A model generated the notes under the pieces. The model had not been told where the DNA came from, searched no databases, and worked only from the letters and a program-made list of their open reading frames with translations. 64,000 bases of DNA from a methanogenic archaeon ISO4-H5 (GTDB lineage Archaea; Thermoplasmatota; Thermoplasmata; Methanomassiliicoccales; Methanomethylophilaceae), in NCBI GenBank assembly GCA_001560915.1, contig CP014214.1, positions 310,001 to 374,000 of the forward strand. Reading direction: 5' to 3'. The position numbers and the translations under genes were made by a program. Below are positions 1 to 64,000 of this stretch, piece by piece. How positions within the stretch are numbered: position 1 is the first letter of the stretch; each line of letters starts with the position of its first letter.

Positions 1-178
1 TATTTAGAATAATATAATATCGACAATCGCCGTACAATATGGACGTATTATGCGTATTTTGATGGTTCATATACGGCATATGTTACATTATAACACAAAG
101 ATTTATTTACTATATCAATAAACGATAAAGTAGTAACATTCAATGATACTGAAATGGCATAGAAATATGTCCACGTTG

Positions 179-311
179 TTGTTTTCAAGGCCTCACCCTT
201 GTTCACCATCTTGCACGGCATATCGGGCTTCCGCACTTTTTTCTGAGTATGCGTAAGCGTCGTAAGCCGTGCTTCGGGCAGTGTCCTTCGGGCTTCGGCC
301 CAGGAAAACAC
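179..311 (-). repeat. 134-base repeat element, copy 1 (candidate structured RNA)
   Basis: A second, nearly identical copy lies at 1101-1234. The ends are imperfect inverted repeats (TTGTTTTC...GGCC at one end, GGCC...GAAAACA at the other). Read on the minus strand, the element can fold into an outer stem, a GGGC-CGAA-GCCC hairpin, and a 7-bp stem GCACGGC/GCCGUGC enclosing CGCAU/GUGCG. An indel between the copies shifts every reading frame, which argues against a protein. The AT-rich stretch at 1-178 to its left holds no gene I can support. It could be a MITE or a small RNA gene. Confidence 0.6.
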
Positions 312-313
312 CG

Positions 314-508
314 ATGTTATACAGCAGTGTGAGTAAGGAAACGGTTGAAACGCCTTCCGCACAACAGTGCGTCCTAAACAATTTCGTAGAAGGACTCTCC
401 GAACCGCCGCTCGAGACCATGCCGGGCAGCAGGTGGAAGCTTCGCAGGGACCCATGGGCCAAATTTCTCCACCTTGATGAAGACGGAAACTATCAGGAGG
501 ACATCTGA
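314..508 (+). CDS. Small hypothetical protein starting at the edge of the repeat
   Basis: This 64-residue frame starts with an ATG three bases after the repeat element. It ends in TGATG, so its stop overlaps the start of the winged-helix gene, which suggests translational coupling. Its first half resembles the small frame at 1237-1347 (shared pattern ET..ET.S.Q, then PLE...RW), which likewise follows the second repeat copy. No known family is recognised. I chose ATG 314 over an upstream in-frame start at 269, because 269 lies inside the repeat. Confidence 0.45.
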   Translation: MLYSSVSKETVETPSAQQCVLNNFVEGLSEPPLETMPGSRWKLRRDPWAKFLHLDEDGNYQEDI

Positions 509-1020
509 TGTGCACCGATCATCCGCTGACCATCGGACAGATAACCTGCAGTCAGATGATTCTGATCCAGCTGAGCAAATTCAAAAACGTGGAATACGGA
601 CTGGTGATGCCATTCGGTACCACGCAGGATGGAATCGGGATCGCGATAGGTACCAGCCGGGCACACGTGAGCCTGCTGATGAAACAGCTCATCGAGCAGG
701 GATAGGTGAGCAAGAAGCTCGCACATGTCCATGAATCCAAGATGAAACGGGAAACCTACCTCCTAACCGAGGTCGGAATCGAGAAGGCGAGCATTTTGAT
801 AGATTCGCTCGAGGAGAACGGGATAGATAGCAAGACAATTCTGGAAAAAAATGTAGGTGCCAAAGCAATGAAAGGAAACAATCTTCTTTCAGCTGAGACC
901 GAGATTGCATACGCCGCAGAACTTATGAAAGGATTTGGAAACAAAGCATCCACCAACGAAAAATCGAGTATATGCCGGCATCTCATAAAAGCACTAGAAT
1001 ATCTCAGCAGAGGGGACTGA
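508..1020 (+). CDS. Winged-helix DNA-binding regulator with an in-frame TAG
   Basis: Read as one frame with TAG at 703-705 as sense, this gives a 170-residue protein. Residues about 15-95 match the winged-helix regulators common in Thermoplasmata-type archaea: a helix with QDGIGIAIG, the recognition helix SRAHVSLLMKQL, then the wing with KKLAHV and KRETYLLT. The TAG sits exactly at the start of the wing (IEQG-TAG-VSKKLAHV), where relatives carry an ordinary residue. Downstream reinitiation at GTG 706 has no ribosome-binding site and would give a wing without its helix. Either UAG is read through, possibly as pyrrolysine, or this is a fresh nonsense mutation, for example from CAG. The C-terminal half is helical and unrecognised. 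The start overlaps the upstream stop. Confidence 0.65.
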
Positions 1021-1043
1021 GCTCTGTCGCCCCCATCTGAGAC

Positions 1044-1074
1044 GGTAAAAAACTTTCCGGGGGTCTACCCCCGG
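1044..1074 (-). terminator. Hairpin plus T-run, minus-strand direction
   Basis: A perfect 8-bp stem CCGGGGGT/ACCCCCGG is followed, on the minus strand only, by AAAGTTTTTT. No minus-strand gene lies just upstream; the only candidate transcript is the repeat element at 1101-1234. This supports a small minus-strand RNA that ends here. Confidence 0.55.
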
Positions 1075-1100
1075 TCGACTTGAATAGAATAAGGAACAGG

Positions 1101-1234
1101 TTGTTTTCAAGGCCTCACCCTTGTTCACCATCTCGCACGGCATATCGGGCTTCCGCACTTTTTCCTGATATGTGCGTAAGCGTCGTAAGCCGTGCTTCGG
1201 GCAGTGTCCTTCGGGCTTCGGCCCAGGAAAACAA
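1101..1234 (-). repeat. 134-base repeat element, copy 2 (candidate structured RNA)
   Basis: This is the copy of 179-311 with the better-matched ends: TTGTTTTC-aag-GGCC at the left and GGCC-cag-GAAAACAA at the right. The predicted minus-strand fold is the same, with an inner stem CGCAC/GUGCG that is CGCAU/GUGCG in copy 1. That change keeps pairing (C-G to U-G) only in minus-strand RNA. A minus-strand terminator follows at 1044-1074. No encoded protein is conserved between the copies. Confidence 0.65.
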
Positions 1235-1236
1235 CG

Positions 1237-1347
1237 ATGTTCTGCAAAAATGTAGAAACGGAAATCTGTGAAACCATTTCCAGGCAAAGCCTGTCAAACC
1301 TCTTCGGAAACGGACCTCTCGAACCTGCGACCGCGAGGTGGTTCTGA
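1237..1347 (+). CDS. Small hypothetical protein after repeat copy 2
   Basis: This 36-residue frame starts at an ATG two bases after the repeat and ends in TGATG, overlapping the next gene. It resembles the start of the 314-508 protein (ET..ET.SRQ, then GPLE and RWF) but stops earlier. It is probably a shortened relative or a leader peptide. It is too short for a firm call. Confidence 0.35.
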   Translation: MFCKNVETEICETISRQSLSNLFGNGPLEPATARWF

Positions 1348-1643
1348 TGGAGAACTGGCAGAAAGAAGTCCTCTGCTCGAAAGACCTCAGAGCAGATCAG
1401 AACGAGCACACAGGATTCAGGATGATTATCAGGAAGACTGACGCATCGAACAGGATGTCGGTCCCCGAGATTGTAAAGATGATCAAGGCCTCCGGCAGGA
1501 AGCCTGTCATCATGCATCCCGACGATCCTTTCAGAGGGATGTTCGCAGAGAAGAAGGAAGTTCTCGATGTACTCATGTCTACACCTGAGTACGAGGAGTA
1601 CACCGTGTGGCTCGCCGAGGCCAAGATGAACGGGGTGATCTGA
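1347..1643 (+). CDS. Hypothetical protein of small-gene operon
   Basis: A 98-residue soluble protein with no family that I recognise; it has a mixed helix/strand pattern with PDDPF near the middle. The start is taken at ATG 1347, coupled to the upstream stop by TGATG; an in-frame GTG at 1338 would add three residues. The stop again overlaps the next ATG (TGATG at 1641-1645), so it sits inside a tightly coupled operon running to 2382. Confidence 0.6.
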   Translation: MENWQKEVLCSKDLRADQNEHTGFRMIIRKTDASNRMSVPEIVKMIKASGRKPVIMHPDDPFRGMFAEKKEVLDVLMSTPEYEEYTVWLAEAKMNGVI

Positions 1644-2089
1644 TGGGGGATAGGATTGTCATCCGCATCACCGACGGAACGGACTTCACACCGGAATTCT
1701 ACGGACACTGGTGCGGACTCAGAGCCGTCAAGGTTCTGAACGACCTTGTCAGGAAGGGAGAGCACAACGGGATCCACTCCCTGCTGTGCAATTTCATCGT
1801 CTCGGTAATGGAAGGAAGGGAACACCCGTACTCGTTCTATCTGTACAACCACGGAGAGGCGGAGGGATCCGCCGATTGGGACAACTACACGTGGACCTTC
1901 AACACGCAGACCATGACCTGGACCACAACGGTCCCGGAACTTAAAGGAAGGACCCTGACGATGGACGAGTCCGATGACTACGTCAGAAGGGAAAGGCCCT
2001 GCCTGTACAGGACCTGCAAGTGCGACGAATACGGAGGTCCGAACTGCCTCCTCAAATTCCAGGAGAACTGCGAGGGGGCGAGACAGTGA
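1643..2089 (+). CDS. Hypothetical protein with C-terminal cysteine cluster
   Basis: A 148-residue protein. The N-terminal part contains FTPEFYGHWCG and a run of hydrophobic and aromatic residues. The C-terminus has four closely spaced cysteines (PCLYRTCKC, then GPNCLL), which suggests a small metal-binding site. The family is unknown to me. The start overlaps the upstream stop, and the stop overlaps the GTG of the next gene (GTGA), so translation is likely coupled. Confidence 0.6.
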   Translation: MGDRIVIRITDGTDFTPEFYGHWCGLRAVKVLNDLVRKGEHNGIHSLLCNFIVSVMEGREHPYSFYLYNHGEAEGSADWDNYTWTFNTQTMTWTTTVPELKGRTLTMDESDDYVRRERPCLYRTCKCDEYGGPNCLLKFQENCEGARQ

Positions 2090-2382
2090 CCCTCTTCAGA
2101 CTCGGAACCGTGGTCACCACCCCGGGTATCAGAGACAGGATAGAAAACCAGCTCGGGTTCGCGGCGTTTGTGGAATCCGCCCTGACCAGACACTCTTCGG
2201 GAGACTGGGGAGATCTAAGCCAGGATGACAGGGAGATGAACGATGCCGCCATCGAAGCGGAACAGAAAGGAGAACCGACAGACCAGCTGTTCTCCGCATA
2301 CGAATGCGGAACCGACAAGATCTGGATCATCACCGAATATGACCGCTCGGTGACGACCGTACTCCTTCCGGAGGAATATTGA
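2086..2382 (+). CDS. Conserved plasmid-related protein
   Basis: A 98-residue protein closely fitting a small family often found on plasmids and other mobile elements. The family pattern is visible throughout: GTVVTTPG near the start, RHSSGDWGDL in the middle, LFSAY, then IWIITEYDRSVTTVLLPEEY at the end. The molecular function is not known; homologues are sometimes mislabelled as restriction or methylase subunits. The start GTG 2086 overlaps the upstream TGA. The presence of this family supports the mobile nature of the left island. Confidence 0.75.
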   Translation: MTLFRLGTVVTTPGIRDRIENQLGFAAFVESALTRHSSGDWGDLSQDDREMNDAAIEAEQKGEPTDQLFSAYECGTDKIWIITEYDRSVTTVLLPEEY

Positions 2383-2390
2383 ACATTTTA

Positions 2391-2410
2391 CCGAGGGCGA
2401 AAGCCCTCGG
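2391..2410. repeat. GC hairpin, first of a matched pair
   Basis: The perfect 8-bp stem CCGAGGGC-gaaa-GCCCTCGG is preceded by TTTTA. The same hairpin with the same TTTTA prefix recurs at 3210-3229, so the two copies bracket the gene at 2430-3197. Confidence 0.6.
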
Positions 2411-2429
2411 AATTCCCGGGGGTGATCAA

Positions 2430-3197
2430 ATGACAACCGCGAAACAGATGACCCTTTTCGCATTCTCATATGAGGAAAAGAAAACTGGGCCGGTTTGGCT
2501 GGAGGATTATGAAGGCAATCATCGGACCATTCCGAAGATGGATGCCGAAGCGACAGTCGAATATCTGCACAAGGTGCCTGCAGAAAAAGGATCTTGGTGG
2601 AGATGCCTGGTTATCGAACACAACCGTTCCTACAATCGCGACCTGAAAGACTGGGATGCAGAGATCTGGCTACAGAGCGGAATCGGGATAAAGAAGAAAG
2701 CCAGATACAGCGGAGAAGTGGAGGACTGTATTGATCCGCACCCATACAAGTGGCATTACCTGGACGGAAAACAGATCCGTCCCTGGAAGTACGAGCCGCT
2801 GAAATCGGTCTGGATAGAGGAGGAAATCCTCCACCTCACGACGGAATCGGGGGAATACATGGCGCAGATCATACCTAATACCGAAATCGACAGATACGAT
2901 CTGCATCCATATCAGCCGGATACGGATCTCGAGCATTTCACTCAGATAACCGAATGTGCCAGACACATAGGAATGGAACTGAAACTCCCGCACGATGTGC
3001 CTGCGTTGGAGAACCTTGCGATGTATCCTGTGGAGCAGACCTGCAAAACATGTCTGCACTACAGAAGCAGGAACAAGACGAACGGCACATGCATCTCCGG
3101 AGGAAACAGCATCTGCTGCAGCGATTACGTGTGGGATAGGAAGACTCCTGCAAAGAAATTGAAAAAATCTAAACCGAAAGAGGAGGAAGCGTATTAA
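2430..3197 (+). CDS. Hypothetical protein with C-terminal zinc-binding motif
   Basis: A 255-residue protein, unrecognised. The central part is rich in Trp and charged residues. The C-terminal 50 residues carry a cysteine/histidine cluster (CKTCLHY, then CISGG, then ICCSDYVW) that looks like a zinc-binding knuckle, followed by a Lys-rich tail. The start is ATG 2430, behind GGGGGTGAT; an upstream in-frame start at 2379 falls before a stable hairpin and is less likely. It is flanked by two copies of the same hairpin. Confidence 0.6.
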   Translation: MTTAKQMTLFAFSYEEKKTGPVWLEDYEGNHRTIPKMDAEATVEYLHKVPAEKGSWWRCLVIEHNRSYNRDLKDWDAEIWLQSGIGIKKKARYSGEVEDCIDPHPYKWHYLDGKQIRPWKYEPLKSVWIEEEILHLTTESGEYMAQIIPNTEIDRYDLHPYQPDTDLEHFTQITECARHIGMELKLPHDVPALENLAMYPVEQTCKTCLHYRSRNKTNGTCISGGNSICCSDYVWDRKTPAKKLKKSKPKEEEAY

Positions 3198-3209
3198 ACA
3201 AAAGTTTTA

Positions 3210-3229
3210 CCGAGGGCGTAAGCCCTCGG
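3210..3229 (-). terminator. GC hairpin, second of the pair; likely terminator for the minus gene
   Basis: The stem CCGAGGGC-gtaa-GCCCTCGG lies between convergent genes. On the minus strand it is followed by TAAAACTTTTGTTT, a plausible terminator for the zinc-ribbon gene at 3239-4195. It is identical in stem to 2391-2410. Confidence 0.5.
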
Positions 3230-3238
3230 GTACATCGA

Positions 3239-4195
3239 TCAATCCTTTTTGATCACATAATTCGAGTCTTCGATGCTGATTGTATATGACGCATCTTTTT
3301 CAACGTCGAATTGCAGCTGATACTCATGTTTGTTCGTTCCGATAAGGCCCTTCTTCGTTACTTCGACAAATGTCATTGTCTGAGGGCCCGGAGACAATAT
3401 CATCGTCTCGATAGCTCCTAATTTGACAGCACGTGAACGGAATTCGAAATGGTCGAATTTACCCTCTTTATGGATATATTCCTTAGGCATGTGGATTTTG
3501 ATCGGGCTCGGCCTATTAGCCTCTCTTTCAGCAATAGCTTCGGCCGTCTCTAACGGACAAGGTTTGATTAGCACTTTGGCTACATGCCCTACCCAAACAT
3601 CATCAATCGTAAATCCACTGTCACCGTTTACCGTGAACTCACCGGTAAAAATTTTTGCCTGAATAATATGCTTTCCGTTAGGGATGTAGAAATCAACCGG
3701 ACAATGTGCTTTCAATCTGAAATTGCGAGTATTATCAACAACAATATCGATAAAAAGTGCACCGACTTTTTTGTTATTAGGAACAAATTTCAAAGAAATG
3801 TGACTGCCGAGGTATTTAACAATATCCTCTTGAGTGAATAATCCTAAATTGTTAGTACAATGTTCAGATAACTCCATCAGAGTCTGATAATTTCCCCCAT
3901 TGGCTTTGGCAACTGCAACCTTCATATACATCGCGTCAAGGCAGTTGACATCAATCTCCAGTGCTTTGTCGGCGAGTTCCTTTACTTTGTCGAAATTTTG
4001 CTCAGTGAAGGCGATTATAGCGAGTTTGAGAACGTTCTTCAGTTCCTCTGAACGGTCGATGGTAACCTTCTGCTTGACAATCTCTTCCTGGATCATTACT
4101 TTGGTTCCGCAGTATTGGCAGAATGCGAATTCCCTAGAATCCTCGAGGTCCAATGATCCGCCACAGTTCGGGCATTTCAATGCAACTAGAGTCAT
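3239..4195 (-). CDS. Zinc-ribbon protein with TPR-like and beta domains
   Basis: A 318-residue protein. Residues about 6-36 form a zinc ribbon (LKCPNCGG...FAFCQYCGTK). A helical TPR-like region follows (about 45-115), then two beta-rich stretches, one resembling a surface or PEGA-like fold around IPNGKHIIQAK. The same zinc-ribbon module, nearly word for word, begins the MORN-repeat protein at 10502. The start MTLVALKCP is preferred over an in-frame start at 4246, because the ribbon then begins at the N-terminus as in its paralogue. Base composition is more AT-rich than the housekeeping genes. The role is unknown; it may be a sensor or scaffold. Confidence 0.7.
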   Translation of the reverse strand: MTLVALKCPNCGGSLDLEDSREFAFCQYCGTKVMIQEEIVKQKVTIDRSEELKNVLKLAIIAFTEQNFDKVKELADKALEIDVNCLDAMYMKVAVAKANGGNYQTLMELSEHCTNNLGLFTQEDIVKYLGSHISLKFVPNNKKVGALFIDIVVDNTRNFRLKAHCPVDFYIPNGKHIIQAKIFTGEFTVNGDSGFTIDDVWVGHVAKVLIKPCPLETAEAIAEREANRPSPIKIHMPKEYIHKEGKFDHFEFRSRAVKLGAIETMILSPGPQTMTFVEVTKKGLIGTNKHEYQLQFDVEKDASYTISIEDSNYVIKKD

Positions 4196-4229
4196 GTTAA
4201 CAGAGAATCCTTCACACAGATATGAATTT

Positions 4230-4523
4230 TCAGCAACCAAACACACTTGGTGACGCTCTGGATGAGATCAGTTTCTTCACGCATACGGAGAATGCGGGCC
4301 ATTCATTCATAAGACCCATGATGAATATCCTGCCGCCAGATCTGCGAGTAAAAATGATACGTTCATAGTACAGTTCCGCATCGAATTCGGAGGATCCGAA
4401 GATGGCAGTACGGATTTTGCCGGACCTTTTGAACGAGTCGCTGAATCTCAACTGGATGCCGTTCTCCGATTCCAATACAGTATCGAAACCCGCGAAATGA
4501 ATGGTATACACCAGACGTTTCAT
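4230..4523 (-). CDS. Hypothetical protein, possibly extended upstream through a TAG
   Basis: A 97-residue beta-rich protein, unrecognised, 34 bases upstream of the zinc-ribbon gene and co-directional. Immediately before its ATG the same frame reads TAG (4524-4526), preceded by an open stretch with ATGATG at 4592-4587. A TATA-like TATTAAAT at 4613-4620 would place transcription start at those ATGs. A leaderless protein of about 120 residues read through UAG is therefore possible. The alternative is a 22-residue leader coupled to this gene. Coding status itself is moderate. Confidence 0.45.
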   Translation of the reverse strand: MKRLVYTIHFAGFDTVLESENGIQLRFSDSFKRSGKIRTAIFGSSEFDAELYYERIIFTRRSGGRIFIMGLMNEWPAFSVCVKKLISSRASPSVFGC

Positions 4524-4734
4524 CTATTCATCAGAAAAATTTCCCAGATCCAAATCATACTGGATACTTGGAGGGTACTCGGAATCCATCATTGGATTAT
4601 CGGGAGTCATTTATTTAATACAGATTTCTGAAGTTTTACATTTAGGCAGAAGTGTAAAACATACTCTTTCCTTTTTCGGGTTTTCCCCTACATCCGCTAC
4701 GCTCACGTCATTATCGATCTTTCCCCCTCTTTGC

Positions 4735-4816
4735 ACTCCTTTCCGGGGTAAAGACACGTAAAGCCGTTCGCTCAGACGCTTCTTTCGGGGTAAAACCCCA
4801 GAAAAAAGAAAGGAGT
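4735..4816 (+). promoter_or_regulatory. Leader that can sequester the ribosome-binding site
   Basis: ACTCCTTTC at 4735-4743 is perfectly complementary to GAAAGGAGT at 4808-4816, and the latter contains the GGAG ribosome-binding site of the gene starting at 4826. Inside the loop is a further hairpin GGGG-taaaa-CCCC (4787-4799) and an earlier GGGGTAAAG (4745-4753) that could compete for the same CCCC. This resembles an on/off translational switch. No known riboswitch class is recognised. Confidence 0.5.
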
Positions 4817-4825
4817 CTGAAAGAT

Positions 4826-5512
4826 ATGGAAGATTTCCAGAAGAACGAAGAACTCAAAAACATCTTCCAGCGCGTAGCCGCTGAGTACGGATACAGTTCC
4901 GTAAACGCAGAATACCTAAGCACTAAGGACCTAAAGGTCCGCTGGCAGCGCGGTTATGATTGGATCAACTTCCAGGTATCCGATTATCTGGATGATGCGC
5001 CGGAAGAGGTCCTCGAAGGATTGGCAAAAAACATCTGCGAAAGACTCAACGGCAGGGCAAGCGAATTCAGCAGAGCACTGAAGACCTGGGTTACCAGACC
5101 CGAGTTCTGCAAGCAGAAACAGCCAGTCTACATCGAGAGGAGCATGGGTCTCCTAAACGAGGTCAAGGGAGAACACAAGGACCTGAACGATTCTCTGAAG
5201 AGACTTCAAGATGCAGGACTTGTCGGAGAGATACCCGGACTGTACCTTAGCTGGAGAGAGAACAACGGAGATATGAAAGTCGGACGTTGCTCCGTCTTAA
5301 TGAAGGTCGTTACCCTCAGCAAACAACTCGACTCCGAGGATGTCCCAGATTTCGTGATAGACTACTGCTTGTACAATGAGCTGGTACACATTATCGCAGG
5401 ATATCATCCCGATGGAGATATCCATGACATCGAAAGTCTATTACTTCTGAAGAACTTCACTCAGGAGTCCGAGGCACAGCAATTTCTGAGAACGATTGAG
5501 ATGTACGCCTGA
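4826..5512 (+). CDS. Metalloprotease-like (SprT/DUF45-like) protein with incomplete zinc motif
   Basis: A 228-residue protein. The C-terminal third resembles archaeal SprT/DUF45-type putative zinc peptidases: YNELVHI, then a short loop, then DIHD, and a final helix with an AQQFL motif. The expected HExxH reads NELVH here, so the first zinc-binding His is missing and proteolytic activity is doubtful. The N-terminal 130 residues are helical and unrecognised. The gene follows a leader with a possible switch and is ended by a hairpin-T terminator. A 5'-truncated copy of the C-terminal part lies at 10159-10395, on the other side of the R-M module. Confidence 0.6.
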   Translation: MEDFQKNEELKNIFQRVAAEYGYSSVNAEYLSTKDLKVRWQRGYDWINFQVSDYLDDAPEEVLEGLAKNICERLNGRASEFSRALKTWVTRPEFCKQKQPVYIERSMGLLNEVKGEHKDLNDSLKRLQDAGLVGEIPGLYLSWRENNGDMKVGRCSVLMKVVTLSKQLDSEDVPDFVIDYCLYNELVHIIAGYHPDGDIHDIESLLLLKNFTQESEAQQFLRTIEMYA

Positions 5513-5521
5513 AACAACTTA

Positions 5522-5542
5522 GGGGAGAAATCCCCCATTTTT
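5522..5542 (+). terminator. Hairpin-T terminator
   Basis: A GGGG...CCCC stem with loop agaaat is followed by ATTTTTATT, ten bases after the stop of the metalloprotease-like gene. Confidence 0.7.
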
Positions 5543-5591
5543 ATTAAACCACCAACAAGCCCCTCCACCTCCCGAAAATAACATCGACAAC

Positions 5592-5612
5592 TATAAAGCG
5601 GCGCTGCGCTTT
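5592..5612 (+). promoter_or_regulatory. Methyltransferase promoter with overlapping palindrome
   Basis: TATAAAG at 5592-5598 lies about 27 bases before ATG 5619, so the transcript is probably leaderless. The perfect palindromic arms AAAGCG/CGCTTT (5595-5612, centre GCGCTG) overlap the TATA box and contain GCGC twice. The position suits an operator for self-repression by the methyltransferase, or a methylation-sensitive promoter. Confidence 0.5.
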
Positions 5613-5618
5613 ACTAAA

Positions 5619-6611
5619 ATGATGTCAAAACCCTATCAGGTAGCCAGTCTTTTCGCAGGTATCGGAGGAATCTGCACAGGATTCAGACAGGCCGGAGCAG
5701 AGATTGCCTGGGCCAATGAAATCGACAGATATGCCTGCGAGACATACAGGGAGTTTTACGGAAATCCCGATTACCTGAAAGAGGGCGATATCTATCAGAT
5801 GCACGTCCCCAAGGAGACACATATCGACATCGTGGCGGGAGGGTTCCCCTGCCAGGCGTTCTCTATTGCCGGATACAGGAAAGGTTTTGAAGATGAAAGA
5901 GGAGTTTTATATACCCAGGTCCTCAGAATCGTCGAAGAAACAGATCCGAAAGCGGTGTTTCTTGAGAATGTAAAGAACCTCATGACCCATGACGGAGGCA
6001 ATACCTACCGCGTTATCAGAGAGTCTCTCGAAGCAAAGGGATTCATTGTCACAGAAAAAGTCATGAATACGATGGAATACGGAAATATCCCTCAGAACAG
6101 AGAGAGAATTTACGTTGTCGCATTCAAGGAGGACTCTTCCGGATCTAAGCACAGTAAGGCGATGGACAATTTCGCTTTCCCAAATCCTGTCCCTCTGACC
6201 TGCAAGCTGTCCGATGTCATTGACTATCATGAGAAGAAACCGGAGAAGTACTACTACTCCAAAGATCACATGTACTATCCGAAACTCGATGAGGCCATGA
6301 CTAATCCCGATACGGTCTATCAGTGGAGAAGAGTATACGTCCGCGAGAACAAGAGCGGAGTGTGCCCCACTATGACTGCCAATATGGGCGGAGGAGGGCA
6401 TAATGTACCCCTTATCAGGGACGATTTCGGAATAAGGAAACTCACCCCTCAGGAATGTCTCCGTCTGCAGGGATTCCCTGCGGATCTGAAATTCCCCGAG
6501 AACATGGCAGACAGCCACAAATACAAACAGGCAGGCAATTCGGTCTCTGTACCTGTGATACGCAGGATTGCAGAGAACATGATTTCCGCCATGTCCCAGA
6601 CAGAGGCATAA
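5619..6611 (+). CDS. DNA (cytosine-5) methyltransferase
   Basis: A 330-residue enzyme that transfers methyl from S-adenosylmethionine to cytosine C5 in DNA. The conserved motifs occur in order: FAGIGG (about 12-17), GGFPCQAFS with catalytic Cys78, ENVKN, QNRERIY, and the C-terminal QAGNSV. It is of the single-chain M.HhaI/HaeIII type. It is one base upstream of the restriction endonuclease gene, followed by a Vsr gene, so it is the protective partner of a type II system. Two ATGs (5619, 5622) are possible; the TATA box is compatible with either. Confidence 0.95.
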   Translation: MMSKPYQVASLFAGIGGICTGFRQAGAEIAWANEIDRYACETYREFYGNPDYLKEGDIYQMHVPKETHIDIVAGGFPCQAFSIAGYRKGFEDERGVLYTQVLRIVEETDPKAVFLENVKNLMTHDGGNTYRVIRESLEAKGFIVTEKVMNTMEYGNIPQNRERIYVVAFKEDSSGSKHSKAMDNFAFPNPVPLTCKLSDVIDYHEKKPEKYYYSKDHMYYPKLDEAMTNPDTVYQWRRVYVRENKSGVCPTMTANMGGGGHNVPLIRDDFGIRKLTPQECLRLQGFPADLKFPENMADSHKYKQAGNSVSVPVIRRIAENMISAMSQTEA

Positions 6612-6612
6612 C

Positions 6613-7701
6613 ATGAGAAACATCTTCACAGAGGCACCGGCAAAATCGAGGGCGCTCTATGAAGATTATCTCAAAGCGATGTCCTCGATAAGTTCGTTAT
6701 TCTCGGAGAGCGCGGTTCCGTATATCGACTACCGCATAATCGAGAATCTGTTCTGCAAATGCTTCGGAGCAGAGAATCTGTCCCGTTCCTGTATAGCAAT
6801 CGATGCCCGTTTGGGATCTGCCGGAATCGGAATCAAGACATTCGTAGATACACCGTACCAGAAGATTGCGGAATTCGACAAGAAACGCGATTATGCTGAT
6901 ACCGGCGATACCCACGAAGATGCAGTCCGCGTATCTGAACTGCGCAACGAACGTCTGGAATTCTCCAGGGATGCATATGCTATCGAAGATTTCCTCTACC
7001 ACTATGTAATCCGCCATGAGGGAAGTCTTTCCATCCATGAATGTCCGATGGATTCAGTCAATCTCGATCGGATCAAAATCACCCGCGAGACTCCGAAAGG
7101 CTTCGATTTTACTGACGGGAAGAACAGATTCAGATACAGCCGTGCGAAAAGCACAATCTATGAATGTTTTGACACGGAACGTCCGCTTTACACTTTTGAT
7201 GTAGAATTTATAGAGAATCCGATCGATGCGATTCTGCAGATGTACTCCGGGGAAGTTCACCTAGATTCAGTTAAGGAGGAACCTGTACTAGTTCTGCCCC
7301 TGTTCTCGACCAGGGGAAGAGTGCACGTTCCCGAGAAAAGTGGACTCAATCAATGGAATGCCGGCGGCCGTGCCCGCAGTTACGATGAGGTCTATATTCC
7401 GTACCCCAAAGAGTACCGCGACATATCCGTTGGATTCTTCCCGGCAAGAGACACTCCATTTGATTTGGGTCTGCCGAACGGAGAGACAATCAGCGCAAAG
7501 GTATGCCAGGCAGACGGCAAAGCAATCATGTCCAATCCTAATCGGGATCTCGGAAACTGGCTGCTCAGAGATGTACTGAAGCTGGAACCGGGTGAGATTG
7601 TCACTTTGGACATGCTGGATAATCTGGGTATTAACGCAGTGATGTTTACAAAGCACGCTGACGGAAAGTACTCCATAGATTTCACGAACGTGGATTACTG
7701 A
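6613..7701 (+). CDS. Type II restriction endonuclease, PD-(D/E)XK-like with B3-type DNA-binding domain
   Basis: A 362-residue protein beginning one base after the methyltransferase stop. Residues about 40-90 resemble a PD-(D/E)XK nuclease core (AIDARLGSAGIGIKTF, with D64 and K75 as candidate catalytic residues). The C-terminal 130 residues (NQWNAGG, YIPYP, FFPARDTPF, then GNWLLRDVL) match the B3-like DNA-binding domain of NgoFVII/BfiI-type restriction enzymes. The pairing of these two domains next to a C5 methyltransferase makes it the cutting partner. The target sequence cannot be read from the protein. Its 3' end overlaps the convergent vsr gene by 20 bases. Confidence 0.8.
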   Translation: MRNIFTEAPAKSRALYEDYLKAMSSISSLFSESAVPYIDYRIIENLFCKCFGAENLSRSCIAIDARLGSAGIGIKTFVDTPYQKIAEFDKKRDYADTGDTHEDAVRVSELRNERLEFSRDAYAIEDFLYHYVIRHEGSLSIHECPMDSVNLDRIKITRETPKGFDFTDGKNRFRYSRAKSTIYECFDTERPLYTFDVEFIENPIDAILQMYSGEVHLDSVKEEPVLVLPLFSTRGRVHVPEKSGLNQWNAGGRARSYDEVYIPYPKEYRDISVGFFPARDTPFDLGLPNGETISAKVCQADGKAIMSNPNRDLGNWLLRDVLKLEPGEIVTLDMLDNLGINAVMFTKHADGKYSIDFTNVDY

Positions 7702-8101
7702 GCACAGACTCAATTCTGTCCGCACATTCGCTGAGATTCTTTTTCAGTTCGTTTCCCCAGAATCTCAGAACGGTATACCCCATCGATTCGAGTTCTGAAT
7801 TGACTTCCCGATCCCGTTCCATGTTACGTTCAATCTTAGGGATCCAGTAATCCCGGCGGGTACCGATGCGGTCTTTCTGGTTCTCCCAATCATATCCGTG
7901 CCAGAATTCGGAATCGCAGAATACCGCCACTTTCTTCGTTTTGAACACAAGATCCGGTTTGCCTGGTACATCTTTACAGTTCTTCCGGTAACGAATCCCC
8001 CGAGACCACAGTTCCCTGCGCAGCATCAGTTCTATAGAAGTATCTTTGCAGCGTATGGCCTGCATGTTCTTCCTGCGCTGTTCAGGTGTATGATTATCCA
8101 C
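7682..8101 (-). CDS. vsr: Very short patch repair (Vsr) endonuclease
   Basis: A 139-residue Vsr family nuclease, which nicks DNA 5' of T in T:G mismatches arising from deaminated 5-methylcytosine. Visible hallmarks: RRKNMQAIRCKDTSIE at the N-terminus, GKPDLVF with the catalytic Asp50, VAVFCDSEFWHGYDW containing Asp63, Trp67 and His68, and the C-terminal VLRFWGNEL. The linkage to a C5 methyltransferase fits its role of repairing the mutagenic product of that enzyme. It converges on and overlaps the restriction gene. Confidence 0.95.
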   Translation of the reverse strand: MDNHTPEQRRKNMQAIRCKDTSIELMLRRELWSRGIRYRKNCKDVPGKPDLVFKTKKVAVFCDSEFWHGYDWENQKDRIGTRRDYWIPKIERNMERDREVNSELESMGYTVLRFWGNELKKNLSECADRIESVLSNPRS

Positions 8102-8112
8102 ACATACACCAC

Positions 8113-9882
8113 TCAGGAATCATCTTCCATTGAAGTATAATCATCATCTACACTAGTAAGGCGGATCTCCAAACCAATAGAATCAACAAGAATTTTCTTT
8201 ATAGCTGCAATGCGAGCCTCGATAAATGCCTCATAATCTTCATTTAAAAATGCTTTTAAACCTTCATCATTAACACCGTGTTTGTTGAGCACAGATTTAA
8301 ATTCATTTTCAGTTTTAATCTCTTTAATCTTTGTAATTAGATTATAATACTCGACAGTTGAACGATCCTTGATATGGTTATTAGTTTCCTTTGAGATGAA
8401 GGTTATATTGAAAATCGAATCGATTTTGTATTTACCCGATTTGACCCTATCTGCATAACGAGCACTGGGGAATATATGATGTTGTTCAGATTCAGCAATC
8501 TTTTCACCAATTCCTACAGTTTTTTCGGTATAGAAGTCTATTAATTTTTGATGATTGAGGGCAGAAAGAATTGCTTTACCAATTGCACTGGTGGAACCCT
8601 TCTTAATACTTACAATTTCATCCTCCGTCCATTTAAGTCCACCTTTGTAGAAGATTTGACCTGCCTTTACAGTATTTCTGTCTGGTACTGCTCCGTTTAG
8701 AATCCAGTTAGTAACTGCCTTATAGTCAACTTCTAACTTAGTAGCACCTCCATCCTTATAGCGCTCATTAAAGGAAGCATAATAGTAATATTGTTTGATG
8801 ATTTTTTCAACTCTGGCTTTATCATCCGCTTTTTTGATATCACGATACTGAACACTAATCAAAACAGCAGCAATTACAGTAATCATTACATCATAAGAAA
8901 CTAATGATAGATTTTTAGTGGTACCAACGCCAAAATCATCAAGCAATGTCAAAGTATCATTAAGAGAATCGACAACCTTTTCCCAATTTGCGGTAACATC
9001 TTTAGCTTCAAGATTTACAAGCTGATTCTTTTTAGAATCATTTCCAGTTATCAATGCAATAACTTGAAGTGTAATAATTTTATATTTATCATCATCAATC
9101 ACTAAATCTGCAGGCCCTGAGCCGCAACTAGATGATAGCATTTTTTTCAAATCAATGCCTTCACTAGAAAATTTGGCAACACAAATATCAAATGAATCCA
9201 GTTTAACTCCAGTAGTATTAACCGTTTGGAAAATTTTACAAACTGCAGATAGAGTAAGATCTTTTGGAAGAATAATAATGGGAAATTGATACTCAAAGAA
9301 AGGATCCAAATATGTTTCTAAATGGGTTTCTACAAAGTCAAGATAATCAGCTTTATCAGGTTCGGACCTAAGCTTATTCCTATACGCTTTGAGATAATCT
9401 CTCATCTCATCTCTGTCTTTCAAAACAGGGAAAGGCAAAAGATCTTCATCCATCCACTTTAGATACTGTTTCTTTTTTTTCTTCCTAATTATGATGGAAT
9501 CGCCAAAATCAATCGATTTAATCATACGGGCTTTATGTTGATTATATAAGTTAATCAAGTCAATAAAGAAGGTATTAGCAAAATTATCATAGAATACATT
9601 ATAACAAGACGTCAACCTTTGCTGCCCATCCATAACAAGATGTTCTGCCTCAACGTTTGCCTCAGAATATTTAAATTTCTCAGAAGAAAGATTAGATCCA
9701 CCCGTTTCATAGAAGAGAAGCGAACCAGCAGGATACCTATTCTCAATGGAATCGAGTAGACTGATTACATCAGCATACTTCCAAACATATTTCCTCTGAA
9801 AACTTGGCAACCTCAGGGCACCTTTATTAATCTTATCCATTAATGTGTGCAGCTTCTTCATGTCCTGAGAGATATATTCCAT
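8113..9882 (-). CDS. DUF262/HNH protein (GmrSD-like, modification-dependent nuclease candidate)
   Basis: A 589-residue protein. The N-terminal DUF262 (ParB-like NTPase) domain shows LPSFQRKYVW (25-34) and the signature MDGQQRLTS (84-92). The C-terminal part contains an HNH-type motif (EQHHIFP, then a conserved Asn region with IFNITFISKETNNHI), as in the DUF1524 half of GmrS-GmrD fusions. The family includes type IV enzymes that cut modified DNA. The gene is clearly AT-rich and Lys/Ile/Asn-rich relative to its neighbours, which suggests separate acquisition. It lies 11 bases from vsr, pointing the same way. Confidence 0.85.
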   Translation of the reverse strand: MEYISQDMKKLHTLMDKINKGALRLPSFQRKYVWKYADVISLLDSIENRYPAGSLLFYETGGSNLSSEKFKYSEANVEAEHLVMDGQQRLTSCYNVFYDNFANTFFIDLINLYNQHKARMIKSIDFGDSIIIRKKKKKQYLKWMDEDLLPFPVLKDRDEMRDYLKAYRNKLRSEPDKADYLDFVETHLETYLDPFFEYQFPIIILPKDLTLSAVCKIFQTVNTTGVKLDSFDICVAKFSSEGIDLKKMLSSSCGSGPADLVIDDDKYKIITLQVIALITGNDSKKNQLVNLEAKDVTANWEKVVDSLNDTLTLLDDFGVGTTKNLSLVSYDVMITVIAAVLISVQYRDIKKADDKARVEKIIKQYYYYASFNERYKDGGATKLEVDYKAVTNWILNGAVPDRNTVKAGQIFYKGGLKWTEDEIVSIKKGSTSAIGKAILSALNHQKLIDFYTEKTVGIGEKIAESEQHHIFPSARYADRVKSGKYKIDSIFNITFISKETNNHIKDRSTVEYYNLITKIKEIKTENEFKSVLNKHGVNDEGLKAFLNEDYEAFIEARIAAIKKILVDSIGLEIRLTSVDDDYTSMEDDS

Positions 9883-10158
9883 TGTATCAACGTAGAATGA
9901 GAATTAATAAATTTAACAATACCGGAGTCAGTACACGATAGGAACGGTCTTTAATACGGAGAAGTACGTAAATTGACGTATATCCTCTGTTAATAGAGAA
10001 CAGATATTATCATATCGATCGCCCTATAGAATTTAGATCTAATGGTTACATGGATGAGGAAAACATAATTGAATTTTTCTTCATTAACAGATAACCATCA
10101 ATATTATTCAATAATACCAATTGATCATCCATCAATAATTGAACAATTCTTTCCATGC
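9883..10158. other. AT-rich intergenic stretch
   Basis: There is no convincing gene. It contains short palindromes (TACGT-aaattg-ACGTA near 9967-9982; CTGTT-aatagag-AACAG near 9992-10008) and probably the promoter of the divergently placed DUF262 gene. It ends where homology to the metalloprotease-like gene abruptly begins. Confidence 0.5.
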
Positions 10159-10395
10159 AAGATAGGGCGCTGCTCTGTCCTGATGAAGGTCGTCTCGGTG
10201 AACACATTCCTCGACAACGAAGATGTGCCAGACTATGTACTGGACTACTGCCTGTACAGGGAGCTGCTTCACATACAGATTGGATATAATCCGGAGGGGG
10301 ACTCGCACGACGAGGAATTCTTCGCTAGATGCAGGAACTACAGCAGGTGCACCGAGGCAGACAGCTGGCTGAGGAGCAGGGAGGTCTACGCCTAA
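10159..10395 (+). pseudogene. 5'-truncated copy of the metalloprotease-like gene
   Basis: From K-I-G-R-C onward this matches the last third of the 4826-5512 protein (GRCSVLMKVV, DEDVPDYVLDYCLY, then ELLHI, SHDEEF). The match starts suddenly after unrelated AT-rich DNA, and the downstream hairpin-T terminator is also similar. The frame is open back to an ATG at 10069, so a short product is possible. The motif HExxH reads RELLH, again lacking the first His. It is best explained as a remnant of a duplication flanking the R-M module. Confidence 0.65.
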
Positions 10396-10405
10396 AACCG
10401 TTTAC

Positions 10406-10428
10406 GGGGGGAAACCCCCTTACTTTTT
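10406..10428 (+). terminator. Hairpin-T terminator
   Basis: A GGGGG-gaaa-CCCCC type stem is followed by TTACTTTTT, just after the truncated gene. It is similar in form and context to the terminator at 5522-5542. Confidence 0.65.
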
Positions 10429-10501
10429 CACATCCGCCAGCATTCCCCGCCACCACCCACAACAAATAAGATACTTATGCCAATCATCCTATCACGTCAA
10501 C

Positions 10502-11551
10502 ATGGCTATAGTCGCATTGAAATGTCCAGAATGTCACGGCGATCTGCAGATGGACAGCACCCGCGAATTCGGATTTTGTCAATATTGTGGAACCAAGATA
10601 ATGATCCAGGAACAGATGGTCAATATAATTAATAATCTAAACGGGGCCAGTATCCAGAATCAGTTCAGCGGAGAAACAACGATAAACAATAATTACACAG
10701 TTAACAAAGAATTCTCTGGACAATACATCTATCCCATTCTGGAAGAAGGACATTATGAAGGCCCTCTTGTCAACGGTAAACCGCATGGCAAGGGCATATT
10801 CTTCTGGCCGGGCGGAGTCCGTTACGAAGGCGATTTCGTAAACGGAACTATAGAAGGAAATGGAAAAAAAACATACAGTGACGGAAACTATGTGGGAGAG
10901 TTCCATAACAATCTGAGAGAGGGCAAAGGCAAATGGGTAGGTTCAGACGGAACTGACTATGAAGGCGAATGGGCGGAGGACAAACGTGAAGGTCACGGAA
11001 AACAGCATCTTGACAATGGCACTTATGAAGGAGAATTCGTAAACGATTGGAAAGAAGGTCATGGCATATATATATGGAATGACGGAACCGTATACGACGG
11101 AGAATGGAAAAACGGTAAAAAGTTCGAAGGAAAACAGACCTGGAAAAACGGTTCAGTGTTCGAAGGAACCTGGGATAATGATAGTCCATACACCGGAAAA
11201 TATTACATTGTTTATGATAACGGCAATATGTTTGATGGATACTGGAGAAACGGGCAGGCCAGCGAAGGATTATACACCAAACCAGACGGTACTTGGTACA
11301 GGGGTAAATGGGGAGAAAATTGGGTTCTGTTGGAAGGGACCCTGCATGAGTGTTACGATAATGGATTCTATGAGGGCGAATGCAAAAACGGCAAACGCCA
11401 CGGTAAAGGAAAATATACGTGGAAGAACGGAGATTGGTATGATGGCGAGTGGTCCAACGGTGAGAAACACGGACACGGAACATATCACGATCATTCCAAA
11501 TTGCTATTCGCCACCTATAGCATAAGATACAATCACGGTAAAAGAGTTTGA
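10502..11551 (+). CDS. Zinc-ribbon MORN-repeat protein
   Basis: A 349-residue protein. Residues 5-35 form a zinc ribbon (LKCPECHG...FGFCQYCGTK) almost identical to that of the 3239-4195 protein. After a polar linker come about eleven MORN repeats of about 23 residues (pattern YEGEW.NG...GHG...), spanning about residue 80 to 340. MORN repeats form elongated beta structures used in membrane or protein scaffolding; they are uncommon in archaea. No signal peptide or membrane segment is seen, so it is probably cytoplasmic. It is likely a product of domain shuffling with the paralogous zinc ribbon. Function unknown. Confidence 0.8.
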   Translation: MAIVALKCPECHGDLQMDSTREFGFCQYCGTKIMIQEQMVNIINNLNGASIQNQFSGETTINNNYTVNKEFSGQYIYPILEEGHYEGPLVNGKPHGKGIFFWPGGVRYEGDFVNGTIEGNGKKTYSDGNYVGEFHNNLREGKGKWVGSDGTDYEGEWAEDKREGHGKQHLDNGTYEGEFVNDWKEGHGIYIWNDGTVYDGEWKNGKKFEGKQTWKNGSVFEGTWDNDSPYTGKYYIVYDNGNMFDGYWRNGQASEGLYTKPDGTWYRGKWGENWVLLEGTLHECYDNGFYEGECKNGKRHGKGKYTWKNGDWYDGEWSNGEKHGHGTYHDHSKLLFATYSIRYNHGKRV

Positions 11552-11570
11552 GAAAGCGGGACATGCCCCG

Positions 11571-11927
11571 TTATACACTCTCTCCCTTATCGCCGGCATT
11601 CCATTTGTTTGGCACACAGGTGGCAAGGATATCGTAAGGGACGACTTCTTGGGAAAAACTGGGCCTTACACAATGGGACTGACAATCGATGACCCAGTCC
11701 CCGACTATTTCCGTTATTCCTTCGGTGATACGCTCTTCGACTGAAGAGGACAATACGGGCCGGTCCCCATAATCCCGGAAGACCGACAGTGTAGCTACTG
11801 AGTACTCTAAGACCTCGAGGGCTTCATCCGCATCGAGGCCTTCTTTATCGGAGAGACTGTTGAATACGTCGGATACGAGCTGTCTCAAATGCTCGCTCCT
11901 GTCAATATCGCTGTCTTTTTTTAACAT
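11571..11927 (-). CDS. Hypothetical acidic protein
   Basis: A 118-residue soluble protein, last in the minus-strand operon that begins at 18775. It is helical and acidic in its N-terminal half, with a Cys/Trp-containing C-terminus (DWVIDCQSHC). It is separated by 54 bases, including a CAGGTAC/GTACCTG hairpin (11953-11970), from the DUF6339-like gene. It may belong to the defence operon or be a bystander. No family recognised. Confidence 0.55.
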   Translation of the reverse strand: MLKKDSDIDRSEHLRQLVSDVFNSLSDKEGLDADEALEVLEYSVATLSVFRDYGDRPVLSSSVEERITEGITEIVGDWVIDCQSHCVRPSFSQEVVPYDILATCVPNKWNAGDKGESV

Positions 11928-11981
11928 ATAGTCACCAACGAATCCCGAAGGACAGGTACCGAAGTACCTGCCCCGGAGGAA

Positions 11982-12782
11982 TCATTTCTGTTTGTCATAC
12001 CATTCCTTAAACTTCACGATCAAATCGTACACCTCATCGGAAGTCATTGTATCGATGCGCAGGTTACCTGATACCGCATTGATATGTGCGCAGATCGCCT
12101 GAGCCTCGGCACTGCCGACGGAATATCCTGCCTTATTGCGCTCATAGACATAGGTCAAGATACCCACCACGACACTCTTGGAAAAGAATGCAAGAGTCTG
12201 AGTGATACGGAGTTTGATATCCGAGTTCTTGAAGGCCAGCCTAGTCAGCTCATACGGATCTTCACGACCGGGGTCGTAGGTGAGATCGGCAACCCTGTAT
12301 AGAATGGGAAGGAGACAGTCCCCCAATTCCTTCATGGATGGATCCCATTTAACACAGTATTTAGTACGAATCCTGTTAACGGCTTTGGAGGTGGAGTTGA
12401 TGTCCTCCTCCCCTTCGACGGCAGACTTATCCTTGTACTTGGCAAGACCGGAACGGCGGTTGAGATACTCCAGATGATGGAGTGCATAGAATGTCCAGAA
12501 TGCGCCTGCGGACATTTCCGCATTATCGAATTTACCCGATAATGCCTTATGCAGTGCGATGGCGTTGTTGGCATCATTCTCATTCTGTTCATTCCGGGAA
12601 GTGTAAATCAGATCGACCGCCTCCACCTCCATGTATCCTCTGACCTTCCGGCCGTTATCCTCAAGGAAGGAGACAGCCCAGCCTTTGTCGTTGTTGAGAT
12701 AATGGTCTACATTCTTCGGTATACTGGCGATGAAGAAATCCAGGTCCTCCTGGCTAACGATAGGGATCTTAACTTTGACCAT
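11982..12782 (-). CDS. DUF6339-like protein of the GHKL/methyltransferase operon
   Basis: A 266-residue protein resembling the DUF6339 family: an N-terminal region with a strand-helix pattern, NNAIALHKALSG, then FWTFYALHHLEYLNRR, a basic middle and a C-terminal helical part. The family occurs beside predicted defence genes; its biochemical role is not established. It directly abuts the upstream gene (stop and start adjacent at 12782/12783), so it is part of the same operon as the GHKL ATPase and two methyltransferases. Confidence 0.6.
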   Translation of the reverse strand: MVKVKIPIVSQEDLDFFIASIPKNVDHYLNNDKGWAVSFLEDNGRKVRGYMEVEAVDLIYTSRNEQNENDANNAIALHKALSGKFDNAEMSAGAFWTFYALHHLEYLNRRSGLAKYKDKSAVEGEEDINSTSKAVNRIRTKYCVKWDPSMKELGDCLLPILYRVADLTYDPGREDPYELTRLAFKNSDIKLRITQTLAFFSKSVVVGILTYVYERNKAGYSVGSAEAQAICAHINAVSGNLRIDTMTSDEVYDLIVKFKEWYDKQK

Positions 12783-13604
12783 TCAATCACTCTCCTTGAT
12801 ATTCGAGACAAGTCTGCGGGAGGCCTTGCAACTGAGGGATTCGATGATCTGCATAGCCAATTCATAGGGGGAGACAGTATTCGCATCCTTCTTGGAGAAG
12901 TCGACACCAGGGTAGAGATCATCTATGCACTGCTGTATGGCGTTGGCCCAAGGGAACTGTGCGGCCACATCTCCCGAGTACCAATATTTGTACAACAAAT
13001 CCACAAGAATCGGAGGGAAGTGCATCGCGGTGAATATCTCCTGCTCCGGTACATCCAGCGTGGAATAGTCCAACCACAGATCCTCGGGAAGGGAGATATC
13101 GATGGTGTTGCCTTCAGTGGTATATTTGATGTGACCGTCGTCGGATGCAACAAAATGGCATACCGATTTCAGAGTGGGCATCGACTTCCTCTCAATCTTG
13201 AACGTATAATACTCATACTCGATGAATCCGTGCTTGGGTATCAGTATGGATATGCCCTCATAGTCATCCGAAAGGTAAGGATCGGAATAATCCGCAATAT
13301 CCTCACAGGCGACAATCGCTGGTTCAATATGAACCTCGCCGGCGAACATTCCCTTAGGGATGATGATTGCATCGAGATCCCTAAACAGCACACGATATGC
13401 AGTCCTGGGGCAGGAGACCAGAACAACAGATTCGGCCTTACCGCTGATGATAAGCTGCTCCAGGTACTCATCGTGTATCTCAAGAACCACATAGATGTGG
13501 AGATTCTCCCCTTCTTCGTTGACAATGGGATCGGACCAATCCACGGGTCTCTCTTTGTAGTCATCTGTGGTAGACGACATTACGGGATATGATAGATTGT
13601 TCAA
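12783..13604 (-). CDS. Hypothetical protein linked to the GHKL ATPase
   Basis: A 273-residue protein, beta-rich at the start and helical at the end, with no recognised motif. The proposed start is TTG 13604, which overlaps the upstream stop as TTGA and has GGTGG a few bases before it; an internal ATG at 13580 has no visible ribosome-binding site. Its tight coupling to the ATPase suggests a stoichiometric partner in the same complex. Confidence 0.65.
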   Translation of the reverse strand: MNNLSYPVMSSTTDDYKERPVDWSDPIVNEEGENLHIYVVLEIHDEYLEQLIISGKAESVVLVSCPRTAYRVLFRDLDAIIIPKGMFAGEVHIEPAIVACEDIADYSDPYLSDDYEGISILIPKHGFIEYEYYTFKIERKSMPTLKSVCHFVASDDGHIKYTTEGNTIDISLPEDLWLDYSTLDVPEQEIFTAMHFPPILVDLLYKYWYSGDVAAQFPWANAIQQCIDDLYPGVDFSKKDANTVSPYELAMQIIESLSCKASRRLVSNIKESD

Positions 13605-15490
13605 CTTACCACCACGTTGAGAGAACAGAGTTCAGGATACGCAAGACGGAACTTAATACGGACCTTGTCTCCCTTAGGGAGGATAAAAGGACCGATGGAG
13701 GTCTTACTGACAGGGATGGCAGTACCGTCCATGAACGATGCGCACTCGATCGGAAGAGGCACGTTACCATACTCGTCATTCTCGTAACAGGGATACAGAG
13801 AGATTGAGCACTTGGTTTCCTTAGGGGACCTAAAGAGGATAATATAGTCCTTATTGGAATCGATCATAGTGCGAAGAGGTGTGAGTGAACCGGGTTCCTG
13901 CACATCCATCGGAGTGCCGCCTTCCTCGGACACCAATTCGGTATCGCTAGTCTTACCTGCCTTGGGTTTTTGGGGTACAGCAACATCGGCGCCGGATCTG
14001 GGATTATCGGTCTTGGGCTTACGCACAACGGGTTTCCTAACCTTCTCCGAAGGAGGGGTATTGCGCCTTGACTTGGTAGTCCTATGGATGGGCGGAGAGA
14101 TAAGAAGGCCTCCGGATATGGACATCTCAGGGTCGTTCTTACCTTCGTCGGACTCCTTGGTACCAAGGATGGTCTCAAGACCCTTGGCTTCCACGAACTG
14201 CCCCGCTTCGCGCTGAATAAGAGCATTCACTGCCTTGGTAACCTTGGACTTCAGATTGGCGATGGCATCTTTCGCCTTCTTCCGAGCAGATACATCATCG
14301 ATGAGCGAAGGTTCCCATGCGGTATGGGTAATATTCTCACAGTCGTTGACAAGCTTAAGGAACTCAGATTTCTTAATCACCACAGCGCCGCAGCACCTGC
14401 AGTCCTTGAAATGCTCCTCCATGGTCATTCCGATAAATTCCTTCGTTGTGATTATACGGCCGTTGTAATCCACCTTCTTCAAGAAGATGTCGTACTCATC
14501 GCCCTCTACAGTGGGTTCTGCTTGACTGATGGCATCGATGAGGTCGATCAACGAACTGAGATCGGGATCATCGTTGATGATTCTGCACTCATCGATTACC
14601 TGTAGGATTGTCTTAGCATCTATGATCCGATCCTCGACCTTGACCACGAGCAGGCCTTTCACAATGGCATAGAAGAACCCCTTGACAATTGCGGACATGA
14701 CCTCGACTTCCCAATCCTTCTCGAAAGTATAGCCAATGATGTACACATCAGTCCCCACCTTGTCACGGGGTTTGATGAAAGAGGGCATGTTCAAAGGGTT
14801 GTGGATGGGAGTAGAGGTATAGTTATGCTTGACGCCGTAGTAACCTACGGCGTCCTTGAGTTCACCATCGGTACGATGAGCCATGAACGTGGACTTGCCG
14901 ATGGCAGCAGTTATGCCGTCGCGGTTGAGTGTACTGAAGAAGAGGGTCCTCATCGTGGAGACCTCGTAGAAAGAGTTCTTGCCCACGCCCTTGGAACCGG
15001 CCTGATCGATGTTCTTATTGGTTATGCCGATACCGCGCACGAGACGATTCCATGAAGTCTTGATTTCGTTGACATCGAACCCGGACAGGCCGGTGGTATT
15101 GTAGTCCCCGACACGTAGGATATCAATGCGGTTCTGAGCTAGTTTCTTCTCCATATTGGTGAAACAATTGTACGAACGCCGATTATCCTCCAACCCATCG
15201 GCTTCCACAGTACAGTCATGAATAGCAGAACGGTAAGCTTCGATGCCCGGGAAATCCCCAACATCGACCTGGATGTGTTCGAAATCAATATGCACGGGCT
15301 GAGTGCTCTCGGGATTCTTTGCATCCAGAGAATTCTGACAGATCTCGCGGACGAAGGTCTGAACCTTGGAGACCTCGTTATGCATCTGTGTGCTGTTGAC
15401 TCCTATGATGTCCCCGAAGTTCGGACAAAAATTCCATGTAGGATAATCGGGGTCAATCTTGAAGTCGGATTTGATGGGTGGCATAATCAT
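13601..15490 (-). CDS. GHKL ATPase, MutL/MORC-like, of a restriction-type operon
   Basis: A 629-residue protein with the ATP-binding fold shared by Hsp90, MutL and histidine kinases. Visible boxes: the N-box around residues 48-57 (REICQNSLDA, catalytic-type E49, N53), the G1 box at 126-136 (RVGDYNTTGLSG, D129) and the glycine lid at 165-174 (GSKGVGKNSF). A Pro/Lys-rich linker (about 470-530) precedes a beta-rich C-terminal domain. Such stand-alone MutL-like ATPases are known from prokaryotic R-M operons together with C5 methyltransferases, and are related to MORC proteins. It probably acts as an ATP-driven clamp controlling a nuclease. The start overlaps the upstream stop (ATGA). Confidence 0.8.
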   Translation of the reverse strand: MIMPPIKSDFKIDPDYPTWNFCPNFGDIIGVNSTQMHNEVSKVQTFVREICQNSLDAKNPESTQPVHIDFEHIQVDVGDFPGIEAYRSAIHDCTVEADGLEDNRRSYNCFTNMEKKLAQNRIDILRVGDYNTTGLSGFDVNEIKTSWNRLVRGIGITNKNIDQAGSKGVGKNSFYEVSTMRTLFFSTLNRDGITAAIGKSTFMAHRTDGELKDAVGYYGVKHNYTSTPIHNPLNMPSFIKPRDKVGTDVYIIGYTFEKDWEVEVMSAIVKGFFYAIVKGLLVVKVEDRIIDAKTILQVIDECRIINDDPDLSSLIDLIDAISQAEPTVEGDEYDIFLKKVDYNGRIITTKEFIGMTMEEHFKDCRCCGAVVIKKSEFLKLVNDCENITHTAWEPSLIDDVSARKKAKDAIANLKSKVTKAVNALIQREAGQFVEAKGLETILGTKESDEGKNDPEMSISGGLLISPPIHRTTKSRRNTPPSEKVRKPVVRKPKTDNPRSGADVAVPQKPKAGKTSDTELVSEEGGTPMDVQEPGSLTPLRTMIDSNKDYIILFRSPKETKCSISLYPCYENDEYGNVPLPIECASFMDGTAIPVSKTSIGPFILPKGDKVRIKFRLAYPELCSLNVVVS

Positions 15491-15753
15491 GGCCTCTTGA
15501 GCTTGAAGGTCTTGTCTTCCTTCTTGACTGTGAACTTAGACTTGGCCTCGGCAGTAGCCTCGGAGATCGCTCTGAAGATCTGCTCCACCTGTTCGGGTGT
15601 GTAGTCATAAGTGGATTTGTTAGAGCAGTTACCGAGCAGGCGGATCATGTCGATGATGCGATTGGTCCTGTACTCCGCTATCCTGCAGAACTTTTCGTTG
15701 CGGGATTCAGTGGATTCGGACTTCTTTGCTGTAGATACTTTGTCGTCGGACAT
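15487..15753 (-). CDS. Small helical partner protein of the GHKL ATPase
   Basis: An 88-residue protein with a charged N-terminus and two predicted helices (RIAEYRTNRIIDMIRLLGN and EQVEQIFRAISEATAEAKS) separated by NKSTYDYT. The same arrangement occurs in small proteins encoded just before GHKL ATPases in comparable operons, as I recall the pattern. It overlaps the ATPase start by four bases. It probably is an accessory or assembly subunit. Confidence 0.65.
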   Translation of the reverse strand: MSDDKVSTAKKSESTESRNEKFCRIAEYRTNRIIDMIRLLGNCSNKSTYDYTPEQVEQIFRAISEATAEAKSKFTVKKEDKTFKLKRP

Positions 15754-16020
15754 AATAATCCATTGGGATGCAGCTATTTAAACATTATTCAGGTATTTCG
15801 ATATTTAGAAAATATATGTAATATTTTCAATATATTATGTAATATATTGAATATTAAACAATGCCTGATGTTATTTAGAGTCAGTTTTAACCCCGTACCT
15901 GATATACTGTATAATAAGAATAGAGGACAACCTGAATCAAAATATTTTACAATCGAACTATCCAAGTCTAAAAGACATCAAATGAGCCAGATAAACAATA
16001 ATGAAAATCCAGCTGTAGAA
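15754..16020. other. AT-rich gap inside the operon
   Basis: A 267-base AT-rich stretch with repeated AATATATT-like runs around 15805-15860. It may contain an internal promoter for the ATPase half of the operon. An overlapping plus-strand frame here is not supported. Confidence 0.4.
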
Positions 16021-16569
16021 TCAATCAAAGGCCGGCGTCGCATTATTGAGCAGATTGAGAAGATATTCGGAATAAAATCCGAACCGAACATCATTGACAG
16101 GGATAATGTCGTTTTCCATTGTATTGTGATCATGACAGTCAGCATTGTAGAGTCCGCGGTCTGCGAGCTCCCTGAACTGCTGAGACTGATCATTGAACAA
16201 TACGAATGCAAGATGCTCAGGATCCACGGTGAAATAGAACATATACCAACGGACTTCGGCATCATACGGTCCTGTTATGTGACGTATGGCTTTGTACACC
16301 GAACGATGGTCCCCGACGCCTCCGGATCTGATCTTGGGACTGCGGCTCCCGCCGTCCAGCATACTGATGGAATCGATGTATACTGGCAACCTATAGATTC
16401 TGCCATCATACCACAGCAGAGCATCGGCTACATGCCGATCGCCAAGGAATGCGAAAGAATGGTTACTAAGTCCAATATGGGTAAGATGTGAAGACCGCTT
16501 CTTACCCAACTCGGGCAAAGTCAGCTTCTTGAAGCTGATAGGCTGTTCCGGGTACATCTGGTAGGGCAT
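16021..16569 (-). CDS. Hypothetical protein following the second methyltransferase
   Basis: A 182-residue protein whose ATG overlaps the stop of the methyltransferase (TAATG). It contains HLTHIGLSNHSFAFL, RHVADALLWYDGRIY and a central RWYMFYFTVD. I do not recognise the family. Its place directly behind a methyltransferase, where restriction subunits often lie, makes a nuclease or specificity role possible but unproven. A plus-strand frame covering the same bases is judged a shadow, because this one continues the operon. Confidence 0.6.
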   Translation of the reverse strand: MPYQMYPEQPISFKKLTLPELGKKRSSHLTHIGLSNHSFAFLGDRHVADALLWYDGRIYRLPVYIDSISMLDGGSRSPKIRSGGVGDHRSVYKAIRHITGPYDAEVRWYMFYFTVDPEHLAFVLFNDQSQQFRELADRGLYNADCHDHNTMENDIIPVNDVRFGFYSEYLLNLLNNATPAFD

Positions 16570-17639
16570 TATGTCTCTAACCCAACATATACGAACAGAT
16601 AATATAAGATTGCGTAAACGGTGTTCACGCTGATTGCGTTGCCTGCTTGACGATAGAGTTGTGCATCGGATACACCCGCATCCCTCGCGTTCTCGACAAA
16701 ATAATCATGGAAACCCTGGAGACGGAATGCTTCCTCGGGCGTCAGGCGACGGATCTTCTGTTCGGCCAACTCCTCTTTGGTATATTTGGTGGCCAAATAC
16801 TCAATAGGATCGTCAGCGTAAATGAAATCATAACTGTAGTAATTATCCTCACATGCACGATGAAGTTTAGCCATCGTAGCCGTCAAGGGCCTGGCTATCA
16901 TCAGGTTGATTTCCGATCTCGACCTAAACGACTTGGAACCGTCGGCCAAAATCGTGGGTTTCACTCTGGCAGAGAGATAATACTTGATATCGAACGTTCT
17001 ATCCAGTATTTCGTATGTACTGTTCTGAATCATGAGGGATGTATCGGACTTGATGCCGTCAAATACCTTCTGAATGAGTCCAGCATCGAATACGAACCCA
17101 TCGAGTTTGTCTTTGCAGGCGAATATGAATATGCGGTTACGGGTTTGTGCCAGACCGAAATTTTTGGTGTTGAATGTATCATAGAGAACAGTCTGATATC
17201 CGCACTCTTTCAGTTTATCTTCAATCACGTCGATGGTCTTCTTATTGTTGTGAAGCTTGATATTTCTAACATTCTCGAGAAGGATGTATCTGGGTTTCTT
17301 CACCCGAAGAATCTGCACAATCTGGAAGAACATGGTGCCGCGGTCATCATCGAAACCCCGTTTCTTACCCATGAGTGAGAAAGGCTGACAAGGGAAACCG
17401 CCTGTAAGCAAATTGAAATCGGGGAGATACTCAATATTGGCCGGATCACTGTTGAATTCGACTATATCTCCCATATCGACTTCTCCGGAGGTGTCGAATA
17501 CAGAGTTGTATGTCTTCTTAGCGGCATCGTCGATCTCACTGTATCCGACAGAAGTCTGAGCGACACCGAAATCTTTCTCGAGAAGTGTCAAAGCCTGGCG
17601 AAAACCGCCGACGCCGGCAAAGAGCTCCAGGTGTTTCAG
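16569..17639 (-). CDS. DNA (cytosine-5) methyltransferase with apparent CTG start
   Basis: A C5 methyltransferase of 356 residues if it starts at CTG 17639. The SAM-binding motif LFAGVGGF, essential to the family, is encoded upstream of the first ATG/GTG/TTG-type codon in frame (TTG 17591). The only plausible start is CTG 17639-17637, which overlaps the upstream stop TGA as CTGA, the same geometry as the ATGA, GTGA and TTGA couplings around it. Other motifs: GGFPCQPFS with the catalytic Cys, ENVRNIK, AQTRNRIFIF and RQAGNAISV. Its target specificity probably differs from that of the neighbouring enzyme. Confidence 0.85.
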   Translation of the reverse strand: MKHLELFAGVGGFRQALTLLEKDFGVAQTSVGYSEIDDAAKKTYNSVFDTSGEVDMGDIVEFNSDPANIEYLPDFNLLTGGFPCQPFSLMGKKRGFDDDRGTMFFQIVQILRVKKPRYILLENVRNIKLHNNKKTIDVIEDKLKECGYQTVLYDTFNTKNFGLAQTRNRIFIFACKDKLDGFVFDAGLIQKVFDGIKSDTSLMIQNSTYEILDRTFDIKYYLSARVKPTILADGSKSFRSRSEINLMIARPLTATMAKLHRACEDNYYSYDFIYADDPIEYLATKYTKEELAEQKIRRLTPEEAFRLQGFHDYFVENARDAGVSDAQLYRQAGNAISVNTVYAILYYLFVYVGLET

Positions 17640-18775
17640 AGATATCTTATCAGCTCCTTTCCGATTGCTTCAGCTAATTTGACAGGGACCGCATTACCTA
17701 TCTGCCTATACCATTTATTCATGGGCCCCTGGAACTCAAAGTCGTCCGGAAATGTCTGTATCCTCGCAGCTTCACGGGGACTCAGGCCGCGCGGCTGAGT
17801 GGGGTGGATGTACATGTTGCAGTCGTTCTGCATATGGGCGGTAATCGTCTTACAGATCGTGTCGGGAACGAGACGATAGTATTTGTCGGTGAAGACATCG
17901 TTACGCCTCTTGTAGGGCATGATATCTGCGATGGACGGGTCAAGAGAATTTGCACCTTGAGGAAGTCTTTTGAAGATCTCGACGTCCCTCGGCTGATTAT
18001 ATCTGTTCTTATGATTGAATAAGACCTCGATCTTCCGATCCCCGTTGATGAAACGCCTGAATTCAGTATCCTTGTAGGTATATCCGATACTGGTGAATCC
18101 GATATCCTCCCCTTCTCTGCCGGTATTGTTCTTTACCGTATTTGGTTTCAATTCCGGCAAGTCGCCAATAGCATCCTCCAAAGTGAATCTGGGACATTCG
18201 GAGGAATACTCGACTATGTTGTGAAGAAGCAACTTGGAAGATAACCCGATACGATTACCGATCAAGATGAATCTGACACGATTCTGGGGAACACCGAAGT
18301 CTTTGGCATTCAGGAGCGTATAATCTACATCGTACTCGTCACCCAGATATGTACGGATATCTTCCTTGATCTCATCTATTTTCTTTGCCATACCCCTAAC
18401 GTTCTCGATGAGGAAGAACTTGGGCCTGACCTCTTTCAAGAACTTGAGATATTCCTTATACAGAACATTACGAGGGTCATCAATGAGACGATGATTCCTG
18501 TTTGCATTGGAAAAACCTTGACAAGGTGGACCTCCGCAGACCAATGCGACGTCTTTGAATCTGTCCGTATAATCGGCGATGTGATTGTTGAGTGTGCGTA
18601 TATCGCCTTCATACACATCATTGGGGGAAATGGAATGATTGCAACGGAACGTCTCACAGGCGTACCGATCAAAATCCGATGCAAATATCAGATTGAATCC
18701 AGCATGTTCCATGCCAAGACTCAATCCTCCGCATCCGGAAAATAGATCAATGAAGTTGTAAGACCCCGAAGACAT
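17636..18775 (-). CDS. DNA (cytosine-5) methyltransferase
   Basis: A 379-residue C5 methyltransferase, first gene of the defence operon. Motifs in order: DLFSGCGGLSLG, CGGPPCQGFS with the catalytic Cys, IENVRGM, PQNRVRFILIG and a C-terminal RQIGNAVPV. The start is taken at ATG 18775; a TTG at 18796 would add seven unconserved residues. A TATA-like box at 18813-18819 puts transcription start about 15 bases upstream. Two methyltransferases in one operon suggest that two strands of an asymmetric site, or two sites, are modified. Confidence 0.95.
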   Translation of the reverse strand: MSSGSYNFIDLFSGCGGLSLGMEHAGFNLIFASDFDRYACETFRCNHSISPNDVYEGDIRTLNNHIADYTDRFKDVALVCGGPPCQGFSNANRNHRLIDDPRNVLYKEYLKFLKEVRPKFFLIENVRGMAKKIDEIKEDIRTYLGDEYDVDYTLLNAKDFGVPQNRVRFILIGNRIGLSSKLLLHNIVEYSSECPRFTLEDAIGDLPELKPNTVKNNTGREGEDIGFTSIGYTYKDTEFRRFINGDRKIEVLFNHKNRYNQPRDVEIFKRLPQGANSLDPSIADIMPYKRRNDVFTDKYYRLVPDTICKTITAHMQNDCNMYIHPTQPRGLSPREAARIQTFPDDFEFQGPMNKWYRQIGNAVPVKLAEAIGKELIRYL

Positions 18776-18812
18776 ACAATCTGTGCCCGTTCTCAAGATA
18801 TCAGGTCTCCTG

Positions 18813-18819
18813 ATTTAAA
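18813..18819 (-). promoter_or_regulatory. TATA box of the methyltransferase/GHKL operon
   Basis: TTTAAAT on the minus strand, about 40 bases before ATG 18775, with an inverted CAGGAGACCTG sequence just downstream. Confidence 0.5.
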
Positions 18820-18950
18820 GCTTGGGCAATACGTTTTTATCAGGGAACAAACAGAGGCAATCCTCGATAAAAAATCGAGTAAATCCAATCTGGGAAACGA
18901 ATTCTACATAAAATATTCCTCCTCTTAAAACTGTCAACCGAAACGACAGA

Positions 18951-18973
18951 GATGAAAAGGGAGCAATGCTCCC
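18951..18973 (-). terminator. Terminator of the virus-like operon
   Basis: The stem GGGAGC-att-GCTCCC is followed by TTTTCATC on the minus strand, eight bases after the last gene of the block that starts at 29863. Confidence 0.7.
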
Positions 18974-18980
18974 TTATTCA

Positions 18981-19316
18981 TCAATCACTGCCAAACAGTC
19001 TCTTCGTCCTCCTGATGAGTCCGTCGAGCCGCCTGACGGTCTTCCTGAGGCGAGGATTGTCCTTGTAGTCCCTCCGGATATTGCAGAGTCCGTCGAGCAG
19101 TTCGGAATCCTTTTGGTAGAGCTGGGACCTTAGGCATTCCCTGGTCTTCGTCCGCATGTCGTCGAAGGAGCCTCCGATAATGTCGGCGGCATCCATGTAT
19201 CCGTACGGATCGATGTCGAAGAGGGCGTCGTCTATATCGTTGACGAGGCGGTCCACCCTGCGTCTACGGTTCATCTCGGCCACGGACCGGACCTGTCTCG
19301 CGATGGGACGGGGCAT
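18981..19316 (-). CDS. Hypothetical basic protein, last gene of virus-like block
   Basis: A 111-residue Arg-rich protein with an N-terminal basic helix (MNRRRRVDRLVND) and a C-terminal basic coiled region ending RRTKRLFGSD. It could bind nucleic acid or be a structural component. It follows the previous gene without a gap and precedes the terminator. Family unknown. Confidence 0.6.
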   Translation of the reverse strand: MPRPIARQVRSVAEMNRRRRVDRLVNDIDDALFDIDPYGYMDAADIIGGSFDDMRTKTRECLRSQLYQKDSELLDGLCNIRRDYKDNPRLRKTVRRLDGLIRRTKRLFGSD

Positions 19317-19670
19317 TCACTTCCCCTCCATGTCGTCGAAGTCCTCGTCAAGCTCCCGGTCGGTGACATCGTGGATGCCGTGGCAGCAACAGTCGCATGA
19401 TCCGCAGCAGCCTTCATCACCGGCAGAAAGCTCCTCGGGACAGATCACGGAGTTCCCTATGCCTGTGGTCTCCTCAATTCCGTCGGCGATGGTAAGGAGG
19501 ATGTCGTCTACCTCGGCCTCGTCGAGGTCTTCCTTCATGGAGCATTCGTCGATGAGGGAGTTAATCAGGACGTCGATGGCCGTACCGCAGGGAAGACCCA
19601 GATCGTCGAAAAGGTCCTGGACCTTCTCAACGCATTCCTCCACGCGGAGGGCATACTCGTCGGGATTCAT
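19317..19670 (-). CDS. Hypothetical acidic protein with cysteine cluster
   Basis: A 117-residue protein, helical and strongly acidic, with a striking CCGSCDCCCHGIH motif near residue 90, which suggests metal or Fe-S binding. It overlaps the upstream gene by four bases (ATGA) and abuts the next. No family recognised. Confidence 0.6.
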   Translation of the reverse strand: MNPDEYALRVEECVEKVQDLFDDLGLPCGTAIDVLINSLIDECSMKEDLDEAEVDDILLTIADGIEETTGIGNSVICPEELSAGDEGCCGSCDCCCHGIHDVTDRELDEDFDDMEGK

Positions 19671-19894
19671 TCCTCCGCCTCCCTGATGAATTCGGAGATC
19701 TCCGCGACATCCTCCGCCTCTCCGCGGAGACCGTCGTCAAGCATGGAGGAGAGTACTGCCTCGCAGATGTCTGCGAAGGTCTTGTAGAACACCGCCTTGG
19801 GGATGTCGAGTCCGAAGACGAGCTCCCTGTTGCCGATCTGAATGCTGGCCCTGACAGCTACGCTGTCCCTGTTTCCTATGAATTCCTTATTCAT
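19667..19894 (-). CDS. Small hypothetical protein
   Basis: A 75-residue soluble acidic protein; the first half is beta-like (VAVRASIQIGNRELVFGL), the second helical. It is first of the three small genes after rep. A ribosome-binding-like AGGATAC lies just upstream of its ATG. Function unknown. Confidence 0.6.
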   Translation of the reverse strand: MNKEFIGNRDSVAVRASIQIGNRELVFGLDIPKAVFYKTFADICEAVLSSMLDDGLRGEAEDVAEISEFIREAEE

Positions 19895-20078
19895 GGTATC
19901 TTGTATCCTCCCGTCTCTGAGGCGGACGGGTTACCATGAACGGCCGTCGGCTGTCCTTTCGGATCTGCATGCCTGGGTCTTCCCGGTTCCTTTCACGGAT
20001 ATGCTGTCAGCAGTGATCCCGGACCGGGCGGTTCCTGTGCGTTATAACATTATTTTGTTATTTTCTGGTGAATGGGTT
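19895..20078. other. Gap after rep with a hairpin; possible replication origin
   Basis: This is the only sizeable gap within the block. It holds a stem CCCGTC-tctgaggcg-GACGGG (19910-19930) and, near 20045-20060, an AT-rich AACA...TGTT inverted repeat. HUH replicons often place the nick site near rep in a hairpin, but I cannot identify a nick motif. Confidence 0.35.
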
Positions 20079-21542
20079 TTATGCTTCCGCGGTCTCTCCG
20101 GCGGGCTTCTCCCCGTAGGCTTTCCTCTGCCTCCTGAGGACGGAGGCCTCATCATCGAAAGGCCCGTCGCAGATGATGTCGTTGTTCTGGGGCAATCCGA
20201 ATTCGAGTGTGGATGCGGCGAATGGAAGATGGCGTGCGAAGTCGGCGAGATTCATATCCGCCTCTCTCAGACGGTTCTTGTATCTCAGGAAGACAGTCTT
20301 CCAGAGCTGGATACTGCTGCCGAAGACTACGATGGCATTGTCCTGTATGTAGCGGACCATCTGTCCCTGATGATCGTCAGGACCGTCATACACCCTCAGC
20401 AGAGCTCCGCATTCCTCGCAGACACGGATCTTATACTGACGGTAATACCCCACAATCCTGATGGCCTTCCTGGATGCCCCGCCCCAGTAACGGATCTTGA
20501 GCTCCGTGCATAGAGGTCTCTTGGTCCATTCCAGCCAGTCAACTCCGGAGTAATCGCCGGCCAGACGGCCTTTCCCCCTGAGCAGGGCCTCATAATCCTC
20601 TTCGGTAGGATTGTCGGGCCATGCCAGGTCGAAGAATCTCTGTTCCCAGTCGATGTCGTCGGGATCCACCTCGGCGATGCCGATCGATGCATGCGTCAGA
20701 AGGTATGCCGCCGTATGCCTGATGGAGCGGATCTTCTCGCGGGGGTGGACCTTCTTGATGACCCATCCCGGATTGGCCTTTCTGAACGCAGTCGTATCTA
20801 TACGGCCGTAGCAGAGGATATGGAAGTGCGGGCTGAACGCCCACATATCCTCCTTCTGCCTCCACAGGTGCGGGACAGTGACGCCGGCCAGAGCCCCGAA
20901 GGCGGTCATGGAGTTGTCGATGTATCCGCAGAGGTCATCGAATTCAGGCTTGGTCTGAACCATGCGTTTGGCAAGTTCCTGGGGAGGGCTGACCACCCAG
21001 TGACCTATGTCCCCAACACGGGTGCCGGCCTTTTCGGAGAGCACCTTGAAAGACAGAAGCTGGTGTTCAACCTTTATTCCCTGCTTGATGCAGGTATCAT
21101 TCATGCATTCGGGGCATTTCCTGCTCCAGCAATGCTTACGCTTGCCCTTGCAGTGATGCTCCCTGTCCGATGGACAGGCAACATAGACGATTCCTCCCTA
21201 GAGGTTCCTGATGAATCCGCAGCCTTTATCCCGGGGGCGGTTCAGATCATGACCGGGCATCTGCCAAGAGATATACTGATGGTATTCCCACGGCCTTTCC
21301 TGACCGTCGCCTTCCTGACTACTTCCTGAATCCCCTGAGTACCCCCTGTTCAAATCTAAGGTACCCATGGCAGGATACGAAGGATCCTCTACAGGCAAAT
21401 GGAGTACATATTCCACGACAGGGTGTTGGGAGAGAGCTTTCTGCACCGCGAGATGATTGATCTCGGCAATCTCGAGCTTACGCTCGAAGGAACGGGTGCG
21501 TGCCTCTTCGGCTCTGATGTCGTAGTATTCCAAAGGATTCAT
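20079..21542 (-). CDS. rep: HUH replication initiation protein with in-frame TAG
   Basis: One frame of 488 codons interrupted by TAG at 21198-21200 (codon 115). Codons 121-150, just after the TAG, encode a zinc-finger-like cluster (VACPSD, HHCKGK, KHCWSRKCPEC, NDTC) with no ATG, GTG or TTG in frame before it. The HUH signature is SPHFHILCYG (239-243 region), and the Tyr motif is AAYLLTHAS (Y280), as in archaeal rolling-circle Reps. More Cys pairs (VCEECG) follow. Before the TAG is a 114-residue polar region. Alternatives: termination at TAG followed by GGGAGG and ATG 21184 opening a 27-codon frame that is coupled (ATGA) to ATG 21104, giving a Rep without the finger. Start 21542 overlaps the upstream stop. 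Confidence 0.7.
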
Positions 21543-22102
21543 GGAAGATCGGGGGAGGTTTCGGAGGCTCCCTGCTCCTGGTCATCTGGGGAGGCCGCGC
21601 CGTCGCCGAAGGCTCCGCCGCGGAAGGACGGCCGGCGGGCTTGGACGTGCGTCCGAGCGCCCGCGCGGCCTTTATTGGGTGCCGCCTGACGGCGGCCGTG
21701 GGGAATGGGGAAGGGTGGTGGACCGGGGGAGGACGGGGGCTCCGACGGATCACGGCCTCCCGCAGCACCCCTCCTGTCCGCACGGCGCTCCGTCCTTCCG
21801 TCGGAGATGTATGTCTCCACGGGTTCCGAAGGCGAAACCCACGAAGCGTAGTGGCTGAGACGGTCCAGGTACTTCGCCCTGGAGATCTCGGCCGCCATCG
21901 TCCGCTGGATATCGAATCCCTCGAGGAACCTCACCAGGGGGTGGTCGGAGACGCCCATCACCGCGTAGAACGCACGGCGGCGGAACATCAGGTCCGCATC
22001 CTCCGGATTGGAGAACGCAATCTCCGCCGGAAGGGGGACAGAGGACGCCAGCCTCGCTGACAGCAACCTGTCGGTCTCTTCGTCGCTGGTGAAGTTCAGC
22101 AC
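21539..22102 (-). CDS. Hypothetical protein with Pro/Arg/Gly-rich tail
   Basis: A 187-residue protein. The first 110 residues are helical and acidic; the rest is a low-complexity, very GC-rich tail (for example PSEPPSSPGPPPFP) that is probably disordered. The start is taken at GTG 22102, behind GGAGG and overlapping the end of the ATPase gene; upstream in-frame starts lie inside the ATPase coding region. No family recognised. Confidence 0.55.
   Translation of the reverse strand: MLNFTSDEETDRLLSARLASSVPLPAEIAFSNPEDADLMFRRRAFYAVMGVSDHPLVRFLEGFDIQRTMAAEISRAKYLDRLSHYASWVSPSEPVETYISDGRTERRADRRGAAGGRDPSEPPSSPGPPPFPIPHGRRQAAPNKGRAGARTHVQARRPSFRGGAFGDGAASPDDQEQGASETSPDLP
21700..21740 (+). other. G-rich tract with G-quadruplex potential
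   Basis: On the plus strand four or more runs of 3-5 G (GGGG, GGGG, GGG, GGGGG, GGGGG) occur within about 40 bases, inside the disordered tail of the gene at 21539-22102 and 160 bases upstream of rep. Confidence 0.5.
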
Positions 22103-22716
22103 AGTTTCGCCTCCCTGAACATCTTGGAATGGCGGTCGTCCCACCAATCGGTCACAGGGAGACCTATGGTCTCGTTGAACCTGGGGAAGAAGGTCCAGCT
22201 CCTCGGATCCGATTCAGGATCTATCCCGCACGCCCTGTCGATGTAGAAGTTGGCAAATGCCTGATCGACCCTGTGTTCGGGTCTCTCGTACTTCATATCG
22301 GCACCGTGCATCATCTTGTGGCAGACCACGACGTCCTGACTCCTCATGAAGGAGACATCGCACTCGCTCAGGTTCTGCACCGTGAAGGCAACGATGTTGC
22401 TCCTGTGCGAAATGATTCCGAGCCACTTGGAGAGCGTCGGGTCTTTGGAGGATCCGCGGGCGTTGAACACCCTCGAGACATCCTCGATGACGCATATCGA
22501 ACCCACCGGGACCTCGGAGGCCTTGGAGACCTTCGAGTAGTTGTCAGGGAAGATCGAGATATCGAAATCCATCGGGTCCATCATGCACACGGGACGTCCG
22601 GGCTGCCATAGTGCCAGCATGCTGTGGAGAGTTGCCGATTTGCCGGTCTTCCCGGATCCGACGACGGCGATGATTCCGTGTTCCATCCCGCTGATGTAGT
22701 CGGCGGTCCTGCTCAT
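22096..22716 (-). CDS. P-loop ATPase, candidate virion packaging or assembly ATPase
   Basis: A 206-residue protein. Walker A is at 20-27 (GSGKTGKS), Walker B-like at about 73-79 (ICVIEDV), followed by a Gln/His-containing sensor region (IISHRSNIVAFTVQNL). The size and order resemble FtsK/HerA-type packaging ATPases and Zot-like assembly ATPases of small viruses. The start ATG 22716 overlaps the stop of the upstream membrane protein gene (ATGA). The pairing with that membrane protein suggests action at the cell envelope. Confidence 0.65.
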   Translation of the reverse strand: MSRTADYISGMEHGIIAVVGSGKTGKSATLHSMLALWQPGRPVCMMDPMDFDISIFPDNYSKVSKASEVPVGSICVIEDVSRVFNARGSSKDPTLSKWLGIISHRSNIVAFTVQNLSECDVSFMRSQDVVVCHKMMHGADMKYERPEHRVDQAFANFYIDRACGIDPESDPRSWTFFPRFNETIGLPVTDWWDDRHSKMFREAKLC

Positions 22717-23513
22717 TCCACACCGCCTCCCATGTCCTCCGCGGGGAAACCATCGGCGTATCCGTCGGGATAGCCCTTGGGCGGGACGTCGGAGGGTGTG
22801 GTACCAGGATTCCTCCTGCCGGCCACTCCGTGCTTCCCGAAGTCCACGTCCTTGAATCCCATGACCTCGGCGAGGCCGTCGAGGTTGTCTCTTACGGATT
22901 TCCTCGCGTAGCCGAGACCGATGATGTGGGGATGGCTCATGAGTTCGAGATTCTCCTCGAGGACCTCGGAGAGGGTATCGTCCCATTTGACGAAGGCATC
23001 CTCTCTGGTCATCACCTCGATTGGGTTGAGCTCATGCACCCAGCCGTAATCGATGACCCCCTTGTCGGGATCGAGGTTACGGGCCAGATAGAGCGGGAAT
23101 CCGCTGAGGGTGTGGTAGACGACATTGTTGCCGGACTGGTTGAACTGGGCGTATACCTTGTCGGGAATGAAGAGGACCCTGAAGGTGTGGTTGTCCACAT
23201 CGAGAAGGGTGACGTACCGTCCAGAAGGACGGAAGAGGTTCTCCACCGTCCATTGGGCGAATCCCCATCCGAGGATGGGTCCGAGGATCAGCGGCCACCA
23301 TTCTCCGAAGAAGGCCACGGCCTCGTCGAAGGCGAAGATACAGACCAGGTAGGAAACGATGAGCCCCCCGTAGAGGACTATCGATCTGCCATTGGCCAAG
23401 ATCCGGCCGAGATACAGGTCGTACCATCTCCCGGAAGGTGCAGGAGATGGAGCACCCGTCTCTTCGGAGTATCCGTCAAAACGGTCGGTGCCGGTTTCCT
23501 GTTCAGAGGACAT
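22713..23513 (-). CDS. Membrane protein of the virus-like block
   Basis: A 266-residue protein with two hydrophobic segments (about 43-62 and 70-90, the second with PLILGPILGWGFAQW), then a large soluble domain and a Gly/Pro-rich tail. The start is set at MSSEQETG, 11 bases inside the preceding gene. It is likely a membrane anchor or assembly partner for the ATPase encoded next. No family recognised. Confidence 0.6.
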   Translation of the reverse strand: MSSEQETGTDRFDGYSEETGAPSPAPSGRWYDLYLGRILANGRSIVLYGGLIVSYLVCIFAFDEAVAFFGEWWPLILGPILGWGFAQWTVENLFRPSGRYVTLLDVDNHTFRVLFIPDKVYAQFNQSGNNVVYHTLSGFPLYLARNLDPDKGVIDYGWVHELNPIEVMTREDAFVKWDDTLSEVLEENLELMSHPHIIGLGYARKSVRDNLDGLAEVMGFKDVDFGKHGVAGRRNPGTTPSDVPPKGYPDGYADGFPAEDMGGGVE

Positions 23514-23613
23514 CCCTGACCTCCGTCTCCGCCTGTTCGCGGTAGACATTGAAGAAATACCTGAACGTGACGGCGAACCCGACAATCATCCCGAAGATGA
23601 CCCAGACAGTCAT
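23503..23613 (-). CDS. Tiny single-span membrane protein
   Basis: 36 residues: MTVWVIFGMIVGFAVTF forms one membrane span, followed by a charged tail. The start is chosen at ATG 23613, one base after the preceding stop, in line with the tight spacing of the block; the longer frame from 23715 would lie over the previous gene. Confidence 0.55.
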   Translation of the reverse strand: MTVWVIFGMIVGFAVTFRYFFNVYREQAETEVRDVL

Positions 23614-23614
23614 A

Positions 23615-23788
23615 TCAGGCACCTCCGAGACCGTCGCGGAAGATGAATCCCGCAGCGAAGCAGATGAGTCCCGATACGGTGAGGAATCCCCAGATGTGAT
23701 CCGAGCCGATGGCATCGGCCGCCATGGGTGCGAGCCACGCGCTGCCTGCCAGGAGGGAGATACCGGCTATGATATGCCTGAGCTTCAT
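23615..23788 (-). CDS. Small two-span membrane protein
   Basis: 57 residues with two hydrophobic stretches (HIIAGISLLAGSAWLAPMAA and IWGFLTVSGLICFAAGFIF). The ATG at 23788 is one base after the preceding stop. It is a candidate minor virion protein. Confidence 0.55.
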   Translation of the reverse strand: MKLRHIIAGISLLAGSAWLAPMAADAIGSDHIWGFLTVSGLICFAAGFIFRDGLGGA

Positions 23789-23789
23789 G

Positions 23790-24359
23790 TCAGTACCTCC
23801 TCGGTCTTGCACCGTCAGAGAACGAATTGATAGCCAGCAGGGTCAGGAAGAAGATACTGGCGAAGATCAGGACGAACTTAGCACCGCTCTCGTAGGCAGA
23901 AGCGGAAACCGAGAAACTGCAAGAGGGAGGCTTGGTGAAGTCGTCCTCTTCTTCATTCTCGTAGGATCCGCGTCCGTTCTCCGCCACACTGACGTAGCCC
24001 CAGGGATGGGCCGGTTGGTAGTCCGGAGCGAGTACGCCTGCAACGTATTCGTCCTCATCGAAGGACCCGCCCATCTCGGAACCGGGAACGTCGGTGACCG
24101 TGGGCAGTTCTCCGCCTTCGTAATAGTCAGCGGCCTGCTGGGGAGTCACGGAAGGAGTGATTACCTTGGGAGTCTCGGGCTGGACCTGGCGGGGGCTTTC
24201 GTCCCCGTCGGAATGGGTCCACTGGTAGAAGGGCGAGTCCTCGCTGATACCCATGTTGTCGGAGGCCATGGCCCCGGCGATCATGAGTCCTGCGGTGATG
24301 GCAATGGCGGCTGCCCAACCGGGAGGACCGAGGAGAGCGAGTCCGAACTGGAAAGCCAT
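23790..24359 (-). CDS. Membrane-anchored hypothetical protein
   Basis: A 189-residue protein with an N-terminal hydrophobic segment (WAAAIAITAGLMIAGAMA), an acidic Pro-rich middle and a C-terminal span (FVLIFASIFFLTLLAI) followed by Arg residues. The stop/start overlap with the upstream gene is TGATG. Probably a virion membrane or spike-base protein; no homologue recognised. Confidence 0.6.
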   Translation of the reverse strand: MAFQFGLALLGPPGWAAAIAITAGLMIAGAMASDNMGISEDSPFYQWTHSDGDESPRQVQPETPKVITPSVTPQQAADYYEGGELPTVTDVPGSEMGGSFDEDEYVAGVLAPDYQPAHPWGYVSVAENGRGSYENEEEDDFTKPPSCSFSVSASAYESGAKFVLIFASIFFLTLLAINSFSDGARPRRY

Positions 24360-24697
24360 CAGTATCTCCTCCTTCCGAACTCCCTCCTTTCCCTGAGGGA
24401 ACGCCTAAGGGAGGAGACCGATGTGATGACAAGTGCCAGACATGCGATTACGGCGATACCGAGGATCATGGCGGAAGTGTCCGCATCGACTCCGAGGATC
24501 TTGGATGTGGCATTGACGGTGCTGTTCCACGTATCGATGATGGCCACTCCGACCGCCGAACCGGCTGCGATCCTCACGATGGGGAGTTCCGTAATGAATG
24601 CCGCCACCTTGGAGGTCTTGGCACCGGCGGCTCCCGCCTCGACGATCTTCACGCCCTTGCCCAGTCTCAGGAACTTCAGGAATCCCAGAGAAGGCAT
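24359..24697 (-). CDS. Small two-helix membrane protein, candidate major virion protein
   Basis: A 112-residue protein: basic N-terminus, a hydrophobic segment about 40-57 (IVRIAAGSAVGVAIID), a second about 74-93 (SAMILGIAVIACLALVIT), then an Arg-rich end. The size and two-helix layout resemble major structural proteins of several membrane-containing archaeal viruses. This is an inference from layout only. Confidence 0.5.
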   Translation of the reverse strand: MPSLGFLKFLRLGKGVKIVEAGAAGAKTSKVAAFITELPIVRIAAGSAVGVAIIDTWNSTVNATSKILGVDADTSAMILGIAVIACLALVITSVSSLRRSLRERREFGRRRY

Positions 24698-24698
24698 C

Positions 24699-25211
24699 TT
24701 ACCGCCTCCTTACGGGACGGATGACCGAAGGATCGTTCTTCCCGACCGCATAGGCGAGAATCATGAACATGAATCCGAAGGACAGGAGGAGAAGCTCGTC
24801 GGAGTATCCTTCGAACAGTCCGTACTCCTTATCCTCGATGGTCAGCGGGAGACCGGAGACCCTGGTGCCGCCGAAGTTCATGGCGGAGCACAGGACGTTG
24901 TAGGTCCCGGGCCCCGCGTAGGTCTTGTAGACCTCGAAAGCATCGGCCGAGGTGCCGTCTCCGAAGTCCCAATGGACCGAGTCTGCATCCTCTCCCGTGT
25001 ACTGGAAGAGGTATGTCTTGGCGGTGCTGTGGACATTCTGGGTCTGTCCCTCCCCGGAGGTCTCCGAGCTGAAGCTCACGGTCTCGTTGTCGGGTTCGTG
25101 GTTGTACGAGAGGTACAGCGAACCGAACAGGCAGACCGCTGCCGCCATGATACAGGCCGCCCTCGTCAGAGGGACGGTCCTGATGCTGTTTCCTCTCTTC
25201 GTCAGCATCAT
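24699..25211 (-). CDS. Membrane-anchored protein with PKD-like domain
   Basis: A 170-residue protein. There is an N-terminal anchor (about 18-37), one PKD-type immunoglobulin-like domain (VHWDFGDGTSAD, then YAGPGTYNV) and a C-terminal span (LLLLSFGFMFMILAYAVG) with an Arg tail inside. It is extracellular by topology, so a candidate receptor-binding or surface protein. The start ATG 25211 overlaps the upstream stop. Confidence 0.65.
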   Translation of the reverse strand: MMLTKRGNSIRTVPLTRAACIMAAAVCLFGSLYLSYNHEPDNETVSFSSETSGEGQTQNVHSTAKTYLFQYTGEDADSVHWDFGDGTSADAFEVYKTYAGPGTYNVLCSAMNFGGTRVSGLPLTIEDKEYGLFEGYSDELLLLSFGFMFMILAYAVGKNDPSVIRPVRRR

Positions 25212-26404
25212 ATCACCGGCGTAGCGAGGATTCCTCCGGTGGGGACGCTCTCGAAGGCGAGACGGTTCACTACATGAATACCAAAAGTCTGAGAATCAGA
25301 AGACACTCCGTTAGTGGCATTCACGGTCACGGTATAATCTCCCGCAACACTGGGGGTCCCGACAAGAGTAGATCCGCTCAAAGTCAGCCAGCTCGGTCCA
25401 GTGAACGAAATCGTCGTACCGGCAACATCGGTAGTTATCGCTCTGGAAAAGGAATTACCGACAACGATGTCCGCATCATCTCCGGAAGAGGTGATATTGA
25501 CAGGAATCGGAGTCCACTGGGCGACAGCATTCACGGAGGTATTGGCAGCGACGCTGACCATCTGACCGGGCTGGTAGATTGTGTTACCGACCTTCCAGCC
25601 GGCGAAGTTGTATCCCGCCTTGGAAAATCCGTTGGAGGCAAGAGTCACGTTAGTGCTGCCCGAACTTGAATCGGTCACCTTGGTGTCCGCCATGGAACCT
25701 GTTCCTCCGTTGGCGGAGTAGGTCACGGTATGGGTGTATTCGGGTGAGACGACGGCGAGGGTTATCCTGCCGCTGTAGTCGGTGATCCCGTCATCCACAA
25801 AATCGTAATGGGTGACCCAGTCGATGTAGATGGTAGTGCCAGCGGGAGCATTGACTGTGCCGCTGAGACTGCCGTTGTTCAGTGTGAGGCCGACACCGGG
25901 CGTGACATAGGTCACCTTCTCGTAGTCGAGATAATAGGTCTCGTTGTCGGTATCATTGTATGTCGCTGTGAAGGATACGACGGTACCGTTCCTTACATAG
26001 ACAGTGGGGGTGACCTCGTAGAAATAATTCTCAACCTTTCCCGTAGGCCAGTGCTCGCTGGTATGGAGTTCCAGATAACAACTGCCTCCATTGGTATTCT
26101 GGATTGTGTACAAATCATATGTGACATACTTTCCGGCGGACATCTGAGGGATGGTGACCGTTGCAACATGGGTGCTCGTATTCAGCACGGCATAGGGGCA
26201 TCCGGATATACTGGAAACATCGGTGATGGTAATCACATCGCCGGGAACGGGGCTGAGCTCGATCTTGCGGGTGGAGTTCGCCGAATACGAATAGCTGGCC
26301 GCGTCGGAATCATCGGCGAATACCGGGATGCACATGAAGGCCATGGAGACCATCAGCATGACGGAAAGTCCCGCCACGGCCTTCTTGGAACAGATGTCCG
26401 ACAT
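25208..26404 (-). CDS. Secreted surface protein with InlB-type and Ig-like repeats
   Basis: A 398-residue protein with a signal peptide (KKAVAGLSVMLMVSMAF, then an Ala-rich cut site near residue 31). It has many Asn-X-Ser/Thr sites, an InlB/Listeria-Bacteroides repeat (VTYSANGGTGSM, then GYNFAGWKVG), a putative-Ig (He_PIG-like) domain and a C-terminal FESVPTGGILATPVI. The same C-terminal motif ends the protein at 27097-28095. It is likely a virion spike or adhesin exposed outside the cell. Confidence 0.7.
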   Translation of the reverse strand: MSDICSKKAVAGLSVMLMVSMAFMCIPVFADDSDAASYSYSANSTRKIELSPVPGDVITITDVSSISGCPYAVLNTSTHVATVTIPQMSAGKYVTYDLYTIQNTNGGSCYLELHTSEHWPTGKVENYFYEVTPTVYVRNGTVVSFTATYNDTDNETYYLDYEKVTYVTPGVGLTLNNGSLSGTVNAPAGTTIYIDWVTHYDFVDDGITDYSGRITLAVVSPEYTHTVTYSANGGTGSMADTKVTDSSSGSTNVTLASNGFSKAGYNFAGWKVGNTIYQPGQMVSVAANTSVNAVAQWTPIPVNITSSGDDADIVVGNSFSRAITTDVAGTTISFTGPSWLTLSGSTLVGTPSVAGDYTVTVNATNGVSSDSQTFGIHVVNRLAFESVPTGGILATPVI

Positions 26405-26405
26405 C

Positions 26406-27092
26406 TCACTTCCTCCTCAGGAGTCCGATTACGATGAGACCGCCGATGAGCAGTCCGATGATCTTCCAATCGAATTCGATGTTGGATGTAGGTTCAGGGT
26501 CAGGCTCGGGTTCAGGCTTGGGATCATCAACACCCCCGGAAGCAGGAGTCCACTTGGCGTAGAGGGTGGTGTGGCCGGTAACTCCGTTGTTGAAGTCGTA
26601 CCTCTCGGTGCAGGCGGAGTCGGTGAACCAGCCTCCGAAATCATATCCGTCTTTGACAGGATTTTCAGGAACGGTAACGCGCTGACCGAGCTTGACGGTC
26701 TGCACGGGGATGTGGGTTCCGCCGTCGGTAACGAAGGTTATCTCGGGGGTTCCGAGGATCTCGACCTTCAGCTGAGAAGTGTAGGTTCCGACGGTGTTGG
26801 ATACGATCTGGGTGACGGTGTACAGTCCCTTGGCGGGGAATACGATGCCCTTGGGATTCCATTCGTCGGAGGTGGCACGGGTGCCGTCGGGGTTGTCGAA
26901 ACCGAAGTCCCAGAGAATAGTCTGAGCGTCGGTTCCTTTGAAGGCGAAATCGACCGTGTATGTGTAGTAGGAAACGGTTCCCTGATCGTTGTCCACTTCG
27001 GCAGAGGCCATGGAGGCCCCCGCTGTAAGCATGACGAAGACCGCAAGTATCGCACCCGCGGGGATTCCGATCTTGGTTGCAGCAGAGACCAT
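26406..27092 (-). CDS. Membrane-anchored surface protein with PKD-like and InlB repeats
   Basis: A 228-residue protein: signal/anchor segment (residues 8-30), a PKD-like domain (ILWDFGFDNPDG, then FPAKGLYTVTQIV), an InlB-type repeat (ITFVTDGGTHI, GYDFGGWFTD, TLYAKWTP), an acidic Pro-rich stalk (PKPEPEPDPEP) and a C-terminal span ending in RRK. The layout is that of a stalked surface protein anchored in the membrane. Confidence 0.7.
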   Translation of the reverse strand: MVSAATKIGIPAGAILAVFVMLTAGASMASAEVDNDQGTVSYYTYTVDFAFKGTDAQTILWDFGFDNPDGTRATSDEWNPKGIVFPAKGLYTVTQIVSNTVGTYTSQLKVEILGTPEITFVTDGGTHIPVQTVKLGQRVTVPENPVKDGYDFGGWFTDSACTERYDFNNGVTGHTTLYAKWTPASGGVDDPKPEPEPDPEPTSNIEFDWKIIGLLIGGLIVIGLLRRK

Positions 27093-27096
27093 GGTA

Positions 27097-28095
27097 TCAG
27101 GCCGCCGTAGCGACGATTCCGCCGGTGGGGACGCTGTCGAAGGAGAGCTTCGCCACGGAGGTGATCGTCAGGGAGCATTCGCAGGTCTGTCCGGAAGCGG
27201 TATGGGTAGCAACCGCAGTCACGGTGGAAGCACCCATGGCAGTGGAGGTACCGGTGACGGTACCGTTGCTGTTCAGGGTGAGTCCGCTGGGCATTGTGCT
27301 TCCGCTCTTGAGGGCGAAGGTCACACCGGAGGTGATGTTGCAGACCAGCTTGTTGTAGTCGGCATTGGAGGAATCGGTGGTCACGGCGGTGCCGTTGATC
27401 ACGTAGAGATCCTTTCCGTTGGAGTTCACACCGGAGTTGTTCTGGGCGATGGCGGAGAATACCTTGAGAGACAGGCTCTTCTGGATGGACTGTCCGGAGG
27501 CCAGGTGGGTGATGGTCACCTTGGGGGTGTAGGACTTTCCGCTGGTGGTTCCGTCACCGGTGATCTTGCCGCTGATGACTCCCGTGGAGGAGTTGATGGT
27601 CAGGCCGGCAGGAGCTCCGCTGAGGGCATAGGTCACACCGCTGAAGTTGGATCCGACAGAGAACACGGGAGTATCTCCAACATAGGTGTTGGAGTTGTCC
27701 ACGGTGAAGGTTCCCGTCAGGGCATCATACACGGTGAAGTGGATGTACTGCTCCGCGTGCTGGGTAGGTTTAGTGGTATCCGCCTTGATGGTCAGATCGT
27801 AGGTGGCGGTACCTCCCGACTGGGAAACAGCGGGAGCGGTTCCGGAGATGACTCCGTTGGTCACGGTCAGCCAAGTGGCGGCTGTACCGGCAAGCGTGAT
27901 GGTAGCTCCGCTGAGGTTCACCGAGGGGGTGTAGCTGTATGCCGCACCCTCGACGAGACCGACGTTGTAGGTCTGTCCCGTGGTGTTCTCGGCGGAAGAA
28001 CCGTCTGTGAACGTGACCGCACCGAGGCAGGCGCAGAGCATGATAGCTACTGCCGCAGCTGCTTCAAATGCGGTCTTCCTGTTTTCGAAAATCAT
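27097..28095 (-). CDS. Secreted repeat protein, candidate spike or fibre
   Basis: A 332-residue protein with an N-terminal hydrophobic segment (FEAAAAVAIMLCACLGAV), then three or more putative-Ig (He_PIG) domains with the hallmark G-x-I-S/T-G (GVISGTAP, GVISGKIT, GTVTGTST). It is rich in Thr, Ser, Asn and Gly. It ends in LSFDSVPTGGIVATAA, matching the C-terminus of 25208-26404. A plausible abundant surface protein; the motif may be a processing or assembly signal. Confidence 0.7.
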   Translation of the reverse strand: MIFENRKTAFEAAAAVAIMLCACLGAVTFTDGSSAENTTGQTYNVGLVEGAAYSYTPSVNLSGATITLAGTAATWLTVTNGVISGTAPAVSQSGGTATYDLTIKADTTKPTQHAEQYIHFTVYDALTGTFTVDNSNTYVGDTPVFSVGSNFSGVTYALSGAPAGLTINSSTGVISGKITGDGTTSGKSYTPKVTITHLASGQSIQKSLSLKVFSAIAQNNSGVNSNGKDLYVINGTAVTTDSSNADYNKLVCNITSGVTFALKSGSTMPSGLTLNSNGTVTGTSTAMGASTVTAVATHTASGQTCECSLTITSVAKLSFDSVPTGGIVATAA

Positions 28096-28104
28096 TGTAT
28101 CACC

Positions 28105-29166
28105 TTACTGGTGGTTCCTTCCTCCGCTGAAGCGGGTCTTGAAGAACATCTGGGGGAAACTGCGAACGACCTTGGTGATCGCGATGCGGTCTCCTGTAGC
28201 GGAGTTGGGATTAGTGAGGACCTTGAGGGCATAGCTGGAGTTCTGGGCCCTGCTGCGTCCTCTTGCGGAGGTGAAGAAGTGCTTCTCCTTGCCGGACATG
28301 GCATCGAACTCTTCAGGCCTCGCATAGGCCCTGTTGGACCTGAACCTCATGGCGGATTCGTCGGAGACGAACATCTCGGGGTGTTCGTTCCTGAACTTCG
28401 CGAGGTTCTTCTTGGTGGTCTCGTTGGACTCGGGGTTGCCGATGACGCTCATGAAGTATCTGGTCCTCGCAGATCTGGACCTGATGTTGCCCATGGTCTG
28501 GGCGATGTCGTTGGCAGTCCTCGCCTCGGAGAGAGGCCTGGAGTTCCTCTTCTTGAAGGAGTCGATCTGCTTCTCGGAGGCGAAGAGTCCGGGATTGAGC
28601 TTCCTGAATCCCTCGAGGTTGGCGACGGTCTCGGGGTTGCTGTCCTTGTTGCCCATCACAGCGTTGAAATACTGTGTCCTGCGGACATTGGTACCGAGTC
28701 TGTCCATGATCTGCTGGATCTCGCCGACTGATCTGGCTTCGGAGACAGGTTTACGGACACGGGTCTGTCCGGACCTGTTCCTGCGGTAGTTGCCCCTGTA
28801 GCGGGAAACACCTGCGGCACCGAATTCGCCGTAAGCATCTCTGGCATCTTCGTAATCTCCGATCTGGATCGATCCGATGCCGGAGGCTCCCCTGTTGGCA
28901 TTCCTCTTCCAGGACTCGGAGTTCCTCCACTTCTCGAAGGAAAGACCCCTGTTCTGCATGAAGGAGAAGGCACTGTCAGGAGCGAACTCATCCTTGTGCT
29001 CCCTCTTGTAGTACATGAGGAAATCAACGACCTCATCGGGAGTAGAGGTGTTGGTGAGGCATTTGTTCACATAGCGGGTACGCTGAACGGGGCTCATCTT
29101 GGCGAGTTTGCCCCTCAGCTCATTTGCGGAAGGGATCTTCCTTCCGGAACTGGTTTCATAAGGCAT
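28105..29166 (-). CDS. Basic protein with four degenerate 70-residue repeats
   Basis: A 353-residue Arg-rich protein. About four repeats of 60-75 residues can be aligned: each has an R-T-R-Y/T-Q-Y-F-like helix, a hydrophobic V/L, then N-x-x-(S/T)-x-(P/S)-E/D, a helix ending F, and a phrase such as HPEMFVSDES or NPGLFASEKQ. Between the first two is a Gly/Arg-rich stretch (GVSRYRGNYRRNRSGQ). It is probably a nucleic-acid-binding structural or condensing protein. The start MPYETSSGR is chosen over 29226, which lies inside the upstream gene. Confidence 0.65.
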   Translation of the reverse strand: MPYETSSGRKIPSANELRGKLAKMSPVQRTRYVNKCLTNTSTPDEVVDFLMYYKREHKDEFAPDSAFSFMQNRGLSFEKWRNSESWKRNANRGASGIGSIQIGDYEDARDAYGEFGAAGVSRYRGNYRRNRSGQTRVRKPVSEARSVGEIQQIMDRLGTNVRRTQYFNAVMGNKDSNPETVANLEGFRKLNPGLFASEKQIDSFKKRNSRPLSEARTANDIAQTMGNIRSRSARTRYFMSVIGNPESNETTKKNLAKFRNEHPEMFVSDESAMRFRSNRAYARPEEFDAMSGKEKHFFTSARGRSRAQNSSYALKVLTNPNSATGDRIAITKVVRSFPQMFFKTRFSGGRNHQ

Positions 29167-29185
29167 GATAAAACCTTCAAATTGT

Positions 29186-29479
29186 TTACAATCCGGCATT
29201 TCCCCCTGCCGGAGGGGTAGATCCACCGCAAGGCTGGGGTGGGAACAAAGTGGTCTGCCTTGCGGTGCGGCAGTTACCTGCCGGATTTCTGCTCCAGGAT
29301 GCGAGGGTGGTGCGGCGGCGGCCTTCCTCCCTGTAGACTACGACGGAAAGCACCTGGGGGTCGGAGGTAAGGACCCTCATGCGCTCTATCGCAGAACCCT
29401 CGCTCAGCTCAGTCTCGGTACGGATGTACTGCTGGGAAAGAGGATTGCTGCGGACATATTCCACAGTGAAGCCGGCCAT
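29186..29479 (-). CDS. Hypothetical protein
   Basis: A 97-residue protein, second gene of the block: an N-terminal beta/alpha region (GFTVEYVRS, RMRVLTSDPQVLSVVVYREEGRRR) and a low-complexity Pro/Gly-rich end. Six bases separate it from the first gene. No family recognised. Confidence 0.5.
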   Translation of the reverse strand: MAGFTVEYVRSNPLSQQYIRTETELSEGSAIERMRVLTSDPQVLSVVVYREEGRRRTTLASWSRNPAGNCRTARQTTLFPPQPCGGSTPPAGGNAGL

Positions 29480-29485
29480 AGACCA

Positions 29486-29863
29486 TCACTGTCCCTTGAA
29501 TCCGGACATCAGTTTCTTGGCATTCTCCACGTCATCGTAGACGGTGGAAGAAACGATCTCGACGCCGTCGAGTGCCTCAGCCATCTTCACAGCGAAGTCA
29601 GAGAAACTCCTCCAGAACTTACCGGAAAGAGGGAGGTCGACGAAGTGGCCACTGAAGGTAGCAGTAATCTTGGGAACAGGATCCCTGTACGCTCCAGTAT
29701 TGCTGTCGAAGGTGGAGACTGCCTTCAGCCCGATGTAGACCTGCCCCTGAGAGTAGGACATAATCGGGACTTTCTTGGTATCATTGGGAGCTTCAGTCTT
29801 GACTGCTCCGAATGCGTTCTTCAGTTCTGCGCTAAGCTCAAATTTTTTTTGGTTTGCTGCCAT
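29486..29863 (-). CDS. First gene of the virus-like block, hypothetical
   Basis: A 125-residue protein with a beta-rich core (IMSYSQGQVYIGLKAVSTF, KITATFSGHFVDLPLSG) and a C-terminal helix. A single-stranded DNA-binding (OB-like) role would fit a rolling-circle replicon but is not shown by any motif. The good ribosome-binding site GGAGAG is 7 bases before ATG. A TATA-like box is at 29914-29921. Confidence 0.65.
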   Translation of the reverse strand: MAANQKKFELSAELKNAFGAVKTEAPNDTKKVPIMSYSQGQVYIGLKAVSTFDSNTGAYRDPVPKITATFSGHFVDLPLSGKFWRSFSDFAVKMAEALDGVEIVSSTVYDDVENAKKLMSGFKGQ

Positions 29864-29913
29864 ATATATCTCTCCTACCGTGACGACGGTGGTGATGTGG
29901 GGTTTTGGAAGAG

Positions 29914-29921
29914 GTTTAAAC
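29914..29921 (-). promoter_or_regulatory. Probable promoter of the virus-like block
   Basis: GTTTAAAC (palindromic) lies 51-58 bases before the first ATG of the block, a normal distance for an archaeal TATA box with a short leader. Confidence 0.45.
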
Positions 29922-30360
29922 GATACAGAGCCAGGCCCCCACCTCTTACTTACTCAGAAAATAACAAAGTCAGAAAGACCAGATAATAAAACGGGAGTGT
30001 TCGATTTAAGCAGAAAACAGTTGCTACCTAATGGGAGTGTACCCCAGGTAGTTTCCCCGTTTTCCACACATTTCAAGAATGCTGGCTAGGCAATGGTACA
30101 TCCCGTCGGGAGCACTCATTATTACATTAAAATTGAGTTGATTGGCGGTTCGTTACTGCCGTTTTGTATCCGATTTTGTTTGTATTCAAGATTGGTTTTA
30201 TCCAATTTTGCTCAGTGCATCAAATTGTTACGCAATCGAGCAGATCAGCAAAAAAGTGCGATACGCTCTCATTTTTTATTTGAATTATTAAGCACAGTTA
30301 TCAATTGTATCATTAAATAATATGGTTAAAAATCAAAATATCATTAAGTAACACGAATAC
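29922..30360. other. Non-coding boundary between virus-like block and cfb operon
   Basis: No gene is supported. A hairpin CTACCT...AGGTAG with inner GGG/CCC (30024-30051) is followed by TTTCCCCGTTTTCC. The direct repeat ATCATTAA(A/G)TAA occurs at about 30311 and 30340, upstream of cfbC. No attachment-site repeat shared with the left edge (18797-18960) was found by eye. Confidence 0.4.
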
Positions 30361-30372
30361 GATATATTTTTA
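30361..30372 (+). promoter_or_regulatory. cfb operon promoter
   Basis: A GATATATTTTTA TATA box lies about 30 bases before ATG 30396, so the operon transcript is nearly leaderless. Confidence 0.6.
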
Positions 30373-30395
30373 TTATTACACCCGATGTACGGCTT

Positions 30396-31202
30396 ATGCG
30401 CAGGATAGCCATCTACGGTAAAGGGGGAATAGGGAAATCGACCACCTCCTCCAACATTACCGATGCTCTCGCGGAATCCGGTCTGCGTGTGATGCAGATC
30501 GGATGCGATCCAAAGGCAGATTCCACCCGTCTTTTAACCGGAAACGACCGGCCTGTCACCGTTCTTGATGTGATCAGGACGAAAGGCGAGGCAGAGCTCG
30601 AGGACATCGTCCGCGAGGGAAGGAACGGCACGCTCTGCGTTGAATGCGGAGGTCCGCGTCCCGGTACCGGTTGTGCCGGACGCGGGATTATTGCCGCCTT
30701 CGAAGAACTCGAAAGGCTGGGTGCCATGGAGGTCTATCAGCCCGACGTGATCATCTACGACGTTCTGGGCGATGTGGTCTGCGGCGGATTCGCGATGCCT
30801 ATCCGCAACGGTTACGCCCGCGATGTTTTCGTTGTCACCTCGGGCGAGATGATGAGCCTCTATGCGGCGCATAACATCGCCACAGCCGTCGAGGGATTCA
30901 GAGCGGACGGTTACGCCCGCTTCGGAGGACTCATTCAGAACTCCCGCAATGTGGACGGGGAGGATTCCCTAGTAGACAAGGCTGCAGCGGAAATCGGTAC
31001 CGAGGTGGTTTACCGTGTGCCCCGCAGCCCCGATGTACAGGCCTGCGAAAGCCGTAGGACCACGGTGGTTTCCGGCATGCCCGATTCTCCGCAGGCCCAT
31101 GAATACCGCAGGCTGGCCAAAATCCTTCTGGAGAAATCGGAGGATACTACCGGCGGAATGAGTCTGAAAAACAACGATATGGGATGCGATTGCGATGACT
31201 AA
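30396..31202 (+). CDS. cfbC: Ni-sirohydrochlorin a,c-diamide reductive cyclase, NifH-like subunit
   Basis: A 268-residue ATP-dependent reductase that feeds electrons to CfbD in the six-electron cyclisation forming 15,17(3)-seco-F430-17(3)-acid. The P-loop GKGGIGKST is at 8-16; the two cysteines holding the shared [4Fe-4S] cluster are C93 (TGCAGRG) and C129 (DVVCGGFAMP). NifH-like throughout, but in an F430 operon without nif genes. First gene of the operon; its end overlaps cfbA by eight bases. Confidence 0.95.
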   Translation: MRRIAIYGKGGIGKSTTSSNITDALAESGLRVMQIGCDPKADSTRLLTGNDRPVTVLDVIRTKGEAELEDIVREGRNGTLCVECGGPRPGTGCAGRGIIAAFEELERLGAMEVYQPDVIIYDVLGDVVCGGFAMPIRNGYARDVFVVTSGEMMSLYAAHNIATAVEGFRADGYARFGGLIQNSRNVDGEDSLVDKAAAEIGTEVVYRVPRSPDVQACESRRTTVVSGMPDSPQAHEYRRLAKILLEKSEDTTGGMSLKNNDMGCDCDD

Positions 31203-31983
31203 AGGAATTATCATAGTCGGATACGGTACCCGCACCGGGAACCTCACAGAGATTTTAGAGAAACAGGCAGCCAGGCTGAGAGCCCGCGGCATCAGGAATG
31301 TGTACACAGCATATTTCCGTGTAAGTTCCCCGACCATCCAGGAGGCTGTGTCCAAAGCGGTCGCCGACGGATGCAACGACATCCTGGCAATCCCCTATTA
31401 CATCGCCGAGGGGCGCCTCACTTACGAGCTGATCCCCTCCAAGCTCGGCCTGGATACGGGAAGTTCGCGCGGTACCGCGCTTATAGACGGGAAAGAGGTG
31501 CGCATAAGGATGGCCACTGCATTCAATGCCGCACCTGCACTGACAGACATACTCGTGGACTGCATCGCAGACAACGGCGGGGACATGGATACCGGAATTC
31601 TCATTCTCGGACACGGATCGAGGGACCTGACCTCCTCCAACGAAGAGATCATCAGCCTCAACGCAAGACGCCTCAGATCAATTGGATACCGCCATGTGGC
31701 ACATTCTTTCAATGAGTTCGTGGAACCTACCATCGCAGAAGCCCTGGAAGCTCTCGCCGGCGAGGGTGTTTCACGCATCATCACCGTCCCGCTGTTCATC
31801 GCCAACGGCGTACATCTCGGGGAAGAGATCCCCGAACAGCTCGGCATCCCGGCATATTCCGAGGGCGGAGAGATTGAGGTCGGAGGAAGGAAGATCTCGC
31901 TCGTCTATACCAAACCTGTCGAAGCGAATCCCCGTCTGACAGATATCATCGTCACAAAGGCAAGGGAGTTCCTGGGGGAGTGA
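31195..31983 (+). CDS. cfbA: Sirohydrochlorin nickelochelatase, tandem two-domain form
   Basis: A 262-residue protein made of two CbiX/CfbA units in tandem, whereas typical archaeal CfbA is a single unit of about 130 residues that dimerises. The C-terminal half keeps both metal-binding histidines (GHGSR, H140; GVHLGEE, H207). The N-terminal half has lost both (GYGTR, Y10; GRLTYE, L75). It should insert Ni2+ (possibly also Co2+ for cobalamin) into sirohydrochlorin with one working site. It overlaps cfbC. Confidence 0.9.
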   Translation: MTKGIIIVGYGTRTGNLTEILEKQAARLRARGIRNVYTAYFRVSSPTIQEAVSKAVADGCNDILAIPYYIAEGRLTYELIPSKLGLDTGSSRGTALIDGKEVRIRMATAFNAAPALTDILVDCIADNGGDMDTGILILGHGSRDLTSSNEEIISLNARRLRSIGYRHVAHSFNEFVEPTIAEALEALAGEGVSRIITVPLFIANGVHLGEEIPEQLGIPAYSEGGEIEVGGRKISLVYTKPVEANPRLTDIIVTKAREFLGE

Positions 31984-31987
31984 ACCT

Positions 31988-33202
31988 TTGAAGATCCTGG
32001 TCCTTGATACCGTACATGGGGCTGCGGCCATCTGCGAAGGCTACCTTGCCAAGGGGTACGAGGTCACAGCGGTCGATGTATACCATATCACTCCGGATGC
32101 CGAGCTCGGCCGTCTGGCTGCCTTGGGTGTGCGTATCGCTCCCGAGGCACCGGCTGAGCGTTTCGATATCATAACAATGCCCTGCCATTGCCCGGACGCA
32201 TTCATGGGTAAGGCCACCTGCAATCGCAGGATGTTCTACTCGGAATCCGTCCATGACCTCATTACCGACACACGTTTTCGTATCGAGGTCACCGGGGTAA
32301 AAGGAAAGACCAGTACCTGTTACCTGCTGGCACATATTCTTTCGGCATGCGGTAAGAAGGTCTTCCTGCATACCTCCCGCGGACAAGGGGAGTACCGTGA
32401 CGGAAAGCATTTCATATCCGCGCTGAAGAGCATCGCACCCCCTTCCCTGCTGTGTCTTCCGGAGGGCGATTACGATGCGATGGTCTGCGAGATCTCTCTC
32501 GGCGGTTCAGGCAAGGCCGACATCGCCTGCATTACCAACCTGGTGGAGGACTACGGTATTGCCAAGAACACCCGCAGGGCCCGCGACGGTAAGAAGGATG
32601 TCCTCTGCGACGGAGTCAACATAGTGCTGCCTTCCGAAAAGGGAATCTGGGAGGTATATGGCAAACCGCTCCGCTTGGAGTCTGCACACATCAGTCCCGC
32701 AGGGCCTGCCGTTCTGGGCGCACAGTTCCCGCTCAAAGTCAGATATCTGGGCAGGGAATACGATGTCTCCCTCCGCGGAGATTATCTTTCCATGCAGTAC
32801 ACCGAGGCAATGGATATGGCCCTCGAGGTCTGCGAAGCGATGGAACTCCCGGCAGAAAGCGTCATGGCTGCCCTGGCATCCTTCTCAGGGGTCCCCGGAA
32901 GGGGAGAGGTGAAGGTGGAGGGCGGGGTCCTGAAAATCCTTGACAGGAATCCCGGTATTTCGCATATGAGCGTGGAATTTCTGCTGTCCCGCCTCAAGCC
33001 TCTCGGCGTGCTTAGGGACGCCGTTCTGCTGGTGGACCCCGTCAGCAAGAAGGTATGCGATAAGATGGACAAGGATTTCATTTCGGACGTGGCCGCCAAG
33101 TACGGGGTTTCGATGGAAATTTTGGATAACGGAGAGATCAAGCCTGAGTACATCGAGGGCAAGAAGACCGTAATTCATCTGATCAAAGAGGGTTATCAGT
33201 GA
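31988..33202 (+). CDS. cfbE: Coenzyme F430 synthetase, Mur ligase-like
   Basis: A 404-residue Mur-ligase relative that closes the last ring of F430 in an ATP-dependent step. The ATP loop is VTGVKGKTST (about 101-110), followed by the central ligase domain (EGDYDAMVCEISLGG) and a C-terminal domain with GVPGRGE and a DRNPGISHMS stretch. The start is TTG 31988, behind GGGGAG. It lies between cfbA and cfbD, as expected for F430 operons. Confidence 0.9.
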   Translation: MKILVLDTVHGAAAICEGYLAKGYEVTAVDVYHITPDAELGRLAALGVRIAPEAPAERFDIITMPCHCPDAFMGKATCNRRMFYSESVHDLITDTRFRIEVTGVKGKTSTCYLLAHILSACGKKVFLHTSRGQGEYRDGKHFISALKSIAPPSLLCLPEGDYDAMVCEISLGGSGKADIACITNLVEDYGIAKNTRRARDGKKDVLCDGVNIVLPSEKGIWEVYGKPLRLESAHISPAGPAVLGAQFPLKVRYLGREYDVSLRGDYLSMQYTEAMDMALEVCEAMELPAESVMAALASFSGVPGRGEVKVEGGVLKILDRNPGISHMSVEFLLSRLKPLGVLRDAVLLVDPVSKKVCDKMDKDFISDVAAKYGVSMEILDNGEIKPEYIEGKKTVIHLIKEGYQ

Positions 33203-34278
33203 CCGTGGTGATGCATCCCCGCCCCAATCCCATCGTGGCAGCCATGTACACCCTGCGCGACATGGACGTGGATGTCATCGTGACCCATGGGCCGGCCGGA
33301 TGCTGTTTCATGGCATCGCGTCCGCTTGAAAACGCCGGCGTCAGAGTCGTGACGTCAGCGCTCAAGGATAATGACCTGATATTCGGAGGGGCGGATCCTC
33401 TGGTACGTACAGCCGAAGAGGCGATACAGAGATTCCATCCCCGTACCATGGCCGTTGTAGGTACATGTGCCAGCACGATTATAGGCGATGATGTTGCCGC
33501 AGCCATCCGCAGGGTGGACAAGGGAGACTGCAACCTCTTCAATGTAGATTGCAGCGGCTGTCTGGCCGACAATACCATGGGTGCCATCCGTGCCCTCAAG
33601 GCCGGTGCCAAGGCAGGTGTCATCTCTAAAGAGGAATGCGACCGTCAGACTGCTCTTCTAAAGGCCGCCACCGCTTTGGAGAAACAGAAGGGGATGGCGG
33701 GAAGGACATACCTGTCGCCGACCAAAGGTCCTACCAAGTACGGTGTCGCCAAACGTATCGCCAACGCACTTCGCGAAGGGAAGAAAGTGGCATTCGTAAT
33801 GCTTGCCAAGAAAGAGCTGGCCTACCGTTACGCGGACATGTTCCTGGCGGCCGCCGAGGCCTGCAGGGAGCTTGGCGGCGAGGTACGTTGCTTCGCCAAC
33901 CTCGATGCTGACAAGGGACTCCCGCGCATCCGCAGGTACTGCACCAACATCCTAGGCGAACTTGGTAACAGCGGTGTGACGGTGGATATCATCGGGGGCC
34001 TGGACGAGTATGCTGTAATCGGGGAGGAGATGGCCGAGAAGGTCGACGAATACCAGCCGGATCTCCGCGTGTTCCTTGATATATGCCACGCATACCCAGA
34101 TCTCAGAAAAGATGACATTCTCATCACCGACCAGCCCCGTGAACTCGCCAATTATCTGGCACAGGGATTCGAGTTCTCCGTCGGTGAACCCTCCTCCCAC
34201 AACATGGTCATGGGTACCGATAAAATTGTCATGTTGGAAACAGCCGAGACCTTAAGGGAGATCGCCAGGGGTGAGTGA
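33199..34278 (+). CDS. cfbD: Ni-sirohydrochlorin a,c-diamide reductive cyclase, NifD-like subunit
   Basis: A 359-residue NifD-like catalytic subunit that binds the nickel tetrapyrrole and reduces it with electrons from CfbC. Candidate cluster-binding cysteines lie in GPAGCCFMA, VVGTCAST and VDCSGCLADN. The start GTG 33199 overlaps the stop of cfbE (GTGA). It is much shorter than NifD, as is normal for CfbD. Confidence 0.9.
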   Translation: MTVVMHPRPNPIVAAMYTLRDMDVDVIVTHGPAGCCFMASRPLENAGVRVVTSALKDNDLIFGGADPLVRTAEEAIQRFHPRTMAVVGTCASTIIGDDVAAAIRRVDKGDCNLFNVDCSGCLADNTMGAIRALKAGAKAGVISKEECDRQTALLKAATALEKQKGMAGRTYLSPTKGPTKYGVAKRIANALREGKKVAFVMLAKKELAYRYADMFLAAAEACRELGGEVRCFANLDADKGLPRIRRYCTNILGELGNSGVTVDIIGGLDEYAVIGEEMAEKVDEYQPDLRVFLDICHAYPDLRKDDILITDQPRELANYLAQGFEFSVGEPSSHNMVMGTDKIVMLETAETLREIARGE

Positions 34279-35610
34279 TTGAAGGGCTTCGTGATTGCCG
34301 GTACCGGGAGCGGTGTGGGGAAGACCTCCATCGCTACAGGTCTGATGTCAGCCCTATCGAGGAAATACAAGGTACAGGCCTTCAAGGCCGGACCTGATTT
34401 CATCGATCCGATGTACCATACGGCAGCCACGGGCCGTCCTTCCAGGAATCTCGATTCTTTTATGATGGATGAGGGGCGCATACGCAACCTGGTCGGTTAT
34501 TCTTCCAAGGATGCAGACTTGTGCATAGTGGAAGGCGTCCGCGGATTGTACGAAGGATTCTCGGGGGACGGCGACATCGGTTCAACCGCATATCTGGCGA
34601 AGACCCTCGGGCTGCCGGTCGTGCTGGTGGTCAACGCCGGTTCGCTGACACGTTCCGCAGCAGCCATCATCAACGGATTCCGTGATTTCGATCCTGATGT
34701 GAAGATCGCGGGAGTAATCCTCAACAAGGTCTCCGGGAGTCAGCATTCCGAAAAGTTGGATCTTGCAATGAGGACGTACTGCAAGGGCGTCAAACTGCTC
34801 GGCAAGATACGCAAAGACTCCGATAACACCTTGGAACAGAGGTATCTGGGTCTAGCAACTCTTCACAATTACGACCAAGGTAACATCGTTCCTTTGGAAC
34901 GTCTCGTGGACACGGTAGATCTCGATATGCTGGTGGACATCGCCGAATCGTTCCAGACCGAGCTGCCGGATTCTTCCCCCTATGTATCACGCAAATCAGG
35001 ACTCAGGGCAGCGGTTCCCTACGATGATGCCTATTGTTTCCTTTACAGGGAGAATGTAGAATGCATGCAGGCGTCAGGAATAGATGTGAAGTTCTTCAGC
35101 CCTGTCAAGGGTGACTCCCTTCCCGACGCGGATATGGCATACCTGTGCGGCGGGTATCCCGAACTTTTCGCCGATAAGATTTCCGACAACAAGGACTATC
35201 TGGAAGGCTTGAAACAGATGTCCGATGAAGGGAAGCCGATTCTCGGCGAATGCGGAGGCATGATGACCTTATGCAAGGACATGAAGGTAAAGTCCGGGGG
35301 GACCTACAGGATGGTAGGTTGTTTCGATGCCACCGCGGATATGGTGGGGAAAAGGCATGGGCCGACCTATGTCATCGCCGATGCGACCCCTGATAATCCT
35401 TTGTTCAGCGGTACCGTGAAAGGTCACGAGTATCATTACTCGGAGGTGCAGGCCGGGGATTCCGAATTCTGTTTCTCGGTCAGGCGCGGTCAGGGAATAT
35501 CCGGGAAGATGGATGGTATGTTCAGGAACCGCACCGTCGGTACCTATCTGCATCAGCATGCCCTCTCCCACGAGGATTGGGCGAAGGGATTCGTCGATTC
35601 CTGTCAGTGA
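34279..35610 (+). CDS. cfbB: Ni-sirohydrochlorin a,c-diamide synthase
   Basis: A 443-residue CobB/CbiA-family amidotransferase that amidates the a and c acetate groups of Ni-sirohydrochlorin using ATP and glutamine. The P-loop-like [10 protein letters not shown] (8-17) lies in the N-terminal domain, with [13 protein letters not shown]. The class I glutaminase domain has the nucleophile in GECGGMMTL and the His in GTYLHQHA. The start is TTG 34279, directly after the stop of cfbD. It is distinguished from the cobalamin enzyme (54270-55616) by operon context. Confidence 0.9.
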
Positions 35611-35650
35611 CGGTTAATCCCTGGGCCGGAAACGATACAAAGATTTGAAC

Positions 35651-35673
35651 CCGGCCGGAGGTTCTCCGGCCGG
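35651..35673. terminator. Strong hairpin between convergent genes
   Basis: A perfect 10-bp stem CCGGCCGGAG/CTCCGGCCGG with a 3-base loop lies between the cfb operon and the convergent transporter gene. It probably acts in both directions, although T-runs are weak. Confidence 0.55.
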
Positions 35674-35681
35674 TAAAATGT

Positions 35682-37355
35682 TCATTGCTGGTTCTTTCTG
35701 CAGACCAGTACGGGACAGTAAGCGGACCTGACGACTTTCTCGGCTACGGAACCGATGACTGCCCTCTTGGCATTAGTCCTTCCGAGGGATCCGCACACGC
35801 AGAGGTCGTGGTTAGCAGATTCCTCCGCAATCATGTCTGCTGGGTGGCCCTGCAGAATCTTGGTGGTCACCTTGATCCCTGCTGCAGTACCGAGCTCTAC
35901 CGCTTTTCTGAAGGCTTCTGCCGAAGCTTCCTTCGCGGCCCCGGCGATGTTTTCGGAGGTGTCAAGGGCACCAGCCAGTCCGCTGAGGTTGCTGGGGTCG
36001 AGAACGAAGAGCACCGTGAGGGCAGCATTGTTCTTCTTGGCGATGTTGACCGCGTTCTTCACTGCGAATTCGCTGTTCTCGCTTCCGTCGGTAGCGACCA
36101 GGACACTCCTGTACATCGAGGGCATGTCGGCGGGATGTTCGGGAAGCGCGGCAGGGCGGGGAGCAGAAGAAGTGCCAGACGTTTTCCTTGCACTGCTTAT
36201 GAATACCGCCACCGCAACGATGAGGCCCAATACACCCATGGCAAGGTAGGAGTTGCAGTAGCTTCCCATGACCGCTAAGACAGGGGTGAAAACCAGGGTG
36301 GTGATGAAATTGGAGAGGTTCAGGAACACGGAATAGCCGCCCATGACTTTTCCTGAGGTCTTGACCGTGGAGAGCATAGAGAGCCTTGCGATGACTGTGG
36401 GCATCAGAAGACCCAGCGAGCATCCCATGACGATCATGCTGACGAAGGTCAGCGGGAGGAAGGGGATATAGAGCATGATCAGGCTCGCACCCATCATGAG
36501 GAAGGCACAGGTGAATGCCATACCGTCGGTCAGCTTGGTGGCTCTGCGCGTGTACAGGATACTGAATACGGCCTGGGCCACACCCATGAGTCCGAGCAGG
36601 ATACCCATCATGACATAGGGCTGATCCATTTCTGCGATGTAGTACGAGAAGTTCATCGGGACGGTGAACATCAGGAACATCTCGAGGAAGACCATCGCAT
36701 AGCAGAACAGGATCTTCTTCCTGCCTCCGTTGTCGGCGGGAGTATCCTGCAGAGGCATGGACTGCGAAGGGTCCCTCACGATTTTAGACGGGTCCCGGAC
36801 CGAGAGTATTCCGAAGATGAAGATGGGAATACCGATGAGGTAGATCAGGAAGGGATAGTTCCACCCCACATCTGCGAGGGAACCGCCCAGGGTCTCAAGG
36901 ACCAGGGTTCCAACACCGATGGCTGCGGCCTGGTAACCTATGACCTTCGCGCGCTGCATTCCTGCATAGTATTCGCCGATGAGTGCGGTGATGGTCAGAG
37001 AGATACCTGCAATTCCTATACCCAGGATAAACCTGCAGACTAGGATCAGGGGAAAATTCGCAAGGAAGAAGCTGGCGGTTCCGGTGATGGTGAAGATGGC
37101 CATCGCAAGGAAGAACACCTTGACCTTGCCGAGTTTGTCCGCAAGGTAACCTACTCCGAATCCGGTGATGGCCACCGAGAGCGAAGGAAGACTGACGATG
37201 AGCGAGACCATGAACTCACTCTCGCCGAAGTGCTGTTTGATAGGTTGGAGGGCTGGAGCCACCGCGGCTGCACCCATAAGGATGACCATAGAGGACAGCA
37301 GGATGGTTAGCAGTGTGATTTTGCCAGGAGTGAACGGTTTATCCCGATTATGCAT
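35682..37355 (-). CDS. MFS transporter fused to a universal stress protein domain
   Basis: A 557-residue protein. Residues about 15-400 form about 12 membrane segments of the major facilitator type, with GYLADKLGKVKVF as the loop 2-3 signature. Residues about 415-557 form a cytoplasmic UspA domain (YRSVLVATDGSENSEFA at its start and the nucleotide-binding GSLGRTN...GSVAEKVV near the end). The fusion suggests that transport is controlled by nucleotide state. The substrate is unknown; proximity to cfb does not prove a role there. Confidence 0.85.
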   Translation of the reverse strand: MHNRDKPFTPGKITLLTILLSSMVILMGAAAVAPALQPIKQHFGESEFMVSLIVSLPSLSVAITGFGVGYLADKLGKVKVFFLAMAIFTITGTASFFLANFPLILVCRFILGIGIAGISLTITALIGEYYAGMQRAKVIGYQAAAIGVGTLVLETLGGSLADVGWNYPFLIYLIGIPIFIFGILSVRDPSKIVRDPSQSMPLQDTPADNGGRKKILFCYAMVFLEMFLMFTVPMNFSYYIAEMDQPYVMMGILLGLMGVAQAVFSILYTRRATKLTDGMAFTCAFLMMGASLIMLYIPFLPLTFVSMIVMGCSLGLLMPTVIARLSMLSTVKTSGKVMGGYSVFLNLSNFITTLVFTPVLAVMGSYCNSYLAMGVLGLIVAVAVFISSARKTSGTSSAPRPAALPEHPADMPSMYRSVLVATDGSENSEFAVKNAVNIAKKNNAALTVLFVLDPSNLSGLAGALDTSENIAGAAKEASAEAFRKAVELGTAAGIKVTTKILQGHPADMIAEESANHDLCVCGSLGRTNAKRAVIGSVAEKVVRSAYCPVLVCRKNQQ

Positions 37356-37713
37356 GAAAATTCAGCAATGTCGTCCTCTGTATAAGTCTAACCCGACGCC
37401 ATAGTTTGAAAAAATAACATTGATAGTACGCAAACCCGACATGATAGTACTGACGCAACACAGTACGCGGTGAGATCAGTCAGGTGCGTTTCAGAGCAAC
37501 TTCGTTTTTCACCAGATTCCTGTTGATATTCCTTAGGAATCTTTCAAATCAAAGAAAATTTCCCACATGGGATTCTTTTCAAATCTTTGGCACACTTATG
37601 AAAATATGTCTGTTAAGACTGTGATGAATTAGGTTTGTATAGATTTTGTCTGACATACCTTTAAGTAGGGTAATTTCGTGGAAATTAATACCGATTAATC
37701 CAACAGGTGTTAT
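37356..37713. other. Promoter-containing intergenic region
   Basis: 358 bases between divergent genes, without a supported gene. TTTAAGTAG near 37661 could be the TATA box of the membrane protein gene at 37714; AGGTG is its ribosome-binding site. The remainder shows no clear repeat. Confidence 0.4.
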
Positions 37714-38457
37714 ATGGCCCAAAAAGAAGCGGTGCCAACCGGTGCTGGTGCAGGAAGCGCCAAAGAAACCCGGGTGGCAAAGAAGAAGACGCTGCAGCAG
37801 CGTGTCGATGATTGGAACGTATCACCTGTGGTACTGGACAATCTCATCAACGTTCTCATCGCACTTCTCGTCTTTTTCATCCTTCTTGCTCTCGCACTGT
37901 TCGGGCTTGCCCTGGAGAGACACATCCTCTCGATAATCATGGTGCCCCTGTTGATTTATTTTGCACTCAGTCTGCCCAGTTTCAAGCTGAGGATGAGGGA
38001 ATATCCTTCTTCACTCCTGATTTCAGATGCGGTAGCGCTCGTCAACCTCGCTGCGTTGTGCCTTTATATGGATTTCGTCTTTTACGGGAACGAAAACGAA
38101 TTAGTTCTGAAGCTGGTCTTCTCTCTGATCGGAGTCGTAATGTTCACTGCGTACCTCGGTCGCTGGTATTATTCGTTCTACATCACACCGTTCTTCGCAG
38201 TCGTGTACAATCTGTTCTTCCTGACGATGAACGGAGTCGATGCCGTCGTCATGGCGGTCTTACTTATCGTGATGTTCTTCCTGTTCCTTGCAAGCATGTG
38301 GCGCCATAAGTTCTACTTCGGAATCGGCCGTGTATGTGTCGCAGGAAAGTATGTCGAGATGCCTGAGCTGAAGGCGTCCTTCGTCAGGAAGAAGCAGAAG
38401 ATAAACGCGAAGAAACAGAGGCGCGAAGCTGAAAACGCCGCCGCCGAAAAGAAGTAA
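37714..38457 (+). CDS. Multi-span membrane protein of unknown function
   Basis: A 247-residue protein with a soluble, Lys/Ala-rich N-terminus, six predicted membrane segments between about residue 42 and 195 (for example VLIALLVFFILLALALFGLA), and a highly basic C-terminal tail (KKQKINAKKQRR) probably in the cytoplasm. No known family. Its stop abuts the convergent Sel1 gene. Confidence 0.7.
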   Translation: MAQKEAVPTGAGAGSAKETRVAKKKTLQQRVDDWNVSPVVLDNLINVLIALLVFFILLALALFGLALERHILSIIMVPLLIYFALSLPSFKLRMREYPSSLLISDAVALVNLAALCLYMDFVFYGNENELVLKLVFSLIGVVMFTAYLGRWYYSFYITPFFAVVYNLFFLTMNGVDAVVMAVLLIVMFFLFLASMWRHKFYFGIGRVCVAGKYVEMPELKASFVRKKQKINAKKQRREAENAAAEKK

Positions 38458-39075
38458 TCAGGCGCGCCTGAGCAGTTCTTTCAGTTTCTTCTTGGCATCC
38501 CTGTCGCCCTGTTTCGCGGCAAGGCTGTACCAATACTGGGCCTTGTCCAGATCCTGTGCGACCCCGTTGCCGTTTTCATAAGAGACCGCGGTGTTGAACT
38601 GGGCATCGAGGTTTCCCTGCTCGGCCGCTTTGAGGAACCATCCGAATGCCTTTTCGGGGGACTTTTCCACCCCCGTGCCTCCGAGGTACATATTGCCGAG
38701 GCAGAGCTGCGATTCCGCATAGCCGAGCTGTGCCGCCCTGCCGTACCAGTACACCGCGAGCATGTCGTTCTTGGCTACGCCGGTGCCTTCGAAATAGCAC
38801 TGTGCCAGATCGTTCTGTGCCTCGGGCAGGTCCTGCTCCGCCGCATTGGTGAAGTTCTGCACCGCATGCACGAATGACTGCTCCACGCCGTTGCCGGTCG
38901 CATACAGCAGTCCGAGAAGATACTGGGCAGTGGGATTGTTGTTGTTCGCCGACAGCTGGAGGAACTGGAACGCATCCTTGTCCCTTCCGTGTTCCAGGAG
39001 TTCGACAGCGTTCATGAGATCGGCATCCTTCCTGTCCTTCTCGCGGATGTTGATGTGAGGTGCATAGCGTTTCAT
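38458..39075 (-). CDS. Sel1-repeat protein
   Basis: A 205-residue protein with about four Sel1-like (TPR-like) repeats of 36 residues (pattern A.Y.LG.LY..G.GVE.....A...F..AAEQ...A). These scaffolds bind other proteins. It is the last of three consecutive Sel1 genes on the minus strand, three bases from the next. No signal peptide. Confidence 0.85.
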   Translation of the reverse strand: MKRYAPHINIREKDRKDADLMNAVELLEHGRDKDAFQFLQLSANNNNPTAQYLLGLLYATGNGVEQSFVHAVQNFTNAAEQDLPEAQNDLAQCYFEGTGVAKNDMLAVYWYGRAAQLGYAESQLCLGNMYLGGTGVEKSPEKAFGWFLKAAEQGNLDAQFNTAVSYENGNGVAQDLDKAQYWYSLAAKQGDRDAKKKLKELLRRA

Positions 39076-39078
39076 GTT

Positions 39079-39879
39079 TCAGACTCCTAACTGTTTGCGG
39101 ACGAGCTTCAGCGCATCGGCGGCATCGGTGACGCCCATTTCCGCGGCTCTCCCGAATAATTCCATGGCCTGCTTATAATCCTGTTCAACTCCGTCTCCTT
39201 CCATGAGGAGCAGGCCCAGGTTGTACATGGCGTCGGGATGGCCGTTCTCCGCCGCTTTGGCGTACCAGCGTGCCGCTTCGGCCGAATCCTTGGGGGTGCC
39301 CTTGCCGGTGTAGTGCAGGAGCGCCAGGTGGTACTGGGCATCGGTGACGCCCTGTTCGGCTGCCCGCGTGTACCACAGGAGGGCATCCTCGTAGGAGACC
39401 GGTACCGACTGCCCCTCCTCGTACATGGCGGCGATGTTGTACTGTGCCCCGGCATAGCCGTTCTCGGCCGACCTGAGCATCCATTCGAAGGCGTCCGAAT
39501 CGGATTGTTCCCCGCCTTCCCCGTTGAGGTACATGAGCCCCAGCTGGTTCTGGGCCTTGGCATGTTCCTGCTCGGCGGCATCGCGATAGAACGATCTGGC
39601 CTGTTCCATGGACTGTTTGGCTATCTCGCCGGTATAATACAGGTTCCCTAGAGTGTACTGTGCTTCCGCATAGCCGTTCTCCGCGGACATAGAAAGCCAT
39701 TTCAGTGCGGTCCTGTCCCCTCTTGAACGGAGGATGGTCCCCACGGTGAATTGGGCTACAGGATTACCGTTCTCCGCGGATTTCCTGAAGAGCTTAAGGG
39801 CGGTATCGATGTCTCCTTCCCTGTACAATCTAACCGCTTCCGAGAAAGAGGGGTCTTCCTTGCAGCGGACATCGGTCAT
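39079..39879 (-). CDS. Sel1-repeat protein
   Basis: A 266-residue protein with about six Sel1 repeats covering most of its length (for example AQYTLGNLYYTGE, AQNQLGLMYLNGEGG, AQYHLALLHYTGKG). The start overlaps the previous stop (ATGA), so it is co-translated with the third Sel1 gene. A scaffold of unknown partner. Confidence 0.85.
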   Translation of the reverse strand: MTDVRCKEDPSFSEAVRLYREGDIDTALKLFRKSAENGNPVAQFTVGTILRSRGDRTALKWLSMSAENGYAEAQYTLGNLYYTGEIAKQSMEQARSFYRDAAEQEHAKAQNQLGLMYLNGEGGEQSDSDAFEWMLRSAENGYAGAQYNIAAMYEEGQSVPVSYEDALLWYTRAAEQGVTDAQYHLALLHYTGKGTPKDSAEAARWYAKAAENGHPDAMYNLGLLLMEGDGVEQDYKQAMELFGRAAEMGVTDAADALKLVRKQLGV

Positions 39880-40592
39880 AGTTTGATTCCCTGGGTCTTC
39901 TCGATCTCGTCGATGAAACGCTTGGCTTCGGGCATGCCCATGCTGAGTGCCAGCTTGAAGTACCTGAGGGCGATCTCATCATCCTGTTCGACCCCGTCTC
40001 CCTCGTGGTAGACTATGCCGGTGCCGAGAGTGGCCTCGCGGTGTCCGAGGTCGGCGGCCTTCCTGCAGAGCCTGGCGGAGCGGGCATGGTCCTCTTTGGT
40101 TCCGATGCCCTTGTAGCATAGGTGGGATAGAGCGAAGCATGCCTCGGGGATCTTCAGGTCCGCAGCCTTCTCATAGAGACGGACGGCGATGGTGAAGTTC
40201 TGTTCCACACCGACGCCTCTCTCATAGAACGATGCGAGGTTGCAGATGGCCTGGGGATGGCCTGCCTCAGCTGCCTTGCGGGTCCATTCGTAGGCCTTTG
40301 CCGGAGAGTGCTGGGTCTTCTTACCTTCGGCGTACATGATACCCAATTCGCTCATGGCTGCCAGGTGGTTCTGCATGGCCGCCTTGTGGAACCATTTGAG
40401 CGCCTCGCGCTCGTCCCTGTTGACGACGATTCCGTGATAGAAGAAGACCCCGACGCGGAACTGTGCGTCCGCATGCCCCAGACGGGCTGCCGAAAGGAAG
40501 AGGGCAAGGGCGTTCTTCACATCCTTGCTTTCGAATGCTCTCATTCCACCTTCGTAGTAGGCTTCGGCGGTCGCTTTGTCTGATGGGTTCAT
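39876..40592 (-). CDS. Sel1-repeat protein
   Basis: A 238-residue protein with about five Sel1 repeats (AQFRVGVFFYHG, AMSELGIMYAEGKK, AICNLASFYERGVG, ATLGTGIVYHEGDG). First of the three-gene Sel1 operon. Confidence 0.85.
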   Translation of the reverse strand: MNPSDKATAEAYYEGGMRAFESKDVKNALALFLSAARLGHADAQFRVGVFFYHGIVVNRDEREALKWFHKAAMQNHLAAMSELGIMYAEGKKTQHSPAKAYEWTRKAAEAGHPQAICNLASFYERGVGVEQNFTIAVRLYEKAADLKIPEACFALSHLCYKGIGTKEDHARSARLCRKAADLGHREATLGTGIVYHEGDGVEQDDEIALRYFKLALSMGMPEAKRFIDEIEKTQGIKL

Positions 40593-40640
40593 GTTATCGA
40601 CAGGGGGTATGCGGTCTTGTTAAAAAAGGCTCTTTGGTCA

Positions 40641-41603
40641 TTATGGTCCATGCTTCCTGCGAACGTGCAGGCGCAGATTGGCCGCCAGGGCCAGAGTGGG
40701 CAGTTCGATGAGAGGCCCTATAACCAGGATAAGCAGCGCCACCGAGTTCTCCGGGAAGGCTGCGGCGCAGATGGCCAGTGCCAGCGGGGAGTTCCTGGCC
40801 ATGGTCGTGAATATTAGGGATGTTGTGTCGTCGAACTCCCACTTCCAGAGTCTTCCGATCCCGGAGGATAGCAGGTAGTTCGCTACGAAGAATATCATCA
40901 GGGGGATCAGCATCTCGACCAGCAGCACCAGGTTGTCGAACAGCACCTGACTCTCGGAGGCGAACATGGCCACGATGGCAAGGCAGAGGAACAGGGTCTG
41001 GAGCTCGTCGTTGTATCCCAGGACAGAGGTCTTCGCTCCGTCCACCGCCTGGGAGCGGGAGGCCAGGAGTCGTATTATGGCGGCAGCGATGATCGGTATC
41101 CCCAGCACCACCAGGATGCTCCAGAGGATAGTGGCGACATCGAAGGAGAGGTCAGCACCGAAGAAGACCCAGGCATACACAGGGAGGAGCAGTACCTGGA
41201 TGATGAGGTTCAGCGGGAGGATGGCACTGCTGAGCGCGGTGTTGCCTTTCGCGACGCCAGTGAAGACCAGGAACCAGTCCGTGCAGGGGGTGACCAGCAG
41301 CATCAGGATACCGAAGCGGACATCCAGGTTGCCGGAGAAGAACGCATATCCCAGAAGGATGGCGAACAGCGGGGTCCACACGAAATTGACGAGCAGTGCG
41401 GTGCCGGTGAATATCCTGTTTGAAAAGGCTTCTCTGAGGCGGGAACCGTCGACCGCCAGGAAGACGAAGAACAGCATCACGATAAGGAACGGTTCGATGA
41501 GCCTCCCGGACGAGTTTCCGAAATCAGTCCATACACCCAACGCAAGGCCGATGAAGGCGGCCGCCATGATTGAGGCGGGCTGGACGATCTCCGCATGCTC
41601 CAT
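40641..41603 (-). CDS. ACR3/BASS-type transporter
   Basis: A 320-residue membrane protein with about ten spans. The segment LLVTPCTDWFLVFTGVAKGN, followed by LPLNLIIQVLLLPVY, is typical of the ACR3-like branch of the bile acid/arsenite/riboflavin transporter superfamily; the conserved Cys lies in this motif. Arsenite or another anion could be exported; no ars genes are adjacent, so the substrate is not certain. Confidence 0.8.
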   Translation of the reverse strand: MEHAEIVQPASIMAAAFIGLALGVWTDFGNSSGRLIEPFLIVMLFFVFLAVDGSRLREAFSNRIFTGTALLVNFVWTPLFAILLGYAFFSGNLDVRFGILMLLVTPCTDWFLVFTGVAKGNTALSSAILPLNLIIQVLLLPVYAWVFFGADLSFDVATILWSILVVLGIPIIAAAIIRLLASRSQAVDGAKTSVLGYNDELQTLFLCLAIVAMFASESQVLFDNLVLLVEMLIPLMIFFVANYLLSSGIGRLWKWEFDDTTSLIFTTMARNSPLALAICAAAFPENSVALLILVIGPLIELPTLALAANLRLHVRRKHGP

Positions 41604-41697
41604 GAGATTCGGATGATTTAACGAAATAAAAGCACACGTGCGAATCCACTCTATGCGGAACGCGCAGGGTTATGTAACCCGTAGCAAATGAGGGGCC

Positions 41698-42450
41698 ATG
41701 GATTTTCTCAGCGGTATGGCCGGAATCGGAGATGACCCCGTTCTGAAGAACGCTTACGATGCATATTCCGAGGGAAGCTACAGGAGTTCGTTCTCCATCT
41801 TCGAGGAAGCAGGTACTCCGGAAGCGAAATACTGTATGGCGTTCCAGATTCTGAACGGTCAGGGCGTCCAGAGGGATCCGAAGAAGGCTTTTTCCCTGTT
41901 CAAGGAGTCTATGGACGGAAGTTTCCTTCCTGCCATTTCAGAAGTTGCCCAATGTTACGGTTACGGCATCGGCGTGAAGACGGATGATTCCAAGGCTTTC
42001 GAGTTATTCTCCAAAGCGGCGGAACTCGGAGACCCCTACGGGATGTCGATGCTTTCTATGATGTACCGCAACGGCGACGGCGTCAGGAGGAACAACAAAC
42101 TCGCTGACGAATGGTCCGAACACTGCGATTCCTCGGGCGATCCCGGGGAGTTGGAGGATGCCGGAATGGAGTTCCTGGAGAAAGGGAATGTAATTCTGGG
42201 ACGTATGTTTTTGATGCGCTCGGCCGTGATGGGTGCACCGGTTTCGGCCAAGGCGTTGGCCTGCATCTACGGATTCGGTGCAGGGGTGCATGCCGACGAC
42301 GATGAGGCATCCGATTGGGAGGATACCGCTGATGCCAACGGTTGGGACGACGTAACCCGGGAGGATCTGGAAGGTCACGAGAAATGGTTCTCCAGGTTCA
42401 TCGATCTTGACGAAATGGATGCGGAACCCGAGTATGATGATAATCCTTGA
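41698..42450 (+). CDS. Sel1-repeat protein, acidic
   Basis: A 250-residue protein with about four recognisable Sel1 units (AKYCMAFQILNGQGVQ, AISEVAQCYGYGIGV, GMSMLSMMYRNGDGV, AKALACIYGFGAGV) and an acidic C-terminus. Its stop lies at the right end of the adjacent TnpB element, so its last codons may have been altered by that insertion. Confidence 0.8.
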   Translation: MDFLSGMAGIGDDPVLKNAYDAYSEGSYRSSFSIFEEAGTPEAKYCMAFQILNGQGVQRDPKKAFSLFKESMDGSFLPAISEVAQCYGYGIGVKTDDSKAFELFSKAAELGDPYGMSMLSMMYRNGDGVRRNNKLADEWSEHCDSSGDPGELEDAGMEFLEKGNVILGRMFLMRSAVMGAPVSAKALACIYGFGAGVHADDDEASDWEDTADANGWDDVTREDLEGHEKWFSRFIDLDEMDAEPEYDDNP

Positions 42451-42457
42451 TTATCAA

Positions 42458-43735
42458 TCAAACTGCAGTGCCGGCACACCCTTCTCCGGGTGCCCGGCTA
42501 TTCTGCTCCCTTGACAGGAGCACGGATAGCGGGTCTATCCATTCGACACCCATGAGTCCCGCACGCTCAAGCATGTTGTAGCAGGAATTCACATCCCTGT
42601 CCTCCACATACCTGCAATAGGGGCACACATGCGTCCTGACGCTCAGGTCCTTCGGCACCTTCATACCGCAGGACGAGCATAGTTGGGACGTATCCCTGGG
42701 ATCCACCAGGATCACATCGTGACCGGCGCTCGAAGCCTTGTCCGTGATCCTTTTCCTAAGCAGTCCGAGGGATGCGTCGTTGTACCCATTGGTCATTGTC
42801 CTGCTTCTTGAGATCTTGCGCAGGCTCCTGACCGACAGGTCCTCCATCACTATGATGGAGAAGTTCTTCGCTATTTCCGAAGATATGAGTTCGATGTTGT
42901 TCTTTCTGTGGTTGTTTATCTTCTCGTAAAGGTGGCTGATCCTGTTTTGAATCTTGCGATACCCGGGGGAACCGTACAGGGCCCTGCTCAGATGTCTCTG
43001 GAGTTTGGCCAGTTTCCTCTTATATTTCATAAAGATGCGATCGTTGGGATACGTCTTCTTCGTAGACAGCGCGGCGATGTTGCTGACTCCGACATCCACC
43101 GCAACGGGCGGGAGGGGGGTTGTATCCTTCACCGGAGGTTCGGTCTCATAGGTGATACAGGCGTAGTACCGATAATACGAGCCCATGTCCTTCCTCTTGA
43201 CGGTGCAGGTCTTCACCTGACCGGCTATCTTGGTGGATTGATTATAGCACCTTACAAGGCCCGGTACCTTTCCCAATCTGAGGAAACGTCTCTTCTTTCC
43301 GTTCCTCTTCTCCGTCACGACGGAGAAATCGATGGGAGTGGGGTAGGTATACGAGGAGAACGAGCCCTTGGGACGGTACCTTGGAAAATGAGCACTGCCG
43401 TTATATTCTTGCGGATCCACCTCGGCGGTCGATTCAGCTTTGCGTTCACCCTTATGCCTCTTACTGCCGAGTGTCTTCTCGCAGGCCTTGATGACACGCT
43501 TCGACGTGGCATTCAGGGTCATTGAGTACGCATCGCGTATGTATCTGTGATTGTGCCTCATCTGAGTTCCGAGCTTGTTCAGATCGAATACGGTCGGAAG
43601 GCGGCCTGTCTTGCGATGCACGTTCTTACAGGCGGTTATCAGCGAATTGTAGACGAGACGGTTCGCATCGATCATGTGATCGATGACCTCCCTCTGGGAG
43701 GAATTCGGTTCGATGCGGACCTTCAGCGTCTTCAT
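42458..43735 (-). CDS. tnpB: TnpB (IS605 OrfB family), RNA-guided nuclease
   Basis: A 425-residue TnpB. The RuvC active site is complete: AVDVGVSN (first Asp), IVMEDLSV (Glu) and DRDVNSCYN (last Asp); the zinc ribbon is CSSCG...CPYC. No TnpA transposase lies nearby, so it is a stand-alone copy. TnpB proteins cut DNA with a guide RNA transcribed from the 3' end of their own gene; a strong hairpin overlaps the end of this gene, as expected. The Ser-Cys-Tyr after DRDVN departs from the usual NAA.NI. Confidence 0.9.
   Translation of the reverse strand: MKTLKVRIEPNSSQREVIDHMIDANRLVYNSLITACKNVHRKTGRLPTVFDLNKLGTQMRHNHRYIRDAYSMTLNATSKRVIKACEKTLGSKRHKGERKAESTAEVDPQEYNGSAHFPRYRPKGSFSSYTYPTPIDFSVVTEKRNGKKRRFLRLGKVPGLVRCYNQSTKIAGQVKTCTVKRKDMGSYYRYYACITYETEPPVKDTTPLPPVAVDVGVSNIAALSTKKTYPNDRIFMKYKRKLAKLQRHLSRALYGSPGYRKIQNRISHLYEKINNHRKNNIELISSEIAKNFSIIVMEDLSVRSLRKISRSRTMTNGYNDASLGLLRKRITDKASSAGHDVILVDPRDTSQLCSSCGMKVPKDLSVRTHVCPYCRYVEDRDVNSCYNMLERAGLMGVEWIDPLSVLLSREQNSRAPGEGCAGTAV
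42470..42498 (-). ncRNA. Candidate omega RNA hairpin at the tnpB 3' end
   Basis: On the minus strand GCCGG-g-CACCC pairs with GGGTG-t-GCCGGC in the last codons of tnpB, followed by TTGAT...ATCAA at 42447-42461, close to the element end. The position agrees with omega RNA scaffolds; the guide would lie just beyond it. Confidence 0.5.
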
Positions 43736-44016
43736 GATGATAATTACGAAACCGACGGTATTTAAAGTTAAGAGGGGGAGGTCGCCGAAAGTACCGAAAG
43801 TGACCGAAAGTGAAATGAAAACACCAATTTGAACGATTTTTGCTCATTCTTACAACAGGCCAGACCGTTTCCGAAAACTCCTAACAATGCCCATTTCCCC
43901 ATTAATTCATCTCCTCGCATGATAGCCTATGCAACATCTTTGAAAACAATTTCTGCCATTATTCTGCATCTCGTTCCCACTTAGCGATCATACGTATCCA
44001 GCATAGATTTCCCGCA
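43736..44016. other. Intergenic stretch between tnpB and the IS element
   Basis: No gene is supported. It holds TTTAAAG (a TATA-like box for tnpB, near 43761) and a short tandem repeat at 43785-43812, three copies of CCGAAAGT spaced 9-10 bases, possibly part of the tnpB element left end. Confidence 0.45.
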
Positions 44017-45625
44017 ATAAGTACCATAACCGGGCAACCCCTTGCATTCATTCCGAGGGGGTGGCAGACCTCTTCTTACGGGGGCGTCTGTCTTTACTGC
44101 CCTTCGGCCTGCCGATCTTCTTCACTTCATACGGGATCACGGGTTTGATTAGGATTCCGACCTCGGACGCGAATTCCGCGTCCGTCAGGGCGGTTCTGTT
44201 CATACGCCACTTCCCGTCATCGGTACGCACCATCTTGAATCTGCCCAACCGGTGCAAGGCATCGCCGTAAGTGCATTTCTCAAAGAGTTTCTTGGAATCG
44301 AGATGCTTGTAGATCCTCGCCGACATGATGGCGGCGAGGTAGTCGACGAATTCACTGGCTATAGAGGTGTAATCGCTGTGTTCACGCGTGTCATCCATCT
44401 CCAGGATGTCCCTCTCGAATCTGAACATCAGTTCTATCAACCACCGTTCGTCGTAGATCCTATCAACTTCCTCACACCCCAGGTTCAGATCCGATATGAA
44501 CACCAGAGTTCCGAACTCCCTCCTCTTGGACGCCAGTTCCCTGGCGTCCACTTGGGAGGAATCCTTTCCATTGAGATACAGGATCTCTTCCTCTTTGGCG
44601 ATCTGCGGATCTCTGAACGAGTAGAGCCAGACCTTGCGGTTTTTCCATATTGCCCCGACCTTCTTGCACGATATGCCGCGTGCGTCCGGAAGACATGAAT
44701 CGAATGCCAGCATCGAGTGCTTCCTGATCTCGGGACGGTCCCTTTTCATCGGTAGCAGGAAGTGGAGTCCTTCGTGTTTCCTGATTTCGTCCTCCATGGA
44801 TTCTATGGGGAATCCCTTATCCGCTATGAGTATCCCCTCAGTGATCTTGTTCTCGCTGATGAAGTCGCTCACAGCCCTGAGGTCCACCATGTTCCCCGGA
44901 TATGCTTTGCAGCAGAGAGGCTCACGGGATTTCATCCCGTAGCAGTACATGATGGACATGTCGCGGTGTTTGGTCTGGCAGGTCTTCCTCGAAACGGCTG
45001 ACAGAGAATTGATCTTGCTGTGATCCTGTTTGATGCTCCCGTCGATGATGAGACGGTCGTCCGCTCCGCAGGACGACACGCGGTTGCGCATGAAATCCAC
45101 GGTCTTTTTGTAAGCTCTGCCCACGTTCCGCAGGAACGTGCACACCTGGTTCTTACTGAGATTCATACCGGGATAGATTTCCGATATGAAACTCTCCTGA
45201 TAGGTTCTCATCATCAGCCTGTCTGTCAGCCCGCGTCTCAGAGACCTCATCATCGCCATTACGTACAGTCTTACCGCGTCCTCCTCGGCATAGACTGTTC
45301 TGAGTTCCTCCAGTAGGTTCCTGTTCTGCGAATCGCAGAGGCAGTATTCTCCCCAGTCCTTGATGTCCACGTCGCATACGGATACGGTCTCAGGCTTCTC
45401 CGCCAACGGGATGAAAGTCCCGTTGACTATATGCCCGACCACCTTGCCGTTCTTCGAGGGCCTGTGTCTCTTACCGTTCTCATCGACCCACGATTTGGAA
45501 GAAAGTTTCTCCCTCACGGGATAGACTCCGTTACGCTCGTCTCCCACTACCGTACCTTTCGGTCTCTCCACCTTGCGAATGTGTTCCGGGACTGCCATAT
45601 TTTTCATAACTATTATGGTACTTAT
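44017..45625 (-). mobile_element. IS4/IS1634-like insertion sequence
   Basis: A 1609-base element bounded by the perfect 13-base inverted repeats ATAAGTACCATAA (44017-44029) and TTATGGTACTTAT (45613-45625), enclosing one transposase gene. No clear target duplication is visible next to these ends. Confidence 0.75.
44048..45607 (-). CDS. DDE transposase, IS4/IS1634-like
   Basis: A 519-residue transposase that should move the surrounding element. Candidate catalytic residues are Asp in RLIIDGSIK, Asp in GILIADKGF and Glu in IYDERWLIELMFRFER, in the order and spacing of IS4-type DDE enzymes. The N-terminus is basic, and the C-terminus has an AT-hook-like stretch (IGRPKGSKDRRPRKK). The frame is intact, so it may be active. 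Confidence 0.85.
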   Translation of the reverse strand: MKNMAVPEHIRKVERPKGTVVGDERNGVYPVREKLSSKSWVDENGKRHRPSKNGKVVGHIVNGTFIPLAEKPETVSVCDVDIKDWGEYCLCDSQNRNLLEELRTVYAEEDAVRLYVMAMMRSLRRGLTDRLMMRTYQESFISEIYPGMNLSKNQVCTFLRNVGRAYKKTVDFMRNRVSSCGADDRLIIDGSIKQDHSKINSLSAVSRKTCQTKHRDMSIMYCYGMKSREPLCCKAYPGNMVDLRAVSDFISENKITEGILIADKGFPIESMEDEIRKHEGLHFLLPMKRDRPEIRKHSMLAFDSCLPDARGISCKKVGAIWKNRKVWLYSFRDPQIAKEEEILYLNGKDSSQVDARELASKRREFGTLVFISDLNLGCEEVDRIYDERWLIELMFRFERDILEMDDTREHSDYTSIASEFVDYLAAIMSARIYKHLDSKKLFEKCTYGDALHRLGRFKMVRTDDGKWRMNRTALTDAEFASEVGILIKPVIPYEVKKIGRPKGSKDRRPRKKRSATPSE

Positions 45626-45645
45626 AGTATAAATAGTATCCTATA

Positions 45646-45829
45646 AAGTACCATCATTTATAAATAAAGTCTAAACAGAAAGACCGTTCCAACAGCCTCT
45701 TATAACCATGAAATACCTCAAAACCGATGAAATGATGAGCGTAAATATCCGATCTTTGCGGAAAATATGAAAAATCCGCTCGGCGGAAATGAAATTGTTT
45801 AAGAAAGCAGTTGAGCAGTGATGGTACTT
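45646..45829. repeat. 184-base MITE-like element beside the IS
   Basis: The perfect 11-base terminal inverted repeats AAGTACCATCA and TGATGGTACTT share the core AAGTACCAT with the ends of the adjacent IS. There is no coding capacity. It is probably a non-autonomous derivative mobilised by that transposase. The following 45830-46082 holds nothing I can support. Confidence 0.55.
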
Positions 45830-46082
45830 CTTACGGGAAACTTATGATCCAGATCATCAAAAACAGTATCTGATTGACAGGTAATTCCTTCCTTTTTGGT
45901 CCTTTTCAACACCAATATATTCCCAATTATCCGTCGTATAGGATATTCCTACTCTCAATCGAGATCCTCGATCAGGAAAACCAGCTAACTGAGAACAGGA
46001 AAACCGCCTGTAAAAGACCTGTTTTTCTCGTCAAACCCCTAGCTTTAGGTCTGCTAAATGTCAAACTCAAGATGCGGAATGA

Positions 46083-47219
46083 TCAATCCTGCTTCGTGTC
46101 CGGTATGGGTTCGCCCAGTTTCCTGAGTTCCTCCACCGCCTCTTCGCAGCCTTTGCGGGCAGATTCCGTATAGATCTCCACCGCCTTCGCACGGTCCTTG
46201 GGGACACCTTCCCCGAGGAGATACATATCACCGAGACTGCATAGTGCCAGATCGTTTCCGAGGTTGTACGAGCGGGTGTAGTAATCGAATGCCTTTTTGA
46301 AGTCCTGTGGGACACCACGGCCTTTTTCGTACATGTCCCCGAGGTTGCAGAGTGCATCGGAGTTCCCCTGTTCGCCCGCCAGCTCGTAAAGCTCGGCGGC
46401 CTTGGCATAATCCTGTTCCACCCCGTGTCCGAAGTCATAGGCGATGGCGAGATTCAGCTGTGCATCGGCATTGCCTTGGATGGCTGCGATCCTGAACCAT
46501 GCGACAGCCAGATCCTGGTTCTGTTCTGTTCCCTCCCCGTCCATGTACATCATGCCGAGGGCGGTCTGTGCTTCGGGCATACCTTTCTTGGCCGCTTTTT
46601 GGTAGAGTTCGAACGCTTTAGCGGGGGATTTGGGTACCAGTTCCCCGAAGTAGTACATGGTCGCGAGAAGTTCCATGGCGGGAGCGAAGTCCAGTTTGAC
46701 GGCCTTCTCCAGATAGTCGAGAGCCATTCCTTCCGATTGTTTGACACCCGTTCCGACACTGTACATCCTTGCAAGTGCCAGACATGCCTGGGGTAGATCC
46801 TGGTCGGCCGCGGAGCGGTACCATGACGATGCAAGTCCTGGATTCTTCTCCACATGCAGGCCGCTCTCGTACATCATGCCGACGTGGAGCTGTGCTAGTG
46901 CATACCCATTGTCTGCCGCCTTCTGGAAGAGTTCGAAAGCCTTGCCGAGGTCCTTACTGACTCCGGTACCGTCGAAGTACATGACTCCGAGATTGACCTG
47001 TGCCTCCGGCATGCCCTGGTCGGCCGCCTTGGTGTACCATTTGAGTGCCTTCCCGTAATCGGGTTTGACATCGTAACCGTTGAAGTAGATGAGTCCGAGG
47101 TTGAACTGGGCCTCCATCACGCCCTTTCTGGCGAGACGGATGAGAATCTTGCGGGCCTCGTTCCATTTGCCCTCTGCGGTGAGCTTTACGCTCCTGTCCA
47201 AATCCTCGGTCACTGTCAT
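46083..47219 (-). CDS. Long Sel1-repeat protein
   Basis: A 378-residue protein built almost wholly of about nine Sel1 repeats (AQFNLGLIYFNG, AQVNLGVMYFDGTG, AQLHVGMMYESGL, and so on to LALCSLGDMYLLGEGV). No signal peptide or other domain. The fifth Sel1 protein in 9 kb. Confidence 0.9.
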   Translation of the reverse strand: MTVTEDLDRSVKLTAEGKWNEARKILIRLARKGVMEAQFNLGLIYFNGYDVKPDYGKALKWYTKAADQGMPEAQVNLGVMYFDGTGVSKDLGKAFELFQKAADNGYALAQLHVGMMYESGLHVEKNPGLASSWYRSAADQDLPQACLALARMYSVGTGVKQSEGMALDYLEKAVKLDFAPAMELLATMYYFGELVPKSPAKAFELYQKAAKKGMPEAQTALGMMYMDGEGTEQNQDLAVAWFRIAAIQGNADAQLNLAIAYDFGHGVEQDYAKAAELYELAGEQGNSDALCNLGDMYEKGRGVPQDFKKAFDYYTRSYNLGNDLALCSLGDMYLLGEGVPKDRAKAVEIYTESARKGCEEAVEELRKLGEPIPDTKQD

Positions 47220-47258
47220 ATCCTGTCTCCATCGCGGTATACATCATAAATCCGACGG

Positions 47259-47840
47259 TCAGTCCCACAGGGGGATGTCCGCACGGCGTGCCTTCACCAT
47301 CTGCTCATAGCAGCGTATGGTGGTCTCCACATCGGCTGCGGCTCTGTGGGCAGCGGTCGGGACGACATCGAGATGCTGTGCGAGCGTTCCGAGTCTGTGG
47401 TTGGGGAGTTCCTTGTAGGTCCTCCGGGAGATCCTCATGGTATCGGTGAAATCGTTCCCGATGGGATCCAGTCCCGCGCGGACCGCACCGTCGTAGAGGA
47501 AGTTCATGTCGAAGCAGGTGTTGTGCCCCACCACCATGTCGTCGCCGACGAAGTCGAAGAGCTCCGGGAGCACCTCTTCGGGGAGGGGCGCATCGGCCAC
47601 CATCTCACGGGTGATTCCGGTGAGCTGGGTAATGAAAGACGAGACCTTGCCGATCTCTCTGGGACGCACGAAACTGACGAACCTGTCCTCTGCTTTTCCG
47701 GACCTCATCCTGTATGCCGCAACTTCGATTATCCAATCGCTGGAGGGTCTCAGGCCCGTGGTCTCCAGGTCGATGCATACGTAATCCTCGGGCGAGGCGA
47801 TGAGGCTCTTGCCCCTTCCGGGGCGGGGGTTCGTTTTCAC
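47259..47840 (-). CDS. DnaQ-like 3'-5' exonuclease
   Basis: A 193-residue DEDDh exonuclease of the DNA polymerase III epsilon type. ExoI is CIDLETTGL (Asp, Glu), ExoII is VVGHNTCFDMNFL (Asp), and ExoIII is AHRAAADVETT (His, Asp). It probably acts in DNA repair or RNA trimming. A free-standing enzyme without a polymerase domain. Confidence 0.9.
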   Translation of the reverse strand: MKTNPRPGRGKSLIASPEDYVCIDLETTGLRPSSDWIIEVAAYRMRSGKAEDRFVSFVRPREIGKVSSFITQLTGITREMVADAPLPEEVLPELFDFVGDDMVVGHNTCFDMNFLYDGAVRAGLDPIGNDFTDTMRISRRTYKELPNHRLGTLAQHLDVVPTAAHRAAADVETTIRCYEQMVKARRADIPLWD

Positions 47841-47844
47841 TTTA

Positions 47845-48186
47845 TCACTGTTTGGAGGTGATGATCTTGGAGATGTCCGCTTCTGTCAGGGAACCCATCT
47901 TCTGCACGAAGGCCGAGTTCTGAATCACAGCGGAGGTACCGGTGCGTACCGCCACGGGTCTGTCCTGCCCCGCCCTGATGAGATCGGAGATAGCAACATC
48001 CTTGCCGCCTTTCAGCGACATGGGGATGACCTCGTGGATTGTGTATCCTGCGGGAGTGCGTTTGGCGACGACCACCGCACATCTCTTCTTACCTGTCTCC
48101 CCGAACGGGGTGTCCGCAAGCCAGACTTCCCATTGTTTGGGGGCACCCATCCTCGATGTTCCGGTCGGCTTGTAGTTGACTTTCAT
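47845..48186 (-). CDS. MazF/PemK-like protein
   Basis: A 113-residue protein with a pattern like the MazF/PemK barrel: WEVWLADTPF, then KKRCAVVVAKR, a loop, and SDLIRAGQDRPVAVRTGTSAVI with a C-terminal helix GSLTEADISKII. MazF-type toxins cleave mRNA; no antitoxin gene is adjacent, so it may be a solitary or domesticated relative. It lies four bases from the exonuclease gene. Confidence 0.6.
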   Translation of the reverse strand: MKVNYKPTGTSRMGAPKQWEVWLADTPFGETGKKRCAVVVAKRTPAGYTIHEVIPMSLKGGKDVAISDLIRAGQDRPVAVRTGTSAVIQNSAFVQKMGSLTEADISKIITSKQ

Positions 48187-48248
48187 GATTTACGGCATGG
48201 GATTCGCCGTAGATAACACATGCGAACCACAGAGAGTTAGAAAGTGGC

Positions 48249-48331
48249 GCGGAGAGGGAGATTTGAACTCCCGAGGGAAAAATCCCACAAGATTTCCAGT
48301 CTTGCGTCTTACCGGGCTGGGCTATCTCCGC
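48249..48331 (-). tRNA. tRNA-Ser (GGA)
   Basis: An 83-base class II tRNA. The acceptor stem is GCGGAGA/TCTCCGC, the anticodon loop CTGGAAA between CAAGA and TCTTG gives anticodon GGA, the long variable arm is GGGA-ttttt-CCC type, and the T loop is GTTCAAAT. CCA is not encoded. Confidence 0.95.
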
Positions 48332-48381
48332 TGATACGGCGTCGTATTTGGTTCTTAGATAAAAAGGTTGGGTAGCTGTTT

Positions 48382-49143
48382 TCAATCCCAAACTATGTCG
48401 CTGCGAAGGTCGGCTAGATGGGTCCTGATCTTCCTGGCACTTTCAATCTCCGATGAAGATAAGGTAACTGTGACTACCTCTTCTCCGGTGCCTGCTTTGG
48501 CCAACGCCTTTCCCAGCGGCGAGTATGCGCACGAGCCTCCGAAGTATCTTCCCGCGGGCCCGGCACCTGTGTTGTTGCAGAACAGGGTGTACACGGTGTT
48601 CTCGAAGGATCTGGCCGGGAGGACCGTGCTCATAGCGTATTCGGATTGTTCCGCGGAGGCGCTTGCCATGAGGACGGCATCGGCTCCGTGGGTCGCGTAA
48701 TAGCGGTGGATCTCGGGGAACATGGCATCGTAGCAGATCAGGAGACCGAACCTCATGCCCTTCCATTCGACCAAGGACGGACCTTTCCCAGGAGTGAAGA
48801 CCTCCTCGTTGTAAGGTTCGAAGTTGGCCAGGTACAGTTTGTCGTACTCCGTTCTGCCTTCGGGGGAGAAGAAAACCAGAGAATTGAAGGTCTCTCTGCC
48901 GCGGATTATAGGCATTCCCATGGCAATGGCTATGTCCTTTTCGCAGCACAGTTCCTTCAGAGACTGTTCGGCTTTTGCCAGTACGGATTCGTCGAAGCTT
49001 CTGCAACCGTATCCGGTCAGGAACAGTTCCGGGAACAGGTAGATGTCGGCAGATACCTTTTTGGTAATCCTCCTGATTTCCTCCAGATTCCCGTTCACGT
49101 CCCCGCTGCTCGGCACTTGGCAGAGGGCAATCCTGACTTCCAT
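48382..49143 (-). CDS. Carbon-nitrogen hydrolase (nitrilase superfamily)
   Basis: A 253-residue amidohydrolase with the Glu-Lys-Cys triad: Glu in LFPELFLTGYG, Lys in YDKLYLANFEPYNE, Cys in LLICYDAMFPE. The substrate is probably a small amide; it is divergent from nadE, and some NAD synthetases use such domains as glutaminases, but this is a separate protein. The start is set at MEVRIALCQ. Confidence 0.9.
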   Translation of the reverse strand: MEVRIALCQVPSSGDVNGNLEEIRRITKKVSADIYLFPELFLTGYGCRSFDESVLAKAEQSLKELCCEKDIAIAMGMPIIRGRETFNSLVFFSPEGRTEYDKLYLANFEPYNEEVFTPGKGPSLVEWKGMRFGLLICYDAMFPEIHRYYATHGADAVLMASASAEQSEYAMSTVLPARSFENTVYTLFCNNTGAGPAGRYFGGSCAYSPLGKALAKAGTGEEVVTVTLSSSEIESARKIRTHLADLRSDIVWD

Positions 49144-49213
49144 AGATGTAGTATCCACTTCTTTGATAATAGGTTCACGTTTGATTTTTTATCTGAAATG
49201 CAGATTACCCTCT

Positions 49214-49999
49214 ATGGCATTCCGTGCTGTGCGCAGCATCACCGACAACGACATTTCCCGTATTCTAGCTTTCATCAGGGAGACCGTTGCGGGTGCGCAT
49301 GCGGAAGGAGCGGTCGTAGGAATAAGCGGAGGTATCGACTCCGCAGTCGTCGTCAAGCTCTGTGCGGACGCGCTCGGGGCGGATAAGGTCCATGCCATAT
49401 TCATGCCCGTAGACAGTACTCCGAAGGAGGATTACCGGCAGACCGAAAGCATGTGCCAGGCGTGGGGAGTCATGTATGACGTCATCGATATCCAATCGGT
49501 CTCGGAAGAGTTTGGGAAGATGCTCTCGAAACCCGGAGACGACCCCCTTCAGAAAGGCAACATGATGTCACGCTGCCGTATGATCGTCCTCTTCGATGCG
49601 GCACGCCGCGAGAGGTCCCTGGTTTTCGGTACCACCAACCGCAGCGAGCTCCTCATGGGTTATATGACCAAATTCGGAGACGGTGCCGAGGATGCTTCCC
49701 CGATCTGCAGATTATACAAGACCCAGGTGTGGGAGATGGCCCGTCTCATAGGGGTGCCCGAGGAGATCATCAGCAAGGTGCCTACCGCAGGTCTCTGGGA
49801 AGGCCAGACCGATGAGGCCGAGATGGGCGTGACCTATCTGGCACTTGATAAGGCGCTGAACGTCATGGAGCAAGGGGCGACCGATGCGGAGATGGCAGCG
49901 GCCGCCGGAATCACCGAAACCAAGGCCGCAGAGATTAGGTCTCAGGTAAGCAGGATGATGCACAAACACAGTCCTGCCTACGCACCCGATGATTGCTGA
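49214..49999 (+). CDS. nadE: NAD synthetase
   Basis: A 261-residue NAD synthetase, converting nicotinic acid adenine dinucleotide to NAD with ATP and ammonia. The PP-loop is GISGGIDSA (about 36-44); other signatures are FGTTNRSELLMGY and the PTAGLWEGQTDE loop. It lacks a glutaminase domain, so it is the ammonia-dependent form; the neighbouring nitrilase-like protein could in principle supply ammonia. The start is chosen at MAFRAVRS; the longer frame overlaps the divergent gene. Confidence 0.95.
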   Translation: MAFRAVRSITDNDISRILAFIRETVAGAHAEGAVVGISGGIDSAVVVKLCADALGADKVHAIFMPVDSTPKEDYRQTESMCQAWGVMYDVIDIQSVSEEFGKMLSKPGDDPLQKGNMMSRCRMIVLFDAARRERSLVFGTTNRSELLMGYMTKFGDGAEDASPICRLYKTQVWEMARLIGVPEEIISKVPTAGLWEGQTDEAEMGVTYLALDKALNVMEQGATDAEMAAAAGITETKAAEIRSQVSRMMHKHSPAYAPDDC

Positions 50000-50090
50000 A
50001 AGCTATGGCATTTTTTGACAGTCCGCGCGGGAACGTAACGATACATTATTAGATTGGACAACTATTCCAGCTCGATATCGGGGGTTAGGA

Positions 50091-51242
50091 TTGGCAGCAA
50101 TCAGGGAAGAGGAAGGTTACGTTTACGTGGGCGGCAGGAAGCTAAGGCGCGGTTTCACCACAGGGTCCTGTGCCACCGCCGCATCCAAGGCCGCGGTTCA
50201 GATGCTTCTGTCCGGGAAGCCTGTACTTTTCGCTGACATCATGACCCCCCGCGGGATTCCCCTGCACATCGACATCGAGAACATTGAGATGCATGAGGAC
50301 AGTGTTTCCTGTGCGGTCCGTAAGGACGGGGGAGACGATGCAGATGATACCAACGGTGCCTACATCTGCGCCGAGGTGCGCAAATCCTCCGAGGACGGAG
50401 TCCATATCGACGGAGGCATCGGAGTCGGAAGGGTCACCCGCAAAGGATTGGATCAGCCGCCGGGCAACGCGGCCATTAATCACGTGCCCCGTAACATGAT
50501 CGTGGAAGCTGTGGAGGATGTCTGCCAGGCCTTGGGTTATGCGGGAGGTATTGACGTCAGGATATACGTTCCGGAAGGGGAGAAGATCGCGGTCCGCACC
50601 TTCAACTCCCGCCTGGGCATCGTGGGGGGCATATCCATCCTGGGTACCAGCGGTATAGTGGAACCCATGAGCGAGACCGCTCTCCTCGGGTCGATCAAGG
50701 CTGAGATGAACGTGTTCATGGCCGAGGGCAGGAAGTATCTCCTGACGGTTCCCGGGAACTACGGCAAGGATTTCGTCAAGGCCTATCCCGCACTGGAGGG
50801 CCAGACCCCCGTGGAATGCAGCAATTTCATCGGTGATTTCCTTGACATGGCGGTGGAAGCCGGTGCCGAGGGCGTGCTCCTGGTGGGAAACCTCGGAAAA
50901 TTGGTCAAACTGGCCGGAGGAATCATGAACACCCATTCCCGCAACGCCGATTCCAGGATGGAGATCCTGGCTTCCAATGCGATTCTCGCCGGCGCCGATG
51001 CCGAGACCGCCAAGAATATTCTCGGATGCATCTCCACCGATGATGCCTTGGAAGTCCTGAACGAGAAGGGACTCATGAAACAGACCATGGAGATACTCAT
51101 CCCCAAGATCGAGTTCCACATGAACCACCGTGTCAAGGGCGACATCAAAGTGGCGGCAATCACGTTCTCCTCAGAATTCGGAATACTAGGGCAGACTCCC
51201 GGGGCGGACGAGCTCCTCAGGAAAGTGGGGGCGAAGGAATGA
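50091..51242 (+). CDS. cbiD: Cobalt-precorrin-5B C1-methyltransferase
   Basis: A 383-residue CbiD of the anaerobic cobalamin pathway. The hallmark is RRGFTTGSCATAASKAA near residue 20; later ITILGTSGIVEPMSE-type sequence (GISILGTSGIVEPMS) and GNLGKLVKLAGG. The start is TTG 50091, behind GGGGTTAGGA. First gene of the cbi operon, overlapping cbiG (ATGA). Confidence 0.95.
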   Translation: MAAIREEEGYVYVGGRKLRRGFTTGSCATAASKAAVQMLLSGKPVLFADIMTPRGIPLHIDIENIEMHEDSVSCAVRKDGGDDADDTNGAYICAEVRKSSEDGVHIDGGIGVGRVTRKGLDQPPGNAAINHVPRNMIVEAVEDVCQALGYAGGIDVRIYVPEGEKIAVRTFNSRLGIVGGISILGTSGIVEPMSETALLGSIKAEMNVFMAEGRKYLLTVPGNYGKDFVKAYPALEGQTPVECSNFIGDFLDMAVEAGAEGVLLVGNLGKLVKLAGGIMNTHSRNADSRMEILASNAILAGADAETAKNILGCISTDDALEVLNEKGLMKQTMEILIPKIEFHMNHRVKGDIKVAAITFSSEFGILGQTPGADELLRKVGAKE

Positions 51243-52279
51243 AAGTAGGAATCATAGCATTCACGACCTCTGGATGCCGTACCGCAATGGCCATCTCCGA
51301 GGTTTTCAAAGGAGATGAGGTAGACCTGTTCGCCAAGAGTACATCGGACGAATTGGGTCTCAGACACGTGGACGAGAGCATGAGGTCCTGGACCGGAAGG
51401 GCTTTCGAGACATACGACGCAATCGTGTTCGTAGGGGCGATCGGAATCGCCGTGAGGGAGATCGCACCGTTCGTGAAATCGAAGGACATCGATCCCGCCA
51501 TCATCTCGGTGGATGAGAAGGGAAGATTCTCTGTTCCGATTCTTTCGGGACATATCGGCGGAGCTAACGGTCTCGCTGTACGTATCGCAGGAGGCATAGG
51601 TGCGCTGCCGGTAGTGACCACTGCCACAGACATAAACGGCAAGATAGCGATAGATTCGTTTGCTGTCAACAATAATTTGACAATTACCTCATTACACATG
51701 GCCAAGGAGGTCGCAGCCCGTATCCTGGCCAACGATCCGGTCGGATTGGTCTGCGATGTGGAGTGCCTCGACTCCCCTCCTCCCGAGTTATCGGGTCCCG
51801 CCGATTCACCCACAGGAGTATACATCGGTATCAAAGATGTCAAACCGTTCCAGTCAACTCTTCATCTAGTCCCCCGCGACCTGGTCCTCGGGATTGGTTG
51901 TCGCCGCAACACCCCTCAGCAGGATATCGAGGACATGGTCTCCAAGGCCCTCTCGGAAATCGGGGCGGACATGTCACGCGTCCGTGCGGCCGCAAGCATC
52001 GACCTGAAGAAGGATGAAGCCGGTCTGCTCGGATTCGCGGACGCCCACCGTATACCCATCACATTCTACACTTCCGACGAGCTGAATGCGGTCGAAGGTG
52101 AATTCTCGAAATCCAATTTCGTGCAGTCCGTTACTTCCGTGGACTGCGTATGCGAGCGTTCGGCAGTGAAATGCTCCGCCGACGGTGAGCTCGTACTCAG
52201 GAAGTTCGCAGGAAACGGCGTGACCGTGGCCATAGTGCAGGAAAAGTTCGCAGTCTCGTTTGCAAAGGTGAGAAGATGA
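51239..52279 (+). CDS. cbiG: Cobalt-precorrin-5A hydrolase
   Basis: A 346-residue CbiG, which opens the delta-lactone of cobalt-precorrin-5A, releasing acetaldehyde. N-terminal domain with FVGAIGIAVREIAPF and SGHIGGANGLA; C-terminal domain starting LVLGIGCRRNTP and containing SIDLKKDEAGLLGFA. Coupled to cbiD and to the next gene by ATGA overlaps. Confidence 0.95.
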   Translation: MKVGIIAFTTSGCRTAMAISEVFKGDEVDLFAKSTSDELGLRHVDESMRSWTGRAFETYDAIVFVGAIGIAVREIAPFVKSKDIDPAIISVDEKGRFSVPILSGHIGGANGLAVRIAGGIGALPVVTTATDINGKIAIDSFAVNNNLTITSLHMAKEVAARILANDPVGLVCDVECLDSPPPELSGPADSPTGVYIGIKDVKPFQSTLHLVPRDLVLGIGCRRNTPQQDIEDMVSKALSEIGADMSRVRAAASIDLKKDEAGLLGFADAHRIPITFYTSDELNAVEGEFSKSNFVQSVTSVDCVCERSAVKCSADGELVLRKFAGNGVTVAIVQEKFAVSFAKVRR

Positions 52280-54273
52280 CAGGCAAAGTTCTCGTTTTCG
52301 CCGGTACCACCGAGGGAGGGGCCATAACCGACTTCCTCGCTAATGCCGGCATCAAAGTGCATGCATGTGTGGCCACCGAATACGGCCGCACCTCTCTCAG
52401 ACCCAACCCCAACGTGGAGGTGTCCGCCCACCCTCTCCCTCCGGAGGAGATGAGGGGGCTCATGAAGGAATACCCTGTAGTGGTGGATGCCACCCACCCT
52501 TACGCGGTGCGCATCACCGCTCACATCAAGGAGGCCTGCGCCGACACCGGAGCGGAGTACATTCGCCTGCGCCGCCCCGAATCCTTTGCGACGGGTGACG
52601 ACATAGTCACGGTGGACAGCATAGATGCGGCGGTCGAGTACCTGAAAGGTACCGAGGGCAACATCCTTGTCACCACCGGCAGCAGGGACATTGCCAAGTA
52701 CACCGCCATTCCCAATTACCGCGATAGGGTATTCGCCAGGGTCTTGTCCATCAGCGACAGTGTCTCCGAGTGCGCTAAGAACGGGTTCGAAGGGAAGAAC
52801 CTGTTCGCCATGCAGGGTCCCTTCTGCGAGGAACTGGACTACGGTATGATGGTGCAGATCGATGCCAAATTCATGGTGACCAAGGATTCCGGAGCGCCCG
52901 GGGGTTTCGCCGAGAAGGTTGCCGCCGCCCGCCGTGCAGGAGTTACCATCGTCCTCGTCGGAAGGCCTCAGGAAGAACCCGGCACCGATTACCGCGCGAC
53001 CGCTCAGCTGCTCGCTTCTAAGTTTGGATTCGCCTGTCCCGAACAGGAAGCATCTTCGGAGATTCGCACTCTCTCAATCATAGGCACAGGAGTGGGCCCG
53101 GGAACCGGTCTCACCTCCGCAGGAGCGGAAGCGGTCAAGGATGCCGACCTCGTGGTCGGTGCCGACCGTATGCTGCAGATCCCGGAGGCTGCGGGCAAAC
53201 CCGTGCTGCCTGAGTACATGCCGACCAAGATCTTCGCGTATCTCGACGAGCATCCCGAGTACCGCAACATCGCCCTGCTTGTTTCCGGTGATGTGGGATT
53301 CTACAGTGCCGCCAAATCTATGCTGGCGAAAGTGGATCCCTCCGAGTACGACGTATCCCTTCACTGCGGTATCTCCTCTGTGCAGTACCTATGTGCCAGA
53401 GCGGGAGTGCCGTGGCAGGATGTGCGTCTCATAAGTGCCCATGCCAAGGATGCCAACATCGTCGGCAACGTCCGCCGCAACTCCGCGGTCTTCACCTTGC
53501 TCAACGGAAGCGAGGGCGTGCGCAAGATGTGCAAACAGCTCACCGAGTACGGCTTCGCAGACGTCCGTGTGGCGGTCGGTTGCGACCTCGGATATCCTGA
53601 AGAGAAGTTCCTCTACGGAACTCCCGAGGAAATCCTCAGTTCAGATCTTGGAACACTCTGTGCGGCACTCATATTCAATCCTTCACCGGACGGCAGGAAC
53701 CCCATCAGTATCCCCGACTCGGAGTTCATCCGCGGGGACGCACCCATGACCAAATCCGAGATTAGAGCCCTATCCGTGGCTAAACTGAAGCTCTGCGAGG
53801 ATTCGCTGGTCTACGATATCGGTGCGGGAACAGGATCCGTCACCGTGGAGATGGCACTGACCGCCTACAACGGTACCGTGTATGCTGTAGAGAAGGAGGA
53901 TGCGGCCGCCGACCTCATCGAGGAGAACAAGAGGAAGTTCGGTACCCCCAATGTGGAGGTCATCCGCGGACTGGCTCCGGAAGCGATGAAGGATTTGCCT
54001 GCCCCCACTCACGTGTTCATCGGAGGTTCCTCCGGCAATCTCAAGGACATCGTGGTCTGCGTCCTGGAGAAGAATCCCGAGGCTCGCATCATCGTCAACT
54101 CCGTGACCCTGGAGACAATCTCCGAGGTCCTCGAACTGCCCAAGGTCTGTGCGGTCGAGCAGGAAGAGGTCGTATGCATCAACGCGGCCAACTCCCGTCA
54201 TCTCGGAAGGTACAACCTCATGACCGCCCAGAACCCCGTGTATATAGCGGTATTCAGAGGGAAATCCGCATGA
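52276..54273 (+). CDS. Fused precorrin-6A reductase / precorrin-6B methyltransferase / decarboxylase (CbiJ-CbiE-CbiT)
   Basis: A 665-residue triple fusion covering three cobalamin steps. Residues 1-255 are CbiJ/CobK (VLVFAGTTEGG, DATHPYAVRIT, TGSRDIAKY, TKDSGAPGG). About 265-465 are CbiE (LSIIGTGVGPG, LVSGDVGFYS, and a SVQYLCARAGVPW core). About 475-665 are CbiT (MTKSEIRALSVAKL, YDIGAGTGSVTVE). CbiE-CbiT (CobL-like) fusions are known; the extra N-terminal CbiJ is less usual. Channelling of precorrin-6 intermediates would follow. Coupled to both neighbours by ATGA. Confidence 0.9.
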   Translation: MTGKVLVFAGTTEGGAITDFLANAGIKVHACVATEYGRTSLRPNPNVEVSAHPLPPEEMRGLMKEYPVVVDATHPYAVRITAHIKEACADTGAEYIRLRRPESFATGDDIVTVDSIDAAVEYLKGTEGNILVTTGSRDIAKYTAIPNYRDRVFARVLSISDSVSECAKNGFEGKNLFAMQGPFCEELDYGMMVQIDAKFMVTKDSGAPGGFAEKVAAARRAGVTIVLVGRPQEEPGTDYRATAQLLASKFGFACPEQEASSEIRTLSIIGTGVGPGTGLTSAGAEAVKDADLVVGADRMLQIPEAAGKPVLPEYMPTKIFAYLDEHPEYRNIALLVSGDVGFYSAAKSMLAKVDPSEYDVSLHCGISSVQYLCARAGVPWQDVRLISAHAKDANIVGNVRRNSAVFTLLNGSEGVRKMCKQLTEYGFADVRVAVGCDLGYPEEKFLYGTPEEILSSDLGTLCAALIFNPSPDGRNPISIPDSEFIRGDAPMTKSEIRALSVAKLKLCEDSLVYDIGAGTGSVTVEMALTAYNGTVYAVEKEDAAADLIEENKRKFGTPNVEVIRGLAPEAMKDLPAPTHVFIGGSSGNLKDIVVCVLEKNPEARIIVNSVTLETISEVLELPKVCAVEQEEVVCINAANSRHLGRYNLMTAQNPVYIAVFRGKSA

Positions 54274-55616
54274 GCCAGAGCCGTTTCATGATTGCAGCTC
54301 CCACTAGCGGGAGCGGTAAGACCCTGGTGACCTGCGGTATCCTGCAGGCATTGGTGAACAGGAAGCTGAAGGTTGCCTCCTTCAAGTGCGGGCCCGACTA
54401 TATCGACCCCATGTTCCATGCCCGTGTCATCGGGACCAAATCCAGGAACCTCGACTGCTTCTTCTGCGACGACGAGACCCTGAAATATCTGTATGCGAGG
54501 AATGCCGAATCTTCCGACATCTCCGTCATCGAGGGTGTCATGGGATTCTACGACGGTATGCGTGCCGCATCCACCGACGGCAGTTCGTACGACGTGTCCC
54601 AGAAGTTGAAGACTCCCGTGATCCTGCTGGTGAACTGCAAGGGTGCAAGTGTCTCATGCATTCCCGTGGTGAAGGGATTCAAGGAGTTCAAGGAGAACAA
54701 TATCAAGGGTGTGATCCTCAACAACATGAGCCCCCACGTCTTCGCGGAGATCAAGCCCGCAATAGAGAGGGACCTCGGTCTGAAGGTCATCGGATACGTG
54801 CCCAAACTCAAGGACATCAATCTCGAGAGCAGACATCTGGGTCTGGTGCTTCCCGACGAGGTCGCTTCCCTGAAGGAGGACCTCAACAAACTGGCGGGTA
54901 TTCTGGAGGAGACCCTGGATTTCGATGCACTTCTTGAGATCGCCGCAGGCGCTCCCGAGATAAGCGGAAAAGCTCCGGCGCACAGCGTGCTCGACAGCAA
55001 GGTGAAGATCGGACTCGCCGTGGATGATACATTCTGTTTCACTTACGAGGACAATATCGAACTCCTGAAGGAGTGCGGTGCGGATATCGTTCCGTTCTCA
55101 CCCATGCATGACCCCAAACTTCCCGAGGGAATTCATGGAATGATCCTCTCGGGAGGATATCCGGAACTCCACGGCGAGGTGCTGGAATCCAACAAGAGCA
55201 TGCTGAAGGACATCCGCGAGAAGATCGAGGGCGGTATGCCGTGTCTCGCCGAGTGCGGCGGGTTCATGTATCTCCATGAGAAGATGGAGGACTCTGAGGG
55301 AAAGATGCGCAGCCTGGTCGGCGCCGTCAAGGGCGAGGTACGCAACACGGGCAAGCTGGCACGTTTCGGTTATGTCACATTATCTGCGGAAGGGGATACC
55401 ATCCTGCCCCCCGGAGGGGTCAGAGGACACGAGTTCCATTATTGGGACAGCACCAACTGCGGCGAGTCCTGGAAGGCCGTGAAGACCTCCGGGAAGGAGT
55501 ACAGATGCGGGCACGAGGAAGGTGCCCTTGTTGCCGGGTACCCGCACCTTTATTATTACTCAAACCCAGAGGTAGCCTACCGTTTCCTTCTGAAATGTTC
55601 CCGTTACGGTAACTGA
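54270..55616 (+). CDS. cbiA: Cobyrinate a,c-diamide synthase
   Basis: A 448-residue amidotransferase that amidates the a and c side chains of cob(II)yrinate with ATP and glutamine. The ATP loop is APTSGSGKT near residue 10; FKCGPDYIDPMFH follows; the glutaminase Cys is in LAECGGFMYL, and a C-terminal GHEFHYW is typical of CbiA. The start is ATG 54270, overlapping the previous stop. Paralogue of cfbB; assigned to cobalamin by operon position. Confidence 0.9.
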   Translation: MSQSRFMIAAPTSGSGKTLVTCGILQALVNRKLKVASFKCGPDYIDPMFHARVIGTKSRNLDCFFCDDETLKYLYARNAESSDISVIEGVMGFYDGMRAASTDGSSYDVSQKLKTPVILLVNCKGASVSCIPVVKGFKEFKENNIKGVILNNMSPHVFAEIKPAIERDLGLKVIGYVPKLKDINLESRHLGLVLPDEVASLKEDLNKLAGILEETLDFDALLEIAAGAPEISGKAPAHSVLDSKVKIGLAVDDTFCFTYEDNIELLKECGADIVPFSPMHDPKLPEGIHGMILSGGYPELHGEVLESNKSMLKDIREKIEGGMPCLAECGGFMYLHEKMEDSEGKMRSLVGAVKGEVRNTGKLARFGYVTLSAEGDTILPPGGVRGHEFHYWDSTNCGESWKAVKTSGKEYRCGHEEGALVAGYPHLYYYSNPEVAYRFLLKCSRYGN

Positions 55617-56399
55617 TCAGAGTTCGAGTCCGCCCATCATCGATTCCGAGATGTAGGAAACAATGATCACGACGATCAGTCCGATGATCAGCGCGGCCAG
55701 CTGCTTGGGGTCCTTGTCCCTGTGATGGAATGCCTCGGGGACCATGTCGCACAGAGTGACGAACATGAAGATTCCTACGGAGAAGCACAGGGCCGGTCCC
55801 GCGAAACCCATGTTGCCGGTGTTGAGGCACAGGTAGGAAACCACAGTCGCGATCGGGGAGATTACGCTGAACGCCACCAGATACTTCCAGGCGCTGGATT
55901 TGCTCTCGGACATGAGGAGGGTGGAGGACAGGGAGAACACCACCACGGCCTTGTGAAGGCACAGTGCGATGAGGACCATGAATCCCACGTCCTCTCCGGC
56001 GACGAATGCGGCTGCGAGTGCCAGACCGTCGAAGAATGAGTGTATGGACAGACCTGCGAAAGCTGACATCGAGGTGATGTTGTGGGTGTGCTCATCATCC
56101 GCGTGCTCGTCGGAGTGGAGATATTTCTTCACTAGGAAGTCTATGACCAGGAGCAGTACGAATCCGATGAGGATCATGTAACATGCGGTGTGGAGCGAGT
56201 GTCCGGCATCGAGAGTCCTTTCGAGAGCTTCAGGGGGCAGCATTATGAAGAGCACACCAAGCATGACTCCTGCGCTGAACGCTATCAGGAAATGCATGTG
56301 CTCGGGATTCCTGTTCATAAGGAACGGGAGATAACCTGCGATGAGTGTGATGGCGAGAATCACTGCTGCGAACAGTAATACCATCAATAGTTGGTCCAT
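55617..56399 (-). CDS. ZIP-family metal transporter
   Basis: A 260-residue protein with about eight spans. The metal site motifs are SIHSFFDGLAL in span 4 and CLHKAVVVFSLS in span 5; the HS..DG/HK pair resembles ZIP subfamily II rather than the ZupT type HNFPEG/HEIPEG. A His/Asp-rich loop (HSDEHADDEHTHN) lies before span 4. It imports Zn2+ or another divalent metal. Convergent and abutting cbiA; near nikR. Confidence 0.9.
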   Translation of the reverse strand: MDQLLMVLLFAAVILAITLIAGYLPFLMNRNPEHMHFLIAFSAGVMLGVLFIMLPPEALERTLDAGHSLHTACYMILIGFVLLLVIDFLVKKYLHSDEHADDEHTHNITSMSAFAGLSIHSFFDGLALAAAFVAGEDVGFMVLIALCLHKAVVVFSLSSTLLMSESKSSAWKYLVAFSVISPIATVVSYLCLNTGNMGFAGPALCFSVGIFMFVTLCDMVPEAFHHRDKDPKQLAALIIGLIVVIIVSYISESMMGGLEL

Positions 56400-56490
56400 A
56401 ACTTCGACTTAACCACCCATTATTAATACATTTCTGAAAAGTTAATAAATCGGACCAGATTGCAGTCATTTTTTTATTATATTCACTAAT

Positions 56491-56514
56491 TTTTAAATAA
56501 TTTAACCGCGTTAA
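56491..56514 (+). promoter_or_regulatory. nikR promoter with inverted repeat
   Basis: TATA box TTTTAAATAA (56491-56500) is followed by TTAAC-cgc-GTTAA (56502-56514), which lies between the TATA box and the ATG at 56523. The repeat would block polymerase if bound, so it is a candidate self-repression site for NikR. Confidence 0.5.
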
Positions 56515-56522
56515 GATAGTCT

Positions 56523-56906
56523 ATGCCCGTGATTAGTGTGTCCTTAAGTGAGGAGAACCTCGAGTTTCTTGACAAGATACAGGACACTTACAAGCTGAAG
56601 GGACGCAGCGATGCTGTTCGTACATCCATTAATTCTGCTATATCGGAAATGCAGGACATGGAGAACATGAGCGGCAACGTTGAGGGCATTCTGATTACCG
56701 TGCGCCACGATCACGCCGATCCGTGGATGGGCATTATACAGGCCAAATACATCAACTGTATCAAGACTCAGATTCACTCCCATCTCAGGGACAAGAAGTG
56801 TCTTGAGGTCATGGTCGTTTCCTGCGATGCGGACGAACTGAAGGACATTATGCAGGAGATCAAGGCTTCCGGAAAGGCGGATTATGTCCGTTTCGTCCGC
56901 AGCTGA
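56523..56906 (+). CDS. nikR: NikR-type nickel-responsive regulator
   Basis: A 127-residue protein with an N-terminal ribbon-helix-helix domain (VISVSLSEENLEFLDKI, then RSDAVRTSI) and a C-terminal ACT-like metal domain. Three nickel ligands are evident (H85 and H87 in IHSHLRDKKC, and C93); position 74, where the fourth His usually lies, is Ala, so nickel binding may differ. The gene is probably leaderless. Likely controls nickel supply for F430, hydrogenase and related enzymes. Confidence 0.85.
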   Translation: MPVISVSLSEENLEFLDKIQDTYKLKGRSDAVRTSINSAISEMQDMENMSGNVEGILITVRHDHADPWMGIIQAKYINCIKTQIHSHLRDKKCLEVMVVSCDADELKDIMQEIKASGKADYVRFVRS

Positions 56907-56961
56907 GTGGCTTCATTTTTTAACTACTTCGCGGTTATATTATGCGAATATCTGATATAAG

Positions 56962-56978
56962 TTAAGCATTATGCTTAA
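56962..56978. promoter_or_regulatory. 17-base perfect palindrome
   Basis: TTAAGCAT-T-ATGCTTAA stands upstream of the gene at 57049, just after nikR, followed by a second inverted repeat GTACT...AGTAC (56988-57003). A candidate operator for a dimeric regulator. Confidence 0.5.
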
Positions 56979-57048
56979 TTTTATGGTGTACTTCAAAGAG
57001 TACATTTAAGTATTGATATGTACTATTCTCCACTAGGATGGGATTGGG

Positions 57049-58512
57049 ATGTGGGGATCACACTCTTTTAACAGCATTGGCGCTCGCCTCAGAGCCGCCG
57101 TCGGAAAAGTCCGCGGGACTGTTTCCAGCAACGATGTTGATTACGACGATGACGAGTACGAGACCGAGAGGTTCCCCGCCATCGCGACCGATTACGAGGA
57201 GCACAGCGTTCCTGCCGTGACCGGTGAGCCTGCTAAGATTCTGGTGCGCAAACAGTCCAGTGTCGTTTACTTCGAGGAAGACGAGGAGGCGGCACCCATT
57301 GTCGTGTCCAATGCACGCGACAGGCCTGTTGCAGAGGAGCCTGTAAACCAGGTGGAAAAGAAACCCAGGATAGCAGTCACCGAGCCTGCGGACCTCTTCA
57401 TTAACGCACTGAGGAAGCCCGCCCGCGAGAGGTTCGCTACCGCTGAGCCCGTAATCAAGAGGAAGGAGGCCGCACCGGTGGTGGCAGAGCAGGAAGTGGT
57501 AGATCCTGCACCTGCTGTCGAGGTCAAGGCCGAGGTCTCAGCCCCTGTAATCGAGATTGCAGAGCCGGACATATCCCAGACCAGGATTACCGACTGCGAA
57601 CCCATTACTGTCGGAGAGAGCCCAGCACCCGATATGACCGTCGAAGAGATTGCCGAGCCGGCAGCAGAAGCCATCCTCGAGCCCGTAGTTACAACCGAGG
57701 TAGCCGAGGAGCCTGTCGCCGTTGCAGAGACTCCCTCCGAGGTCACTGTAGAGATCGTTCCCGAGCCGGCAGCAGAAGCCATCCTCGAGCCCGTAGTTAC
57801 AACCGAGGTAGCCGAGGAGCCTGTCGCCGAACCCATCGTAGCCGTGGAACCCGTAACAGTAGTCGAACAAACTCCCGAGCCCGAAGTGACATTCGAGATC
57901 GCCGAGATGGTGGAAGAAGCTTCCGCAACCGCAGCTGCAGACGCGGTCATGGTAGCGAGTTCCGTCATCGAAGCACACCCCGCCCCCGCTGCAGTGGAGG
58001 AAGAGACCATTGTCACTGCCGAGATCGAGGAGTCCGCAGTAGAACATGAGATGGTGTCCCAGAGGATCGAATCCGAGGCACCCGCGGTATATGCACTCAC
58101 CGCACCCGCCAAGTACACGCCCGCACTTCCCTCCAGGAAGATCGAAGTGCCCGCACTCCCGGAAGCGAAGGGAGAAATCCAGAATACTGGTTCTGCGCAG
58201 GAGAGTGTTGAAGCGACAGAGACATCGACCGACTCTATGGATGAGCCTGTGACCAACGATACCTCGATACAGCAGGAGGTCAGGCAGGAACTCCCAATCG
58301 CCATCGTAAATGAGGACCGTGACGTCCTGTTCGCGTTCAGGAAGGAACTGAGCGCCGATGAGTTCGAGTTCGCAAGCACATCCATGGATAACAACTCGGC
58401 CTTCCCCGAGGATTTCCTCGACGAGTCCGAGATGACCTTTAAAATCAGGATGCCCAGGTACGCAACCGGTTTCTCCGGTTTCGCTGGACACTTCAGGGCA
58501 CTGCCCTATTGA
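57049..58512 (+). CDS. Acidic disordered repeat protein
   Basis: A 487-residue protein dominated by Glu, Val, Ala and Pro (EEPVAEPIVAVEPV style), without signal peptide or membrane segment, probably disordered. A short aromatic C-terminus (RYATGFSGFAGHF) may be the functional end. It contains a perfect 67-base internal duplication (57654-57720 and 57762-57828). A TTTAAGTA box precedes the gene and a strong terminator follows. Function unknown. Confidence 0.7.
   Translation: MWGSHSFNSIGARLRAAVGKVRGTVSSNDVDYDDDEYETERFPAIATDYEEHSVPAVTGEPAKILVRKQSSVVYFEEDEEAAPIVVSNARDRPVAEEPVNQVEKKPRIAVTEPADLFINALRKPARERFATAEPVIKRKEAAPVVAEQEVVDPAPAVEVKAEVSAPVIEIAEPDISQTRITDCEPITVGESPAPDMTVEEIAEPAAEAILEPVVTTEVAEEPVAVAETPSEVTVEIVPEPAAEAILEPVVTTEVAEEPVAEPIVAVEPVTVVEQTPEPEVTFEIAEMVEEASATAAADAVMVASSVIEAHPAPAAVEEETIVTAEIEESAVEHEMVSQRIESEAPAVYALTAPAKYTPALPSRKIEVPALPEAKGEIQNTGSAQESVEATETSTDSMDEPVTNDTSIQQEVRQELPIAIVNEDRDVLFAFRKELSADEFEFASTSMDNNSAFPEDFLDESEMTFKIRMPRYATGFSGFAGHFRALPY
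57654..57828 (+). repeat. Perfect 67-base direct repeat within the gene
   Basis: 57654-57720 and 57762-57828 are identical and 108 bases (36 codons) apart. The in-frame period keeps the reading frame, which points to a recent duplication or ongoing length variation. Confidence 0.9.
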
Positions 58513-58522
58513 AACCTCTTAA

Positions 58523-58545
58523 CCCCCCTTCAGGGGGGCGTTTTT
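58523..58545 (+). terminator. Hairpin-T terminator
   Basis: CCCCCC-ttca-GGGGGG is followed by CGTTTTT, 11 bases after the stop of the acidic protein gene. Confidence 0.8.
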
Positions 58546-58607
58546 CCCACAATTTTTGTCTGAGTCCTTGCCATACTTTTTTTTAGTAATGGCCGATAAG
58601 GGAGGAT

Positions 58608-59888
58608 ATGGAGTTCGGACAGATCCTGATGATGTTGCTCGTGCTGTTTCTTCTCGCACGTTTTGCATCAGGTATTGTCGAGAGGCTCGGCTTCCCTGGA
58701 CTCATCGGAGAGATCGTGGTCGGTATCATCGTGGCGAACCTCGCCATCAACGGTACCACGCTTTTCGATGTCCTCGAACTCGACTTCGGTAACCAGAACA
58801 ATCCGAGTTATGCTGTTCTGTATACGTTCTCCGAACTCGGAGTCATATTCCTTCTGTTCTCGGTGGGACTCGAGACCAGGGTCAAAGACCTGCTTGGTTC
58901 CGGTAAGACAGCCATGTTCGTGGCGGTCCTCGGAGTCATCGTGCCGTTCGTCCTCGGTTTCGCATTCATCCAGTTCAACGACGGAAACTTCCACCACGCT
59001 ATGTTCATGGCAGCGGCCATGGTGGCCACCAGTGTCGGAATCACTGCCCGTGTGATCAAGGACATGCACCTGATGGACGTCAAGGAATCCAGGATCATCA
59101 TCTCTGCCGCCGTCATCGACGATGTGCTCGGAATGATCGTCCTTGCCATCGTCAAAGGTACCGCAGGAAGCAGCGGAGAGATGAACATCCTGAGCATCAT
59201 CAGTGTCACTCTCATCGCATGTATCTTCGTCATCGGAATCATCCTCATAGCGAAGTACGGAATCCCCTACATTGACAGGTGCTGGACCAACATCAACAAC
59301 AAACGCGAGAAGCCTCTCCGTGCACCCAACGCATTGGCATTTGCCATCATCCTCTGTCTCTTCTTCGCCTGGCTGGCCGAGGAGATCGGTCTGGCAGCCA
59401 TCATCGGTTCCTTCCTCGCAGGTATGCTGTTCTCCAGCTATGCTGAGGAGAAACATCTCATCGAGCATGTCGAGAGCATTACTACCCTTTTCATCTCGTT
59501 CTTCTTCGTACACGTGGGTCTTCAGGTGGACCTGGGAGCAATGTCTGACACGGCCGTCGTCATCGATGTCATCGTCGTGCTCATCATCGCCCTCATCTCC
59601 AAGTACATCGGATGCGGACTCGGTGCCAAGATCAGCGAGAGGAGCCTGTCCTCCGACTCTGTGAAGATCATCGGTATCGGAATGATTCCCAGGGGAGAGG
59701 TCGGTATCATTGTGGCAGCCATCGGTCTGCACCTGATCGTCGACGGAGAACCCGCACTGTCCGCTGAACTGTATTCCGTAATAGTCGTGATGGCAGTCGC
59801 CACCACCATCATCGCACCGCCCCTTCTGGCACGTGCCTACAAGAGGAAATACAACGGACACGCCTACCAGGATTACCTCGAGGAATGA
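58608..59888 (+). CDS. Na+/H+ antiporter, CPA2 family
   Basis: A 426-residue protein with 12-13 membrane spans. The ion-binding DD motif is in ISAAVIDDVLGM (about 166), typical of electrogenic NapA/NhaA-like exchangers; GLETRVKDLL and GMIPRGEVGIIVA are further family signatures. No C-terminal regulatory domain. The ribosome-binding site GGGAGGA lies directly upstream. Probably pH and sodium homeostasis. Confidence 0.9.
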   Translation: MEFGQILMMLLVLFLLARFASGIVERLGFPGLIGEIVVGIIVANLAINGTTLFDVLELDFGNQNNPSYAVLYTFSELGVIFLLFSVGLETRVKDLLGSGKTAMFVAVLGVIVPFVLGFAFIQFNDGNFHHAMFMAAAMVATSVGITARVIKDMHLMDVKESRIIISAAVIDDVLGMIVLAIVKGTAGSSGEMNILSIISVTLIACIFVIGIILIAKYGIPYIDRCWTNINNKREKPLRAPNALAFAIILCLFFAWLAEEIGLAAIIGSFLAGMLFSSYAEEKHLIEHVESITTLFISFFFVHVGLQVDLGAMSDTAVVIDVIVVLIIALISKYIGCGLGAKISERSLSSDSVKIIGIGMIPRGEVGIIVAAIGLHLIVDGEPALSAELYSVIVVMAVATTIIAPPLLARAYKRKYNGHAYQDYLEE

Positions 59889-59986
59889 GCGCGGGTACGT
59901 TACGTACCAGTAATCAATCCAATTCAGAACGGTTCAAGAGTTGGAACTATCCTCTTTCACCGATAAACGACCTCAGCTGATCGGAA

Positions 59987-60154
59987 TCAGCTCATGGGCC
60001 AGAAAACGGGGAGACAGAGGATGATGACGGTGAATACGATAGCGATACCCACAACGAGTTTGGGACCTACCTTGATTCCCTTGTTGTCCTCGGAGTCGAA
60101 GTACCTCATCAGTCCTGCGGAGGAAGAGAAGCCCTCGCCTTTGTCTTTTGCCAT
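59987..60154 (-). CDS. Protein translocase subunit Sec61-beta (SecG)
   Basis: A 55-residue protein: MAKDKGEG, then FSSSAGLMRYFDSEDNKGIK, the conserved Sec61-beta signature before the single C-terminal membrane span (LVVGIAIVFTVIILCLPVFW). It is part of the SecYEG translocon. A TATATAAAA box (60172-60184) lies 20-30 bases before the ATG, so it is almost leaderless and divergent from lysS. Confidence 0.95.
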   Translation of the reverse strand: MAKDKGEGFSSSAGLMRYFDSEDNKGIKVGPKLVVGIAIVFTVIILCLPVFWPMS

Positions 60155-60171
60155 GCTGAGCCCATTCTTTG

Positions 60172-60217
60172 TTTTATATAAAAACGTTAGCTGACACCGA
60201 AAAGCACTTTTATATTA
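60172..60217. promoter_or_regulatory. Divergent promoter pair, Sec61-beta and lysS
   Basis: TTTTATATAAAA (60172-60183) serves the minus-strand gene and TTTTATATTA (60208-60217) the plus-strand gene; both give start sites at or next to the ATG. Confidence 0.65.
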
Positions 60218-60241
60218 TCTTGATAGCGGGGGTCGATTAGT

Positions 60242-61798
60242 ATGCACTGGGCAGACGTTATCGCAAAGGACATCGCTGAGAGGGCGGAGACTCCCCTCAT
60301 CGCAACCGGAATCAGTCCTACCGGAATCATTCACGTCGGAAGTCTGAGAGAAGCAATCACCGGAGAGTCGATCCGCAGCGCGGTCGAATCCCTCGGCAAA
60401 GATGTCAAACTCATCTACCTCATTGACTCCTTCGACCCCCTCAGGAGGAGGTACGATTTCCTTCCCCCCGAGTATGAGAAATACGTGGGTATGCCCATCT
60501 GCAGGATCCCCTGCCCCTGCGGCAAGCACCGCAACTACGCCCACCACTTCGTTCAGCCCTTCCTTGACGCCGTAGACTCCCTCGGAGTCCACTGCGAGAT
60601 CATCTGGACCAGCGACCTCTACGCCCAGGGAAAGTTCGCTGAGTGCATCGATATTACATTCAAGAAGAGGCAGGAGATTATCAACATCCTGCACGAGGTC
60701 TCCGGTAAGGAGCCCAACCCCAACTACGCGCCCTACGAGCCTCTCTGCGAGAAGTGCGGACGCTACACCAAACCCATCTTCGACACCTACCAGTTCCCTT
60801 ATGTCGAGTACGACTGTCCCTGCGGACACCACGGAAAGGCAGATGTGAGGAAGGATGACGGTAAACTCACCTGGAGGCTCGAGTGGCCTGCCAAGTGGAA
60901 GATCTTCGGCACCAACGCGGAGCCCTTCGGAAAGGACCACGCCGCCGCCGGAGGATCCTACGACACCGGTAAGAGGATCGCACCCGAGATCTTCGGAGTC
61001 GAGCCCCCCTTCCCCGTGCCCTACGAGTTCGTTCAGCTCAAGGGAGTAGGACAGATGCACAAATCCCTGGGATGTTCCGTCACCGGCCTTGACGCCATCA
61101 GGATGACCCCTCCCGAGGTCCTCAACTACCTGTTCCTCAGGGTACCCACCAACAGGGCCATCGACTACGACTCCGGAATGGGTCTCCTCGACATTGCCGA
61201 TGAGTACGACAGGATGGAGCTCGCATACTTCACCAAGGAGTTCACCGAGGCGGAGGAGAATGCCGTCCGTGCATATGAGATCGCACAGCACAACCATGTG
61301 CCTCCGAAGATGCCCGTCCAGGTCTCCTGCAGGCATTTGGTAAATGTAGTCCAGCTTGCCGATACCTTCGAGGAGCAGATGAAGGTCCTTTCCAGGACCG
61401 TAGACATCTCCGGTGCTGATGAGGTCACCATCGCCAGGATTAAGAAGAGGTGCGAGTGCCTTACCTACTGGCTCAAGGCTTTTGCTCCCGATATGGTCAA
61501 GTTCTCCATCAGGCAGACCGTGCCTGTGCATGTCAAACTCACCACCCTTGACAAGACCTTCCTGATTGATCTCGTCAACAGGATGAACGACTGCAACTGG
61601 GATGCGGACACCATCAACACCATCATCGCGGATACCGGTAAGGCATCGCCTCTCGGTTCCAAGGCTGCTTACAAGCTGATCTACAACCTGATCATCGGTC
61701 AGGACAGGGGACCCAGGCTCGGCCCGTTCCTCGCCTCGATCGACAAGCAGTTCGTCTTAAACAGGTTCAACCAGGCCGCTCTCAGGGCCGAAGAGTGA
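60242..61798 (+). CDS. lysS: Lysyl-tRNA synthetase, class I
   Basis: A 518-residue class I enzyme charging tRNA-Lys, the form typical of archaea and structurally unrelated to class II LysRS. The HIGH-like motif is PTGIIHVGS (26-34), and the KMSKS-like motif is GQMHKSLGCSV (about 275-285); zinc-binding Cys pairs include CPCGKH, CEKCG and CPCGHH. Leaderless by promoter position. Relevant to UAG use only indirectly: PylRS is not encoded here. Confidence 0.95.
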   Translation: MHWADVIAKDIAERAETPLIATGISPTGIIHVGSLREAITGESIRSAVESLGKDVKLIYLIDSFDPLRRRYDFLPPEYEKYVGMPICRIPCPCGKHRNYAHHFVQPFLDAVDSLGVHCEIIWTSDLYAQGKFAECIDITFKKRQEIINILHEVSGKEPNPNYAPYEPLCEKCGRYTKPIFDTYQFPYVEYDCPCGHHGKADVRKDDGKLTWRLEWPAKWKIFGTNAEPFGKDHAAAGGSYDTGKRIAPEIFGVEPPFPVPYEFVQLKGVGQMHKSLGCSVTGLDAIRMTPPEVLNYLFLRVPTNRAIDYDSGMGLLDIADEYDRMELAYFTKEFTEAEENAVRAYEIAQHNHVPPKMPVQVSCRHLVNVVQLADTFEEQMKVLSRTVDISGADEVTIARIKKRCECLTYWLKAFAPDMVKFSIRQTVPVHVKLTTLDKTFLIDLVNRMNDCNWDADTINTIIADTGKASPLGSKAAYKLIYNLIIGQDRGPRLGPFLASIDKQFVLNRFNQAALRAEE

Positions 61799-61799
61799 T

Positions 61800-61833
61800 A
61801 CTGCGGGGGACCTCCCCCTCAGTATCCGTTTTT
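61800..61833 (+). terminator. lysS terminator
   Basis: ACTG-c-GGGGG-acct-CCCCC-t-CAGT, then ATCCGTTTTT. A second hairpin CTCCGGGG/CCCCGGAG (61852-61871) lies closer to the convergent topoisomerase gene. Confidence 0.8.
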
Positions 61834-61878
61834 GTCAAATCTAAGTGAGGGCTCCGGGGAATACCCCGGAGAGAAGTC

Positions 61879-62967
61879 TCACATTATTCCCATCTGGGTC
61901 AGTTTCTCAGGAAGGTAGGTGTCGGTCACATAGTCGAGACCGTACTTGGCCAACGCCTGCTGCTCAGCCTTCTTGTTCATGTCGAGCATGGCGCGGATCT
62001 CGGTGTCCCAGAACTCGTCGGAGAATCTGGGGTCTGTCAGTTCCGCTTTCAGGGCGCCGATATCCTTGTCGCTGAGCTTGTCGGTAGGCAGATCGTAGTT
62101 CAGGATATCCGAGGCGGTGATTCCCACGAACTGGGCGGTGGGGGTCGCCAGATAATCGGAGATGTGGGCGGTCTTGATGGCACCGTAAGCGACGGATGCG
62201 AAGATCCTGAAGGACCAGGGATCGCCATCGGTGAACACCACGACAGGCAGTCCGTTCTCCTCGTTGAGCCTCTTGATGAGCCTCCTGGTGGAACGGGTCG
62301 GCTGTCCGGACAGGTGGATGAGGAGGCAGTTCTCTCTTTCCGGGAACCCGTTCTCGATGAGACGGGCGAACATTCCTCCTGTTTCCAGGGCCATTACGAA
62401 CTTGATGTTGCTGTTGTGGATCTCGAAGGTCTCCTTCTCCACGCTGTAGGGGATACCGAATCCTGTCTCGGAGACGTCGTCCATGCAGTTGAAGGTCTTC
62501 ATACCTTTCCTGGTCATGGTCCTGAAGTTTATGTCTCCGTACACGTGGGCGCTTCCCTCCTCGGGCCTGAGCTTGAAATCCTCCCTCATGCAGTGGGTCA
62601 CGGTCTCGAGGTCCTCGGCGAGGAGGTTGCTCTCGTCCTGGGTGTGGAACTTGGCACGGTTCCATCCTTCGGAGATGTAGTACATCTCCCTTAGGGTGGA
62701 TGATTTGTTCTCACGGATCATCTCGTTGATGAAATCCGTGGTGTATGCGGTCCTCAGCATGGTGGTGGCACCCTGCGTTGTCTTGGCGGTGCGGACGGTC
62801 TTCATGCTGCCGTACTTCCATACCTGGGTCATGGGATCGAATTCGATGTTCCTCTTGGACCTCAGGGGGAGTTTCATGGTGGGGATGTCCCCGCGGTCGA
62901 GGTCGGCGTAGATCTCCTCCGCGATGTGCGTGAGGCTGTTGAGTGCCGCCTGCTGTCTGTCGTTCAT
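61879..62967 (-). CDS. top6A: DNA topoisomerase VI subunit A
   Basis: A 362-residue Spo11-like subunit that makes the double-strand break. The catalytic Tyr is in TLREMYYISEGW (Tyr 96/97), and the Toprim motif is VVVFTDGDPWSFRI. Overlaps the end of the B subunit gene by four bases (ATGA). Type IIB topoisomerase relaxes and decatenates archaeal DNA. Confidence 0.95.
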   Translation of the reverse strand: MNDRQQAALNSLTHIAEEIYADLDRGDIPTMKLPLRSKRNIEFDPMTQVWKYGSMKTVRTAKTTQGATTMLRTAYTTDFINEMIRENKSSTLREMYYISEGWNRAKFHTQDESNLLAEDLETVTHCMREDFKLRPEEGSAHVYGDINFRTMTRKGMKTFNCMDDVSETGFGIPYSVEKETFEIHNSNIKFVMALETGGMFARLIENGFPERENCLLIHLSGQPTRSTRRLIKRLNEENGLPVVVFTDGDPWSFRIFASVAYGAIKTAHISDYLATPTAQFVGITASDILNYDLPTDKLSDKDIGALKAELTDPRFSDEFWDTEIRAMLDMNKKAEQQALAKYGLDYVTDTYLPEKLTQMGIM

Positions 62968-64000
62968 TCGTCTTCCTCCTTCTCGAATTCGGCTTCCTCG
63001 TCCTCGAGGGCCTCCTCTTCGGCTTCGTCCTCGGTATCATCTGGGATGTAGTCGTTCTCCTCGGTGATCTTCATTCCTTTGATTCCCCAGTCTCCGGGCA
63101 GGGCTTCGGCACCCATGACCATGACGGGGTTGATTCCCGAGATGTAGACATCGTCGGCATCGAAGGTGTCCGCCATCTCTCCCTTCAGTTCGAAGGATAT
63201 CTGGACGGAGGATGACGCCTCCAGGTCCTTGACCAGCCACTGGGACTTGCCCTCTTCGTTGGCCGAGTCGAACATGGGTCCATTGGTGATGGTATCGTTC
63301 ATGCATTCGACGGGGATCTGAAGGTGGATCATGAAGGAATGGGGCCTGACAGTGTAGTTGTAGATAGTGTAGGTCACGGTCCTGGATTCCTTGTTCTTGG
63401 TCACGGAAGGCTCGATCCATACGACGTTCATGATCTTGGAGATGGTCCTGCTGAGATCGGGCACGGGCTTTCCGAGCTGTTCGGAGATCTTGTTCGCAAG
63501 GTCGGGGAGGATGCCCTGAACGATGTCGAACTTCTCGTGGGTCTTGTTCTTCTTGTCCATCTTGTTGAGATGACTCTTGAGGTTCCTGGCACATAGCTTG
63601 AGGGCGGCGACCATCTCCTCTTCGATCTCGGGGAAGAAGGCGATGGCTTCCTTTCCTTCGGAGGTGAAGGGGACCTTGGTGGAGGCCATGTGCACGAGGA
63701 TGATGGCGGGTCCGAAGGGGATTCCCTTTCCTCCCCTCTGCTCCAGTCCGTACCTCCTCCAATCGACCTCTCCGATGGCCTTGGTGATGACATCCGCACC
63801 CTGCTGGTACAGCAGCGGAACACGGTTTGCGAACCTCATGATGGTGACCTGTCCGTCGGCGGGGATGTCTCCTCCGTAGACGATTCCGACCTCTACCGTG
63901 AACGGATTGCCGTTCACCGCTTTCGGGGGACGGCTGATAGGAGTGGCGTAGTATTCGGGACGCATGCCCTCGAGGGTGTGCATAAGACCCTTCTTGATCA
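62964..64000 (-). CDS. top6B: DNA topoisomerase VI subunit B, C-terminal part (runs off window)
   Basis: At least 345 codons of the ATPase subunit; the frame is open to the right edge and its start lies outside. Visible: SRPPKAVNGNPFTVEVGIVYGG (transducer domain start), RFANRVPLLYQQGADV, then an RYGLEQRGGKG segment with the switch Lys region, and an acidic C-terminal tail. The GHKL ATP site should lie beyond 64000. Couples ATP binding to strand passage by the A subunit. Confidence 0.95.
   Translation of the reverse strand, partial: IKKGLMHTLEGMRPEYYATPISRPPKAVNGNPFTVEVGIVYGGDIPADGQVTIMRFANRVPLLYQQGADVITKAIGEVDWRRYGLEQRGGKGIPFGPAIILVHMASTKVPFTSEGKEAIAFFPEIEEEMVAALKLCARNLKSHLNKMDKKNKTHEKFDIVQGILPDLANKISEQLGKPVPDLSRTISKIMNVVWIEPSVTKNKESRTVTYTIYNYTVRPHSFMIHLQIPVECMNDTITNGPMFDSANEEGKSQWLVKDLEASSSVQISFELKGEMADTFDADDVYISGINPVMVMGAEALPGDWGIKGMKITEENDYIPDDTEDEAEEEALEDEEAEFEKEEDE

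What the first reader, a model, noticed from the sequence alone, without database searches (positions are those of the whole stretch)
11571..18775. Operon of two C5 methyltransferases, a MORC-like ATPase and unknown partners
Eight co-directional genes, mostly overlapping: methyltransferase, methyltransferase, unknown, small helical protein, GHKL ATPase, unknown, DUF6339-like, unknown. MutL/MORC-like ATPases with C5 methylases are known in R-M operons, but those usually include a recognisable helicase or nuclease; none is apparent here. One of the unknown proteins may be a new nuclease or effector.
Basis: partly seen in the sequence, partly recalled or inferred. Interest (0 to 1): 0.75.

Follow-up and report, generated by a model that had tools for sequence, protein, structure and literature searches.

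The report
Clamp-ATPase module attached to restriction systems

Summary
In detail: eight co-directional genes, in probably two units. Unit 1 (16021-18796) is two C5 methyltransferases plus a 182-aa protein. In a related genome the same pair is followed by a full 360-aa enzyme whose second half is a NOV_C PD-(D/E)XK-type domain; the window copy lacks that half and the genome has no NOV_C. So 16021-16569 is a truncated restriction enzyme, not a new effector. Unit 2 (11982-15753) is S-A-B-C: small helical protein, GHKL ATPase, FnIII-like beta-sandwich protein, all-helical DUF6339 protein. A, B and C match PADLOC's uncharacterised candidate PDC-M33. A-B-C is contiguous in 86 of 90 loci, and methyltransferases, MutH/Sau3AI, AlwI and NgoFVII-type nucleases cluster around it. 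A has the ExxxH motif given for paraMORC2 (Iyer 2008). Relatives carry the longer form Z1 helicase-A-B'-C-DUF4420 nuclease-Dcm. An intact Dcm-REase-Vsr set lies at 5619-8101 in this window; its orthologue directly adjoins A-B-C in another archaeon. Neither B nor C resembles a nuclease; C has no solved structural relative. Most likely mechanism (inferred): an ATP-gated DNA clamp that couples site or methylation reading to a neighbouring nuclease. New variant of a known kind.

The parts
17636..18796 (-). MT1, C5-cytosine DNA methyltransferase (386 aa)
   Evidence: PF00145 1.4e-71, TIGR00675
16569..17639 (-). MT2, second C5 methyltransferase (about 356 aa; start inferred at CTG 17639, overlapping the MT1 stop)
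   Evidence: PF00145 5.9e-61; motif I upstream of listed TTG; G159 orthologue starts at the same point
16021..16569 (-). N-terminal half of a restriction enzyme; the NOV_C nuclease-like half is absent
   Evidence: 35-37% identity, E 2e-15 to residues 15-144 of the 360-aa protein that follows the same MT pair in G159; C-half there is NOV_C PF13020 9.5e-12; no NOV_C in the own genome, controls ring
15754..16020 (.). AT-rich intergenic region with inverted repeat 15823-15854 and TATA-like box; putative promoter of S-A-B-C
   Evidence: promoter role inferred
15487..15753 (-). S, small helical protein (88 aa), gene directly before A
   Evidence: profile match directly before A in 36 of 90 loci; on alphaproteobacterial plasmids it directly precedes other GHKL-type ATPases
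13601..15490 (-). A, GHKL ATPase (629 aa) with S5-region ExxxH motif (E385/H389), paraMORC2-like
   Evidence: PDC-M33A 1.1e-95; GHKL motif residues E49, N53, D56, D129, G165, G168, G170 conserved
12783..13604 (-). B (273 aa), two beta-sandwich (FnIII-like) regions and a helical C-terminus
   Evidence: PDC-M33B 4e-31; AlphaFold2 pLDDT 87.6; weak matches to FnIII-type proteins only
11982..12782 (-). C (266 aa), all-helical DUF6339 protein
   Evidence: PF19866 6.2e-16, PDC-M33C 1e-25; AlphaFold2 pLDDT 90.8, no PDB or viral structural match
11571..11927 (-). Orphan 118-aa ORF; probably not part of the module
   Evidence: no match in 60 relatives, none in Pfam, NCBIfam, PADLOC, PHROGs
5619..6611 (+). 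Dcm3, C5 methyltransferase of a nearby complete R-M set
   Evidence: PF00145 1.5e-79; 57% identical to the Dcm beside A-B-C in G119
6613..7701 (+). Full-length type II restriction endonuclease (362 aa, NgoFVII-type)
   Evidence: PF20731 5.9e-8; 48% identical to the G119 enzyme, which matches PADLOC REase_II at 1.7e-94
7682..8101 (-). Vsr patch-repair endonuclease (139 aa)
   Evidence: PF03852 2.3e-30
8113..9882 (-). GmrSD-type (DUF262) protein between the R-M set and A-B-C; separate defence gene
   Evidence: PF03235 8.3e-29

Best explanation
S-A-B-C is a helicase-less branch of the paraMORC2 (GHKL ATPase) systems that attach to restriction-modification loci. The ATPase A probably dimerises on DNA as an ATP-gated clamp or loop-former. 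B (beta-sandwich adaptor) and C (helical DUF6339 protein) form its body and link it to a nuclease encoded by whatever R-M system sits next to it; S is a common small partner of such GHKL ATPases. Reading of unmethylated target sites by the R-M enzymes would load or trigger the clamp, which then drives cutting or blocks the incoming DNA. In this genome the nuclease partner is most likely the full-length enzyme at 6613-7701, because the enzyme in the operon itself lacks its nuclease half. Shown: gene content and order, family membership, the nuclease-less R gene, the neighbouring complete R-M set, R-M clustering, no nuclease-like fold found in B and C. Inferred: clamping, coupling to the nuclease, the antiviral role.
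For: A-B-C contiguous and co-directional in 86 of 90 loci with A and B overlapping in 99% of them; PDC-M33A/B/C matches. Neighbours within 3 kb: 26 of 172 are C5 methyltransferases and 10 MutH, against none listed among 54 genes over 7 kb away (Fisher P 5e-4 for Dcm). R-M partners differ: MutH/Sau3AI + Dcm, AlwI + Vsr + Dcm, type II REase + Dcm, a run HsdS - N6 methylase - A-B-C - methyltransferase - helicase - GIY-YIG nuclease, Vsr-Dcm-NgoFVII type. Dcm linkage needs 17 changes on the A tree. The archaeal copy G119 is sister to the window copy (100% SH-aLRT, long branches) and adjoins an orthologue of the Dcm-REase-Vsr set at 5619-8101. Genomes with that REase and genomes with an A-like gene overlap more than chance. 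Z1-A-B'-C'-DUF4420-Dcm order in G104 and Z1-A-B'-C' in G387; C to C' by profile, 85%, E 5.6e-6. GHKL motif and ExxxH residues intact in all 89 A proteins of the short form and, for ExxxH, 10 of 10 of the more distant ones. Iyer 2008 (PMC2292703) describes ExxxH for paraMORC2 and proposes DNA looping.
Against: No biochemical or phage data exist here. About half of the loci have no Dcm within the span examined, and I did not identify the partner in each of those. The window's A-B-C is 4 kb from the complete R-M set with a GmrSD gene and a MORN-repeat gene between. Many residues conserved elsewhere in C (R94, R160, W162, W163) and B (H62, E64) are changed in the window copy, so the archaeal copy may work differently or be decaying. 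B to B' is not significant (E 0.053). DUF4420 could not be excluded elsewhere in the genome (no control rang).
Confidence: 0.5

Rival explanations
1. Abortive-infection back-up: A-B-C watches the R-M system or the DNA ends it makes and, when restriction is overcome, kills or arrests the cell, with C (DUF6339) as the effector.
For: C has a fold with no solved relative and strongly conserved polar and aromatic residues (N73, W96, R110, LWW, D170, N235, D244) that could be an active site. The Lactococcus copies sit near abiG genes.
Against: Several of those residues are not kept in the two archaeal copies (for the window; L103 sequence). C is always the last gene of a fixed trio, not an exchangeable effector. 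C also occurs in Z1 systems that already have a helicase and nuclease.
Confidence: 0.22
2. Nuclease-free, methylation-guided exclusion: with the operon's own nuclease half gone, MT1/MT2 mark self and A-B-C blocks unmarked DNA physically by clamping it.
For: The operon retains two apparently complete methyltransferases and A-B-C while the nuclease half of R is absent from the genome; no nuclease-like fold in B or C.
Against: A full-length REase, Dcm and Vsr are 4 kb away. G159 has the MT1-MT2-R set without a detectable A, so the pairing with A-B-C may be accidental.
Confidence: 0.13
3. Mere neighbours in a defence island: A-B-C is a self-standing defence system that collects next to R-M genes without working with them.
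For: PADLOC lists PDC-M33 as a three-gene candidate; partner R-M types vary widely; a gap with a possible promoter separates it from MT1-MT2-R here.
Against: Tight, often contiguous position beside R-M genes in one run, the same R-M partner orthologue in two archaea, and gene-for-gene relation to Z1 systems with Dcm and nuclease.
Confidence: 0.15

Closest known systems
PDC-M33 (PADLOC phage-defence candidate, genes M33A/B/C)
   Same: All three core proteins match, same order
   Different: No PADLOC model matches S; no mechanism found in the papers searched
paraMORC2 GHKL ATPases in R-M operons (Iyer, Abhiman, Aravind 2008, PMC2292703)
   Same: GHKL plus invariant ExxxH in the S5 region, R-M neighbourhood, found in Gram-positives
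   Different: The paper stresses SFII helicase and nuclease partners; here no Z1 helicase exists in the genome and no nuclease lies inside S-A-B-C. The paper's figure and alignment could not be compared
Z1 / GHKL / DUF4420 / Dcm operons (as in G104, L126)
   Same: Same A family, same gene order A-B-C, DUF6339-type protein C
   Different: Those carry a 916-968 aa Z1 protein before A; G104 also has a PD-(D/E)XK nuclease after C; the window form has S before A instead
VcSduA (Shedu with GHKL domain, PMC12137116)
   Same: GHKL ATPase proposed to control a nuclease, with a clamp-like middle domain
   Different: There the nuclease is fused to the ATPase; here it would be a separate R-M enzyme

Membership tests
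PDC-M33 | M33A, M33B and M33C adjacent on one strand | tested here: met
   E 1.1e-95, 4e-31, 9.8e-26, adjacent
PDC-M33 | anti-phage activity | not testable with these tools
   candidate only; no assay found in the papers searched
paraMORC2 | N-terminal GHKL with conserved ATP-binding motifs | tested here: met
   motif residues conserved in 87-89 of 89 proteins, the window's included
paraMORC2 | ExxxH in the C-terminal part of the S5 domain | tested here: met
   E385 and H389 in 89 of 89 and 10 of 10; that this region is an S5 fold was not modelled
paraMORC2 | direct sequence match to the published members | not tested
   alignment of the 2008 paper not available as sequence
Z1-type helicase-containing MORC/paraMORC R-M operon | SFII helicase-like Z1 protein | tested here: not met
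   no PF10593 in the genome; a control genome rings
Z1-type helicase-containing MORC/paraMORC R-M operon | DUF4420 PD-(D/E)XK nuclease | tested here: inconclusive
   no hit, but no control rang
Type II R-M system (MT1-MT2-R) | methyltransferase(s) plus cognate restriction nuclease | tested here: not met
   R lacks the nuclease-like half that its relative has; NOV_C absent from the genome
Type II R-M system (Dcm3-R362-Vsr) | methyltransferase plus full-length restriction enzyme | tested here: met
   G119 orthologue of R matches REase_II

The most novel reading that the evidence does not exclude
S-A-B-C is a general, nuclease-free ATP-driven DNA clamp that plugs into unrelated restriction-modification systems and turns methylation or site reading into exclusion of the incoming DNA, with C (DUF6339) a new fold acting on DNA or as the effector.
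Probability: 0.2. Interest if true: 0.75.

Novelty: new variant of a known kind. Interest (0 to 1): 0.48.

Why it matters
If the plug-in reading is right, one conserved ATPase trio upgrades many unrelated restriction systems, which would explain why MutL/MORC-like ATPases keep appearing beside methyltransferases (an open question since 2008) and would bear on how eukaryotic MORC clamps arose. The compact S-A-B-C form, without helicase and often next to a simple type II R-M system in cultivable Bacillota, is the easiest version to reconstitute and test.

Tried and rejected
182-aa protein as a new effector: rejected, truncated restriction enzyme. B or C as a hidden nuclease: no nuclease match in Pfam, NCBIfam, PADLOC, PDB sequences or folds; absence of a match is not proof. 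The 118-aa ORF as a module member: rejected. S as a unique partner of A: rejected, it also precedes other GHKL-type ATPases. Identity with the lactococcal 'Rhea' system: could not be tested, paper not held. Eight-sequence profile scan with A1 failed for lack of conserved stretches; a four-sequence profile worked. Phage and plasmid copies of the 182-aa protein: none.

Full report
WHAT IS THERE. The window lies in a single-contig genome of 1.94 Mb that has methyl-coenzyme M reductase, so a methanogenic archaeon. The eight minus-strand ORFs are real. They fall into two blocks: MT1, MT2 and a 182-aa protein (16021-18796), and S, A, B, C (11982-15753). A 267-bp, 27% GC gap with an inverted repeat and a TATA-like box separates them. 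The eighth ORF (118 aa) is an orphan. MT2 probably starts at a CTG overlapping the MT1 stop, because the listed TTG start would cut off methyltransferase motif I.

THE 182-aa PROTEIN IS HALF A RESTRICTION ENZYME. Among 390 genomes of the phylum its only relative is in G159. There the same MT1-MT2 pair is followed, overlapping, by a 360-aa protein. Its first half matches the window protein (35-37%); its second half is a NOV_C domain with the pattern PYDFIV...YLDVKTT, typical of PD-(D/E)XK nucleases (pattern read by eye). The window has no trace of that half and the whole genome has no NOV_C, although control genomes ring. G159 has no detectable A. So an independent two-methyltransferase type II system exists in the family, and the window copy lacks the cutting half.

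THE A-B-C MODULE. A, B and C match PADLOC candidates PDC-M33A, B and C. One scan of genome contigs returned 80 loci (of 287 relatives found); plasmids and viral contigs added more. Across 90 loci A-B-C is contiguous and co-directional in 86; in the other four B or C is missing or cut at a contig end. S directly precedes A in 36. The neighbourhood is rich in R-M genes: 26 C5 methyltransferases and 10 MutH among 172 genes within 3 kb, none listed among 54 distant genes. Partners vary: MutH/Sau3AI, AlwI with Vsr, other type II enzymes, a type I-like run, NgoFVII type. On the tree of A, linkage to Dcm changes at least 17 times. Most rows are Bacillota, and the scan was seeded mostly with Bacillota sequences, so the distribution is biased.

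THE MISSING NUCLEASE. At 5619-8101 the window holds Dcm3, a 362-aa NgoFVII-type restriction enzyme and Vsr. Their orthologues in G119 (57% and 48% identical for Dcm and REase) stand directly convergent with that genome's A-B-C, and A of G119 is the window A's sister (both are long branches). G387 also carries this enzyme a few kb from an A-like gene. Overlap of the two gene sets among 390 genomes: P about 6e-5, or 0.0016 without the window's own genome.

RELATION TO KNOWN SYSTEMS. In G104 and G387 the A-like gene sits in Z1 - A - B' - C' order, in G104 followed by a DUF4420 nuclease and Dcm. C' is DUF6339 in G387 (over the Pfam cut-off) and related to C by profile. B' is only positionally equivalent. 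All A proteins, long and short form, keep ExxxH at the end of the S5 region, which Iyer et al. 2008 state for paraMORC2, a family they place in R-M operons with helicases, methyltransferases, Vsr and RE-fold nucleases. The window is thus a helicase-less branch of that kind; Z1 is absent from its genome.

MECHANISM. B is modelled as two beta-sandwich regions plus helices (pLDDT 87.6) with only weak FnIII-type matches; C as an essentially all-helical protein (pLDDT 90.8, pTM 0.89) with no match in PDB or viral models. Neither looks like a nuclease. A keeps the GHKL ATP-site residues. The likeliest function is an ATP-gated DNA clamp or loop former acting with the nuclease of the linked R-M system, as proposed for paraMORCs in general and for a GHKL-Shedu. 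This is inference. Caution: several residues conserved in B and C elsewhere differ in the window copy, so this archaeal copy may be specialised or decaying.

VERDICT. Observation confirmed, interpretation partly supported; a new variant of a known kind, with an untested mechanism and a named but uncharacterised candidate family behind it.

Noticed in passing
L067:13502-16459, L087:13472-16762, L065:13419-16211 and similar: In many Clostridia a 917-1185 aa protein follows C directly; members carry RNA polymerase alpha-CTD-like, helix-hairpin-helix and sigma-region-4 domains and are homologous to each other. No Walker A found. Could be a fifth, DNA-binding component.
   Followed up: partly
L105:7001-9100, L106:7001-9083, L107:7001-9637: S homologues on alphaproteobacterial plasmids stand directly before different large proteins with GHKL-like motifs, so S may be a general partner of such ATPases.
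   Followed up: partly
window:20079-21104: 341-aa protein with an HFH (HUH-like) motif, possibly a rolling-circle replication protein; relatives scattered in the family at 60-63% identity, no Pfam or PHROG match. Suggests an integrated element beside the defence genes.
   Followed up: partly
window:10502-11551 and 3239-4246: Zinc-ribbon proteins flanking the defence genes, the first with nine MORN repeats.
   Followed up: no
L128:4419-5420: In G192 the Dcm3 orthologue reads as two adjacent ORFs while its REase and Vsr are full length; possible interrupted methyltransferase or assembly error.
   Followed up: no
window:10069-10395 and 4826-5512: Ends of the two ORFs share a similar stretch (GRCSVLMKVV, CLYREL/CLYNEL), pointing to a duplicated and partly decayed gene around the defence genes.
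   Followed up: no

What the first reader, a model, noticed from the sequence alone, without database searches (positions are those of the whole stretch)
18951..29921. Compact virus-like block with no recognised relatives
About 18 genes in one direction, mostly overlapping, with one promoter and one terminator. Content: HUH Rep, P-loop ATPase, four to five small membrane proteins, PKD/InlB/Ig-like surface proteins, a basic repeat protein. No capsid of known type, integrase or tail gene is seen. It may represent an undescribed lineage of membrane-containing archaeal viruses, or a virus-derived vesicle or conjugation-like system.
Basis: partly seen in the sequence, partly recalled or inferred. 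Interest (0 to 1): 0.85.

Follow-up and report, generated by a model that had tools for sequence, protein, structure and literature searches.

The report
Pleolipovirus-related provirus in rumen methanogen
The block is the particle-building and replication part of a larger mobile DNA element, integrated at a tRNA gene of a gut methanogen, that is distantly related to the membrane-vesicle viruses of salt-loving archaea but shows no sign of their hallmark fusion spike.

Summary
The gene block is real: 18-19 tight minus-strand ORFs at 18,981-29,863. It is not a stand-alone unit. It is one end of a 32.7 kb integrated element bounded by a 21-bp direct repeat: one copy in a tRNA-Glu gene 2.6 kb left of the window, one at 30,100. 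An integrase lies next to the tRNA, and about 20 kb of restriction/defence cargo lies between.

The module recurs in 23 of 147 genomes of the order, in up to five copies; 14 of 21 relative stretches show a repeat anchored in a tRNA gene. Ordinary searches find no relatives, but the membrane protein beside the ATPase matches pleolipovirus ORF7 (profile probability 95-98%, reciprocal HMM hits). The ATPase (VP8 position) and ORF6-like proteins of other elements agree, weakly. VP4 fusogen and VP3 were not detected; PKD/InlB/Ig surface proteins are present. Best reading: a temperate, probably vesicle-type virus element related to pleolipoviruses but outside the family as defined. Particles are not shown; overlap with published Methanomassiliicoccales proviruses could not be checked.

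The parts
29486..29863 (-). g01, 125 aa, conserved first gene, no transmembrane segment
   Evidence: best-matching ORF in 8 other loci
29186..29479 (-). g02, 97 aa
   Evidence: relatives in 2 loci
28105..29163 (-). g03, basic repeat protein
   Evidence: cluster of 11 element loci incl. the window (cluster 3)
27097..28095 (-). g04, signal peptide + He_PIG Ig domains, no C-terminal anchor, ends in conserved F.S.P.GG tail
26406..27092 (-). g05, signal peptide + PKD + Flg_new (InlB-like) + C-terminal TM
25208..26404 (-). g06, signal peptide + Flg_new, no C-terminal anchor, same C-terminal tail as g04
24699..25211 (-). g07, PKD + C-terminal TM
24359..24697 (-). g08, small membrane protein
23790..24359 (-). 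g09, N- and C-terminal TM, 189 aa; possible positional counterpart of pleolipovirus ORF6 (not shown by sequence)
23615..23788 (-). g10, small membrane protein
23503..23715 (-). g11, small membrane protein; true start probably internal, so the overlap with g10 is smaller
22713..23513 (-). g12, membrane protein homologous to pleolipovirus HRPV-1 ORF7
   Evidence: hhalign 95.0-97.7%; soluble part alone 94.5%; reciprocal hmmsearch
22096..22716 (-). g13, HerA/FtsK-superfamily P-loop ATPase in the VP8 position
   Evidence: AF2 pLDDT 87.4; B204 Z 14.0, Zot Z 11.7
21539..22105 (-). g14
   Evidence: cluster of 11 element loci incl. the window (cluster 4)
20079..21542 (-). Rep (HUH by motif), one 487-codon frame interrupted by in-frame TAG at 21198-21200
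   Evidence: PylS in genome
19667..19894 (-). g17
   Evidence: ORF only
19317..19670 (-). g18
   Evidence: ORF only
18981..19316 (-). g19
   Evidence: relative in L033
30100..30120 (.). right copy of the 21-bp att direct repeat; the left copy is 2,578 bp before the window, in the 3' end of tRNA-Glu(CUC)
1..18796 (.). cargo part of the same element: three C5 DNA methylases (5619-6611, 16569-17591, 17636-18796), restriction enzyme (6613-7701), Vsr (7682-8101), GmrSD_N (8113-9882), MORN protein (10502-11551), PDC-M33A/B/C-like genes (11982-15490)
   Evidence: content matches PMC5011839

Best explanation
The block is the morphogenesis and replication module of a 32.7 kb temperate, virus-like integrative element distantly related to pleolipoviruses. 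A tyrosine integrase inserts and excises it at the 3' end of a tRNA-Glu gene through a 21-bp repeat. After excision the Rep would start rolling-circle replication. Membrane proteins, an ORF7-like membrane protein and its partner ATPase would build a membrane-vesicle particle carrying PKD/InlB/Ig spikes. Shown here: repeats, integrase, conserved gene order, ORF7 homology, patchy spread. Shown by others, for an element that I equate with this one: excision and loss in culture. Inferred: Rep activity, vesicle particles, spike function, infectivity.
For: 21-bp repeat in tRNA-Glu and at 30,100, 32,678 bp apart, with a PF00589 integrase. Genome paper of ISO4-H5: excised 32 kb element with 3 adhesin-like genes, 3 C5 methylases, integrase, mismatch endonuclease and MORN protein, matching. 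ATPase in 30 places in 23 of 147 genomes, own included; tRNA-anchored repeats around the ATPase in 14 of 21 relative stretches. ORF7 homology: hhalign 97.7% over 191 columns, 95.0-97.4% in three subsets, 94.5% for the soluble part; 60 column shuffles scored at most 22.1 against 87.6. hmmsearch with g12: the seven hits listed among six-frame ORFs of 14 pleolipo-/thalassapleovirus records are all ORF7s; an ORF7 model lists seven g12s first. The tree of g12 does not follow the hosts.
Against: No VP4 or VP3 match. The ATPase-VP8 (45%) and ORF6 (54%, or 10% without marine rows) matches are weak, and a host ABC ATPase matches VP8 at 88.5%. The two marine g12 rows alone match ORF7 at 20.2% and the window's clade at 1.5%. 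In one search one of 39 column shuffles scored 130.2 for ORF7 and one of 39 scored 134.0 for ORF6; the ORF7 outlier did not recur in 60 new shuffles, the ORF6 control was not repeated. At 32.7 kb the element is larger than pleolipovirus genomes. No spacer of the host array matches better than shuffled controls. No relatives in viral contigs; none in phage records but one chance hit. The Rep is interrupted by TAG.
Confidence: 0.72

Rival explanations
1. A vesicle-borne plasmid-like or defence-carrying integrative element that kept a virus-derived membrane module but makes no infectious particle.
For: No VP4/VP3 match; about 20 kb of defence cargo; 32-37 kb forms in 6 elements incl. the window's.
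Against: 9 of the 14 relatives with mapped ends are only 9.2-15.2 kb, so the module fills most of them; relatives of the surface proteins g04-g07 are seen in 18 of 29 loci, some of which are cut by contig ends.
Confidence: 0.17
2. An archaeal inovirus-like filamentous virus: Zot/pI-type ATPase, RCR Rep and small coat proteins with one membrane segment.
For: Zot N-domain (2r2a) is the top profile match in PDB sequences (E 7.7e-4; named); Pfam Zot matches 5 of 20 members, best E 0.001; fold Z 11.7; the best BFVD model by E-value is an Inoviridae Zot; archaeal inoviruses are reported (PMC6813254, passages).
Against: Among solved structures the fold is closer to STIV B204 (Z 14.0) and equal to HerA and TcpA; the neighbour g12 is pleolipovirus ORF7-like; no TM in the ATPase; PHROG matches to M13 pI (E 0.026) and Zot (0.16) come from one member each.
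Confidence: 0.08
3. A decayed or domesticated provirus, kept for its adhesins.
For: In-frame TAG in Rep.
Against: Reported excision; no other broken gene was noticed in the block; PylS is present and the paper counts 46 genes with in-frame amber codons in this strain.
Confidence: 0.03

Closest known systems
Pleolipoviridae (HRPV-1, HRPV-6, HHPV-1, His2 and others)
   Same: Membrane protein ORF7 is homologous; gene order of membrane proteins, ORF7-like, ATPase; Rep present; integrase/tRNA provirus state known there; replication genes swap between lineages
   Different: No VP4 or VP3 found; PKD/InlB/Ig surface proteins; Rep not detectably related to six pleolipovirus Reps; methanogen host; window element 32.7 kb with defence cargo
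Thalassapleoviridae (AvPV1 and relatives)
   Same: Non-haloarchaeal relatives of pleolipoviruses, temperate, some with RCR Rep
   Different: In the four records examined the best match to g12 was 7.5% and their NTPase matched the ATPase at 1.7%; they have VP4
Methanomassiliicoccales proviruses with VP4-like fusogens (Medvedeva et al. 2023, cited in PMC10919331)
   Same: Same host order; pleolipovirus relationship
   Different: VP4 not found in these elements; I could not read that paper, so overlap is open
ISO4-H5 32 kb mobile element AR505_0313-0358 (PMC5011839)
   Same: Very likely this very element (size, content, genome size)
   Different: Described there only as a mobile element with hypothetical and adhesin-like genes, in the passages that I read
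Archaeal inoviruses (PMC6813254)
   Same: P-loop ATPase of related fold, small membrane proteins, RCR
   Different: No membrane-anchored ATPase here; ORF7-like neighbour

Membership tests
Pleolipoviridae | Core gene HRPV-1 ORF7 | tested here: met
   hhalign 97.7%, three subsets 95.0-97.4%, reciprocal hmmsearch
Pleolipoviridae | Core gene VP8 (NTPase) | tested here: inconclusive
   45.4%; top four hmmsearch hits are VP8s (E 0.0012-0.053), but a host ABC ATPase scores 88.5% to VP8
Pleolipoviridae | Core gene ORF6 | tested here: inconclusive
   54.1% with marine rows, 10.4% without; one shuffled control scored 134.0; in the window g09 is only a positional candidate
Pleolipoviridae | VP4 spike/fusogen, V-shaped fold | tested here: not met
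   Sequence-profile level only: best of the element ORF clusters 11.3% over a TM segment; VP4 profile over 147 genomes best E 0.03, none in these elements. No fold test of the spikes
Pleolipoviridae | Internal membrane protein VP3 | tested here: inconclusive
   Best match 16.6% over 19 columns; proteins too short and divergent for a firm negative
Pleolipoviridae | Genome 7-17 kb | tested here: not met
   Window element 32,678 bp; of 14 relatives with mapped ends 9 are 9.2-15.2 kb and 5 are 32.4-36.8 kb
Pleolipoviridae | Pleomorphic vesicle virion, no nucleocapsid | not testable with these tools
   needs electron microscopy
Pleolipoviridae | Host in class Halobacteria | tested here: not met
Inovirus-like (Tubulavirales) | Zot/pI ATPase with membrane anchor | tested here: inconclusive
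   Zot fold similarity Z 11.7, profile E 7.7e-4, but no TM in the ATPase
Inovirus-like (Tubulavirales) | Filamentous virion with small single-TM major coat protein | not testable with these tools
   g10/g11 are small TM proteins, role unknown

The most novel reading that the evidence does not exclude
A VP4-less branch of pleolipovirus-related vesicle viruses spans Methanomassiliicoccales and other Thermoplasmatota orders. It has replaced the fusogen with multi-gene PKD/InlB/Ig spikes. The anchorless spikes are tethered to anchored partners by a PKD domain split across two neighbouring genes, the first strand being donated in trans. Some members have grown to 32-37 kb integrative elements that ship defence islands between gut methanogens, and the window's Rep is read through UAG as pyrrolysine.
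Probability: 0.2. Interest if true: 0.8.

Novelty: new variant of a known kind. Interest (0 to 1): 0.62.

Why it matters
It ties an element reported to excise in a culturable enrichment of a rumen methanogen to the pleolipovirus lineage and shows which part of that lineage's machinery, the ORF7-like membrane protein and the adjoining ATPase, persists when the hallmark fusogen cannot be found. That makes two things testable: whether ORF7/VP8 is the true core of vesicle-virus assembly, and how a vesicle virus enters cells without VP4. It also gives gut methanogens, which have few known viruses and genetic tools, a candidate natural gene carrier that brings defence genes.

Tried and rejected
Viral-contig scans with ATPase, Rep and profile A1 found no relatives; tblastn against phages gave none for ATPase and one chance hit for Rep. 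Terminal repeats in nine small contigs or stretches: none, so no evidence of circular contigs. Att search too close to the block found nothing; the att pair appeared only after the genome paper pointed to a 32 kb unit. No shuffled control was run for the tRNA-linked repeats, the shortest of which is 14 bp. Flank comparison with relatives at cfbC did not define the border. Own CRISPR array, 34 spacers: best matches no better than shuffled controls; a DNA search of the block over 147 genomes was not sorted for spacers. Weak g12/VP4 profile hits in G125 and G129 read as host genes; those in G114, G046, G043 and a second in G056 were not examined. Rep against six pleolipovirus Reps: no relation. 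AF2 of a fused spike fragment: mean pLDDT 62, motif region about 45-51, so the split-PKD idea is untested. The inovirus reading was considered because of Zot matches and put below the vesicle-plasmid rival. Charybdis elements (PMC12324425, parts 1-3 of 7 read) are different: 4.6 kb, no such genes described there. Papers: whole text PMC12642806; parts 1-2 of 3 PMC10919331; passages PMC6813254, PMC8727293, PMC13107129, PMC12451623, PMC10599561, PMC10804542; passages and one section PMC5011839; Medvedeva 2023 not held. No paper naming this element a virus was seen in the listings of searches, which show only the best-ranked papers; that library lacks most subscription papers.
Full report
WHAT IS THERE. 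The minus strand from 29,863 to 18,981 carries 19 tightly packed ORFs with GC well above the left neighbourhood. Two of them, 21,198-21,542 and 20,079-21,197, are one frame broken by TAG. In 16 relatives the same protein is uninterrupted; a 17th, in L034, was left out by a length filter. Pfam and PHROGs recognise only the surface repeats: He_PIG, PKD and Flg_new. The Rep call rests on an invariant PHFH motif in 17 of 17 rows and no family match.

THE REAL UNIT IS LARGER. The genome has 1,937,883 bases. The ISO4-H5 paper (PMC5011839; [quoted passage not shown] It lists three adhesin-like genes, three DNA-cytosine methylases, one integrase, one mismatch endonuclease and one MORN protein. The window shows the same set: methylases at 5619-6611, 16569-17591 and 17636-18796, Vsr at 7682-8101, MORN at 10502-11551, and the surface proteins in the block. 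I found a 21-bp direct repeat with one copy in the 3' end of tRNA-Glu(CUC), 2,578 bp left of the window, and the other at 30,100, 32,678 bp apart. A PF00589 integrase (E 3.3e-16) lies beside the tRNA. That this is the paper's element is my inference; I did not see its coordinates.

RELATIVES. The ATPase finds 30 places in 23 of 147 genomes of the order, including the own one, with five in one genome. A g12 profile finds the same 23, plus four genomes with weak hits: two read as host genes and two not examined. In a sample of 389 genomes of the phylum, 22 match an ATPase profile: 15 of the order's 23, three outside it with clear matches (E 7.6e-13 or better), and four with only short weak ones. 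One of the three (L104) carries a CRESS-type Rep (Viral_Rep E 6.4e-6) and another (L105) two PF00589 proteins, with the same kind of run of membrane proteins before the ATPase. I take these as marine Poseidoniales-like hosts from recall of such genomes only. In 14 of 21 relative stretches a repeat of 14-42 bp ties a tRNA gene to the far side of the ATPase, giving elements of 9.2-15.2 kb (9) and 32.4-36.8 kb (5). An integrase homologue was found in 12 of 21, one of them partial. Seven stretches showed no such tRNA repeat; several of these end near the element. One locus (G080) is identical to one of G082 over 11,784 bases and is not independent. A g12 tree does not follow the hosts: a family-f5 element pairs with a family-f1 element at 97/95, and at least two genera host distant lineages; some branches are long and ten forks are open. 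Two relatives have names: isolate RUG10898 and MAG UBA71.

LINK TO PLEOLIPOVIRUSES. I aligned 28 g12-type proteins and 10 pleolipovirus ORF7s. hhalign gives 97.7% over 191 columns; 97.4% without marine rows, 96.6% for the window's clade, 95.0% for the middle group, but only 20.2% for the two marine rows alone, which also match the window's clade at only 1.5%. Soluble part alone: 94.5% over 121 columns. Reversed columns scored 23, and 60 column shuffles at most 22.1, against 87.6. In one search one of 39 shuffles scored 130.2 for ORF7 and one of 39 scored 134.0 for ORF6; I could not explain these, and the first did not recur. The 170 element ORF clusters, less those averaging under 60 aa, were compared with ten pleolipo-/thalassapleovirus families. 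Apart from g12 itself (97.4%) and one fused g12 ORF (71.5%), the only pair above 21% was ATPase-VP8 at 43%. The window's own g12 was not among the ORFs called there; it is in the profile. hmmsearch with g12 lists seven ORF7s (E 3e-6 to 0.009; list cut at seven), and an ORF7 model lists seven g12s first. The ATPase-VP8 match (45%) is not evidence by itself, since a host ABC ATPase reaches 88.5%, but the four best hits of the ATPase model are VP8s. The ORF6 match needs the marine rows (54% with, 10% without). VP4 and VP3 gave nothing convincing. Order and neighbours agree with ORF6-ORF7-VP8 of HRPV-1.

ATPASE. AlphaFold2 with 20 sequences: pLDDT 87.4. Closest solved fold: STIV2 packaging NTPase B204, Z 14.0, rmsd 2.8, 162 aligned. 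HerA (11.8), Zot N-domain (11.7), TcpA (11.5) and FtsK (10.4) follow. In the viral model library an Inoviridae Zot leads by E-value. This is a HerA/FtsK-superfamily motor; the fold does not separate virus types.

HOW IT PROBABLY WORKS. Integration and excision at tRNA-Glu by the integrase; rolling-circle replication from Rep; assembly at the membrane by the ORF7-like protein and the motor; release in vesicles with PKD/InlB/Ig spikes; defence cargo to pay for residence. Only the first step has outside support (excision). The Rep TAG may be read as pyrrolysine: the genome has PylS (275 bits), the paper counts 46 genes with amber codons, and TAG ends only 1 of 49 long ORFs of the window, one that lies antisense to the block. 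A nonsense mutation is not excluded, and the position is not conserved.

SPIKES. In the window's clade and its kin, 18 of 23 proteins of the g04-type cluster end in a tail of the form F.S.P.(G/A)G. These 18 lack a C-terminal anchor, while the next gene often has a signal peptide, a PKD domain and an anchor. In L050 tail and PKD sit in one chain. I read this as one PKD domain split over two genes, so that the tail tethers the anchorless spike. The structure prediction was not good enough to test it.

PLACE AND NOVELTY. By the ICTV profile (PMC12642806, whole text) Pleolipoviridae share VP3, VP4, VP8, ORF6 and ORF7. Here ORF7 is met, VP8, ORF6 and VP3 are inconclusive, VP4 was not found, and host and size differ; I do not file it in the family. 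PMC10919331 states that Methanomassiliicoccales proviruses with VP4-like fusogens are known (Medvedeva 2023, not readable), PMC8727293 counts one provirus in UBA71, and PMC10804542 mentions a 15,055-bp prophage in LGM-DZ1. Overlap is open, hence 'new variant of a known kind' and a middling-high score.

Noticed in passing
window 21198-21200: In-frame TAG splits the Rep gene; the host has PylS, so pyrrolysine read-through is possible.
   Followed up: partly
window 11982-15490: Three genes match PADLOC candidate defence set PDC-M33A/B/C (E 1e-95, 4e-31, 1e-25) near two C5 DNA methylases, inside the mobile element.
   Followed up: partly
window 5619-8101: C5 methylase, NgoFVII-type restriction enzyme and Vsr: a type II restriction-modification set carried as cargo.
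   Followed up: partly
L050:11626-13233 and C-termini of window 27097-28095 and 25208-26404: Conserved C-terminal tail F.S.P.GG of anchorless spikes looks like the first strand of a PKD domain whose rest is in the next gene.
   Followed up: partly
L104: Related module in another Thermoplasmatota family pairs with a CRESS-type Rep (Viral_Rep plus helicase), showing replication-module exchange.
   Followed up: partly
G098:C1:799-1570, G077:C1:21377-22003, G092:C33:31195-31559, G027:C139:573-938: DNA like the block's Rep (66-69% identical) in genomes where the ATPase search found nothing: possible Rep-only elements or remnants.
   Followed up: no
L039 and L040: 11,784 identical bases between two different species genomes (G080 and G082): recent transfer or a misbinned contig.
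   Followed up: no
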